A DNA stretch of 44,473 nucleotides from contig JAQTPI010000008.1 of the NCBI GenBank assembly GCA_028748975.1, positions 1 to 44,473 on the forward strand. The letters run 5' to 3'. Shown here piece after piece: positions 1 through 44,473 of the stretch. Position 1 is the stretch's first letter, and each line of letters begins with the position of its first letter. The DNA is from Patescibacteria group bacterium. Its GTDB lineage: Bacteria > Patescibacteriota > Patescibacteriia > UBA2196. A program made the position numbers and the translations under genes. Under the pieces are notes generated by a model. The model was given only the letters and a program-made list of their open reading frames with translations. It did no database searches and had not been told where the DNA came from.

Positions 1-325
1 GATCAATGAAAAGCGGCTGCTGGCCCTTATTGCCGGTTGATAATTTCACGGCAAAATCATAAGCGACTTTATTAAAAAGATATTTGACCGCGTTTTTATA
101 AGCAACGGCGGTGGTGGTCTTAAGAGTGGCTTTGATACCATCCCAAACTTTCTGTAAAATAGTTTGTTTCTCTGTGGAAACGGAATTTAGTTCTGTGGTA
201 GGTACGGGAATAGGAGTAATTACTACTTGTGCTAATGTTTTTTCTGGTATAACCAAAACCGGCGCGACGATTAGTAGTGCTAGGGAAAGCGCGATGACTA
301 AAATTAAAATATTTTTCTTTAGCAT
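1..325 (-). CDS. Partial exported/membrane-anchored hypothetical protein (N-terminus MLKKNILILVIALSLALLIVAPVLVIPEKTLAQ...)
   Basis: Reverse-strand reading frame open from ATG at 325 to the window edge; hydrophobic signal-like N-terminus. Confidence 0.75.
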   Translation of the reverse strand, partial: MLKKNILILVIALSLALLIVAPVLVIPEKTLAQVVITPIPVPTTELNSVSTEKQTILQKVWDGIKATLKTTTAVAYKNAVKYLFNKVAYDFAVKLSTGNKGQQPLFID

Positions 326-349
326 GAGGAATTTAATTTTTATTGAAAA

Positions 350-1108
350 TTATTTTAATGATTCCAAAAATATCGCCATCAATTGTTCGTCGGTAATTTG
401 ATCCAATTGTGCCTGCGTCATTTTACCGGATTCCAAAAGCAATTGGCGCACCTCGGCTGGCGTAAGTTGTTTTAATTGATTTTTTTGTTCCTCGGTCAAT
501 TCGGTGGAAGTGGTGGTTTCAGTTGGCGCGGTTGGTTCGGTGTTTAAATTTTCCGCGCCGGTTGGCAATTCAACGGTTGTTTGAGTTTCGGCTGGCGTTT
601 CTAAATTACGGCAATCACGACCGGCGGGGCAAAGCGGGTCATGGCCGCTGTCAATTTCTTGTTTGTCGCTGTAGCCATCGGAATCGGTGTCGGCCAAATA
701 GGGTGAGGTTTTATAGGTGTAGGTTTCATCATAATCCGAAAGGCCATCCTCGTCTGTGTCGGTGCTTTTCAAAGCCGCGATTTCCCCAGTAGAAAGAGTT
801 TCTGTTTCGGTATTTTGATTATTAATAACAGTGGGTGTCTCGGCCACGCCGGAAAAAGGATTTTTGATGCTGTTGGACAAACTGACAAAACCAAAAAGCA
901 AAGTGCCAAAGCCCAAAATTGCGAAGACAACCAAAACTAGACGGGGTGAGATGTTTTTTGGCTTCTCCGTTTCATTATTATTTATCTTATTATCATATAT
1001 TATATCATTTTCAACCGTGTTTTCCAAAGCAAAACCTCCGCCATTGCTGGCTTCGTTTTCTATATCCTCACCAAGATTATTTTGATTAGGATCTGGTGGA
1101 TAATTCAT
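350..1108 (-). CDS. Single-TM protein with thrombospondin type-3-like calcium-binding repeats (DTDEDGLSDYDE..DTDSDGYSDKQE)
   Basis: ORF; two DxDxDGxxD motifs, one TM helix; TATAAT lies only about 8 bp upstream of the ATG. Confidence 0.8.
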   Translation of the reverse strand: MNYPPDPNQNNLGEDIENEASNGGGFALENTVENDIIYDNKINNNETEKPKNISPRLVLVVFAILGFGTLLFGFVSLSNSIKNPFSGVAETPTVINNQNTETETLSTGEIAALKSTDTDEDGLSDYDETYTYKTSPYLADTDSDGYSDKQEIDSGHDPLCPAGRDCRNLETPAETQTTVELPTGAENLNTEPTAPTETTTSTELTEEQKNQLKQLTPAEVRQLLLESGKMTQAQLDQITDEQLMAIFLESLK

Positions 1109-1174
1109 TAACTATATTATAGCACAAATGACTTACTACCAACAACTTACAACTGACAACAAATTACTCATAAC

Positions 1175-1531
1175 TTACGATTTAAGCTTACGGCTTAGAC
1201 CACCCAATTGATTTTTTATATTTTCAGCCTTGTTATAAAATTTTCTATAATTTTCACCATCAATAAGCTTATTATCTAAGGCAATATCTAGCCCGGCGAC
1301 TACTTCATAAATAGAAGCAATGGCAATCATTAAAAATCTATTAAAATCATTATCGGAACCACGCCCCGACCCTTCAGCTAAATTTAGTAAAATAGAAACA
1401 GCAGCTCTTCTTATTTGAGAAGCTAAATCATATTGAAATGGATGTGGAAATTTTCCTGTATCAATAAAAATTTCCTTAATAAAAAGTCTAATATCTTGGT
1501 AAACTGGAAAATTTTGAAAACGAAAAGGCAT
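1175..1531 (-). CDS. Four-helix bundle protein (23S rRNA intervening-sequence protein family)
   Basis: Family pattern: F.vy......i..........FP...YDLasQIRRAAvSI..NiAEGsGR. Confidence 0.85.
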   Translation of the reverse strand: MPFRFQNFPVYQDIRLFIKEIFIDTGKFPHPFQYDLASQIRRAAVSILLNLAEGSGRGSDNDFNRFLMIAIASIYEVVAGLDIALDNKLIDGENYRKFYNKAENIKNQLGGLSRKLKS

Positions 1532-1537
1532 GGGTTG

Positions 1538-2506
1538 TTAGTTGTTAGTTGTTAGTTGTTTGTATAACTTTATCCAGTCGCTTACTGCAAGTTCCTGCGC
1601 TCTAACTTTCTCATCCAAACCAGCGCTTTTCAGTGCCGCCACCACTTCGGCCATGGGCTTTTGCAATCCCCCGCTTAAATTATTCTTAAGCATCTTTCTT
1701 TTGGCGGAAAAACCGAATTTTATCAGACGGATAAAATCTTTTTCGTTAAAGTCGTCCCCCTCTCCTTTATAAGGAGAGGGTTGGGGTGAGGTCGTAGTTT
1801 TGGGTTTTGTTGATTGTGTTTTGAGTTTTAATTTTATCACCGCGCTGTCCACGTCCGGCGCCGGATAGAATTTATCTCTTTTGACTTCAAACAAAAACTC
1901 GCAATCGGCATGAAGCTGGCACATCACAGAAAGTACGCTCATCTGCCCGGGCTTAGCGCAAATCCGCTCACCCACTTCTTTTTGCACCATCACAACCATC
2001 AGCTCCGGTTTATTTTTTTCTTCCATTAAAAATTTCCAAAGCACTGGCGAAGTAATTTGATATGGAAGATTTGAAATTATTTTATAGTTCGTCATTCCGA
2101 GATCCGATGATAATCGGGCCGATGAAATCTTGTCGCTTAAAGATCCCATCGCTCTCCGCCCACTGGCGGATCGCTCGGAATGACGAAAAAAAGAAAGTTT
2201 TAAAATATCTTCATTAATAATTTTGAGTTTATTGTTTATTGTTAATTGTTTGTTGCTAATTGAAAGATATTCCGCCAGCCGCCTGTCTTTTTCCACTACT
2301 ACTACTTTGTTAGCCCATTTTACCAGCTCGCTAGTCAGCACACCAAACCCCGGCCCGATTTCCAAAACCGTATCGCTATTTTTGAGTTCCGCCGCGTCGG
2401 CCATTTTTTTTACCACGTTTTCATCCAATAAAAAATTCTGGCCCATGTTTTTACTGGGATGCAGGCCGAGTTTATTACATAAGTTTTTTATTTCATTGAT
2501 TTGCAT
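1538..2506 (-). CDS. rsmA: 16S rRNA (adenine1518/1519-N6)-dimethyltransferase with two repeat-derived in-frame insertions
   Basis: MGQNFLLDENVV, VLEIGPGFGVLT, ISNLPYQITSPVLWKFL, FSAKRKMLKNNL motifs. Confidence 0.95.
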   Translation of the reverse strand: MQINEIKNLCNKLGLHPSKNMGQNFLLDENVVKKMADAAELKNSDTVLEIGPGFGVLTSELVKWANKVVVVEKDRRLAEYLSISNKQLTINNKLKIINEDILKLSFFRHSERSASGRRAMGSLSDKISSARLSSDLGMTNYKIISNLPYQITSPVLWKFLMEEKNKPELMVVMVQKEVGERICAKPGQMSVLSVMCQLHADCEFLFEVKRDKFYPAPDVDSAVIKLKLKTQSTKPKTTTSPQPSPYKGEGDDFNEKDFIRLIKFGFSAKRKMLKNNLSGGLQKPMAEVVAALKSAGLDEKVRAQELAVSDWIKLYKQLTTNN

Positions 2507-2578
2507 AAGTCTGTTATACTTAAATTATACTTGAATCTGACTTTTTATGGAAATTTTAGACATTAATATGTGAACTAA

Positions 2579-2854
2579 TTTTTTATCAACTTAGCCGACT
2601 GGATCCCGGCTGTTGTTCTGCCGATAGCGACCTTGGCACAACTTATAAAAATAGTTAAAGCCAAAGAAGTGGAGGGAATAAGCTTATTCACCTGGCTGAT
2701 GTTTGGATTAGCCAACACCGGCTTATATTTTTTCACGGAAAAATATTTCGCTTTACAATCTTTGTTGGGTTTACTTTTAACCGCTGTTTTAGATTTCAGT
2801 ATTGTTGTTTTAATACTGCACTATAGGAAACATATCAACAACCACTCAAATTAA
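2579..2854 (+). CDS. Short PQ-loop/SemiSWEET-like membrane protein; start uncertain (no ATG, TTG at 2633), possibly a remnant
   Basis: Open from 2579 (stop at 2576); ..LPIATLAQLIKIVKAKEVEGISLFTW.. resembles a PQ-loop; no SD. Confidence 0.5.
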   Translation, partial: FFINLADWIPAVVLPIATLAQLIKIVKAKEVEGISLFTWLMFGLANTGLYFFTEKYFALQSLLGLLLTAVLDFSIVVLILHYRKHINNHSN

Positions 2855-2886
2855 ATCTTTTATAAGTATTTTTCTATTTTTTATTC

Positions 2887-2918
2887 TGTAAATACCTCAC
2901 GATCGTGAGGTATTTACA
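2887..2918. repeat. Perfect 32-bp palindrome TGTAAATACCTCACGATCGTGAGGTATTTACA
   Basis: Exact self-complementarity checked base by base. Confidence 0.95.
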
Positions 2919-2959
2919 AAGTTTATTAATTCAAATTTTTAATTTTCTAAAAATCTTAC

Positions 2960-3490
2960 TCATTTTAATCCAAAAAGATCTTTCAGTCTTTTCTCACTGC
3001 TAATATGCTTGGCTTCAACATATTCAAACCAATCGCCTTCCCGAAAACCAGGGATAATTTCATATAAATCATCAATAATATCATAGGGAGTAATCCAGAC
3101 GCTCTTTTGGAGTTTGATAAAACCAAGATTCAATAAACTTTGGCGCATATTATCTCGGAAACGACGCTTATTTTCGGGAATATCAAAAATCAAGATACGC
3201 CACTGGCCATCCCATTTTTGTTTTTTGATTTTTGTTTTGATTAATAACTTGGTCACTATTTTTTTACCCTTTTTGGTAAGATAAATAAATTTATTATTAT
3301 TTTTTTCCTTAACAACAATGTGTTTTGATTTTTGTAAATTATAAAATGAATTATAAAAACCTTTAGGCGCGCCGCCATATAGAAATTTCTTAAATTCTTT
3401 AAAATCAAAAACGGCTTTAATTAAAAGGTTGTTGGAATCTATAAAACATTCTAAAAGGTATTTGGACGCATTTGATAATCCTCTTTTCAT
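2960..3490 (-). CDS. PaaX-like regulator / Cas2-fold protein (N-terminal wHTH-like region plus ferredoxin-like domain)
   Basis: WRILIFDIPENKRRFRDNMRQSLLNLGFIKLQKSVWITPYD typical of PaaX middle domain/Cas2-like proteins. Confidence 0.75.
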   Translation of the reverse strand: MKRGLSNASKYLLECFIDSNNLLIKAVFDFKEFKKFLYGGAPKGFYNSFYNLQKSKHIVVKEKNNNKFIYLTKKGKKIVTKLLIKTKIKKQKWDGQWRILIFDIPENKRRFRDNMRQSLLNLGFIKLQKSVWITPYDIIDDLYEIIPGFREGDWFEYVEAKHISSEKRLKDLFGLK

Positions 3491-3507
3491 ATATTTTTGT
3501 AATTTTA

Positions 3508-3547
3508 TTTCTGTAAATACCTCACGATCGTGAGGTATTTACAGAAA
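3508..3547. repeat. Perfect 40-bp palindrome TTTCTGTAAATACCTCACGATCGTGAGGTATTTACAGAAA
   Basis: Exact self-complementarity; central 32 bp identical to 2887..2918. Confidence 0.95.
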
Positions 3548-3582
3548 ATATTAAAAATTTACTTTTTAAATTTTCATTTAAT

Positions 3583-4782
3583 TTATCTCACGCTTACAAA
3601 TTCCTCTTTGGAAACCAGACTCAAAAGCAAAGACACAGCCGCGGCGCTGACAAAAACATAATTAATGCCAAAATTATAAACAATAATCAGGCCCAAAGCC
3701 AAAGCCGCCACGCGGCCGACATGCAATGACATTTCACGCAAAATAGTGAATTCATCAACATAATGCCCCTGGTCAGCGGCAATTTCATACGCCAAAGCGT
3801 CAAAAGGGGTATAAACCACTACGGCGGAAAAATCATGGTAAACGCCGGCCAAAAAAATGGAGGTCGCCGCGCCGGAAAGCGCTTTGAAAAGCCAGCCAAA
3901 GGCATACAAAATGGAACCAGTGCGGATTAATTTTTTTTTGTCCAGTTTGTCAGTAGCTTCGCCCACGATATAGCGCAAAACGCAAACCACCAAAATTATG
4001 GCGGCGGAAATTAAGCCAACTTTAAGATACTGCCCTTGTAAAACTAAGAAAATAAAAATCGGCCAGACAATCATACTGACAGCATTTTGAAAACCGTTAG
4101 AAAAATAGGCTAAGTTGCTCTTGAAATGTTTTTTATCAAAAAGCTTGGTAAAAGTTTCCAGATAACGAAAACTGAAAACTTCCCTCCCACTCCTGACAAA
4201 AAAGATGGGAAAAACTGACATCAAAATCAGACAAGCCGCCAGAATAAAAAGAACGGAAAAGCCAAATTTAACAATAATGAAAGCGGAAAAAGCCGGCAGG
4301 GCGACGCAAATTAAAGAAATCAAAATGGCGAGGGAAGAAAGCTGACGGCCGCGGTGATGGGTGTCGATGAAACGCGCCAAATCCACATGATAAGGCACCC
4401 AGTAGAAAAGGCGGTGCGTTATTTCGGCAACAATTAAAACAATAATCAAATAAATTTGCGGCCAAGCAGAAGAGCCGGGCGAGAGAAAATAAAAAACCAA
4501 AATATTACCCAGAAGCAAAACCGTGCCAAGAGCCATTAAAATGTGCAGGCTGACCAGGCGCAAAAGTTTGGCCCAGAGCGGTAAAAGCAGAAAATAGAAA
4601 AAACTGATGATTAAATAAATCCAAAGCACGGCGGAAAGCGAGCCCAAAATTTTATAGAGAAAAATGATGCCAAAGATGCCAACGACTTCCAGGCCGATGT
4701 TTTTGATGACTTGATGTAGATATAAATTGCGCAGCTGCGGCGAAAGATTTTCCACTTTTTTTAGTTTGGAGAAAAGAGACAT
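3583..4782 (-). CDS. MFS-like multi-pass membrane transporter
   Basis: About 12 hydrophobic segments, MFS-like layout. Confidence 0.7.
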   Translation of the reverse strand: MSLFSKLKKVENLSPQLRNLYLHQVIKNIGLEVVGIFGIIFLYKILGSLSAVLWIYLIISFFYFLLLPLWAKLLRLVSLHILMALGTVLLLGNILVFYFLSPGSSAWPQIYLIIVLIVAEITHRLFYWVPYHVDLARFIDTHHRGRQLSSLAILISLICVALPAFSAFIIVKFGFSVLFILAACLILMSVFPIFFVRSGREVFSFRYLETFTKLFDKKHFKSNLAYFSNGFQNAVSMIVWPIFIFLVLQGQYLKVGLISAAIILVVCVLRYIVGEATDKLDKKKLIRTGSILYAFGWLFKALSGAATSIFLAGVYHDFSAVVVYTPFDALAYEIAADQGHYVDEFTILREMSLHVGRVAALALGLIIVYNFGINYVFVSAAAVSLLLSLVSKEEFVSVR

Positions 4783-4841
4783 GTATTAATTTTAGCATAA
4801 AAACATAAAAACATAAAAACAAAATAATAAAAATAAAAAAA

Positions 4842-4864
4842 CTGGCTTGCTTGTCGCAAACCAG
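4842..4864 (-). terminator. Intrinsic terminator of the 4878..5330 gene
   Basis: CTGGTTTGC-GACAA-GCAAGCCAG followed by U-rich tract on minus strand. Confidence 0.75.
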
Positions 4865-4877
4865 CGGTGACCAAAAT

Positions 4878-5330
4878 TTATTTTGCTGCTAATATTTTTT
4901 TTATAGCTTTGATAAAAACGGTTGTTATCGGTTTTTTTCCGTCACGCTCGGATGAAGTCATAACCTTTTTAACATCAGTAAATTCATTTTTGTATTGTTC
5001 TAATTCTTCTTCTGTGTGTATATCACTAAAAAAAATTACAGGAATGTCTTTAATTTTTTCCTTTTTTCTTTTTGCTCTTAAGAAGCATAATCCTTCGTCC
5101 ATTCCACGTGGTTCCAGGGTTGAATTTAAAATTATCAAATCCGGCAGTGCACGTTTTAATGTTTTTAAACCATCAGGTCCGGTACACGGACCGTCTTTTA
5201 ATCTTTCGTCATCCAAATCGGGGGCGACCGCAAAACCGGCTTTTCTTATTACCTCAGCTAATTCCTGTTGCAAGACATATTCATCACAGACAATTAAGAT
5301 TCTCGGTGCTTTCTTTTCTTTCTTGGTCAT
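4878..5330 (-). CDS. Receiver-like (response-regulator) domain protein, degenerate phosphoacceptor
   Basis: RILIVCDEYVLQQELAEVIRKAGF...DLIILNSTLEP...IPVIFFS; SD GGGAGG. Confidence 0.7.
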   Translation of the reverse strand: MTKKEKKAPRILIVCDEYVLQQELAEVIRKAGFAVAPDLDDERLKDGPCTGPDGLKTLKRALPDLIILNSTLEPRGMDEGLCFLRAKRKKEKIKDIPVIFFSDIHTEEELEQYKNEFTDVKKVMTSSERDGKKPITTVFIKAIKKILAAK

Positions 5331-5379
5331 TTTGCCTCCCTGTTTTTTGATTGTAATTGATTACCCTATTTGTATTCCC

Positions 5380-5408
5380 ATTTTAGCATGGATGAAAAAG
5401 GAAGTCAA
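5380..5408 (-). promoter_or_regulatory. Consensus-like promoter TTGACT-N17-TAAAAT (extended -10 TGC)
   Basis: Read on minus strand upstream of 4878..5330. Confidence 0.75.
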
Positions 5409-5480
5409 GCGCCACGACCTCACCCCTTCCCTCTCCTTATAAAGGAGAGGGGGGACGTACGCCTATCGGCGAAATAAAAA

Positions 5481-5508
5481 GGGCGGTCCGATGGACATCG
5501 GACCGCCC
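5481..5508. repeat. GGGCGGTCCGATGGACATCGGACCGCCC hairpin repeat
   Basis: Near-copies at 28351..28378 and 22124..22149. Confidence 0.85.
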
Positions 5509-5567
5509 TTACAAATTTACAAACGAGATCCTTCATCCCGAGTATTCGGGACTCAGGATGAAACCAC

Positions 5568-8500
5568 CTAAACCACAATACTCACAATTTTCCCTTTGAT
5601 ATAAATTATTTTTTTCGGTTCCTTGCCGTCCAGCCATTTTTTGACTTTGGGTGAAGCGAGCACAACTGATTTTATTTCATCTTCACTGGCTTTGATGGAA
5701 ATAGCGATGGCGTCGCGCAGTTTGCCGTTAATTTGCACGCCGATTTCGATTTCATCAGCCACGATTAATTTCGGATCATATTCGGGCCAGCTTTCAAATA
5801 GAATAGATTTCTTATGACCGAGTTGCGACCAAATTTCTTCCGAGAGGTGCGGGGCGAATGGTGATAAAATCGTAATTAGTAACTCGTAATCCGTAACTCG
5901 TAACTCGGGCTGTTTTTCCATTTCATTCACCAAAATCATCATTGCGGAAATTGCTGTATTAAACCTCATGTTTTCAATATCTTCGCCAACTTTTTTAATA
6001 GTCTGATGTAATAAAGTTAATAATTTTTTATCCCCGATTTCTGATTTCTGATTTCTGTTTACTTTCTCCTGCAAGTCCCAAACTTTATTTAAAAATCTAT
6101 AAACCCCCACCACGCCTTTGTCATCCCAAGGAATTTGCTGGTCAAACGGGCCCATGAACATTTCATAAAGACGGACGGTGTCAGCGCCAAATTTCTGAAC
6201 ATAATCATCAGGATTGATGACGTTGCCTTTGGATTTGCTCATTTTAATTCCGCCTTCGCCCAAAACCATGCCGTGGGCAGTGCGTTTTTTATATGGTTCA
6301 TTTCCACATTCACGCGGCACAGCATTAATGTCGTATAAAAATTTCCAAACAAAGCGAGAATACAAAAGATGCAAGGTGGTGTGTTCCATGCCGCCGTTAT
6401 ACCAATCAACCGGCAGCCAGTATTTGGCTTTTTTAGGATCCACCATCATCTTGTTATTTTTCGGGTCGCAATAACGGATGAAATACCAATTGGAACCGGC
6501 CCAGTTGGGCATGACATCGGTTTCACGTTTGGCCGGCCCGCCGCAAACAGGGCATTTGGTATTAATCCAATCCGTGGCTTTGGCCAAAGGCGAGTCGCCG
6601 GAATCGGTCGGCATAAAATCTTCAATTTCCGGCAGAACAACTGGCAATTCATTTTCAGGAACAGGAACCCAGCCATTATTTTCAAGTTCAGCAAACTCTT
6701 TTAAAATTTCCGGAAATTCTTTAATTCCATAACCCTCATTAAAATGTCCTTTATTTTCAAAAACAATAAATTCTGGATTTAATGCTTTATATTCTTTTTT
6801 GGCATCCGAGGCAATAATAAAAGGATCATTTTCAGATAAATAGACAACCTTTTTTTCAGCTAATTTATTTAAAATTTTCCAGTCCGGTTCTTCACCACAA
6901 AAATCTTTTGCTACCTCTAAATCGCTTTCGTCAAATCCGGCTTTTCTTAAGCCTTCTAAATTCAAACAATTTTTACCAGCCGGCCCGACTAAAATTAATT
7001 TTTTTACCGCTAAATTGTTTTTTTCAATAAACTTACAAGCAGCAGGCGCGCCTAAACTGTGGCCGATTACCATCAAGTCGCCCGCAAACTTATCTTTTAA
7101 TTTTTCCAGAGATTCTAACCATTCTTCTAATTTTGGACTGTCAGTATTGGGCATATCTGGGATAAAAATATTTATCCCCCTTGCTTCCATTTCTTTTTTA
7201 AACCAAGGAAACCAATTTTCTTGCGAATGGCCACCAAAACCATGAATTATTAGGACGGTTGTTTTTTTCTTGGCGCAGGTTTCGCAATAAACCATCGGAA
7301 TCGGCTCGCCCCAATATCTTTGGCGGGAGAAAATCCAGTCGTGAAGTTTGTAGTTGACGGTTTTTTTACCAATTCCTTTTTCTTCCAACCAGGCGGTAAT
7401 TTTTTCTTTAAATTCAACCGTGGTTAATCCATCAAACTCGCCGGAATTAATTGCCACGCCATCACCAATAAAACACTCTTCTTTTGTTTTAATGTTTTCA
7501 TGTTTTAATGCTTTAATGTCTTTCACTACTTCCACGATTTCCAAACCATATTTTTTAGCAAATTCATAATCTCGAGTGTCGTGCGCGGGCACGGCCATGA
7601 TGGCGCCGGTGCCGTAACCCATTAAAACATAATCAGCGACAAAAATCGGAATTTCTTTATTATTGACCGGATTAATGGCTTTAATGCCTTTCAACTCCAC
7701 GCCGGTTTTTTCTTTGGCCAAATCCGTGCGTTCTATGTCTGTTTTCTTTTTTGATTCCTCAATATATTTTTTGACTTCTCCAAAATTCGAAATTCGAGAT
7801 TCGAAATTCGAAATTATTTCATGTTCTGGCGCCACAACCATAAACGTCGCACCAAACAAAGTGTCGGGGCGGGTGGTGAAAACCTTAAGGGTATCGGCAA
7901 CCCCTCCGGTTCGCTCGGAGCGAACCACCTCCCCTTCGGAAGGGGAGGATATCCCCTCCTTTCGAAGGAGGGGTGCCCCGACAGCAGTCGAGGGCGGGGT
8001 GGTTGTAATGGAAAAATCAACTTCCGCGCCTTCGCTGCGGCCGATCCAATTAATTTGCTGGGTTTTGATTTTTTCCAGATAATCAACGGTGCCTAAATCA
8101 TCAATCAAACGGTCGGCATATTTGGTGATGCGGAGTATCCACTGCTCTTTTTCTTTTTGCACGACTTCTCCGCCGCAGCGCTCACACTTGCCATTAACCA
8201 CTTCTTCGTTGGCCAAACCGACTTTACAAGAGGTGCACCAATTAATCGCTTCTTTGGCTTTGTAGGCCAAACCGTTTTTAAACATTTGAAGAAAAATCCA
8301 CTGCGTCCATTTATAATAATCTTCGTCGGTGGTGGAAAAGACTCGCGACCAATCAAAACCAAAACCAAGCGATTTTAATTGGCGCGTAAAAATCTGAATA
8401 TTTTTTTCCGTAATAATTTTGGGATTGACGCCCATTTTGATGGCATAGTTTTCCGTGGGCAAACCAAAAGAATCAAAACCAATCGGATAGAGAACATTAA

Positions 8501-8711
8501 AACCCTCCATTTTGCGCTTGCGGCAGATGATATCCATGGCGGTGTTGGAACGCGGGTGGCCGGTGTGGAGGCCGTCGCCGGAAGGATAGGGAAACTCAAT
8601 CAAGCCGTAAAATTTCGGCTTTTTTTCGTCCACTTCCACTTCAAAAATCTTTTGGTCAGCCCAAATTTTTTGCCACTTCTTTTCTATTTCTTTGTGGTTG
8701 TATTTTTCCAT
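5568..8711 (-). CDS. leuS: Leucyl-tRNA synthetase with embedded RBBP9/YdeN-like serine hydrolase domain and repeat-derived insertions
   Basis: KKWQKIWADQKIFE start at 8711, FPYPSGDGLHTGHPR, KMSKSKGNV, TTRPDTLFGAT editing domain; hydrolase with GHSLG at 6675..7274. Confidence 0.95.
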   Translation of the reverse strand: MEKYNHKEIEKKWQKIWADQKIFEVEVDEKKPKFYGLIEFPYPSGDGLHTGHPRSNTAMDIICRKRKMEGFNVLYPIGFDSFGLPTENYAIKMGVNPKIITEKNIQIFTRQLKSLGFGFDWSRVFSTTDEDYYKWTQWIFLQMFKNGLAYKAKEAINWCTSCKVGLANEEVVNGKCERCGGEVVQKEKEQWILRITKYADRLIDDLGTVDYLEKIKTQQINWIGRSEGAEVDFSITTTPPSTAVGAPLLRKEGISSPSEGEVVRSERTGGVADTLKVFTTRPDTLFGATFMVVAPEHEIISNFESRISNFGEVKKYIEESKKKTDIERTDLAKEKTGVELKGIKAINPVNNKEIPIFVADYVLMGYGTGAIMAVPAHDTRDYEFAKKYGLEIVEVVKDIKALKHENIKTKEECFIGDGVAINSGEFDGLTTVEFKEKITAWLEEKGIGKKTVNYKLHDWIFSRQRYWGEPIPMVYCETCAKKKTTVLIIHGFGGHSQENWFPWFKKEMEARGINIFIPDMPNTDSPKLEEWLESLEKLKDKFAGDLMVIGHSLGAPAACKFIEKNNLAVKKLILVGPAGKNCLNLEGLRKAGFDESDLEVAKDFCGEEPDWKILNKLAEKKVVYLSENDPFIIASDAKKEYKALNPEFIVFENKGHFNEGYGIKEFPEILKEFAELENNGWVPVPENELPVVLPEIEDFMPTDSGDSPLAKATDWINTKCPVCGGPAKRETDVMPNWAGSNWYFIRYCDPKNNKMMVDPKKAKYWLPVDWYNGGMEHTTLHLLYSRFVWKFLYDINAVPRECGNEPYKKRTAHGMVLGEGGIKMSKSKGNVINPDDYVQKFGADTVRLYEMFMGPFDQQIPWDDKGVVGVYRFLNKVWDLQEKVNRNQKSEIGDKKLLTLLHQTIKKVGEDIENMRFNTAISAMMILVNEMEKQPELRVTDYELLITILSPFAPHLSEEIWSQLGHKKSILFESWPEYDPKLIVADEIEIGVQINGKLRDAIAISIKASEDEIKSVVLASPKVKKWLDGKEPKKIIYIKGKIVSIVV

Positions 8712-8726
8712 AGGTTTCTGTTTGTC

Positions 8727-8803
8727 ATCCCGGGCCGAGACCCGGGATCCAGGAATTGTTTTTCTGGATTCCCTCCGCCAGCTGGCGGATCGCGGGAATG
8801 ACA
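8727..8803. repeat. Dispersed palindromic repeat (gtcatcccgggc..gcgggaatgac) upstream of leuS
   Basis: Same family as 18019..18082 and the rsmA insertion at 2091..2184. Confidence 0.75.
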
Positions 8804-8854
8804 AATCCAATATTCTCATTTTACCAGTCCCCCGCCTTTTTGGCAAGAAAAAAA

Positions 8855-8878
8855 CCTCCGCCGGAAAACCGGAGGAGG
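8855..8878 (-). terminator. Intrinsic terminator CCTCCGCCGG-AAAA-CCGGAGGAGG
   Basis: Hairpin plus U-tract on minus strand, after 8897..9349 gene. Confidence 0.85.
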
Positions 8879-8896
8879 CGGGTGTAAAAAACATAT

Positions 8897-9349
8897 CTAA
8901 TCCTTTGGAGAAAGGTCTTTAATGGCTGTGCCAATATCAGTCAGTCGTACTGGTCTTTGAAGGAGACGGAAGCGTCCATTATTTATTTTACCGATCTTTT
9001 CGGCCGCAAGTATGATTCCCATGTTGCAAAGACGAGTTAACATAATCAATGGCACCGAAGAGCCGGACGGACCAGTGATTTCACTTTGACGAATTCTTTT
9101 TATGAAGTTCAGACCAAATTCCTGTAAATCCACATTTTCATAACCGGACGGTGTTTTTCTTCTATTCTCCGGAACGACAGTTTCAAAAATGATAAGGTCA
9201 AAACACTGTTTTTGAAACAACCTTTCGGCTTGGACAATATTTTTGGTGAAACAGACGTTTTCTATTTTAAGATAATTTTTCAAATAATCAATGACTGAAT
9301 CTGTTGCAAAACAAAATTCATCGGCGTCAAAATAGAGAATCTGGGTCAT
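8897..9349 (-). CDS. Receiver-like domain protein, degenerate phosphoacceptor
   Basis: ILYFDADEF...FDLIIFETVVPENR...VPLIMLTR...LLQRPVRLTDI; ATG at 9349 with GGAGG 6 nt upstream. Confidence 0.7.
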   Translation of the reverse strand: MTQILYFDADEFCFATDSVIDYLKNYLKIENVCFTKNIVQAERLFQKQCFDLIIFETVVPENRRKTPSGYENVDLQEFGLNFIKRIRQSEITGPSGSSVPLIMLTRLCNMGIILAAEKIGKINNGRFRLLQRPVRLTDIGTAIKDLSPKD

Positions 9350-9425
9350 GTTTTTCCTCCTTCTTTTTGCCCGCTTTCTGGCGGAACTGGTGATGGGTTT
9401 TGAAACAACAATTTTAAGCAATTAA

Positions 9426-9454
9426 AGCTTAGCACGGTTAAAAATTATTGTCAA
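9426..9454 (-). promoter_or_regulatory. Promoter TTGACA-N17-TAAGCT (TGC extended -10)
   Basis: Minus strand, upstream of 8897..9349. Confidence 0.75.
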
Positions 9455-9481
9455 ACTCCCCGCCTTTTTGACAAGAAAAAA

Positions 9482-9512
9482 CCTCCACCGGAAAACCGAA
9501 GGAGGTGTATGT
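9482..9512 (-). terminator. Intrinsic terminator of the 9529..9912 gene
   Basis: acctccaccggaaaaccgaaggaggt hairpin, U-tract on minus strand; resembles 8855..8878. Confidence 0.8.
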
Positions 9513-9528
9513 TGTTTGTTGAAAACGA

Positions 9529-9912
9529 TTATTTTTTCAAATTTTTGGCATCGGTTACAAAATGCCAATTGACATACAAAAATTTTCCATCAGAATATCT
9601 GAATACTAACCAGGTACTCCCCGGTCTTGCCAAATAGTAATCTTGAATAAAAATAGGAAAAAGACTTCGTTTATAGCCAAGGTATTCTACTTTTCTGGCT
9701 AAAACTCTTGGATCGCCAATTGCCAATCTGACCCAAGTTCCTTTTTTCATACGTAAGGATAAACGCGGCAAATGACTTGCACAACTGCCCACAACTTGCT
9801 CTGGTAATTTTTTTTCAGAAACAGCCACCATGATAAGGGGATTTCCTTCAAGATTCTGGGTTTCTTTGTAGGGATCATAAAAATAGTATTTCTTTTCTTT
9901 TTGTTTTACCAT
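9529..9912 (-). CDS. Hypothetical small soluble protein (127 aa)
   Basis: ATG at 9912 with GGGAGG SD. Confidence 0.7.
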   Translation of the reverse strand: MVKQKEKKYYFYDPYKETQNLEGNPLIMVAVSEKKLPEQVVGSCASHLPRLSLRMKKGTWVRLAIGDPRVLARKVEYLGYKRSLFPIFIQDYYLARPGSTWLVFRYSDGKFLYVNWHFVTDAKNLKK

Positions 9913-9986
9913 GTTTTTCCTCCCTCTTTCTCCGCTTTTTGGCGGGACTGGTGATGGGTTTTGAAACAACAATTTTAAGCAATTAA

Positions 9987-10015
9987 AGCTTAGCACGGTT
10001 AAAAATTATTGTCAA
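9987..10015 (-). promoter_or_regulatory. Promoter TTGACA-N17-TAAGCT, duplicate of 9426..9454
   Basis: Sequence identity with the neighbouring cassette leader. Confidence 0.75.
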
Positions 10016-10182
10016 ATGGGGATAAAAATGCTACACTGGTAGATGGTAAAAGTTTGTAGATTTATGCTTAAATTGTCATTCTAATTATACACGCCTAGCG
10101 GCGAATTGACCCCCTCGCACTCCCCCTTGTTAAGGGGGAGATAACCACGACGAGATTCTTCTCCGCCAGCTGGCGGATCAGA

Positions 10183-11568
10183 ATGACACACGAGAAAAAT
10201 CATATTTCTCTTCGACTCAAAAAATTTGGGCTCACTATTATAAACTCGGTTGTCGCCGGGCTGATTTTTTTATTCAAAATTGTCCGCCCAGTTTTTGGCT
10301 GGCTCTGGCTGATTGCTAAATTTTTGGGCATCATGTTTTTCAAAATTTTCATTTTGACCGCCTATAAAATTTATCTCAAAAGCAAAAACAAAATCCACCA
10401 AAAAAAAGCCGGCGGCGCGTCTTTTTTTAATCTTTTTTCCAGCAAAAATACGGTTTATGTTTTGATACTTTTGGCCGGTGTTTTAATTTTCATCAATAAT
10501 TTACAAACCAAATCCACTTTGGCTGAGGAGCTGGGCCGCGGCAGCATGATTTTTGAACTGGCCAAAACTGATGAATTCTCGGAAATCAAAGAAGGAGCGG
10601 TGATTGTTTTGCCGGAAACCGAAAAACAAAAAATAGAAAAAACCAACGGCGCTAAAAATCAAAACACCACGACGCCCGGCAGTGTTTTGGATACCGCCTT
10701 AACCAAACAAACGCAAATCACGGGCAGCAGCGAATCCATGGAAAACACTCTGGCGCAAAATAATAATCCAATTAATTTGGGTGTTTTGGTGCGGACATCG
10801 GCGCCGACCACCATGGGCACTTTGCCAGAACGAAAAGAAATTATTACCTACGCGGTGGCGGGTGGTGACACCGTGGCCAGTATTGCCAAAAAATTCGGTT
10901 TATCAATCAACACTATTCTTTGGGAAAATAAATTATCAAGCGCCAGCTTAATCCGACCGGGCCAGATTTTGACAATTTTACCAACTTCCGGCGTTTCCTA
11001 CACCGTGGCCAAAAAAGACACCTTGGCCACCATTGCCAAAAAATATGGATTGGATCAAGAACAGATTCTTTCCGCTAATAGTTTAGCTTCGGCCAATGAC
11101 ATTAAAGCCGGACAAAAATTGGTAATTCCTGGCGGCCGGCCGCCAGCCGCGCCCAAAACCACCACCTCAGGCTTGGCCTCAGCTGGTAATTTAGGCACGG
11201 CGCTGCGGCGCCTGGGCGGTTTAATTTGGCCCACGATTTCCAAGCACATTACTCAATATTTTACTTGGCGCCATTCGGGTTTGGATATTGGCAGCAAACT
11301 TGGTTTGCCAATTTATGCCGCCTTGGACGGGGTGGTGACGCACGCCGGCTGGGGCACCGGCTATGGCAATTATGTTGATGTTGATCACGGCGGCGGCAAG
11401 AAAACGCGCTATGGCCACATGTCAAAAATTTATGTGAATAAAGGACAAACGGTGCGCCAAGGCGAAGCCATCGGCGCCATTGGTTCCACCGGCTGGTCCA
11501 CTGGCCCGCATTTGCATTTTGAATATATTGTTAATGGCAGCAAGATGAATCCGCTGAGCTACCTCTAA
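10183..11568 (+). CDS. M23-family metallopeptidase with two LysM domains, membrane anchored
   Basis: YAVAGGDTVASIAKKFG.., YTVAKKDTLATIAKKYG..; HSGLDIGSKLGLPIYAALDGVVTHAGWGTGYGNYVDVDHGGG, TGPHLHFEY. Confidence 0.93.
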   Translation: MTHEKNHISLRLKKFGLTIINSVVAGLIFLFKIVRPVFGWLWLIAKFLGIMFFKIFILTAYKIYLKSKNKIHQKKAGGASFFNLFSSKNTVYVLILLAGVLIFINNLQTKSTLAEELGRGSMIFELAKTDEFSEIKEGAVIVLPETEKQKIEKTNGAKNQNTTTPGSVLDTALTKQTQITGSSESMENTLAQNNNPINLGVLVRTSAPTTMGTLPERKEIITYAVAGGDTVASIAKKFGLSINTILWENKLSSASLIRPGQILTILPTSGVSYTVAKKDTLATIAKKYGLDQEQILSANSLASANDIKAGQKLVIPGGRPPAAPKTTTSGLASAGNLGTALRRLGGLIWPTISKHITQYFTWRHSGLDIGSKLGLPIYAALDGVVTHAGWGTGYGNYVDVDHGGGKKTRYGHMSKIYVNKGQTVRQGEAIGAIGSTGWSTGPHLHFEYIVNGSKMNPLSYL

Positions 11569-11614
11569 ACTAGTATTAGAGTATTAAAAGCAATAATAGT
11601 AATAAAAGTAAAAA

Positions 11615-11643
11615 GCGATTTCATAAAACAAAATCGCTTTTTT
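11615..11643. terminator. Bidirectional hairpin between convergent M23 peptidase and pilB-like genes
   Basis: aaaaagcgattt-cataaaac-aaaatcgcttttt. Confidence 0.75.
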
Positions 11644-11681
11644 ATATTACTACTAATACTTTATTACTTTTATTACTGTTA

Positions 11682-13433
11682 CTACTCCGCCACGCGGAAC
11701 ACCTCTTCCACACTGGTAATTCCTTCCGTGGCTTTAATGAGGCCGTCGGCAACCAGAGAAATCATGCCGGCGCTTTTAGCCAAGTCGCGGATTTTATATT
11801 CAGAAATTTCATTAGACAAAATCACTTGTTCAATTTCCGAAGTCATATTAAACATTTCATAAATGCCAATTTGCCCACGATAACCAATCTGGCTGCATTC
11901 TTCGCAACCAACTGCTGTAAAAAATTTAATTTGCTCTAAATTATCAAAATTTATTTCCCTGATTTCCGCTTTCTGATTTCCGATTTCTTTTAATATTTCC
12001 ATTACTTTTTGTTTAATTCCCGGCTCCAATTCAATTTCTTTTTTGCATTTTTGACACAAGCGCCGCACCAAGCGCTGGGCAATAATTAAATTCAAAGCCG
12101 GGGCGAGCAAATAGGGTTTGGCGCCCATGGCCAAAAATCGGGGAATGGCGCCGGCGGCATCGTTAGTATGCAAAGTTGATAAAACAAGATGGCCAGTCAG
12201 AGCGGCATTAAGGGCAATGTCCACGGTTTCCAAATCACGCATTTCACCCACCATTAAAACATCGGGGTCTTGACGCACAATGGAACGAAGGCCTTTGGCA
12301 AAAGTATAATCGGCGTTTTCATCAATCTGCGACTGATTGATGCCTTGGAGTTCATATTCAATTGGGTCTTCAATAGTAATTATTTTTGTTTCGGAATTAT
12401 TCAATTCATTTAAAATGGCATAAAGCGTGGTGGTTTTACCCGAGCCGGTCGGGCCAGTGGTGATGACCATGCCATTGGGGCGCCCGATTTCGCGGCGCAG
12501 TATTTTTTCCAAAGCCGGGCGGAGTCCTAAATCGGCAAATTTTAAACTGACGGATTTGGCCATTAACAATCTCATAACCACGGATTCGCCGTAGTTCGTG
12601 GGCAGGGTGGAAACACGCACGTCAATTTTGTCGCCAACCAAAAAAATGGAAAAACGGCCATCCTGCGGCTTGTCAGAGATATTTAATTTCAGTTCAGCCA
12701 AAAGCTTCAGGCGCGAAATCAATTGCTGCCAAATTGACGATTCCAAAGTAGCGGCGGTATGCAAGACGCCATCAATGCGGTAGCGCAGTTTCACGCCATC
12801 AACCTCACACTCAATATGGATGTCCGAGGCTTTGATTTTGACGCCAGCAGCAATAATTAAAGCCACCATCTGGGTCAGTGGCACATCTTTTAATTTTTGC
12901 GCGATATCAGACAGGGAATTAATGGAAGAAGAAACACTGGCAATATCCGCCTCGGTTATTTCCACCCCCCGCGACACTTCTTTAATTTTGGGCAAAGCGT
13001 CATAAAGTTTTCGCGCGGCTTCAAAACTGACCGTACTGGTTAAAAACCATTCGTTGTTTATTTTGCCAAAATTTTCCGGTAATTTTTTCTTAACTTCTTC
13101 CAATTGTTGAATGTTATCCTCGGCAATGGCCAGGCGCACCACGTTATGCGGCGCCAGATAAAAACAAATTGTTTTTTCCGCGAAAACAAACTCTTCTGAC
13201 AGTTGGCGCAAGATATCCGGTGGAATGGCAATGCCTTTCAAATTGACATAGCCCAAACCAAGTTCTTCGGCTTTTTTCTTAACTTCGTCTTCGTGTTCGC
13301 GTTCGCTCATGTCCTGCATCTTGCGCGCCAAAACAGCGCCGGCATCGGATTGTGCCGGAACTTTAATTGCCCCGCCGGGCTGCGCCGGCTTGGCCGAATC
13401 GTCGTGTTTCAATAAATCTTCTATTGAAGACAT
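11682..13433 (-). CDS. pilB: GspE/PilB-family type IV pilus assembly ATPase
   Basis: GPTGSGKTTTLYAILNELN, Walker B/His boxes, CxxC pair; start MSSIEDLLKHDD at 13433. Confidence 0.9.
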   Translation of the reverse strand: MSSIEDLLKHDDSAKPAQPGGAIKVPAQSDAGAVLARKMQDMSEREHEDEVKKKAEELGLGYVNLKGIAIPPDILRQLSEEFVFAEKTICFYLAPHNVVRLAIAEDNIQQLEEVKKKLPENFGKINNEWFLTSTVSFEAARKLYDALPKIKEVSRGVEITEADIASVSSSINSLSDIAQKLKDVPLTQMVALIIAAGVKIKASDIHIECEVDGVKLRYRIDGVLHTAATLESSIWQQLISRLKLLAELKLNISDKPQDGRFSIFLVGDKIDVRVSTLPTNYGESVVMRLLMAKSVSLKFADLGLRPALEKILRREIGRPNGMVITTGPTGSGKTTTLYAILNELNNSETKIITIEDPIEYELQGINQSQIDENADYTFAKGLRSIVRQDPDVLMVGEMRDLETVDIALNAALTGHLVLSTLHTNDAAGAIPRFLAMGAKPYLLAPALNLIIAQRLVRRLCQKCKKEIELEPGIKQKVMEILKEIGNQKAEIREINFDNLEQIKFFTAVGCEECSQIGYRGQIGIYEMFNMTSEIEQVILSNEISEYKIRDLAKSAGMISLVADGLIKATEGITSVEEVFRVAE

Positions 13434-13623
13434 AAGCGGAATAACTAATGAATAACGAATAATGAAGAATGAAAAATGACTAATGCTGTTCATTATTCAC
13501 TATTCACTTTTCATTATTCACTATTCACTAATTATTATACCCCAAAATCCGCGAAATAAAAAACAGACCTGCGCGATTGAAGCGCGAAGGCCTGGATGAT
13601 TAAGAGTGTTTTTTGAGAGCGAA

Positions 13624-14298
13624 CTATTTTAAATCGCAGAAACAAAGAAGATAATCGTTATTATATAAATAAACAGACTCATCAGCAACACCAACCTTAA
13701 ACCACCAAGTTTTGTGGATAGATGTATAAACCCGAGATATTGACGGCATATAGCAGAAACCACTAATGGAAAGTATTCGACTATCCTCAGGAAACCTTTC
13801 CTTTTCAAGTTCCCAAGCGAGAGCCAATCCGTGTGCGCCAGTATAATAAGCGCCCAGTGTCTGATAGGTTTTCAAACAATCAGACAGCGGCACTGATCTA
13901 TTACCGACAATACCAATAATGTGAACGAGGTAGGTTTTCCCGGGAATAAGCCGATGACTCGTTTTTGCAAAATTCTCATCTGTAATTTCGTTATCAAAAA
14001 AATCGAAATCTTTCCGAGATTTGTATTTTAAATTCATCAGCTGGGTTTCGAATACATAGTCAATCGGCACCGTAAGTTCAAAGGATTCTATTCTACGAAA
14101 AAACTTTTGGTCGAGAATAATAAATTTCGAAGCGGTGCGGGTCGCCGGTGACATCCCCATAATTTTTTGATAGGCGTTATTTATCTCCTCAAGCGCTAAC
14201 ATGGGGTCGCACGTATCCGCTAAGACAAGTTCATTAACCTTGGCTTGCAGCTTAAACAGCCGCAGTCTTGCCTCGTCTACATCTTTACCATTACTCAT
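13624..14298 (-). CDS. Hypothetical protein
   Basis: ATG at 14298 with GGAGG SD; the longer ORF start lies upstream of the promoter. Confidence 0.65.
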   Translation of the reverse strand: MSNGKDVDEARLRLFKLQAKVNELVLADTCDPMLALEEINNAYQKIMGMSPATRTASKFIILDQKFFRRIESFELTVPIDYVFETQLMNLKYKSRKDFDFFDNEITDENFAKTSHRLIPGKTYLVHIIGIVGNRSVPLSDCLKTYQTLGAYYTGAHGLALAWELEKERFPEDSRILSISGFCYMPSISRVYTSIHKTWWFKVGVADESVYLYNNDYLLCFCDLK

Positions 14299-14387
14299 GG
14301 CTTCCTCCAAAAATGAATTGTACTGCCCGTTACTCACGGACATTTTCCGGAAGCTGCCGGACCAGCGCAAGGATTCTTGCTGCTTCC

Positions 14388-14415
14388 ATTCTAGCAAATC
14401 TGTATTCTTTGTCAA
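14388..14415 (-). promoter_or_regulatory. Promoter TTGACA-N16-TAGAAT (TGC extended -10)
   Basis: Minus strand, upstream of 13624..14298. Confidence 0.75.
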
Positions 14416-14604
14416 CTGGCGTTTATCCGCCTTCGCCCAAAGCGACCCTATTGGACTACGGCGGATAAACTTCCAATTCTTGCCCGTTGGCAAGATAATA
14501 TTTTTTTGATCCCGGGTCACAGCACGGGATAACAAACAAATAAAAAAATCCGCCTCCGATGAACAGAATGTTATCGGAGACGGCTGCTATAGATTTTTTA
14601 ATTT

Positions 14605-14988
14605 TTACGCTCCGGCTGGCCGGACCTCTAAAATCTTAATCCTCTTTTCGTGATTATCAAGAACTTCGGCGTGCTCGCGGTAAGAAACGGTATGCGCCGC
14701 GGTTTCTTCTTCTGTATTTTTAAAAACTTTCATCGCGCCGTCAATGTGATTTATCACTTCATCAAACCTGCCATCCAAGGCATCAATTTTTTCATCCAAA
14801 GTGCTAACTTTTTCATTCAAATTAAAAACCTTATCCTCCAGACGATTAATCTCGGACTTAAAACTTGTTGACAGTTTTTCATCTAATCCATTTATTTCCT
14901 GCTTCAGATCGTCTTTGGTGGGATAGTTGGACAACACCACCTTCAGATCGTCTTTGGTCGCTAAATTTTCAAAATTTATATTATCCAT
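14605..14988 (-). CDS. Coiled-coil hypothetical protein with TKDDL repeats
   Basis: ORF; heptad-like pattern, ATKDDLK..PTKDDLK. Confidence 0.7.
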   Translation of the reverse strand: MDNINFENLATKDDLKVVLSNYPTKDDLKQEINGLDEKLSTSFKSEINRLEDKVFNLNEKVSTLDEKIDALDGRFDEVINHIDGAMKVFKNTEEETAAHTVSYREHAEVLDNHEKRIKILEVRPAGA

Positions 14989-14993
14989 GAAAA

Positions 14994-15989
14994 TTATTTT
15001 ACATCAGATTGTTTATTAAGTAAACCAGAACCGACCAGGCGCATGATTTTCGGCAGGACTTCGCCTTCGGAAATTCGGACAAAAAGAATGGTCCAGGTGG
15101 TGTGGCGGAAAACCGAACTTAGGGCCGCCACCCAAATTATCCAGAGAATCGCGGCCAAGGTCAAAATTACAAAAATAATTAAATTCAAACCGGCCAAACC
15201 AATGGCGCCCAAAATGGCATAAACCAAAAGCAGAACAAAAATACCAACTAATAAAACTATGACGGTTAGGACATCGGCCAAGAAAAGCACGATGGCCATT
15301 TCAATGGAAACCAGCCAATTTTTTTTGAATAAATTCCAACCGGCTTTAATCGCAGTGCCAGTGCTCACGCCATCATTCAACATATACATCAAAGCGTAGC
15401 GGAAAAGGAAATAGACAAAAAGGGCAAAAATTATGGAGGCAATAAAAGAAGCGATGATGAAAACTGACTGGCTCCAATCAACGCCACGAGCCACAAAAAT
15501 CAAGGCGAAAGGCAGGCCCAAAACAAACCAAACCACGCCAATGGAAACGCGCGTCAAAAGATTCAGCCATAAAGTTTTCCAAAATTTGGCGTTGCCGATT
15601 TTGACCAAAGCGCCAAAACTGGTTTTCTGTTTTTTATAAATCTTGTAAGCGCCGGAAAAAAGAGCGGCCTGTGACACAAGCGCCAGCCACAAAAGGAAAA
15701 TTCCCAAAACTACAAAAAGCAAAAGCAGAAGACCATTGCCCAAAGTGAAATTGGTAAAAAACGCGCCAAAACTGGGCCAAAAAACTTTCCAACCATCAAC
15801 CAAATAAGCTTCGCGCAGAGTGGTTAAAAAATTACTCAAATCAAAAAGGCGGGGATATTTGTCGACCACTAAATTGACCACGCGGTCGGTCTCCAAAACA
15901 GCGGCAAAAAGTCCGAAAAACCACAAAAATTTGGTTTGCCACATAATTTTTAAGGCCTGGCGCATGATGGCGCGATAGATTGAACTCAT
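14994..15989 (-). CDS. Multi-pass membrane protein, unknown function
   Basis: Long ORF, about 6 TM segments. Confidence 0.75.
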   Translation of the reverse strand: MSSIYRAIMRQALKIMWQTKFLWFFGLFAAVLETDRVVNLVVDKYPRLFDLSNFLTTLREAYLVDGWKVFWPSFGAFFTNFTLGNGLLLLLFVVLGIFLLWLALVSQAALFSGAYKIYKKQKTSFGALVKIGNAKFWKTLWLNLLTRVSIGVVWFVLGLPFALIFVARGVDWSQSVFIIASFIASIIFALFVYFLFRYALMYMLNDGVSTGTAIKAGWNLFKKNWLVSIEMAIVLFLADVLTVIVLLVGIFVLLLVYAILGAIGLAGLNLIIFVILTLAAILWIIWVAALSSVFRHTTWTILFVRISEGEVLPKIMRLVGSGLLNKQSDVK

Positions 15990-16061
15990 ATATTTTTAAA
16001 GTGCCATGACCCAAAGCATCGGCTAAAAAACCGAGTTTGGAAGCATGGGGATTAAATTATA

Positions 16062-16177
16062 GTTTCGTTTTACGTTAGACGGCATCGCGGCTCGTATCGG
16101 TAATCGTCAGTCGTAATACGACCGTAAAACGAAACCGTATGACGATACGGGTGGCGACGCCATATAACGACTAACAA
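16062..16177. repeat. Structured intergenic repeat (copy A)
   Basis: Contains GTTTCGTTTTACG/CGTAAAACGAAAC and CGTATCG/CGATACG inverted repeats; related to 24956..25070. Confidence 0.7.
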
Positions 16178-16178
16178 T

Positions 16179-18008
16179 TTATTTTTTCCCGACAATCGCT
16201 TCAAACTCTTCTTTTTCCAGCGTTTCTTTTTCCAACAAAGCGTTCGCAATTTTATCCAGCATAACTTTCTCTGTTTTTATTATATCACAACTCTTGGCAT
16301 AGGCGTTAATGATTAAATTATCCACCTCCTTATCAATGGCCTGGGCGGTTTTTTCCGAGTAGTCGCGCTGTTCGGAAATTTCGCGGCCCAAAAAGATTAA
16401 TTCTTCGCGGTCGCCAAAAGTGCGCGGCGGAAGTTTTTCACTCATGCCAAATTCGGTGACCAAGCTTCTGGCCAAATTGGTGGCGCGTTTAAGGTCAGAG
16501 GTGGCGCCGGTCGTCACTTCGCCAAAGACAGTTTTTTCCGAAGCATGGCCGGCGAGCAAAACGGAAAGCTCATCAATAAAGTAAGAACGGGTGTGCATGT
16601 GTTTGTCTTCGCTCGGCACTTTAAAAGTATACCCACCGGCTGTGCCGCGCGAGATAATGGAAACTTTATGCACCGGGTCGGCGTTGGGCAATTTATGCGC
16701 CAAAAGCGCATGACCGGCTTCGTGGTAGGCAGTGATTTTTTTCTCTTTTTCGTTTAAGACGCGCGAACGGCGTTCCGGCCCGAGCATAACTTTTTCAATG
16801 CTTTCCAAAACTTCGTCCAAAGAAATTTTCTTTTTATTTCTCTTGGCAGTTAAAATGGCGGCTTCATTCAAAAGGTTGGCCAAATCCGCGCCGGAGAACC
16901 CGGGCGTGCGTTCGGCCACGCGATGCAAGTCCACATCTTTATTCAAGGGTTTGTTTTGCGCGTGAACTTTCAGAATTTCCACGCGGTCATTCATGTCCGG
17001 CAGATCAACTACGACGCGGCGGTCAAAACGGCCGGGACGCAAGAGTGCCGAATCCAAAACATCAGGACGATTGGTGGCAGCCAAAATGACGACGCCGGCG
17101 TTGGTTTCAAAACCATCCATTTCCACGAGTATTTGATTTAAAGTTTGTTCGCGCTCGTCATGAGAACCGCCAAGCCCGGCGCCGCGCTGGCGGCCGATGG
17201 CGTCAAGTTCATCAATAAAAATTATGCAAGGCGCGTTTTTCTTGGCTTTTTGAAAAAGAGAACGGACGCGAGAAGCGCCGACACCAACAAACATTTCCAC
17301 AAATTCCGAACCGGAAACATTGAAAAAGGGCACGCCGGCTTCGCCGGAAACAGCTTTGGCGAGCAGGGTTTTACCAGTACCGGCCGGGCCAACCAAAAGA
17401 ACACCGCGCGGAATTTTGGCGCCGACTTCGGTAAATTTTTTAGGATTGCTTAAAAATTCCACCACTTCCACCAGTTCCTGTTTGGCTTCTTTAGCGCCGG
17501 CGACATCTTTGAAAGTTGTTTTGGGTTTTTTATCTTTTTTATTTTTTTTGTCGTCTTCCGCGCTGGCGGTGTCCTGGCCAAAACCCATGGCGCGATTATT
17601 CATGCCTTGGACTTGGCGCGCCATCAGCCAGAAAAAACCGATGATGAAAAGCAGAGGAATTAGAGACGGCAAAAGAATACCAAGCCAGCCGCTTAGACCA
17701 GAGTCGGTTTTCACTTCCACTTTTAAATCTTTAATTTTGTCAGCCGGCACGTCATAATTTTTCAAAAGCTCGGCCAAGGAATCGGCGGTTTCTTTCTTGG
17801 TGGTGAATTTTTCATTGTCAGCGGTGGTGAATTCCAAAGAAGAATCTTTGACCGTAACTTGAGTTACTTCCCCATTTCTGACTTTGGCGACAAAATCGGA
17901 AATTCCAATTTCTTTGACCGTTTTATTATTATTTTGATACAAAGAAAAAAACGCGGCCAAGGCCAAAAAAATTACAACGATAATAATAAGATTTTTGAGT
18001 GTCTTCAT
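16179..18008 (-). CDS. ftsH: ATP-dependent zinc metalloprotease FtsH
   Basis: [26 protein letters not shown] region, HEAGH zinc motif; start [12 protein letters not shown] at 18008. Confidence 0.96.
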
Positions 18009-18018
18009 GTAGTACTTT

Positions 18019-18082
18019 TTGTCATCCCGGGCTTGACCCGGGATCCACTCATTATTCTGGATCCCAGCTTTCGCTGGGATGA
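18019..18082. repeat. Dispersed palindromic repeat upstream of ftsH
   Basis: gtcatcccgggcttgacccgggatcc...ggatcccagctttcgctgggatgac. Confidence 0.8.
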
Positions 18083-18190
18083 CATAAATATTAATTGTTT
18101 TAATTATAGAACAAAAAAAGAAAAAAGACAAGAAAAAACCCCACCTCGCGAGAGATGGGGCTGAAACAAAATTGATTGATGTTTATTTTT

Positions 18191-20110
18191 TTATTTCTGT
18201 TTTTCCAAAAATTTCTCCAGATCGTCGGGATTGGCTTTTTTCAGACGACTGTCTTGGAGAAGATCACTGCGTCGTTCCTCCTGCTTGAGGCGGTCCACTT
18301 CACCCTTAACCTCTCCCTTGTTTTTAAGATAGCGTGCCTGCGCCGGGCTTTCGTCCGACAGCACAAATGAAGGAATATCAAAGGTCTGGCAAGTGATTAC
18401 TTTTTCCTTAGTATCAAGATAAGTTATCGCGACTTCTTCCCCGACAGCAACGAACGGCGCCTTTGGAGTTTTTTCGTAGCTGTAGACGACCTGAAAAATT
18501 TTATTGGCGCCAGCCACAGCAAAGGGAAAGATTTGTTGCTGGCCTTGAAGCATGGGCTGGCCAACGCGGACGACCTTGCCTCTAAGGGAAATGGTCGCCA
18601 ACTTACCACCGACGGGGGCAAGCACACTGCCTGGAGCCGAATTTACTTTGGCCCGATAATTGCTGATTGCCTCTTCCAGTGTGTTACCTTTGGCATTGAT
18701 TTCATAGTTTTCCATGGAAACCAGAGAAACGCCTTTGAACTGGCCAGCATAAACCATGGGAATAACATATGTCAAGGTGCCATATAAATTACATGGCACC
18801 AGTTCCGTCGGTTCGTAGCCGGTAAAATTGTTCCACAAGGACAGTGCGGTTTCGTATGCCTTTGCTTCGGTCACGCCCTTGGCTTTGTAAAACGTGGCTT
18901 TGTCCAATCGGGAATCGATCAAAATGAAGCCGGTCAAGGCGTGGTCCTCGGAATTGGTACTGGTAAAGCCCGAAAACCACTGACAATAGCCGTCTTTGCT
19001 GTAGGTCAAAAACCAACCAGGAGTCGGCACCTGGCTTTTATCATTATGCAAGAAATTATACCACCAGCTGGAATGAACATATTCGCCCCATTTCTTGGCC
19101 TGGAAATCAAGCACGTCAAGGGGCTGAATGCGGTCAATCCAGACGGGCGCTTCATTGATCGAATAATATTTGTTTTCTCCGGTTTGGAGATTGAGAACTA
19201 CCACGCCCTTGGTGCGCAGGCCGGAATAGCCGGTCGTTCTTTCCAAAACCGAGACGGTATAGTACGGGTTCCAGTTGTCGTCGACCTCGAACGTCCAGTC
19301 GTCCAGAACCATGTTCATATAGCCGTTGTAACGCAGATAACGGTCAGCGCGGTATTCATAACAGGCGGAATTCAAGTACTTGATATGGATTTCCTGACCC
19401 TGTTTGTTGACCTGCACGGCCTGCGCATCCTGAAAAGGATCTTGCGCAGAAACACGCAGATAACCGGGGACCTGTTTGTCCTGACGCCACTTCAACCAGC
19501 CATGAAATTCCAGCGGGTAAATCCACCAGAGTTGTCCGTCGATGTACTGCTTGGTCGCTTTGCCAATTTTGTAGCGGGAACCGGGGACGGCATAGCCCGT
19601 AACCTTAAAACCGCTCAAAGCACTGTTGGCTTTCACATCTGCCGAAACCTCGGGAACCAGACAGATGAAGGCGGGGTCCATTGGTTCGATGGTCTGGGAC
19701 AGATCGCCTTTTGGCTGGGCCACCGTGCCGATGAGTTTGGCTTTTTTCTCATACTGAAAGATATCCGTCTGCTGAAAGAACCAAGCGATGATGATGATAT
19801 AAAGAAGATACCCAATGGAAATAATGAGTCCGGGTGAAGCACCCTTGGCCGATTCATAATTGTTAGATGAAGCGCCAATGATGGCGCCAATGATGGCGCC
19901 GAAAAAGATGGATCCGAAAAGTGGGCCAGGGCCATATATGCCAATAGCCGCCCCCCATTGAATCCAGTAAAGCAAAAGCCAGTAACCAATGGCGCAAAAA
20001 AAGCCAATGGTGGCTGTTCTGGTTTTGTGTTCACCCGTCATGAGGGCGCCAACGAGTGAGAGTCCAAACACAGAACCGAGTGCGACGATGAAAGAGATCA
20101 AAAGATACAT
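18191..20110 (-). CDS. Large membrane-anchored hypothetical protein (639 aa), several N-terminal TM helices
   Basis: Long ORF; GGAGG SD 7 nt upstream of ATG. Confidence 0.8.
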   Translation of the reverse strand: MYLLISFIVALGSVFGLSLVGALMTGEHKTRTATIGFFCAIGYWLLLYWIQWGAAIGIYGPGPLFGSIFFGAIIGAIIGASSNNYESAKGASPGLIISIGYLLYIIIIAWFFQQTDIFQYEKKAKLIGTVAQPKGDLSQTIEPMDPAFICLVPEVSADVKANSALSGFKVTGYAVPGSRYKIGKATKQYIDGQLWWIYPLEFHGWLKWRQDKQVPGYLRVSAQDPFQDAQAVQVNKQGQEIHIKYLNSACYEYRADRYLRYNGYMNMVLDDWTFEVDDNWNPYYTVSVLERTTGYSGLRTKGVVVLNLQTGENKYYSINEAPVWIDRIQPLDVLDFQAKKWGEYVHSSWWYNFLHNDKSQVPTPGWFLTYSKDGYCQWFSGFTSTNSEDHALTGFILIDSRLDKATFYKAKGVTEAKAYETALSLWNNFTGYEPTELVPCNLYGTLTYVIPMVYAGQFKGVSLVSMENYEINAKGNTLEEAISNYRAKVNSAPGSVLAPVGGKLATISLRGKVVRVGQPMLQGQQQIFPFAVAGANKIFQVVYSYEKTPKAPFVAVGEEVAITYLDTKEKVITCQTFDIPSFVLSDESPAQARYLKNKGEVKGEVDRLKQEERRSDLLQDSRLKKANPDDLEKFLEKQK

Positions 20111-20259
20111 GAGTGTTCCTCCTTTTTAAACGGTTTACCTGCATTTAAAACACCAACAACGAGAGATTACTTAATCTCTGTTTAAAACCTCCTTTCTTGG
20201 ATGGATTATGAAAGATTTGATATTTTTGCTTAATTTACCGCTTTTTACGGTAATAATAA

Positions 20260-20288
20260 ATTATAGCAAACTCTGAAAAACTTGTCAA
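20260..20288 (-). promoter_or_regulatory. Promoter TTGACA-N17-TATAAT (TGC extended -10)
   Basis: Minus strand, upstream of 18191..20110. Confidence 0.85.
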
Positions 20289-20309
20289 GTTTGATTAATA
20301 ATTAAATAA

Positions 20310-20345
20310 AAAAACGAGCCAAGCAGATGTTGCTTGGCTCGAACC
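20310..20345 (-). terminator. Intrinsic terminator after 20367..21200 gene
   Basis: cgagccaagca-gatgt-tgcttggctcg with U-tract on minus strand. Confidence 0.85.
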
Positions 20346-20366
20346 CAAAGGTGTTTGGGTTTGGTG

Positions 20367-21200
20367 CTACTTTTCCTTGGCTTGGGCGACCAGGAATTCC
20401 GCCACGGCGGTGTAATCCAGCCGGTGCGAAACTTTGGCGTGAGTCCGGCGGCCGGGAACATAGAAGTTCTTGTAGCCGTAACGCTTACGGCTATACAAGC
20501 TCCTTTTGGCCGAGCCCAGCGATGACTGCCATGACCGCAGCATGGGCTTTGCCGATGCGATCTGCGGGCTCTTCATCGAAACGATGGCTCGGAGAGACAG
20601 GCTCAGCTGGTCCACGACATCCGCCATTATTTTCGTGTCGATGGCGGTGTTCCAGTCAACCTCGCTGCCAATGGCGGAGAGGATGTTCACCAAGTCGGCT
20701 TTCTGGCCGGCCTTGGCAGCCCGGATCATGTCCAGCAGCAGGGTTTCCAGACGCCCGGCTTTGCGCAGATTTGCCGCATTCTGCCGGCTGACTGATTCCC
20801 GCATTTTCCGCATTTCATCGTTTGCTTCGGCCTGGAGCGCCCGCGCCGTCGCCATGACGGTGGGCTTGCCGAGGCCTTGACCGGCCGTCTGCTCTTCGAT
20901 GCCGAATCCCTCCACTTCCACCTCGGGGTGGAAGTAATAGAGGTAGCGGGCGAATCTCGACGTATTCAGCGCGGTCTTGGTCATGCCGATTTCCACGGTC
21001 AGAGCCGAGCTTTTGGTGGAAAAGAGCGTGGACATCCGGTCCAGTCCTTCCACGACGCGCAGAATGGTGGCCAGGGCGCGTTCCACGCCCTTGGGGTCGC
21101 GATGGTCCACGAAAGCCTTGGGCATGGTCAGCTTCGGCACCTTGTTTGCCCACTTGACCAGCGTTCGCGTTTTCTCAACTGGTTTCGGTTGTTTCCTCAC
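20367..21200 (-). CDS. Basic hypothetical protein (start GTG)
   Basis: AAGGAGG 8 nt upstream of GTG at 21200; visibly higher GC than neighbours. Confidence 0.75.
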   Translation of the reverse strand: MRKQPKPVEKTRTLVKWANKVPKLTMPKAFVDHRDPKGVERALATILRVVEGLDRMSTLFSTKSSALTVEIGMTKTALNTSRFARYLYYFHPEVEVEGFGIEEQTAGQGLGKPTVMATARALQAEANDEMRKMRESVSRQNAANLRKAGRLETLLLDMIRAAKAGQKADLVNILSAIGSEVDWNTAIDTKIMADVVDQLSLSLRAIVSMKSPQIASAKPMLRSWQSSLGSAKRSLYSRKRYGYKNFYVPGRRTHAKVSHRLDYTAVAEFLVAQAKEK

Positions 21201-21392
21201 GGGTTGTTTCCTCCTTAATTTAGAGGGTTCTGCCAACGGTTTTTCATTTTTTCACCGCTGACGTTGGGTTGGAAAACTGACTATTTTTTGTGCTTTTTCA
21301 CCTCCCCTTTTTGGATTTTACAAGGATAAAAATCGGCTTAAATTACTGAAAAATGAGCCTTTTTGAAGTTAACCTTCAAAGGTCATTAATTC

Positions 21393-21420
21393 ATTATAGC
21401 AAACTCATAGGATTTGTCAA
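21393..21420 (-). promoter_or_regulatory. Promoter TTGACA-N16-TATAAT (TGC extended -10)
   Basis: Minus strand, upstream of 20367..21200. Confidence 0.85.
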
Positions 21421-21477
21421 GAGGACAACTTTTAATTAAAAATTGGTGAAAAATAGTCCTTTTTCTGTCTTTGATTT

Positions 21478-21948
21478 TCAATCAGGATAACGCATGTAAG
21501 GAACGCATTTTTGATCCACGAAATCTCTGATTAAATGCGCAACTAACACACTAAGGTGGCAATTATATCTGTTTTTAACCTCGCCCGGCGGGGTGTGGTC
21601 AAAATAATATCCTATTTCTTCACTGAGAAGTTTACAAACCATATCTACTAAAAAATTTGCTGTACTTGAATACAAATTGTCGTTATAACTGTTTTTTTCA
21701 GTAAATTGATTTAAAATTTGTCCGTTTTTATTAAACACCGCCATAATAATAATTTTTTCTTTAAGCAAATGTTCGGGTTGAATAATTAAACCAAACTTGG
21801 CGCTGACTGCCACTTCTTTTTGGATGACATCCAAAATATAGTAGATTTGGTTGCCTGACAAAAAACAGAAGTTTTTATTTTGCCAAAACCATTCAGCTTC
21901 TTTTTGGCGCTGGCGCGAATCTAGAAATTTTTGGATTATTTTTAACAT
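21478..21948 (-). CDS. Hypothetical protein (156 aa)
   Basis: ORF with GGAGG SD 8 nt upstream of ATG. Confidence 0.7.
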   Translation of the reverse strand: MLKIIQKFLDSRQRQKEAEWFWQNKNFCFLSGNQIYYILDVIQKEVAVSAKFGLIIQPEHLLKEKIIIMAVFNKNGQILNQFTEKNSYNDNLYSSTANFLVDMVCKLLSEEIGYYFDHTPPGEVKNRYNCHLSVLVAHLIRDFVDQKCVPYMRYPD

Positions 21949-21997
21949 CTAAATTACCTCCTGTTTCTGATAAATTAGGTTTTGAAAGGATTAGGTA

Positions 21998-22025
21998 ATC
22001 TTAGCAAATCTATAAAATTTGTCAA
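21998..22025 (-). promoter_or_regulatory. Promoter TTGACA-N16-TAAGAT (TGC extended -10)
   Basis: Minus strand, upstream of 21478..21948. Confidence 0.75.
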
Positions 22026-22232
22026 GTTTGTTTATCCGCCTGCGTTCCCCAGCGACCCATTAGACACTTCGGCGGATAAACTTTTGGTTCTTGCCTGCGG
22101 GCAAGATAATTTTTAAACAAAAAGGCGGGCCGATGGACATCGGAGCGCCTCTATAAATATTATTTCTTTATATTCTTAGTCTTTCATTTCTGGTTTTCCT
22201 TTGATACTTTGTTACTTTGTTACTCTATTATT

Positions 22233-23432
22233 TTATTTTTCTTTATTTTGATCATGAGATCCCTCGGCTTCTCCGCTCTGCGGAGCGGAGTCGCTCGGGA
22301 TAAACTGAGGGCTTTCCACTTTTTCCTCTGCTATTTCTGGCTTTGGTTTTTCACTTTTCAATGACAAGCCCAAACGATGCTCGGCTGGCTCCAAAGAAAC
22401 GATGGTGAATTCGTAGGTCTCGCCAACTTTGACCACTTCTTCGGCGTTTTCAATTTGATTATCCGATAATTCGGAAATGTGCGCCAAGCCCTGAACATCA
22501 GCATCCAATTCCACAAAAGCGCCAAATTTATCGGTTTTAACAACCTTGCCTTGGACCTTATCGCCCAGATGATATTTTTCCGCGGCTTTTTTCCAAGGGT
22601 CTTCAGTCAGGCGTTTGATGGACAAAGAAATGCGGTCGTTTTCCACGCTGATAATTTGCGCTTTGACTTTATCGCCAACTTTGAAAATTGATTTGGGATG
22701 GTCAATGCGCTGCCAAGCCAACTCTGAAATGTGCACCAGGCCTTCCAGTTTATTGTCTGGGTTTTCCGGTTTGAAAAATTCCAAAAAAGCGCCGAAGTCA
22801 ACCAAACTGGTGATGGTACCCTCCACGATGTCGCCCACGCTAAACTGGCCAATTAATTCTTTGCGCGCTTCGGCAAAAACATCTTTTTCCGAAACAATCA
22901 GTTTGTCGTCTTTTTCATTGGCATCAATGACTTTGACTTTGATTTTCTTGCCGACAAAACCGCGCAATTTTTCCAAAATTTTATTTTTATTGCCGCCTTC
23001 CACGCGCGGATAATTTTCCGCCGAAAGTTGCGACACCGGCAAAAAGCCGTTGACGTTATTCAACTGGACCAAAAGTCCGCCTTTGTTGACGTCCAAAACT
23101 TTAACTTCCACCACTTCGCCTTTGGCGCGGAAATCATTAAGTTCCTGCCAGGCCTTTTGGTGGCCGGCGGAACGGAAAGAAAGTTCCATCACGCCTTTTT
23201 CATTTTCCGCTTCTACCACAGTGGCAATGACAGAATCGCCGACTTTGAGATCGGAAAAGCGGTCAGATTCATCAGCCAGTTCGCGGCCGCGCACCAGGCC
23301 GGTAAAAATTCCGTCCACGTCCAAATACACCTCGCCTCGGGCAATGCTGACTACCTTGCCTTCCACCAAATCACCAGCCTTGGGCACCTGTCTCACATCA
23401 GAAGATTTTAAGAGATCATCAAAAGTATTCAT
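22233..23432 (-). CDS. rpsA: 30S ribosomal protein S1 (several S1 domains) with repeat-derived C-terminal tail
   Basis: Repeated GxVxxxxxxGxFVxL...GLxHISEL motifs; start MNTFDDLL at 23432. Confidence 0.9.
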   Translation of the reverse strand: MNTFDDLLKSSDVRQVPKAGDLVEGKVVSIARGEVYLDVDGIFTGLVRGRELADESDRFSDLKVGDSVIATVVEAENEKGVMELSFRSAGHQKAWQELNDFRAKGEVVEVKVLDVNKGGLLVQLNNVNGFLPVSQLSAENYPRVEGGNKNKILEKLRGFVGKKIKVKVIDANEKDDKLIVSEKDVFAEARKELIGQFSVGDIVEGTITSLVDFGAFLEFFKPENPDNKLEGLVHISELAWQRIDHPKSIFKVGDKVKAQIISVENDRISLSIKRLTEDPWKKAAEKYHLGDKVQGKVVKTDKFGAFVELDADVQGLAHISELSDNQIENAEEVVKVGETYEFTIVSLEPAEHRLGLSLKSEKPKPEIAEEKVESPQFIPSDSAPQSGEAEGSHDQNKEK

Positions 23433-23772
23433 AGATTTATTAAGCCTGTCCTGAGCGAACCCACCTAATTTTTTGCGAAGCAAAAATTTTGGCGGGGAGC
23501 CGAAGGACACCCTGTGAACCTGGGCGGACGTATTTTGCAAGTCCAACCTGTTTGCCACGGGATCCTTCGTCGGCCCGATTATCATCGGGCCTCCTCAGGA
23601 TAGACTCTGTTTCTAAAATAAAAAAACAAACTTTAGCCGCCCCGATGGATAAAACACCAACGAGAGGCCCCGAAGCCGATTAATATAATATATTGTATCG
23701 TCTCGGGTCTTAATAAAATACTTAGTTTACTTTATTATATCAAGCCATACTTTTTTGTCAAATACAGGCAAC

Positions 23773-23802
23773 TTGACAAAAATAGTCTTAGTATGCTAAA
23801 CT
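23773..23802 (+). promoter_or_regulatory. Promoter TTGACA-N18-TAAACT (TGC extended -10)
   Basis: Upstream of 23848..24126. Confidence 0.7.
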
Positions 23803-23847
23803 GTAACCAGAACATTTAATCGCACCTAATAAAAAAGGGAGGAAAAA

Positions 23848-24126
23848 TTGAAATACCTGGAAAATATTTTAGTATTTTTTTGTAAATTATTTTTGGGAAC
23901 CGTAAAAATAATCAGTTCAATTTTTGACGGTCTAGCCAAAATACTTTCAGTTATTCTTTTTGTCATTGCGTTTCGCGCCCTCTGGACTCTGGTCGGCAAA
24001 TTGCCTGTCTTCTGGCAATCACTTATCATTCAGGTATTTTTAATTACTGGTTCGTTGTCTTTTCTGGCACTGATTACTCTGGCTATTTGGCGGCCAAAAA
24101 CATTTGACAGAATCTTCAAAAAGTAA
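23848..24126 (+). CDS. Small two-TM membrane protein (TTG start)
   Basis: GGAGG 5 nt upstream of TTG; hydrophobic segments. Confidence 0.65.
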   Translation: MKYLENILVFFCKLFLGTVKIISSIFDGLAKILSVILFVIAFRALWTLVGKLPVFWQSLIIQVFLITGSLSFLALITLAIWRPKTFDRIFKK

Positions 24127-24129
24127 AAA

Positions 24130-24164
24130 ATAGCCCGAAATTATTTCATCTCGGGTTTTTTATT
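24130..24164 (+). terminator. Intrinsic terminator after 23848..24126
   Basis: agcccgaaattatttcatctcgggttttttat. Confidence 0.7.
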
Positions 24165-24277
24165 TTTCCTAGAAAAGAACAAAAAAGCCATTTGCACCCC
24201 TCCCCAAAACATGCTAAAATATAATCATAATTTACCAATGTTATCATGTTAAAATGCTAACATGCTAAAACGCTTTT

Positions 24278-24955
24278 ATGCTTATCCAATTCTTCGGACA
24301 ATCATTTTTCAAAATCACGGTCAAAAACCAGCTCGGCCAAGAAGTGGTGGTGGCCATTGACCCCTTCCACAAAGAATTTTGCGGACTCAAAAGTCCAAAT
24401 AAATTCGGCGCCGATGCCCTGCTCATCACCCATGACCACGAAGACCACAACAATGTGGACTTGGTTAAAGGCGCGGAAGATGGCAAAGAAACTTTTTTGA
24501 TTAATGGCCCGGGCGAATATGAGGTTAAGGGCGTGATGGTTTACGGCATTCCGGCTTTTCATGATAACGCCAATGGCGCCGAGCGCGGCGAAAATACCAT
24601 GTATTTAATCCAGGCGGAAGAAATGTGGCTGGCGCACCTGGGCGATTTGGGACAAAAAAGTTTAACTGATGAACAATTGGGCCATTTGGAAGATATTGAT
24701 ATTTTGCTTTTGCCAGTGGGCGGAGGGGGCGCCACTTTGGATGCCAAAGCCGCGGGTGAAATTGTTTCCCAAATTGAACCGCGCGTGATTATCCCCATGC
24801 ACTATGCCCTGCCGGGTTTGAAATTCAAATTTGACGGCGTGGAAAAATTCGTGAAAGAAATGGGCTTGAAACCAGAAACGGTGGAAGAAAAAATCCGCTT
24901 GCAGAAAAAAGATTTGCCAGAGGAAGAGACGAGGTTGATTGTGATACAACCGTAA
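24278..24955 (+). CDS. Metallo-beta-lactamase-fold hydrolase (UlaG/UPF0173-like)
   Basis: LITHDHEDHNN, MHY motifs. Confidence 0.88.
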   Translation: MLIQFFGQSFFKITVKNQLGQEVVVAIDPFHKEFCGLKSPNKFGADALLITHDHEDHNNVDLVKGAEDGKETFLINGPGEYEVKGVMVYGIPAFHDNANGAERGENTMYLIQAEEMWLAHLGDLGQKSLTDEQLGHLEDIDILLLPVGGGGATLDAKAAGEIVSQIEPRVIIPMHYALPGLKFKFDGVEKFVKEMGLKPETVEEKIRLQKKDLPEEETRLIVIQP

Positions 24956-25070
24956 ATCGTCAATTGTTTAACGGCGTCGCGGCCCGTATCGGCAGTCGTT
25001 AAAAGTTTTACGTTAAACTAAGCCGTAAAACGATACGGGCAGCGATACCGTATAACAACAACCGTTAGTC
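24956..25070. repeat. Structured intergenic repeat (copy B)
   Basis: ACGGCGTCGCGGCCCGTATCG pairs (about 18/21) with CGATACGGGCAGCGATACCGT; related to 16062..16177. Confidence 0.75.
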
Positions 25071-25071
25071 T

Positions 25072-25734
25072 ATGAAAAACAAACCCAAAATTTTAATTTT
25101 ATTTATTCTCTGCGTCCTGATCATTCTCGGCCTCTGGTTTTATTCTCTCAAATTGAATTTAAACAAGCCCTCGGATGGCAAGGGAAAATTTGATTTAAAT
25201 CTGGGAGAAATTTTTAGCGATATCGGCGACACTTTCAAAAACCTCCCGCCCCCGCCGAAATTTTCCACTTCCACCACTGCCACTGACCAAGCAATTGATA
25301 CTTTAGCGGATAAACTGAAACAATTGGAAAATACTAATACATCCATCGCCGACTGGCAGATATATAAAAATGAAAAATATAACTTTGAATTTAGGTACCC
25401 AAAAAATTATACACTAAACGATCGTTCAACAACAGAAACGATTACTTTTGATACAGAAGGCCCGGGCTGGAGCTTAGACCTTGCGATAACTTCGGAAAAA
25501 TTAGCAAATAAAATAACGGAACTAAATAAAACCCAAAAACAATTAGGTGGAAAAACATATAATGATATTGATTGGATAATTTTCCTTCAGGAGGGTTCGA
25601 CAGAAATACCTGGGGCGTGGTATACAGCAGTTACTCAATTAAATAGTAAAAATATTATAAAAATTACCCTAAGCCGTTCAGGTCCTGAAGAATTATTTTA
25701 TCAAATTCTCTCAACTTTCAAATTTTTAAAATAA
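25072..25734 (+). CDS. Membrane-anchored exported hypothetical protein
   Basis: N-terminal TM; YKNEKYNFEFRYPKNYTL PsbP-like pattern. Confidence 0.75.
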   Translation: MKNKPKILILFILCVLIILGLWFYSLKLNLNKPSDGKGKFDLNLGEIFSDIGDTFKNLPPPPKFSTSTTATDQAIDTLADKLKQLENTNTSIADWQIYKNEKYNFEFRYPKNYTLNDRSTTETITFDTEGPGWSLDLAITSEKLANKITELNKTQKQLGGKTYNDIDWIIFLQEGSTEIPGAWYTAVTQLNSKNIIKITLSRSGPEELFYQILSTFKFLK

Positions 25735-25743
25735 ATAATATCT

Positions 25744-28278
25744 ATGAGTAAAGTCAAAAATAAAGTCAAAGAACCGCCCAAAAAAGAAAAGAAAGTCATT
25801 CCGGTGGAGGAAGAAAAAAAATCCAATAACATTGGCCAAGTCAAAAATCGCCCGATTTCTGATGAAATGCGCGAGTCGTATTTGGATTACGCCATGAGTG
25901 TGATTGTGGCGCGCGCCCTGCCCGATGTTCGGGATGGTTTAAAGCCGGTGCATCGCCGAATTCTTTACGCCATGTGGAACATTGGTCTAAAACCTTCAGC
26001 CAAATTCCGCAAATCCGCCACCGTCGTCGGCGAAGTTTTGGGCAAATATCACCCGCACGGCGACCAAGCGGTCTATGACTCCATGGTCAGAATGGCGCAA
26101 GATTTCAACATGCGCTATCCACTCGTTCACGGCCAAGGCAACTTTGGTTCCATGGACGGCGACAATGCCGCGGCCATGCGCTACACCGAAGCCAAGCTGG
26201 CGGCCATCAGCGAAGAATTATTAATGGATTTGGACAAAAATACCGTTGATTGGCAGCCGAATTTTGACGGCACGCAAAAAGAACCAAAAGTTCTGCCAGC
26301 CAAACTGCCAAATTTATTGCTTGACGGCACCATGGGCATCGCGGTCGGCATGGCCACGGAAATTCCGCCACATAATTTAAACGAAGTAGTGGATGGCATT
26401 TGCCATTTAATAGAAAATCCCGATGCCAACGTGGAGGACTTGATGAAATTCGTGAAAGGACCAGATTTTCCCACCGGCGGCATCATTTATAATCTGGAAG
26501 ATATCAAACAGGCCTATGCCACGGGCAAGGGCGGGGTGGTCATGCGCGCCAAAGCAGAAATTGAAGAAGTAAAAAATGGTTTTCAAATTATCGTCACGGA
26601 AATTCCCTATCAGGTAATCAAATCGGCGCTTTTGGAAAAAATCGCGGAGCTCGTTAAAGATAAAAAAATTGAAGGCATCAAAGATTTGCGCGATGAGTCC
26701 AACAAGCACGGGGTGCGCGTGGTAATTGAACTTAAAAAAGATTCTTATCCTAAAAAAATTTTAAACCAGCTTTTTTCGCACACCGATCTGCAAAAATCAT
26801 TTCATTTCAACATGCTGGCTTTGGTTGATGGCGGAGTGCAGCCGCGCATTTTAACGCTCAAAGGAATTTTGGAAGAATTCATCAAACACCGCCAGGTGGT
26901 AGTGCGCCGCCGCACCGAATTTGAATTGGAGCGCGCCAAAGACCGCGCCCATATTTTGGAAGGCCTGATGCTGGCTTTGAATAAAATTGACGCAGTCATC
27001 GCCACCATTAAAAAATCCCGCGACCGCGAGGAAGCTAAGACCAATTTGATGAGCAAATTCAAGTTGACCGAACGGCAGGCCGTGGCCATTTTGGAAATGA
27101 AACTGTCGCAATTGGCCAATTTGGAACAGCAAAAAATTGAAACGGAATTGAAAGAAAAGAAAAAAATAATCGCCGAACTTACCGAAATTTTAAAAAGCCC
27201 CAAAAAAATCATGGGGATTATTAAAGACGAACTGGCCAAACTTAAAGAAAGATTCGGGGACGAACGGCGCACGCAGATCATGCCCGGCGCGGTGGGCGAA
27301 TTCAGCCAAGAAGATTTGATTCCGGACGAAACCACGGTAGTAATGATTACGCAGGATGGCTACATCAAACGCATGCCGCCGGAAACTTTCAAAACACAGG
27401 GCCGCGGCGGTAAAGGCGTGATTGGCCTCACCACTAAAGAAGAAGACGCGGTGGAACATCTGTTTACTACCACCACGCATAAAGACTTGCTTTTCTTCAC
27501 CAATAAAGGCCGGGTTTTCCAACTCAAAGCTTATGAGGTACCGCCTGCCTCGCGCGTGGCCAAAGGGCAATCCATTGTTAACTTTTTACAGCTGGGCCCG
27601 CAAGAAACAGTTTCCACGGTTTTGCATCTTGATGGCAAAGAAAAATTTCAATCCTTAATGATGGTCACAAAACACGGCACCATTAAAAAAACAGAACTCT
27701 CGGAATTTAAAAATATCCGCAGGAGCGGCTTAATTGCCATCAAACTCAAAAACGGCGACTTGTTGGATTGGGTGCGCACGGTTCATGAAAAAGATGAGGT
27801 GATGATTACCACGGCCAAAGGCCAGGCCATTCGCTTCCCGGAAAAAAATGTCCGGGCCATGGGTCGCGCCGCTGGCGGAGTCAGGGGCATTCGCTTGAAG
27901 GGCGCTGACGAAGTGGTCAGTATGAATATGGTTTCGCCGGAAGAAATCAAACAAGGCACCAAAAGCATGGTGGTGACGGAAAACGGTTTTGGCAAAATGA
28001 CGCCGGTTTCTGATTTCAGATTGCAAAGCCGCGGCGGCTCGGGCGTGCGCACAGCCAAAGTCACGCCCAAAAACGGCAAGGTGGTTTGGTCCACGGTTTT
28101 AAATCCCAAACAACTGCCGGAAACAGTCAGTGGAGATTTGTTAATTATTTCCACCAATGGCCAAGTGATTCGCATGCCAATTTCTTCCGTCTCCCAAACC
28201 GGCCGCGACACGCAAGGCGTCCGCTTAATGAGATTTAAGGAAGAAAATGATAAAGTAGCGAGCGTGGCTTTGGTATAA
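25744..28278 (+). CDS. gyrA: DNA gyrase subunit A
   Basis: [35 protein letters not shown] blades. Confidence 0.97.
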
Positions 28279-28350
28279 TGTTTTTATAGTTTATCCTGAG
28301 CGGCCTTTTAGGGAAGTATTGAGCCGAGGGATCTCGTAAATTTTTTGTAG

Positions 28351-28378
28351 GGGCGGTCCGATGTTCATCGGACCGCCC
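28351..28378. repeat. GGGCGGTCCGATGTTCATCGGACCGCCC hairpin repeat
   Basis: Near-identical to 5481..5508. Confidence 0.85.
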
Positions 28379-28576
28379 TTTTTGTTTTTCCCTTGGACGC
28401 GTCGTCCCCCTCTCCTTACCAAGGAGAGGGCGGGGTGAGGTTTATACACTTCGCCGATAGGCGCGTCTTATTTACTATTCGTATATTCGTAAAAATTCGT
28501 AATTTGTAGTAGTCCGCTTTCAGCGGACAAAAAAATCCCCGCCGGTTTATCCCGACGGGGGCTTATTTTTTGGTAA

Positions 28577-28888
28577 TTAATTGCTTTCATCAATCATCAA
28601 TTGTATGGTGGAAATCATTGATTGAAGGTGCTTTAAATTAGTGCGATCATATACGCCAATAACACAGAAGGAAACAGTGTTTTTTAAATTGGAACTGGAG
28701 CCCTTGCCAATCTCCGAATTAATATAATATCCAGTTCCCCAACCTCCATGCTCTGCGTCAACCAGTAGACTCTTTTCCTTTTTCTTGGCATCGTCCACTC
28801 TCATTATTTCAATTTTGTCACGTACAAAATCTGAAGTTCCTAATGAAAACGTCAGAACAATAAGATTCTTTTTCTGAAAAGACGCCAT
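28577..28888 (-). CDS. Small hypothetical protein (103 aa)
   Basis: ATG at 28888 with GGAGG SD. Confidence 0.7.
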   Translation of the reverse strand: MASFQKKNLIVLTFSLGTSDFVRDKIEIMRVDDAKKKEKSLLVDAEHGGWGTGYYINSEIGKGSSSNLKNTVSFCVIGVYDRTNLKHLQSMISTIQLMIDESN

Positions 28889-28963
28889 GATTATCCTCCT
28901 TTTTATTCCTCCCCTTTTTCCTTCTGGCACAACTCCAAAAGGGCTTGAATTGTTGTATTTTCA

Positions 28964-29335
28964 TTATACACCAATCATATTTTCTGTCAACTCCTCCAAA
29001 ATATCTTCCGGAATCGGCACTTGGCGCTTTGGACTTACGCCCGGATACCGCCACGCCGAAATTATTTTTCTTTTTTTAGTATTTATTATTGTCTTTCCTT
29101 GTGTTTTGTTAATTGGGTTTTGAGTTTTAAACATGACCCACATTTCCGTCTTTCTTTTCGTGCCCAAACTCTGCATCACCGCGATGCAACCAGGCACAAT
29201 CGCCTCTTCGGTTCGCTCCGGATGATTAATAATTCGAACCACCCGCTGCGACGTCAAACCATAAAACTTCATTTTTTGAATGGAGTGTTTGGTCCAGGAA
29301 AATTTATCATTATCTTTAGGAATATTAAACAACAT
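28964..29335 (-). CDS. DUF4258/BrnT-like small protein
   Basis: FSWTKHSIQKMKFYGLTSQRVVRIINHPE pattern. Confidence 0.55.
   Translation of the reverse strand: MLFNIPKDNDKFSWTKHSIQKMKFYGLTSQRVVRIINHPERTEEAIVPGCIAVMQSLGTKRKTEMWVMFKTQNPINKTQGKTIINTKKRKIISAWRYPGVSPKRQVPIPEDILEELTENMIGV
28973..28990 (-). promoter_or_regulatory. Promoter TTGACA-N16-TATAAT (outer edges at 28973 and about 28995 depend on exact spacer; -35 read at about 28985)
   Basis: Minus strand GTTGACAGAAAATATGATTGGTGTATAATG upstream of 28577..28888; lies within the 3' end of 28964..29335. Confidence 0.7.
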
Positions 29336-29354
29336 AGTAATCAGAAATTAGAAA

Positions 29355-29741
29355 TCAGGAATCGGGATCTAATCCTTTTTTGCTTCTATAATTGGCGTTA
29401 ATTAAACCATTTAAACCCTTAGCTATTTCTCTGTATAAATCAATTAAACTGAGATATTTTTCTTTATCTATAATTTGTCTTTCATAAAACAAATCAAGCC
29501 AATGTTTTGATTCAAATAAGGAACCGCGGGCGTTATAATAAAATCTAATTTTATCCAAATAATGAAATCTTCCATAACCCTCGGCAATATTTGCGCCTAC
29601 TGAATCAACACTTCTTATACTCTGGTCTCCCAATATTTTCTTCGTCTGCCAATCTAACGACTGATATATCGCCCAATGTTCTTTACTGTATTTTTTGCTT
29701 AATTGATAAACAACTAATTGTTCTAAGGGAATGTGTGGCAT
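29355..29741 (-). CDS. Four-helix bundle protein (23S rRNA IVP family)
   Basis: LVVYQLSKKYSKEHWAIYQSLDWQTKKILGDQSIRSVDSVGANIAEGYGR pattern; start at 29741. Confidence 0.8.
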   Translation of the reverse strand: MPHIPLEQLVVYQLSKKYSKEHWAIYQSLDWQTKKILGDQSIRSVDSVGANIAEGYGRFHYLDKIRFYYNARGSLFESKHWLDLFYERQIIDKEKYLSLIDLYREIAKGLNGLINANYRSKKGLDPDS

Positions 29742-29746
29742 AAAAT

Positions 29747-30814
29747 TTATTCGCGTCCCTGTTTTCTGATTTCTAATTTCTGTTTTCCGGTTAACTGTCC
29801 ACACCCGCCTTTAATTCCTCGCCCAAACCGAAACCTCTCCGTCACCTGAACTCCGCCGTCTTCCAAAATTTTTTTAAATTTTAAAATCTGTTCGCGGGGA
29901 GAGGATTTAAAAGCGCCGGTTTGATTGTAGGCGATTAAATTAACGAGGCACAAATACTGCCGTTCTTTTTTTATATTAAGGCGAATCAATTGAATTAATT
30001 CTTTGGCATAAAAATCACTGTCGTTGACGCCGTCAATCATGACATATTCCAGCATCACTTTTCTTTTGGTTTTGGCCAGATAGTCATCAATGGCGTGCAG
30101 AACTTTTTTCAAATTATATTTGGCGTTAATTGGCGCGAGCTCCGTGCGCAGTTCGTCGTTCGGCGCGTGCAGCGACAGCGCCAAGTTGACCTGAAAACCC
30201 TCATGGGAAAATTTTTCAATTTTTTCCGGGATGCCGATGGTGGAAACGGAAAGATGGCGCGCGCCAATGGCGAGGCCTTTTTGATCCATTAAAATTTTTA
30301 TGGCTTTAATGACTTCCTCGTAATTTAAAAACGGTTCGCCCATGCCCATAAAAACCACATTGGAAACGCGCTCGTTTTCTTTTTTCAAGAGGCGCGCGAA
30401 AAACAGAACTTGGCTGACAATTTCCTCGGCACTTAAATTTCTGGTGAAGCCGTTTTGCCCGGTGGCGCAAAAAACACAGCCCAAAGAACAACCGGCCTCG
30501 GAAGAAACACAAACGGTATTTCTAGGAGTTTCATCGTCTTCTTTCTTACTTTTATAACTCATTAAAACCGTTTCAATTTTTACACCATCCTCCAAAGTAA
30601 TGACCGCTTTTCTGGTCGGATCGCCTTGGGAACTAAAAATTTTGGCGTCAATTTCAAGCGGGCACTCGGCTTTGAGTTTTTCACGCAAAATTTTGGGTAA
30701 AGTGGTGGCCTCATCCCATTTTTCTACCAAATCAAAAAAGACCGCGCGCTTCACTTGGTCCGCGCGGTATCTTGGTTCCGTGGCTAAAATTTGATTAAGT
30801 TTGCTTAAATTCAT
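29747..30814 (-). CDS. rlmN: 23S rRNA (adenine2503-C2)-methyltransferase RlmN
   Basis: SSEAGCSLGCVFCATGQNGFTRNL radical SAM motif. Confidence 0.95.
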   Translation of the reverse strand: MNLSKLNQILATEPRYRADQVKRAVFFDLVEKWDEATTLPKILREKLKAECPLEIDAKIFSSQGDPTRKAVITLEDGVKIETVLMSYKSKKEDDETPRNTVCVSSEAGCSLGCVFCATGQNGFTRNLSAEEIVSQVLFFARLLKKENERVSNVVFMGMGEPFLNYEEVIKAIKILMDQKGLAIGARHLSVSTIGIPEKIEKFSHEGFQVNLALSLHAPNDELRTELAPINAKYNLKKVLHAIDDYLAKTKRKVMLEYVMIDGVNDSDFYAKELIQLIRLNIKKERQYLCLVNLIAYNQTGAFKSSPREQILKFKKILEDGGVQVTERFRFGRGIKGGCGQLTGKQKLEIRKQGRE

Positions 30815-30849
30815 ACGGTTATCATAGCACTAATTCTTAAAAAATGATA

Positions 30850-30887
30850 GTGTGTAAAAAACTCACGATCGTGAGTTTTTTACACAC
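30850..30887. repeat. Perfect 38-bp palindrome GTGTGTAAAAAACTCACGATCGTGAGTTTTTTACACAC
   Basis: Exact self-complementarity; shares core CTCACGATCGTGAG with 2887 and 3508 palindromes. Confidence 0.95.
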
Positions 30888-30937
30888 CCGATAAAAATTA
30901 AAACTCCCTCGCGTGGCGAGGGAGCACGGAATCAATG

Positions 30938-31612
30938 CTAATCTTTTAGCATTTTAAGATCTGATATTACTCTAAACTCGTTTTCTGTCAAACTATAGTA
31001 ATGAACGTCAAGCGGCCCAGGCTTAAGAATAGCAAAACATTTTTTTCTAAACCAAGCACTGGGATTAATGAGTTTATCGCCTTTGGCGCAAAGCAAAAAA
31101 CCACGGTGGCTATGTCCGAAAACAGCGGCATTAATCCATTTGTGTACTTTTTTAAAACGATTAAGGATTAAATCAGCTACTTCATAAAGCAAGCTGTCTT
31201 TTTCCTTTTTAAAAAGCCGTCTGACCTTGGCTTTTAAATAGCGAAGATCAAACATACTGAAACCCAAATTATGACTCACATAAATACAATACTCTTTTGG
31301 TTGCCCGTCATAACCGTTGTAATTAAAATGTAGAACACTATCTCCGCCCTTCAAAAGATGCCAATTGTCTGGTAATTTATACTGGCTCGGCAACCTTTTG
31401 TTAAATAGTGGCACATAGTAGAAATAAACCTGAAAATCTTTTAGTGCCGGATGGCCGATGTGTTTGTCCAAAATATCTCCCGCGTGGATAATAACATTAC
31501 AACCCTTAACCTTTCCTATTTCAGCTATTTCATAAAAATCTTCGTCCGGACAATCATGAGTGTCAGAAATTAACAAAAACCTGGTCACTTTTGTCTTTTC
31601 CATGGTTTTCAT
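30938..31612 (-). CDS. Calcineurin-like metallophosphoesterase
   Basis: LLISDTHDCPDE..., IIHAGDILD, VFGHSHRG. Confidence 0.85.
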   Translation of the reverse strand: MKTMEKTKVTRFLLISDTHDCPDEDFYEIAEIGKVKGCNVIIHAGDILDKHIGHPALKDFQVYFYYVPLFNKRLPSQYKLPDNWHLLKGGDSVLHFNYNGYDGQPKEYCIYVSHNLGFSMFDLRYLKAKVRRLFKKEKDSLLYEVADLILNRFKKVHKWINAAVFGHSHRGFLLCAKGDKLINPSAWFRKKCFAILKPGPLDVHYYSLTENEFRVISDLKMLKD

Positions 31613-31670
31613 GGTGCCCTCCTTTTATTAAATTTTTTACCTCCTTGGTATGTTCTATATATCTTAATCC

Positions 31671-31689
31671 TTAAAAACATTTTTGTCAA
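31671..31689 (-). promoter_or_regulatory. Promoter TTGACA-...-TAAGAT upstream of 30938..31612
   Basis: Minus strand TTGACAAAAATGTTTTTAAGGATTAAGAT. Confidence 0.7.
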
Positions 31690-31731
31690 TTAAAAAATTG
31701 CGCGCATTTTACCACGGGAACCATACGGGAC

Positions 31732-31760
31732 TTGACATTATTTTTTAGACATGCTATAAT
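31732..31760 (+). promoter_or_regulatory. Promoter TTGACA-N17-TATAAT (TGC extended -10)
   Basis: Upstream of 31839..32438. Confidence 0.88.
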
Positions 31761-31838
31761 TAATTTAGGGTGTGGATAAGCTTATTTTTGGCTTATTTTA
31801 GCTGAAATTTATTCAAAAAACATGAAAAGGAGGATAAA

Positions 31839-32438
31839 ATGCAGGCCAATGAATTACTTGGCTTGATTTCTGGGTTTTTGGTGGTTCCTGTCTATATAAC
31901 CTATTTTTTGCAGGTTAAAAAAGGAACCTCCGTGCCCAATCCGGCTACCTGGTCAATTTGGGTAGCGGCCATGCTTCTAAACGGAGCAACCTATTCAAAA
32001 ATGACGGGTAATTTTTTTGAAAGTTTAATTGCCATTATTGTACCTATTTTATTACTGCTGATGTTCTTTTATATCATCACCAGAAAAAAATTCTCTGCTT
32101 TAAAAAAAACAGAGGCGATTGTGCTGATTATCACTTTCTTTGTTGGAATTTTGTGGAAAATTACTAACGCCACAATTTCCAATCTTTGCTTGCAAGGAAT
32201 TTTATTATTTTCTTTTTGGCCAACCATCAGGGGATTACTTTCTGGACAAGCAACAGAAAAACCATTGCCCTGGCTTTTGGGTGTCGTCGCCTATCTCTTT
32301 ACCGTCGCGGCCAATCTATCCGATTTTCAAGGCGATTATGCCAAACTGGTCTTTCCAATCGTTAACGGAATAATCGGCAATGGTAGCGTAGGAATAATTG
32401 CCATCATTAAAAACAGAGGGGGCAATCGTGTTAAGTAA
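31839..32438 (+). CDS. PQ-loop-like multi-pass membrane protein
   Basis: VPVYITYFLQVKKGTSVPNPATWSIW; GGAGG SD. Confidence 0.7.
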   Translation: MQANELLGLISGFLVVPVYITYFLQVKKGTSVPNPATWSIWVAAMLLNGATYSKMTGNFFESLIAIIVPILLLLMFFYIITRKKFSALKKTEAIVLIITFFVGILWKITNATISNLCLQGILLFSFWPTIRGLLSGQATEKPLPWLLGVVAYLFTVAANLSDFQGDYAKLVFPIVNGIIGNGSVGIIAIIKNRGGNRVK

Positions 32439-32985
32439 ACCGGTTCTTTCCATTGTTGCCGGCGTATTATATGTCATTGCTTTTGTTCCGTATATTCGCG
32501 CAATTCTACGTGGAGCAAAGCCGGCAAAAGCTTCGTGGATTATCTGGGCAACCCTGGACAGTATAACCATTGTTGGTATGTTTCTAAAACATTCCATTAA
32601 TGGGCAAATTGTCGGGGCGATGCTCGGCGCGTGGGCAGTGGTCGTTCTTGCCATTAAGTATGGAACGCCGGGATGGACAAAACTAGACAAGTTTTGTTTC
32701 GGTGGTGCTATTGTCGGCATCACGCTGATGTTTATCAATCCCGTGTTTAGTATCGTGGCAAGTTTGAGCGTCGTATTCCTCGGTTCTTTTCCGACCTTTG
32801 TATCGGCCTGGCATGATCCGAGCCGCGAAAACAAAACCGCGTGGACACTTTACTGGGTGTCGTGTGTGATTGCTCTAATTGCAATCCCCTCATGGACGAT
32901 TGCAAATGCGGCGCAACCAATCACCTTTACGGCGATTGAAACCATCATGATGTTCATCCTGTTTATCAAACCACGGCGCAGATAA
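32428..32985 (+). CDS. PQ-loop-like multi-pass membrane protein (GTG start, overlaps previous gene by 11 nt)
   Basis: VPYIRAILRGAKPAKASWIIWA; translationally coupled. Confidence 0.7.
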   Translation: MLSKPVLSIVAGVLYVIAFVPYIRAILRGAKPAKASWIIWATLDSITIVGMFLKHSINGQIVGAMLGAWAVVVLAIKYGTPGWTKLDKFCFGGAIVGITLMFINPVFSIVASLSVVFLGSFPTFVSAWHDPSRENKTAWTLYWVSCVIALIAIPSWTIANAAQPITFTAIETIMMFILFIKPRRR

Positions 32986-33002
32986 CAACACTTGAATTGT
33001 AA

Positions 33003-33037
33003 CAATCCCCAACGGACTCCGTTGGGGATTTTTTTAT
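33003..33037 (+). terminator. Intrinsic terminator after PQ-loop pair
   Basis: aatccccaacggactccgttggggatttttttatt. Confidence 0.88.
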
Positions 33038-33246
33038 TTGTTTATCCGCCGTCGCCAAGGCTATGGCGGATAAACTTAGATTCCCGCTTGCGCGGGGACG
33101 ACAAAACCAAAAGCCGCGCCGACAAATGTCGGCGCGGCTTTTATATTTCAATATTCTATTTTATCCCTGTTTTCTGATTTCTAATTTCTAATTTCTTTTC
33201 TATATTTCACGAGATCCTTCGCTACGCTCAGGATGACACTGCTGTG

Positions 33247-36200
33247 TCACTTTTTCTCTTTATACCCACTCCCCACCGGAATCAAGCGGCCGATGATCAC
33301 GTTTTCTTTCAGCCCGCGCAAATTATCAATCTTACCGGTCACCGCGGCATCAATCAAAATCTTCGCTGTTTCTTGGAAGGAGGCGGCTGACAAAAAAGAA
33401 GAAGTGGACAAGGAAGATTTGGTAATGCCCAGCAAAAGGCGTCGGCCCTTGGCTTCGCGCTTGCCTTCTTTTTTCATATTTTTATTTCTGTCCATAAACT
33501 CGCCCCATTCCACCACCTCGCCCGGTAAAAATTCCGTGTCGCCAATGCTCGTCACAAACACGCGCGAAAACATCTGACGGGTAATGACTTCCACGTGGCG
33601 GTCGTTTAAGGGCTGGCCTTGAGAAGAATAGACGCGCTGAATTTCTTTGATAATATATTTTTCCGCGGTTTCTTTGCCTTTCAATTCATAAAGCTCGCGC
33701 AAATCCAAAGCGCCCTCGGTCAGTTGGTCGCCTTTCAAAACTTGCGCTCCATCTTTAACCCAAAGCACCTGGTCTTTATTAAGTTTAATTTCTTTGGCGC
33801 TGTCTTTAATGGCTTTTATGCTTACCATTAATTCGCCATCGGGTAATTCTTCCAAATTAATTTTGCCGGAGAATGGCGCCATTTCCTGGCGGCTCTTGGT
33901 ATCAATGATTAAATCGCCTTTTTTGACTTTGGCGCCGTCTTTAACTAAAATATCATCAATTTCTTTTTTATTAAAACGCCAGGATTCCGTGACTTCTTCT
34001 TTGCCGGAAACAATCAGAGATTGTTCTTTGGTTTCTTCATCCATTTTAATGTTCACGAGGCCGTCAAGCGGCGCCATGATGGCTTTATTTTTCACACTGC
34101 GCGCTTCAAAAATTTCCTCCACGCGGGGCAGTCCCTGGGTGATGTCAGATTCGGAAGACACGCCGCCGGAGTGAAAGGTTCTCATGGTCAGCTGCGTCCC
34201 TGGTTCGCCAATGGACTGGGCGGCGATGATGCCGACCGCGGTGCCGGCTTTAACCGGTTTATTGTAGCCCAAATCCCAACCGTAACATTTGGCGCAGACG
34301 CCTCTGGTTGATTCACAGGCCAAAACCGAGCGAATCCTGGCTTCAGTTACGCCCGCTTTATCAATAATTCTCATGGTTTCGTGGTCAATGAGCGCGCCTT
34401 TTTTGGCAATTACTTTTCCATTTTTTGGATCTTTGACATCTTCCGCCACCACCCGGCCAAGCAAACGTTTGGCCACCGTGGTATTGATTTCTTCTGAATC
34501 AGCTTTGGTGACGAGGAAACTTTCTTTGGTGCCGCAGTCATCATCAATAATGACGGCATCCTGCGCCACGTCAACCAAGCGGCGAGTCAAATAGCCGGCG
34601 CTGGCAGTCTTTAAGGCGGTATCGGCCAAACCTTTTCTCGCGCCATGGGTGGAAATGAAATATTCCAAAACATCAATGCCTTCTTTAAAAGATTTGGTCA
34701 CGGGCAATTCAATAATTTTGCCGGACGGATTAGACACCGAGCCTTTCATGCCGACGAGTTGAATCATTTGGCCCCAGGAACCGCGGGCGCCGGAAGTCAT
34801 CATGATGTTAATTGGATTACTTTTCATTGGGTTCACGATTTTTTTAGAAACTTCCGTCACCTTGTCTTTGGTGCGCTCCCAAATTTCCACCACTTTAACA
34901 TAGCGTTCATCATTAGTTAAAAGGCCTTGGTCATATTGGCCCTGGGCTTCGCTCACTTGTTTGACAGCTTCTTTAATTAAAGCTGCTTTTTCCGGCACTT
35001 GTGGAATATCGGCAATACCCATGGAGAGGGAGGAGCGGGTGGCGAATTTAATGGCGATCTCTTTCATGTTATCTAAAAATTCCGCGGTCACGGCTTCGTC
35101 ATATAATTCCAAGCACTTGCCCACCACTTTCAAAATTGATTTGCTGTCCATGGTTTCGTTTAAAAAACGCATTTTTTCCGGTAAAACTTCGTTGAAAAGC
35201 AAACGGCCAACCGTGGTTTTAATTTTATGCTCTGGTTTATTGCCACATTTTTTAAGATAAACATCGGACAAACGCACCAAAATTATTTCTTGCAAACCAA
35301 TAGCTTTGTAATCGTAGGCCAGCATGGCTTCTTCCGGATCGGAAAAAAATTTAAGATGTGCGCCTTCAGCTGGCACATCTTCTTTAATATATGTTAAATA
35401 GTAGACGCCGAGCACCAAATCCTGTTTGGGATTAACCACGGGGTCGCCGGTCGCCGGTTTTAAAAGATTTTTGGCTGACAAAATTTTCTCCGCCGCTTCC
35501 TTCTTGGCCTGTTCGGTCAAAGGCAGGTGCACCGCCATCTGGTCGCCATCAAAGTCGGCATTAAAAGCAGTACAAACCAAAGGATGCAACTGAATGGCTT
35601 TGCCTTCAATCAAAATCGGCTGGAAGGCCTGAATACCCAAGCGATGCAAAGTTGGCGCGCGATTTAACATGACGTGGGCGCCTTTAATCACTTGATCCAA
35701 AATATCATAAACTTCAATGTTGCCAGTTTCAATAAAACGGTTGGCGCTCCTAACATTATGGACGCGTTCGCGCTTGATTAATTCGGCAATAATGAACGGA
35801 CGGAAAAGCTCCAAAGCCATTTGCTTGGGTAATCCGCACTGATGCAATTTTAATTTCGGACCAACCACAATGACGCTGCGGCCGGAATAGTCCACGCGCT
35901 TACCGAGCAAATTTTGGCGGAAGCGGCCCTGCTTGCCTTTGAGTGAATCGGCCAAACTCTTTAACATTCTTTTTTGGCCGGTGGAAGCGGTCACGGTTTT
36001 GCCCTGGCGGGCGGTGTTGTCAATTAAAGCGTCCACGGCTTCCTGCAACATTCTTTTTTCGTTTCTGACAATCACTTCCGGCGCGTTCAAATCCAATAAT
36101 TTTTTTAAACGATTGTTGCGGTTGATGACGCGGCGATACAAATCATTCAAATCGGACGCGGCATAACGGCCGCCATCCAGTGCCACCATCGGACGCAAAT

Positions 36201-37134
36201 CCGGCGGCACCACCGGAATAACGGAAAGCACCATCCAATCCGGACCAATACCGCGTTCTTTTAAGCTTTTCAAAAGTTTTAATCTTTTGACTGTCCTGAT
36301 TTTTTTCTGGCCGCTGGCTTTTTTCTCTTCTTTTTCCAAATCATTAATTTCTTTAGCCAAATCAATTTGAGTCAAAAGTTCTTTAATGGCTTCGGCGCCA
36401 ATTGACGCCTCAAAAATATGGCCATATTTCAAAGACAAATCATGGTAGGCGGATTCAGAAAGCACGGCTTTCAAAACCAAATCGCGTAATTCTTTTTTGG
36501 CCAAATCAGCGGATTCCACCAGTTCTTTCAAATCAATTAATTTTATTTTTTCAATTTCTTCCACCTTGGCAACTTTTTCTTCAGCGCTTAAATTATTATT
36601 GTTTCTGGTTTGATTTAATTTGTTTTCCGCTTCGGCTTCAATTTGTTTTTTCTTGGATTTTTGTTCTTCGTCAACTTGCGCCAATGTTTCTTTGCGCAAT
36701 TCTTCATTGACTTTCGTCACCACGAAATTGGCAAAGTAAACGATTTTTTCCAATTCCATGGGCGACATATCCAGGGCCAAACCGATTTTGGACGGCACGC
36801 CGCGCAAAAACCAGATATGCGAAACCGGCGTGGCCAAAGCAATATGGCCAAAGCGTTCGCGGCGCACCATGGCGCGCGTCACTTCCACGCCGCATTTGTC
36901 GCAGATAATTCCCTTGTAGCGGATGCGTTTATATTTGCCGCAGTAGCATTCCCAGTCCTTGGTGGGGCCGAAAATTTTCTCGCAAAACAAACCGTCTTTT
37001 TCCGGCTTTTGCGTGCGGTAATTGATGGTTTCGGGTTTGGTGACTTCGCCATGCGACCATTCCTTGATTACTTCGGGCGAAGCAACCCTTAAGCGAATGG
37101 CGTCAAAGTCAATTTGACTGAAATTATCACTCAT
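33247..37134 (-). CDS. rpoC: RNA polymerase beta' subunit
   Basis: NADFDGDQMAVHLP, zinc motifs, trigger-loop region. Confidence 0.98.
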   Translation of the reverse strand: MSDNFSQIDFDAIRLRVASPEVIKEWSHGEVTKPETINYRTQKPEKDGLFCEKIFGPTKDWECYCGKYKRIRYKGIICDKCGVEVTRAMVRRERFGHIALATPVSHIWFLRGVPSKIGLALDMSPMELEKIVYFANFVVTKVNEELRKETLAQVDEEQKSKKKQIEAEAENKLNQTRNNNNLSAEEKVAKVEEIEKIKLIDLKELVESADLAKKELRDLVLKAVLSESAYHDLSLKYGHIFEASIGAEAIKELLTQIDLAKEINDLEKEEKKASGQKKIRTVKRLKLLKSLKERGIGPDWMVLSVIPVVPPDLRPMVALDGGRYAASDLNDLYRRVINRNNRLKKLLDLNAPEVIVRNEKRMLQEAVDALIDNTARQGKTVTASTGQKRMLKSLADSLKGKQGRFRQNLLGKRVDYSGRSVIVVGPKLKLHQCGLPKQMALELFRPFIIAELIKRERVHNVRSANRFIETGNIEVYDILDQVIKGAHVMLNRAPTLHRLGIQAFQPILIEGKAIQLHPLVCTAFNADFDGDQMAVHLPLTEQAKKEAAEKILSAKNLLKPATGDPVVNPKQDLVLGVYYLTYIKEDVPAEGAHLKFFSDPEEAMLAYDYKAIGLQEIILVRLSDVYLKKCGNKPEHKIKTTVGRLLFNEVLPEKMRFLNETMDSKSILKVVGKCLELYDEAVTAEFLDNMKEIAIKFATRSSLSMGIADIPQVPEKAALIKEAVKQVSEAQGQYDQGLLTNDERYVKVVEIWERTKDKVTEVSKKIVNPMKSNPINIMMTSGARGSWGQMIQLVGMKGSVSNPSGKIIELPVTKSFKEGIDVLEYFISTHGARKGLADTALKTASAGYLTRRLVDVAQDAVIIDDDCGTKESFLVTKADSEEINTTVAKRLLGRVVAEDVKDPKNGKVIAKKGALIDHETMRIIDKAGVTEARIRSVLACESTRGVCAKCYGWDLGYNKPVKAGTAVGIIAAQSIGEPGTQLTMRTFHSGGVSSESDITQGLPRVEEIFEARSVKNKAIMAPLDGLVNIKMDEETKEQSLIVSGKEEVTESWRFNKKEIDDILVKDGAKVKKGDLIIDTKSRQEMAPFSGKINLEELPDGELMVSIKAIKDSAKEIKLNKDQVLWVKDGAQVLKGDQLTEGALDLRELYELKGKETAEKYIIKEIQRVYSSQGQPLNDRHVEVITRQMFSRVFVTSIGDTEFLPGEVVEWGEFMDRNKNMKKEGKREAKGRRLLLGITKSSLSTSSFLSAASFQETAKILIDAAVTGKIDNLRGLKENVIIGRLIPVGSGYKEKK

Positions 37135-37177
37135 AAGATATATTTAAAATTATTTTAATTCCTAAATCATAAATCTT

Positions 37178-40100
37178 TTATTCACTCTTCTCTCTCACCG
37201 CTTCTGCCCGCTCGCTGTTTTCCGAAATCATCCGCGCCCGTTCGCCTTCTTCTCTGTTCCGGTCCATCCGTTTTTCTTCAAGGCGTTTTTCTTCCTGCTC
37301 GCTCAAATTCAACATTTTTACAATCTTGCCTTCTTTCATCAATTCCACATCCAAGCCCAAGCCTTTTAATTCTCTTACTAATATATTGAAGGCCTCGGGA
37401 ATATTGACGCGTTCAATCGGCCGGCCTTTGATGATGGATTCATAAGCTTTACTGCGGCCGGGCACGTCGTCGGATTTGATGGTTAAAATTTCCTGCAAAC
37501 AATAAGCCGCGCCATAGGCCTCCAGAGCCCACACTTCCATTTCGCCAAATCTTTGTCCGCCGTGCTGGGCTTTGCCGCCCAAGGGCTGCTGCGTAATTAA
37601 AGAATATGGGCCGATGGAGCGCTGGTGAATTTTATCTTCCACCATGTGAATCAATTTCATCATGTAAATTTGACCCACGGTCACTTTGTTATCAAATTTC
37701 TCGCCGCTGCGGCCGTCATACAAATCAATTTTGCCTTCAATTGGCCAATTAATTTTGGCGAGCTCTTCTTCTATCTGGTTTTCCAAGGGACCGATGAAAG
37801 ATGGGGCAGCCACGCGGTAGCCAAGGGCTTTGGCCGCGTTGCCAAGATGCGTTTCCAAAACCTGGCCCAAGTTCATACGGGAAATAACACCTAAGGGATT
37901 TAAAATAATATCAACCGGGGTGCCATCGGCAAGGTGCGGCATGTCTTCCACCGACACAATTCTGGAAATGACGCCTTTATTGCCATGGCGGCCGGCCATT
38001 TTGTCGCCGACCTGAATTTTTCTGATTTGCGCCACGGAAATCTGAACTTGCTTGATGACGCCGGCCATTAATTTATCGCCGTTTTCGCGGCTGAAAATTT
38101 TGATGTCCACAACTTTTCCTTGTTCACCATGTTCCAAATACAAGGAAGAATCGCGCACGTCTTTGGCTTTTTCGCCGAAAATGGCGCGGAGCAGTCGCTC
38201 TTCCGCGGTCAGTTCGGTTTCGCCTTTGGGCGTAATTTTACCAACCAAAATATCGCCGGATTTTACTTCGGCGCCAATTCTGACGATGCCTTCGGCATCC
38301 AAGTTTTTCATTTTTTCTTCGCCCAAATTCGGAATGTCGCGAGTGACTAACTCCGGACCAAGTTTGGTTTCGCGCACGTCAATTAAATAGTCTTCAATAT
38401 GAATGGAGGAAAAAGAATCAGCGTGAATTAATTTTTCCGAAAGCAAAATGGCGTCTTCATAATTGCCGCCTTCCCAAGGCATGAAAGCCACGAGCACGTT
38501 TCGGCCAAGTGCCAATTCGCCGCCGTCGCAAGCCGCGCCGTCAGCCAAAACATCGCCCTTTTTAACTTTATCGCCATGATTAACAATCACGCGCTGGTTC
38601 ATGCAGGTGGAATGGTTGGAACGGCCGAATTTCAATAAATCATATTTTTCAATATTGCCTTCGCTGTCAGTCACTTCAATAAATTTGCCGGAAACAGAAG
38701 ACACCACGCCATCGTTTTTGGAGAGAATGACGTGGCCGGAATAACGCGCGGCTGAACCTTCCATGCCAGTGCCCACCAAGGGTGATTCGGGTTTAATCAA
38801 AGGCACGGCCTGGCGTTGCATGTTAGAGCCCATCAAAGCGCGGTTGGCATCGTCATGTTCCAAAAACGGAATTAAAGAAGTGGCAATGGAAATAATTTGA
38901 TTCGGCGCCACGTCCATTAAAGTAATTTCTTTGGTTTCGGCAGTGACTGGTTCGCCCTCTTTTCTGACTTCCGCTCTTTCTTCCACAAATCTGCCGTCTT
39001 TATCAACTGGCGTGGTAAAAGCGGTAATGATTTCTTTTTCTTCTTCAAAAGCGTCCAGGTGCACCACTTCGCCGGTTACTTTGCCGTCTTTTACTTTATA
39101 ATATGGTGTTTCAATAAAACCATAATCATTCACCTTGGCATAAGAAGCCAGGTGGCCGATTAAACCAATGTTCGGGCCTTCCGAAGTTCCAATCGGGCAG
39201 ATGCGGCCATAATGGGTGCGGTGCACGTCGCGGACTTCAAAACCGGCGCGCTCTCTGGAAAGACCGCCCGGGCCCATGGCCGAAAGCAAGCGCTTGTGTT
39301 CCAACTCCGCCAGAGGATTGGTCTGGTCCATGAACTGCGCCAACTGCGAAGACATGAAAAATTCTTTGACCGTGCCAATAACTGGCCGGGCATTAATCAG
39401 TTGCGCCGGGGTCAGGGTGTTAATATCCAAAGTGGACATTTTATCAACCACGATGCGCTCCATGCGCATTAAGCCAACTCTAAATCTGTTTTGCACCAAC
39501 TCGCCAATAGCGCGCACGCGGCGGTTGCCGAGGTGATCAATATCATCGGCTTCTCTTTGCGAAATATTTAATCGGATGACTTCTTTTAAAATATTAACTA
39601 AGTCGCTCGGTTTCAAAACGCGGTGTTCGCGATTGATTTCATAAGTATCGCCAAAACGCTTGTTCATCTTGTAGCGGCCAACCGAACCAAAATCATATCT
39701 TTCAAAATTGAAAAACATGGCTTCGATTAATTGGCGGGCGTTGTCGGCAGTGGCCAAATCCCCGGGACGAATTCTTTTATAAACTTCCTTAAAGCCGTCG
39801 GCTTGATTCTTGGCCGCGTCTTTTTCCAAAGTCGCTTTGATATAGTTTACTTCCGGGTCGGTTTCCACATCTTCAAAAAGTTTAATGATTTCTTCGTCGG
39901 TGGAATAGCCAAAAGCGCGCAGCAGCGCGGTTACGGCTACTTTTCTTTTGCGGTCAATTTTGACGGTGATGACATTATTGCTGTTGGTTTCAATTTCCAG
40001 CCAGGCGCCGCGGTTGGGAATGACTTTCGCGCCATAATAATTTTTGCGGCGGAAATATTCTGAAGTGAAAAAAACGCCGGCACTGCGGATTAATTGGGAA

Positions 40101-40495
40101 ACGACGACGCGCTCAATGCCGTTAATGACAAAAGTGCCGCGGTCAGTCATGAGCGGAAATTCGCCTAAATAAATTTCTTGTTCTTTTACTTCGCCGGTGC
40201 GTTTGTTGACCAGTTTGGCCATGACGCGCAGCGGCGCCTCAAAGGTGGAGTTGCGGGCTTTGGCATGGACTTCGTCAAACTTGGGCGCGTCCAAATAGTA
40301 ATCGGTGAGATAGAGTTCCAAATCGCGGCCGATGAAATCGCGAATGGGATTGATTTCATCAAATAATTCCTTCAATCCTTTTTCAAAAAACCATTTATAG
40401 GAATTTTTTTGAATTTCAATCAAATCCGGCAAAGACTGGATTTGAAAGTTTTCCCGAAAATATTTGCGCGGAGACGTTTGGTGGGAAGAGGACAT
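37178..40495 (-). CDS. rpoB: RNA polymerase beta subunit
   Basis: [56 protein letters not shown]. Confidence 0.98.
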
Positions 40496-40946
40496 AATTA
40501 TATTAAATAAAATAATTTTTATTAAATATTAAAATCCGTTTCTTATTATTCCAGCTCTTTATTCTATTTTTAAATTTCTAATTTCCAATTTCTAATTTCT
40601 AAACAATTGGCGCGGAGCGCCAATTTTTAAACATTTAGCATTTGGCATTTCATTGGAAATTGGTAATTGGATATTGGAAATTACTATTCGTATATTCGTC
40701 CCGAGTACTCGGGATTCGTACATTTGTAGGAAAGAAAATGTGGATAAATTGCCGCTTTTTACTACCCATTTTAATTTTTGGACACAAAAATATCTCTTCC
40801 GGACAAGTTATCCACAGGAAGAGTTGTTTTCCTTTTTATTTGGAGGTTATTTAGTTGTCGCTGCCGGCATAGTTTTTGGCTAACTTTAGCGAAAAAATCG
40901 CTATTTTTGGGCAGAATTATCGCCAAATGGCGAATTCAATATAAAT

Positions 40947-40975
40947 ATGATAGCATAGCCAAAAAAAGGTGTCAA
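40947..40975 (-). promoter_or_regulatory. Putative rpoBC promoter TTGACA-N17-TATCAT, about 450 bp upstream of rpoB
   Basis: Minus strand TTGACACCTTTTTTTGGCTATGCTATCAT. Confidence 0.7.
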
Positions 40976-41040
40976 ATTAAAAAACATTCCTGTTTTTAAG
41001 CAAAGATGTTTTAGATAATTAGGCCTTTTATTTAAATTTC

Positions 41041-41424
41041 CTATTTAACTTGAAAACCGTCAGCTTTGCCATCAACATAAACTTTAAATCTCATGCCGAC
41101 ATCAGTATCTTTTATGATATATCCGGTTGTAAAATCCATAAGATTACCGCCATTAATAATTCCTGACGCCGCAATGGTATCGTCTTCTCTCACGATTGAC
41201 CAATTATGCGTGCCTGGCATATTCAAAATTTGTATACCCACGCCCCAACCAACTTTAAAATTATTGGCATTACCGCCACGCCAAGATATCCAATCAATAT
41301 ATGGTATGCTTGGATCGGGGTTATAGGGACGGGCATAAATGGTGCCCTGTCCTCCGGCCAAGGCGGGCGAGACAATTAGAAACAAACTCATTAAAACAAC
41401 AAAAAGTGTTGTTATTTTTTTCAT
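41041..41424 (-). CDS. Small secreted hypothetical protein
   Basis: Signal peptide MKKITTLFVVLMSLFLIVSPALAGG; TTGACA-N18-TAAAAT promoter upstream. Confidence 0.75.
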   Translation of the reverse strand: MKKITTLFVVLMSLFLIVSPALAGGQGTIYARPYNPDPSIPYIDWISWRGGNANNFKVGWGVGIQILNMPGTHNWSIVREDDTIAASGIINGGNLMDFTTGYIIKDTDVGMRFKVYVDGKADGFQVK

Positions 41425-41610
41425 AGTGCCTATTCTTTTTTGGCGATAAGCGTGTTTAGTCTTATCCCCAAAATTAATTGTTAGTTCCTTATTTTACCTT
41501 TCTCCAAGACAGCTTGTCAAATCAAATTTGACTTTGTCAAATTTGTCCTGAGCGAATCCGCCAAAGTTTTGCGGAGCAAAATTTAGGCGGAGAAGTTGAA
41601 GAATCTCTTG

Positions 41611-41913
41611 TTATATCTCCCCGGCCAAAGCAATGATGGCCTCGGCGTCGTCATTTTCCTCGGCTTTGTTTTTTTTAAGCGCGCCGCATTTTTGGCATTG
41701 ATGAATAATATCAAAATTACCCGACCTGGTTTCGATTTCAATCGGCTCCATCATTCCGCCGCAGCTTTCCGCCCTGTCTCCCGGATTAATGTCCACGTGT
41801 TTGCTCCACAAACATTTGGGGCAATGGTTGGTATAGCCGGTGCCAATCACTTCCGCACCGCAATGGCCGCAGATAAAATTTTCTTTTAGTTTTATAAAAT
41901 TCGCGTCAGACAT
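41611..41913 (-). CDS. RNHCP domain protein
   Basis: FICGHCGAEVIGTGYTNHCPKCLWSKHVDINPGDRAESCGGMMEP. Confidence 0.9.
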   Translation of the reverse strand: MSDANFIKLKENFICGHCGAEVIGTGYTNHCPKCLWSKHVDINPGDRAESCGGMMEPIEIETRSGNFDIIHQCQKCGALKKNKAEENDDAEAIIALAGEI

Positions 41914-42051
41914 ATTTTTGTGGGTGTCATCCTGAGGAGGATCCGCCAGTTGGCGGAGACGACGAAGGATCCCCTGCGAACTTGGGCAAACTTAAAATTC
42001 ATTATCTTATCCATATTTCACGGGATCCTTCACCCCGATTGCGATCGGGGT

Positions 42052-43164
42052 TCAGGATGACAATGTGGTCTGTAAATAACCATTAATGAATTCCTTTGCC
42101 TCCATTACTTTCTTCCCTTCCGGCTGGAGCTTTTTAATTTCCAATAATTTCCTGTCCCCGCCGGCGACAAAAAGTTTCCCATTCTCGGCAAATAATTCTC
42201 CTGGTGTATGTTTCTCGTTTTTTTCATCAACTAGAAACAGTTCTATAAATTTTATTTTTATGTTTTCTTGTTTTAATGCTTTAATGCTTTCATGCTTTAA
42301 TGCTTTCATGCTCGCAAACGCCCCCGGCCACGGCCAAAACGCCCGCCACTGGTTATAAATTTTTTTGGCTGGTTTATTCCAGTCAATTTCGCCGTCGCTT
42401 TTTTTAATAATCTTGCAAAACGTCGCTTTTGTATGGTCCTGTTCCGCTGGTTTGATTTTATTACTAAGATAATCAGGAATAATTGTTAGTAAAAAATCTC
42501 CGCTAGCCTGCGCCAGTTTTTCTGAAAGTATTTCGTAGGTGTCGTCATTGGAAATTGGAAATTGGAAATTGGAAATTATCGCACCGTGATCCATTTTCTC
42601 ATCCATCTTCATAATCGTCACGCCGGTTTCTTTCTCGCCATTTAAAAGCGCGGATTGAATCGGCGAAGCCCCGCGATATTTTGGCAAAAGCGAGGGATGA
42701 ATATTCAAACAGCCAAATTTCGGCAAATCCAAAAATTTTTGCGGAATAATTTTGCCGTAGGCCGCGACGATAAATAAATCTATAAAATCAGCAGCAGTGG
42801 CGACTGGTGAATTTTCCGTCGTTATCCCCTCCTTTCGAAGGAGGGGTGAGCCGATAGCAATCGGCTCGGGGTGGTTGTCGTTTCCAATTACAACCCCTCT
42901 GCCCTGCGGGGCACCTCCCCTTCGAAAGGGGAGGATACTCTGTAATTCATTATAAAATTCCTCGTCCAGCTTTTCCGGCTGCAAAACTTTTAATCCATTT
43001 TTCTCTGCTAAAATTTTCACTGGCGGGGCGGTCAAAATTTGTTTTCTGCCCACGAGTTCGTCGGGTGTAGTCACCACAGCCAAAATTTCATAACCCCTGT
43101 CGGCTATGATTTTTTGGAGTACGATTTCCGCAAATCTCGGCGTGCCAAAAAAGATGATTCGCAT
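42052..43164 (-). CDS. fmt: Methionyl-tRNA formyltransferase with repeat-derived in-frame insertions
   Basis: FFGTPRFAEIVLQ, LNIHPSLLPKYRGASPIQSALLNGEKETGVTIMKMDEKMDHG. Confidence 0.95.
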   Translation of the reverse strand: MRIIFFGTPRFAEIVLQKIIADRGYEILAVVTTPDELVGRKQILTAPPVKILAEKNGLKVLQPEKLDEEFYNELQSILPFRRGGAPQGRGVVIGNDNHPEPIAIGSPLLRKEGITTENSPVATAADFIDLFIVAAYGKIIPQKFLDLPKFGCLNIHPSLLPKYRGASPIQSALLNGEKETGVTIMKMDEKMDHGAIISNFQFPISNDDTYEILSEKLAQASGDFLLTIIPDYLSNKIKPAEQDHTKATFCKIIKKSDGEIDWNKPAKKIYNQWRAFWPWPGAFASMKALKHESIKALKQENIKIKFIELFLVDEKNEKHTPGELFAENGKLFVAGGDRKLLEIKKLQPEGKKVMEAKEFINGYLQTTLSS

Positions 43165-43401
43165 ATAATTTATCCCGAGTGACCCACCTAAGTTTTTGCG
43201 GGAGCAAAAATTTTGGCGGGGAGCCGAGGGATCTCGGTTATTTTATACATACTAAATTTATCATTTCTGACTGATAAAATCAACTTAATCTCGTCTTTTT
43301 TGTTTAATTTTGGTATGATATTAACATCCCTAATTTATAGATGAGAGATCCCTCGACTCGTCGCTCTTGCTCCTCGCTCGGGATAAACTACAGAAACTAT
43401 T

Positions 43402-44181
43402 ATGCCATTCATTCTCATTAATAAACCCGTCGGCCCGACTTCGCATGACATGATTAATAAATTGCGAAAAATTACGGGCATCAAGAAAATCGGCCACGCA
43501 GGCACGCTTGACCCTTTTGCCGAAGGCCTACTTTTGGTTGCCATCGGCCGCGAATCAACGAGAGAAATTTCCAAATTTGTGGGGCTGGATAAAAAATATC
43601 TGGCCACGCTGAAACTCGGGGTAGTGTCTGATACATTTGATAAAACCGGAAAGATTTCTATCCTCCCCTTTCGAAGGGGAGGTCTCCGACAGCAGTCGGA
43701 GGGAGGGGTTGTAATCGGAAATGACAACCACCCCGCCTTGCTCCCGCTCGGCACCCATCCTTCGAAAGGAGGGGATATTCCGCTAATCGGATTAACAAAA
43801 AAAGAAATCGCAAAAACTCTAAAAAAATTTCTGGGCGAACAAGACCAGCTTCCGCCCATGTTTTCCGCCAAACAAATTAATGGCAAAAGATTATATCAGC
43901 TGGCGCGGCAAGGCAGAGAAGTTGACCGCCCAACCCACAAAATTAATGTTTATAAAATTAAATTGATAAAATATCTCCCAAAGAAAAATGAATTAATTTT
44001 AGAAGTCAGCTGTTCTTCCGGCACCTACATTCGCGCGTTGGCCCATGACATCGGCCAAGCGCTTGGCACTGGCGCTTATCTGGAAAAACTAATTCGCACC
44101 GAAATCGGCAAATATAAAATTAAAAAAGCCGTGAAATCAGAAAAACTTACGGTAAAAAATTGGGAAAAATTTTGTTTTTAA
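43402..44181 (+). CDS. truB: tRNA pseudouridine(55) synthase with repeat-derived in-frame insertion
   Basis: INKPVGPTSHDMINKLRK, KIGHAGTLDPFAEGLLLVAIG, CSSGTYIRALAHDIGQALGTGAYL. Confidence 0.95.
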   Translation: MPFILINKPVGPTSHDMINKLRKITGIKKIGHAGTLDPFAEGLLLVAIGRESTREISKFVGLDKKYLATLKLGVVSDTFDKTGKISILPFRRGGLRQQSEGGVVIGNDNHPALLPLGTHPSKGGDIPLIGLTKKEIAKTLKKFLGEQDQLPPMFSAKQINGKRLYQLARQGREVDRPTHKINVYKIKLIKYLPKKNELILEVSCSSGTYIRALAHDIGQALGTGAYLEKLIRTEIGKYKIKKAVKSEKLTVKNWEKFCF

Positions 44182-44208
44182 TAAAATATAATTCTGTTTT
44201 TTAATCTA

Positions 44209-44252
44209 ATTTGTCGTATGTATATGACGATCGTCATTAGCATCCGACAAAT
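44209..44252. repeat. 44-bp interrupted palindrome centred on ATGACGATCGTCAT
   Basis: atttgtcg...cgacaaat outer arms, central perfect arm; 4 mismatched pairs. Confidence 0.75.
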
Positions 44253-44279
44253 ATTTTGATAATTTTATACCAAAATAAA

Positions 44280-44313
44280 AATCACTCCAATAAATTGGGG
44301 TGATTTTTATTTA
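44280..44313. terminator. Intrinsic terminator downstream of truB
   Basis: aaaatcactccaataaattggggtgattttt. Confidence 0.85.
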
Positions 44314-44394
44314 TAATTTATTAGTATTATTCGCTTATCATTCGCACTATTAGCATTTTATTGCTCCCGTGAGGAGTTTCACCCGCCCACCTTT

Positions 44395-44466
44395 TGTCCC
44401 CGGTAGGAATCGAACCTACATTGCAAGCTCCGCAAGCTTGCGTCCTATCCATTGAACGACGAGGAC
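44395..44466 (-). tRNA. tRNA-Arg, anticodon GCG, CCA not encoded
   Basis: GTCCTCG acceptor / CGGGGAC; D arm GTTC..GGAC; anticodon arm CAAGC-TTGCGGA-GCTTG; T arm GTAGG-TTCGATT-CCTAC. Confidence 0.9.
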
Positions 44467-44473
44467 AAAAAGG

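Follow-up and report, generated by a model that had tools for sequence, protein, structure and literature searches.

Accessory gene cassettes within the window

The window, that is, the whole stretch of 44,473 nt that was analysed, is a single contig from a Patescibacteria genome of 904 kb (G000), which belongs to the family of UBA2196 and lies near Ca. Kuenenbacteria. The assembly represents one genome in draft state, and gene calling relied on a home-made program. We compared it with G002, a genome of the same family and the closest relative compared, and with G014 as outgroup, for which the coverage is about half of the genome. Three accessory genes lie side by side between the core genes ftsH and rpsA, each with a promoter and a Shine-Dalgarno sequence (SD) of its own:

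16179..18008, reverse strand: ftsH, core flank, no SD; its ortholog G002_0440 adjoins rpsA in G002
18137..18162, reverse strand: terminator hairpin and T-run after cassette 1
18191..20110, reverse strand: cassette ORF 1, a 639-aa membrane-anchored protein without Pfam match
20118..20124, reverse strand: SD AAGGAGG of cassette 1, 7 nt before the ATG
about 20188-20195, reverse strand: second AAAGGAGG in the cassette 1 leader
20260..20288, reverse strand: promoter of cassette 1, TTGACA-17-(TGC)TATAAT, 149 nt before the start
20316..20340, reverse strand: terminator hairpin GAGCCAAGCAACATCTGCTTGGCTC and T-run after cassette 2
20367..21200, reverse strand: cassette ORF 2, about 277 aa, GTG start at ~21200, GC-rich (0.60)
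21210..21216, reverse strand: SD AAGGAGG of cassette 2, 9 nt before the GTG
21393..21420, reverse strand: promoter of cassette 2, TTGACA-16-(TGC)TATAAT
21478..21948, reverse strand: cassette ORF 3, 156 aa
21956..21962, reverse strand: SD AGGAGGT of cassette 3, 7 nt before the ATG
21998..22025, reverse strand: promoter of cassette 3, TTGACA-16-(TGC)TAAGAT, 49 nt before the ATG
22233..23432, reverse strand: rpsA-like S1 protein, core flank, no SD, likely ATG at 23432; ortholog G002_0441

This interval is an exact example of an empty site, with the two flanking orthologs adjacent in G002 and separated by a gap of 127 nt. For ORFs 2 and 3, neither a Pfam match nor a homolog in G002 was found. The protein encoded by ORF 1 is absent from 17 relatives; distant homologs of 28-31% identity show a patchy distribution, occurring in 5 of 288 genomes of the phylum as well as on plasmids and in phages. 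Eight further cassettes are located elsewhere in the window:

4878..5330, reverse strand: receiver-domain-like protein; promoter 5380-5408, SD GGAGG
8897..9349, reverse strand: cassette 8897, with a leader common to cassette 9529
9529..9912, reverse strand: cassette 9529, small 'YYFY' family with paralogs elsewhere in the genome
13624..14298, reverse strand: cassette 13624, 224 aa from an SD-led ATG; promoter 14388-14415
23848..24126, forward strand: cassette 23848, TTG start, SD GGAGG; promoter about 23773-23802
28577..28888, reverse strand: cassette 28577; promoter 28963-28990
30938..31612, reverse strand: metallophosphatase-like protein with promoter and SD
31839..32438, forward strand: cassette 31839; promoter 31732-31760, SD AAGGAGG

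No homolog of cassette 28577 was found in 115 other genomes of the class. The original prediction had described these eleven genes as uniform cassettes, and this description holds in its essentials. In all of them, a GGAGG-core SD lies 4-9 nt ahead of a start, and a promoter-like pair with 9-12 of 12 matches is located 45-192 nt upstream. TGC precedes the -10 box in 9 of the 11 genes, and a hairpin terminator is visible downstream of eight, the exceptions being 13624, 21478 and 31839. Several of the starts originally assigned need to be shifted (8897 to 9349, 9529 to 9912, 13624 to 14298, 20367 to a GTG at ~21200 and 28577 to 28888).

A composite promoter-SD signal marks accessory genes genome-wide

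We defined the composite motif as TTGAC[AT]-N16-18-TANNNT followed by GGAGG-N4-8-start. It occurs 130 times in G000, versus 0-2 times in Markov shuffles, and in 73 instances its end coincides exactly with the start of a called gene. The proposal that it distinguishes accessory genes is thus borne out more strongly across the genome than in the window, and core genes do not carry it at equal frequency, as the motif leads 69 of 332 genes absent from G002 versus 4 of 474 genes shared with G002. Exact TTGACA-15..19-TATAAT sites number 60 in the genome, versus two for a reversed-pattern control. The cassette promoters are ordinary near-consensus promoters of the sigma-70 type, and because of this an alternative sigma factor is not needed to account for them.

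An SD precedes 23% of the genes in G000, versus 3% in shuffles. Promoter scores of at least 11 are found upstream of 50% of the SD genes versus 14% of the conserved non-SD genes (~0 in shuffles), and terminators downstream of 46% versus 15% (shuffles 2-3%). The median energy of the duplex between SD and anti-SD is -11.2 kcal/mol for SD genes versus -0.8 kcal/mol. An intact anti-SD, GGATCACCTCCTTTC, is present in the 16S rRNA of four relatives, the G000 assembly being without a 16S gene, and we infer that the ribosome of G000 really uses the SDs of the cassettes. SD use is a lineage-variable trait, since only 3.5% of the genes in G002 are SD-led.

Core genes start with a different signal

The shared core genes lack an SD and start in an AU-rich, G-poor context with T at position -1 in ~80% of cases. 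Among genes with a single possible ATG, T at -1 is found in 84% of the conserved genes versus 10% of the lineage-specific SD genes. This U(-1) signal also exists in G002 and G014, within operons as well. In 414 non-SD first genes, -10 boxes peak exactly 6 nt before the ATG, with 45 boxes at this position versus a background of ~4 per position; core genes with this spacing are leaderless-like. Both the lack of an SD that had been noted for rpoB, rpoC, ftsH, gyrA, leuS, rsmA and rlmN and the TATGAT/TATAAT boxes near the ATG of rlmN and 350..1108 were recovered here, the boxes lying 6-7 nt upstream; rpsA, read from its likely ATG at 23432, is SD-less too. Two expression regimes within one genome, as originally suggested, are therefore strongly supported by SD use, start context, conservation and the composite motif.

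The two signal classes are not perfectly partitioned. Roughly every second lineage-specific gene has no SD and starts by the core signal, and most of the conserved SD genes have T at -1 as well, their SDs mostly looking like chance or regulatory ones. Hairpins bridging stop and start in the core gaps received no support, with an exterior unpaired length of 19 versus 18 in shuffles.

Signal class follows conservation, and many sites are empty in G002

The start signal is tied to conservation. A G002 homolog exists for 10% of the SD genes (15/157) versus 75% of the non-SD genes (447/597; p=1.6e-52), and the share is lower for SD genes in every length bin. Restricting the comparison to genes with a single possible ATG, an SD was found in 9 of 291 conserved versus 58 of 136 lineage-specific genes (p=2.6e-24). 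Seen from the outgroup, 16 of 72 SD genes of G014 have a homolog in G000, versus 235 of 360 non-SD genes. At other loci of the class the contrast in SD use is weaker (5.6% versus 17.5%, p=0.0013).

Of 51 ortholog pairs separated only by SD genes in G000, 36 adjoin in G002, many of these empty sites being gaps of 5-30 nt, and 11 of the 20 ortholog pairs testable in G014 are also adjacent there. The cassette genes did not prove to be universally conserved and syntenic. Of the earlier suggestion that they form a mobile class, lineage-specific single-gene insertion is supported by the empty sites in G002 and the adjacent pairs in G014, while machinery for mobility, such as an integrase or a terminal repeat, was not identified.

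Some units with unrelated ORFs share their leaders. The region from the -35 box to the ATG, including promoter, leader and SD, is 94% identical over 109 nt between 8897 and 9529, and the leaders of g0069 and g0405 are 90% identical over 102 nt. Conversely, members of the YYFY family have differing leaders, one of which is shared with an unrelated ORF. Leader similarity is not exclusive to cassettes, as in-register repeats, palindromic and thus of a different kind, are still more abundant in the core gaps.

Several further candidate hallmarks were rejected. Cassette codon usage is close to that of the host (r=0.96 with the core) and does not directly point to a foreign donor. A phage origin was not supported either: among 60 sampled units, matches to PHROG families were mostly metabolic or of unknown function and no more frequent than in the control set, without phage structural or replication genes among them, and a search of IMG/VR for relatives of two cassettes found none. 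Signal-like N-termini are only slightly more common in cassettes (24% versus 17-19%), which argues against secretion as a common denominator.

Two probable initiation modes and the origin of the cassettes

We consider it probable that the lineage of G000 uses two modes of translation initiation, according to whether a gene belongs to the shared core or is lineage-specific, and that the cassettes are autonomous inserted units. The shared core would be initiated independently of an SD, at AU-rich, G-poor starts with U at -1, many of them leaderless. Some 150 lineage-specific genes would form units consisting of a near-consensus promoter, a leader of 40-150 nt, a strong SD and, in many cases, an intrinsic terminator. 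Most would have been inserted one at a time, in either orientation, between core genes of otherwise kept order. Carrying its own signals, each unit would be expressible wherever it landed, even antisense inside a core operon.

For the arrival of these units, we infer horizontal transfer and recombination rather than duplication with fast divergence. The latter explanation, in which the ORFs of old or de novo genes diverged rapidly after duplication while a functional leader was kept, so that absence from G002 reflects speed or loss, is rather unlikely. Absence from G002 fits fast-evolving genes as well, because orthologs of the two genomes average only ~59% identity. Most cassettes lack a Pfam match (60 proteins gave 25 family rows, versus 81 for lineage-specific non-SD genes), and some tandem pairs are paralogs (g0502/g0503/g0504). 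However, the 5-30 nt gaps in G002 and the adjacency in G014 point to insertion, and the differing leaders within the YYFY family, one of them shared with an unrelated ORF, argue against this reading. Moreover, cassettes of known function include NAPRTase, dCMP deaminase, a viperin-like protein and ThiF, which are families often transferred.

A second alternative, which we regard as unlikely, holds that the SD cassettes are a translational regulon, in which the anti-SD would be held by bS21 together with bS18 and bS6 as in Bacteroidota, efficient translation of SD mRNAs would be limited to ribosomes poor in bS21, and the accessory genes would be switched together with bS21. Any shared control of the cassettes would need to operate during translation or via shared leaders, because their promoters are of the ordinary sigma-70 type. 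An SD also leads the bS21 gene (rpsU), at -11.5 kcal/mol in G000 and, if wobble pairs are counted, at -10.8 in G002. Ten of the 19 loci of relatives show an extended SD (GAAAGGGGGUG or AAGGAGGUG) of -14 to -18.6 kcal/mol; these ten exceed about -13 kcal/mol and the genes of G000 and G002 do not, under duplex settings that differ from those of the published analysis. The extended SD recurs in Kuenenbacteria, Falkowbacteria and Portnoybacteria, with neighbouring genes mostly lacking an SD, which suggests a Bacteroidota-like route of control. The same arrangement has been proven to be autoregulatory in F. johnsoniae (PMC9976891). Yet the 21% of SD-led genes in G000 are far above the situation in F. 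johnsoniae, where rpsU stands nearly alone, the SD of the G000 bS21 gene is no stronger than the average cassette SD, and the Flavobacterium bS21 chain was not among the matches of a structure search. It is quite unlikely that ribosomes lacking bS21 prefer the SD-led lineage-specific genes and bS21 itself while complete ribosomes read the SD-less U(-1) core; if true, Patescibacteria of this class would switch between expressing the core and the accessory genome through ribosome composition.

It is very doubtful that the SD simply marks stand-alone leadered mRNAs, with core genes in operons or leaderless and gene origin irrelevant. Among lineage-specific genes, SDs are indeed more common in divergent genes (37/59) than in tight operons (16/62), but the cassette-type SD without T at -1 occurs in only 3 of 97 divergent conserved genes and 3 of 303 on the same strand with a gap of at least 40 nt, and some conserved genes with a promoter 40-130 nt upstream are still SD-less. 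That the cassettes are simply the highly expressed genes, as had also been considered, is highly improbable despite their near-consensus promoters and strong SDs, as they show the lowest codon adaptation of the three classes (0.523 versus 0.602 for conserved and 0.568 for lineage-specific non-SD genes, measured against a small reference set of five genes), and no SD is present at tuf, fusA, rpsM and rplN.

Comparison with known systems

The translation start signal tells the shared core from lineage-specific insertions in G000, offers a sequence-only route to recent gene arrivals in uncultured Patescibacteria and suggests how a reduced genome can express new genes wherever they land. In the literature searched for the Patescibacteria group, we did not find such a split. 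A further consequence is that software trained to recognise a single start signal will misplace gene starts in such genomes.

Like genomic islands and other horizontally acquired genes, the cassettes are lineage-specific, have empty sites in relatives and show lower coding scores; unlike them, they mostly comprise one gene per insertion and carry a uniform transcription-translation module differing from that of the host core. Like integron gene cassettes, they are single accessory genes, most of them with unknown function, but integron cassettes form an array behind one promoter; no promoterless array was found in G000, where the units are dispersed single insertions with their own promoters and often a terminator. 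Leaderless-rich bacterial genomes are known (PMC3160421), as are -10-adjacent ORFs in Deinococcus-Thermus (PMC12340547). G000 resembles them in the -10 box 6 nt before the ATG and the many SD-less core genes, but differs in its second, clean SD class tracking lineage specificity and in the U at -1 that core starts keep inside operons too.

Initiation in Bacteroidota involves an occluded anti-SD and an SD-led rpsU (PMC9976891, PMC6847099). Similarly, most genes of G000 are SD-less; an intact anti-SD occurs in four relatives, and the bS21 gene has an extended SD at 10 of 19 loci of relatives, which makes specialised ribosomes testable beyond Bacteroidota. The differences are the ~150 accessory genes with an SD and the marking of the core by U at -1; occlusion of the anti-SD in G000 is hypothetical. 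SDs outside rpsU are frequent in G000 (21% SD-led genes) and nearly absent from G002 (3.5%).

Two start signals, associated with gene conservation

Gene sets were compared by class in the single draft genome that holds the window (G000; 904,313 bases in 23 contigs, of which the window is contig C8; estimated completeness 98.9%), in the same-family genome G002 and in about half of the same-class genome G014, with genes called by a purpose-written script. By their bS21 matches, the relatives of G000 lie within Patescibacteria, and G002 (contig DCVE01000001.1) belongs to UBA2196, beside Candidatus Kuenenbacteria.

Shine-Dalgarno (SD) strength falls into two modes across the G000 genes: a set of 171, each with five or more matching SD bases, has a median duplex energy of -11.2 kcal/mol, the remaining genes -0.8 kcal/mol. 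Non-SD genes show a T at -1 in about 80% of cases and an A-rich, G-poor stretch upstream to -13, also within operons and in G002 and G014. Where a gene opens a transcription unit, the -10 box is most frequent exactly 6 nt before the ATG, the leaderless position. The T was already present in 76% of first-pass calls, prior to any start-signal model for non-SD genes, and among genes with a single possible ATG it precedes 84% of the conserved genes versus 10% of the lineage-specific SD genes. Start signals in this group were the subject of no paper in the open literature searched; most subscription papers lay outside the search, so this absence does not prove novelty.

The division follows conservation. 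A homolog in G002 exists for 15 of 157 SD genes versus 447 of 597 non-SD genes (p=1.6e-52), the share being lower for SD genes in every length bin. Among genes with unambiguous starts, an SD precedes 9/291 conserved and 58/136 lineage-specific genes (p=2.6e-24). G014 agrees (G000 homologs for 16/72 SD genes versus 235/360 others). The contrast is weaker in loci from other class members (SD 5.6% versus 17.5%), where bS21 accounts for five of the 11 conserved SD genes.

A promoter-SD motif marks the cassettes

The SD and promoter-like pair claimed for eleven accessory genes of the window was found in all eleven, with five starts corrected. Throughout G000, 60 exact TTGACA-15..19-TATAAT sites occur (reversed-pattern control: 2), and 130 composite promoter-to-SD motifs compare with 0-2 in five Markov shuffles. 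The motif ends exactly at the called start of 73 genes, and core genes do not carry it at equal frequency (4/474 genes shared with G002, 69/332 not found there). G002 has one gene with the motif at its start, the G014 half 22.

Cassettes between core genes

Of 51 reciprocal-best ortholog pairs that only SD genes separate in G000, 36 are adjacent in G002, often just 5-30 nt apart, and the G000 cassettes lie between them in either orientation. Since 11 of the 20 such pairs covered by the G014 half are neighbours there as well, the simpler reading of these gene orders is that cassettes were inserted in the G000 lineage. The interval 18131-22025 is one such site: the orthologs of its core flanks ftsH and rpsA (G002_0440 and G002_0441) are 127 nt apart. 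Universal conservation and synteny, which would have contradicted the original prediction, do not hold for its three cassettes (18191, 20367 and 21478), all absent from G002. Distant relatives of the 18191 protein occur on plasmids, in phages and in 5 of 288 phylum genomes, but not in its closer kin; cassette 28577 had no match in 115 other class genomes searched.

Cassettes 8897 and 9529 are 94% identical over 109 nt, from -35 to ATG, and entirely different beyond it. The 9529 protein is one of a family of three, and the other two carry another leader. Unrelated ORFs with similar common leaders are g0069/g0405, g0257/g0259, g0363/g0364 and g0703/g0717. The 18191 leader holds, at window 20118-20195, two AAGGAGG copies with the perfect palindrome AGAGATTAAGTAATCTCT between them.

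Encoded functions

Sixty SD proteins gave about 25 Pfam family rows, whereas an equal number of lineage-specific non-SD proteins gave 81. Among the SD proteins with a recognised family are NAPRTase, ribose-phosphate pyrophosphokinase, dCMP deaminase, Nudix, viperin-like radical SAM and ThiF/E1 proteins. Scored against a five-gene reference, codon adaptation is lowest in SD genes among three classes; tuf, fusA, rpsM and rplN lack an SD. One SD-led cluster (contig C3, ~5400-14000, g0232-g0240) resembles NAD salvage, with a NAPRTase-type protein and, as read from sequence alone, putative NAD synthetase-like and NadD-like proteins; another (contig C6, ~16500-37000, g0485-g0506) contains three 650-aa paralogs in tandem and a protein that is probably ThiF/E1-like.

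Anti-SD and bS21

Four relatives keep the full anti-SD (16S is absent from the G000 assembly). Bacteroidota likewise keep it, yet hardly use it (PMC9976891). The bS21 gene is SD-led in G000 and, counting wobble pairs, in G002. An extended SD (-14 to -18.6 kcal/mol) precedes it in Kuenenbacteria, Falkowbacteria, Portnoybacteria and others, at 10 of 19 loci in all; the bS21 loci examined (L172-L201 and L202-L220) show it in several Patescibacteria groups. In Flavobacterium, an extended SD of this gene marks autoregulation via bS21-less ribosomes (PMC9976891). By analogy, autoregulation of the Flavobacterium type might operate here.

Other sequence features

Many co-directional core-gene gaps of G000 (120-250 nt) contain long imperfect palindromes of several families, whose 3′ arm stops ~8-12 nt before the ATG, as in L046:495-3889 (C3:40495-43889) and before ftsH (window 18020-18085). 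In-register upstream repeats of this kind are common to 205 non-SD genes. Fold z lies below -3 in 46% of G000 gaps versus 18% in G002; a bridging role for the palindromes found no support. A tRNA-Arg called by ARAGORN in leuS (window 7900-7973) was unconfirmed by Rfam and is probably false. The leucyl-tRNA synthetase (window 5568-8894) carries a serine-hydrolase domain (PF06821) inserted at residues 547-735.

Follow-up and report, generated by a model that had tools for sequence, protein, structure and literature searches.

A probable new family of palindromic mobile elements lying in frame in truB, fmt, leuS and other genes of a Patescibacteria genome

Rickettsia is the best-known source of short palindromic repeats that lie in frame within genes, and REPs account for scattered cases outside it; such repeats now also come into view in several lineages of the streamlined Patescibacteria. 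The RPE are palindromic elements of ~150 bp that are found in frame in unrelated, often housekeeping, genes and are apparently translated (PMC10969869). The RPE targets include truB of R. conorii, and the truB genes of three proteobacteria have likewise been reported to contain REPs of one type or another (PMC3733652). Intragenic REP/RPE targets further include tRNA synthetases and uvr genes (PMC3733652). Hence, REPs and RPEs inside genes have been reported before, with truB among the targets, and the phenomenon as such is known (PMC3733652). A related group, the CGTC REPs, has no dedicated transposase known, is present in several phyla, often as dimers, and is intragenic in Rickettsia (RPE-4, RPE-6); its members carry CGTC at one end, an 8-9 bp stem, a 4-5 nt loop and a CCA tail (PMC3733652). 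Intragenic ERIC/RU elements and Coxiella MITEs are likewise small repeats of the non-autonomous type through which genes gain peptide sequence (PMC2759123, PMC5896051). We show here that a doublet repeat, built from two units termed A and B, lies in frame in three genes of one window, which is the whole stretch of DNA analysed (44,473 nucleotides from a Patescibacteria group bacterium with a genome of 0.9 Mb, 99% complete). The features concerned are the following:

43402..44181, plus strand: truB, tRNA pseudouridine synthase B (Pfam PF01509/PF16198), interrupted after FDKTGKI
43659..43777, plus strand: type I doublet in frame in truB, 119 bp, TATCC...GGATA (direct reading, blastn, folding)
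43659-43712, 43713-43723 and 43724-43777, plus strand: unit A, spacer and inverted unit B of the truB doublet
42052..43164, minus strand: fmt, methionyl-tRNA formyltransferase, sole full copy in the genome (Pfam, orthologues, solved structure)
42823..42937, minus strand: type I doublet in frame in fmt, 115 bp, unit A to inverted unit B (blastn, folding)
5568..8711, minus strand: leuS, leucyl-tRNA synthetase, with the insert located where the editing domain begins (Pfam, structure alignment)
7897..8006, minus strand: type II (inside-out) doublet in frame in leuS, with unit A at 7897-7951 (minus) and unit B at 7950-8006 (plus)

The truB element, TATCCTCCCCTTTCGAAGGGGAGGT...GGAGGGGTTGT...ACAACCACCCCG...TCCTTCGAAAGGAGGGGATA, is hairpin-rich and reads ILPFRRGGLRQQSEGGVVIGNDNHP...PSKGGDI in the frame of the gene, leaving a TruB frame that is intact and otherwise ordinary; a homologue search returned this truB as the single full-length match in the genome. 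Relative to its gene, the fmt copy has the same orientation and frame, and blastn within the genome aligns the two with 80% identity across the element (E 4.8e-22). Direct reading therefore bears out the first-pass annotation, which had described one repeat in frame in both TruB and Fmt with matching orientation and frame, while the end that it gave for the truB element, 43785, has to be moved to 43777. A third copy in the window, that in leuS, had been overlooked. The units of this doublet have the junction GGATATCC in common, and the leuS start codon was inferred from the alignment, which reaches residue 1 of T. thermophilus LeuRS.

Comparison with empty loops, done at the protein level with family-level relatives and with the solved TruB, Fmt, GluRS and LeuRS, gave a consistent picture. 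At the insertion site the TruB loop has ~44 residues, compared with a few to ~15 in orthologues of related genomes and 6 at the corresponding loop of the solved T. maritima enzyme. The Fmt insert is missing from 11 orthologues, which also lack ~10 residues downstream of the insert, and the solved Fmt is without it. The insert of LeuRS measures 39 residues, versus 6 in the solved T. thermophilus LeuRS, and a copy elsewhere in the genome gives GluRS an insert of 38 residues versus 1 in the solved GluRS. Judged by alignment, the TruB insert would sit in a surface loop; an AlphaFold2 model of TruB, calculated from the single sequence without an alignment, had a mean pLDDT of 36 and was unusable.

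The leuS palindrome is also an annotation hazard. ARAGORN calls a tRNA-Arg(ccg) on it (7900-7973, minus), which is almost certainly false, as Rfam places a tRNA only at 44395-44466. Apart from the palindrome, this LeuRS holds an inserted YdeN/RBBP9-like serine hydrolase domain (PF06821; PDB 1uxo; 6510-7442, minus), corresponding to residues 547-735 of the long leuS ORF. Of 36 relatives, 5 (G002, G018, G019, G020, G032) have the full stretch of this domain in a LeuRS-sized frame; in most other relatives it is not at that LeuRS site, and in a few a similar domain occurs at another place of the same frame. Further repeats are present in the window. Intermixed with the A/B family is a sister family of palindromes, CCCTCTCC...GGAGAGGG, whose tail resembles GGGGTGAGG; it is found at 1751-1795, 5414-5456 and 28401-28435. 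Palindromes of the TGTAAATACCTCACGATCGTGAGGTATTTACA type occur at 2867-2929, 3492-3554 and 30833-30895, two of these three copies flanking a 176-aa ORF at 2960-3490. Direct repeats of 93 bp that are 95% identical (9363-9455 and 9924-10016) mark the starts of two adjacent ORFs, and a dispersed repeat, TCC-GAGCGAACCCACCTAA...GCAAAAATTTTGGCGGGGAGCCGA, is seen at 23449-23507 and 43173-43231 with 78% identity.

Each element consists of two different two-hairpin units, A and B, that face each other in either order. A unit of ~54 bp comprises hairpin 1, the sequence-variable hairpin 2 and a G-rich tail with TTGT at its end; hairpin 1 is CCTCCCC-TTTCGAA-GGGGAGG in A and CCCCTCC-TTTCGAA-GGAGGGG in B, and the units start with TATCCTCCCCTTTCGAAGGGGAGG and TATCCCCTCCTTTCGAAGGAGGGG, respectively. 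Type I doublets have the tails inward (tail to tail), start with TATCC and end with GGATA, their ends matching at 20 of 24 positions. In type II doublets the TATCC ends point inward (head to head), ~10 bp apart. Within the short head-to-head spacer, an ACGACG/CGTCGT-like motif was noticed in G000 and in G203, a distant genome of the phylum (L198, L199, L206, L208), which recalls the CGTC tag of CGTC REPs. Folding of the truB element stands out from shuffled sequences by z -5.2 for DNA and RNA alike, and that of the fmt element by z -7.1 for DNA and -7.5 for RNA. Covariation was analysed in 25 units picked by length to align in register, a selection that favours the aligned register. In this set 98.3% of hairpin 2 cells are paired, 6 of 7 pairs are changed on both sides and a single G-U pair occurs in 175 cells, while the whole structure is 99.3% paired versus 80% in shuffles. 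Since G-U pairs are nearly absent and pairs change on both sides, pairing in DNA fits better than pairing in RNA, suggesting that the hairpins are maintained by DNA-level pairing.

The genome holds 34 full doublets (22 of type I and 12 of type II) and ~7 partial or variant copies in unrelated flanks; two 'half' copies, C1:72482 and C8:42793, duplicate full copies and were left out of the count. Beyond the two genes in which the repeat was originally seen, further genic copies thus exist: among ~40 copies genome-wide, 11 (about one quarter) lie in frame within genes, ten as full elements and one as a half element in a glycosyltransferase that was itself recognised by eye. The hosts, otherwise identified with Pfam, are TruB, Fmt, LeuRS, GluRS, DusB, UvrC, an AlkD-type protein, a PLP enzyme, two glycosyltransferases and one unknown ORF, so that ten hosts are recognisable enzymes and one is an ORF without Pfam match. 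At the 24 other full copies no visibly split gene was found, the neighbours looking complete and different. Long antisense ORFs over copies (for example at C9:21358) were judged spurious. Genic copies are far fewer than a coding fraction of 85-90% predicts (p < 1e-17, with this fraction assumed and n=43 entered versus 41 copies counted), which indicates that either insertion avoids genes or most genic insertions are lost.

None of the 11 genic copies has a stop. For the ten full ones, open frames throughout would have a probability of ~2.5e-5 if frames were hit blindly, in keeping with the initial proposal that repeat DNA is tolerated here as protein, as in RPE, and at odds with random frames and frequent stops. 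The element itself is rich in open frames: intergenic copies have 2.75 of 6 frames open on average versus 1.46 in shuffles, and in intergenic type I copies the average exceeds 3 of 6, with sense frame 1 open in 6 of 17. The further proposal of one stop-free frame in one orientation holds in part. Sense frame 1 is used by four of the five type I genic copies (TruB, Fmt, PLP enzyme and AlkD), a bias with p 0.0006 for that frame and 0.03 for any frame, the copies not being independent. Genic usage as a whole, on the other hand, extends over several frames, both strands and two arrangements, with another sense frame in GluRS, the antisense strand in the glycosyltransferases and the inside-out arrangement in LeuRS, DusB and UvrC. 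The four frame-1 copies have a similar central spacer (AATYGGAAA or alike) and may therefore descend from one source copy.

The A/B repeat architecture is common to Patescibacteria and other phyla. Matches to the unit A pattern were obtained in Omnitrophica, Flavobacteriaceae, Leeuwenhoekiella, Geitlerinema, Moranbacteria, Nitrospirae and Oscillospiraceae; full copies of unit A, spacer and inverted unit B are found in Omnitrophica and one Flavobacteriaceae genome, and the other named genomes show an A-like unit only. Both arrangements are present in Omnitrophica, where an Omnitrophica genome with 42 hairpins has neighbour spacings of ~75-115 bp and 35-37 bp, which correspond to type I and type II, respectively, and none of ~20 hairpin sites is convincingly within a gene. 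Of 379 genomes sampled from the phylum, 42 show a broader hairpin pattern, which takes in sister families such as CTCTCC...GGAGAG; counts run from 0-33 per genome, and this genome ranks highest with 127 in this survey (127-136 hairpins of the broader pattern overall), while a reversed-pattern control gave ~1. In G203, which belongs to another family, 8 of 22 examined hairpin sites are in frame in recognisable proteins: TruB (in the loop hit here too), a Mur ligase, two mannosyltransferases of the PMT type (one of them scoring below the Pfam cut-off), a glycosyltransferase, an O-antigen ligase, DHFR and an Asp/Glu racemase. A genome of the same family has a further in-frame copy in PheT, and another genome has one in a glycosyltransferase; G004, a genome of the same order, has a different palindrome (TCTCCCCCTTGCCAAGGGGGAG...) in the same TruB loop (truB L081). 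Judged from these sequences, the TruB loop is a site hit independently in two patescibacterial families, and in a third genome by a different palindrome. As truB is also a target in Rickettsia and three other proteobacteria, this loop offers a natural test of how much foreign sequence is tolerated by an essential enzyme.

Dispersed copies, two arrangements, empty orthologue loops, open frames, maintained hairpins and a patchy spread across phyla point to a palindromic mobile element that is non-autonomous and of the REP-doublet/RPE type. It probably represents a new family, and copies inserted into a tolerant loop would be translated. The element may spread via a folded single-stranded DNA form, moved by an enzyme acting in trans. 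Most genic insertions would then be lost, and the survivors would be those with an open frame in a tolerant surface loop, where the insert would be translated as a loop of ~40 residues; a new function is not required. Inverted hairpin doublets, two unit orders and many dispersed copies also resemble REPINs/BIMEs, and Y1 transposases are present in 15 of 24 carrier genomes tested, so that a REP-associated Y1 tyrosine transposase (RAYT), present now or recently lost, might be the mobilising enzyme. We regard this as unlikely: the 99% complete genome studied here has no Y1 match even at E 0.1, family hairpins flank 0 of 35 Y1 genes in carriers, several of which have hairpins of their own, and a constant GTAG tag is missing, the unit ends being TATCC and TTGT with weakly GTNGT flanks. 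The type I ends, TATCC/GGATA and alike at 20 of 24 positions, could be taken for the 24-bp imperfect terminal inverted repeats of a DDE-type MITE. That is improbable, considering that target-site duplications were seen in 0 of 22 copies, where direct repeats of 1-5 nt are not above shuffled flanks, that each 'terminal repeat' is itself palindromic, and that the inside-out type II would be without such termini. Phage records and viral contigs gave no match to the element, plasmids gave none to the truB copy, and a hand-made consensus had a single partial match, of 39 nt, in a Deinococcus plasmid. With no Y1 linkage, no target-site duplication and no phage or viral carriage, the element looks like an orphan repeat without a linked Y1 transposase, similar to the CGTC REPs (PMC3733652), and it raises the concrete question of what moves orphan palindromic repeats.

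Two further readings place the element at the RNA level. The maintenance of paired hairpins and the mostly intergenic position of the copies, of which 14/24 full ones lie between co-oriented genes and one, judged by protein ends, between tuf and rpsJ, would suit a conserved functional RNA or terminator kept for regulation and not by selfish spread. Such a role has a low probability in our view, because the TruB and Fmt orthologues do without the element, copies reside in coding sequences unrelated to one another, copy numbers are extremely patchy, 7/24 intergenic full copies lie between divergent genes and Rfam has no match above chance. In the genes, the mRNA hairpins are very stable (-62 to -67 kcal/mol) and affect conserved enzymes, which might suggest that the insert is absent from the mature protein, being removed from the mRNA by splicing or bypassed by ribosomes in the manner of mitochondrial byp elements. 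This seems very improbable indeed, since all genic copies are open in the gene frame, which would be needless upon skipping or splicing, and no intron or other RNA family was matched. The mobile element reading can be extended tentatively. It is possible, though doubtful, that one doublet family spread horizontally among several bacterial phyla with the help of an enzyme class so far not linked to REP-like repeats, and that in Patescibacteria it repeatedly added new peptide loops to essential enzymes of translation, repair and the envelope, with the TruB loop as a recurrent landing site.

According to the first-pass annotation, no RPE-like family was known to be described from CPR, and our search of the open-access literature agrees: it gave no description of the A/B family, of its architecture of two units in two orders, of its phylum spread or of its frequency in Patescibacteria genes. 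Several known systems come close. Like ERIC/RU elements and Coxiella MITEs, the A/B element is a small non-autonomous repeat contributing peptide sequence; those elements differ in sequence and end structure, and the definition of MITEs rests on terminal inverted repeats and, as a rule, target-site duplications. With the GTAG REPs, BIMEs and REPINs it has in common the inverted hairpin pairs in head-to-head and tail-to-tail order (12 type II and 22 type I copies here) and intragenic copies, but it has neither a GTAG tag nor a linked Y1 transposase and contains two hairpins per unit. The CGTC REPs are similar in their presence in several phyla, their doublets and their genic copies, and a Y1 family search of A/B carriers found no linked transposase; in the A/B element, however, CGTC adjoins some ends only, a CCA tail is missing, and unit length and two-hairpin anatomy are different. 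Compared by description, the RPE belong to another host phylum, whereas the A/B element has distinct units, two orders and relatives in several phyla. What the two have in common is that they lie in frame in unrelated ORFs and are absent from the orthologues.
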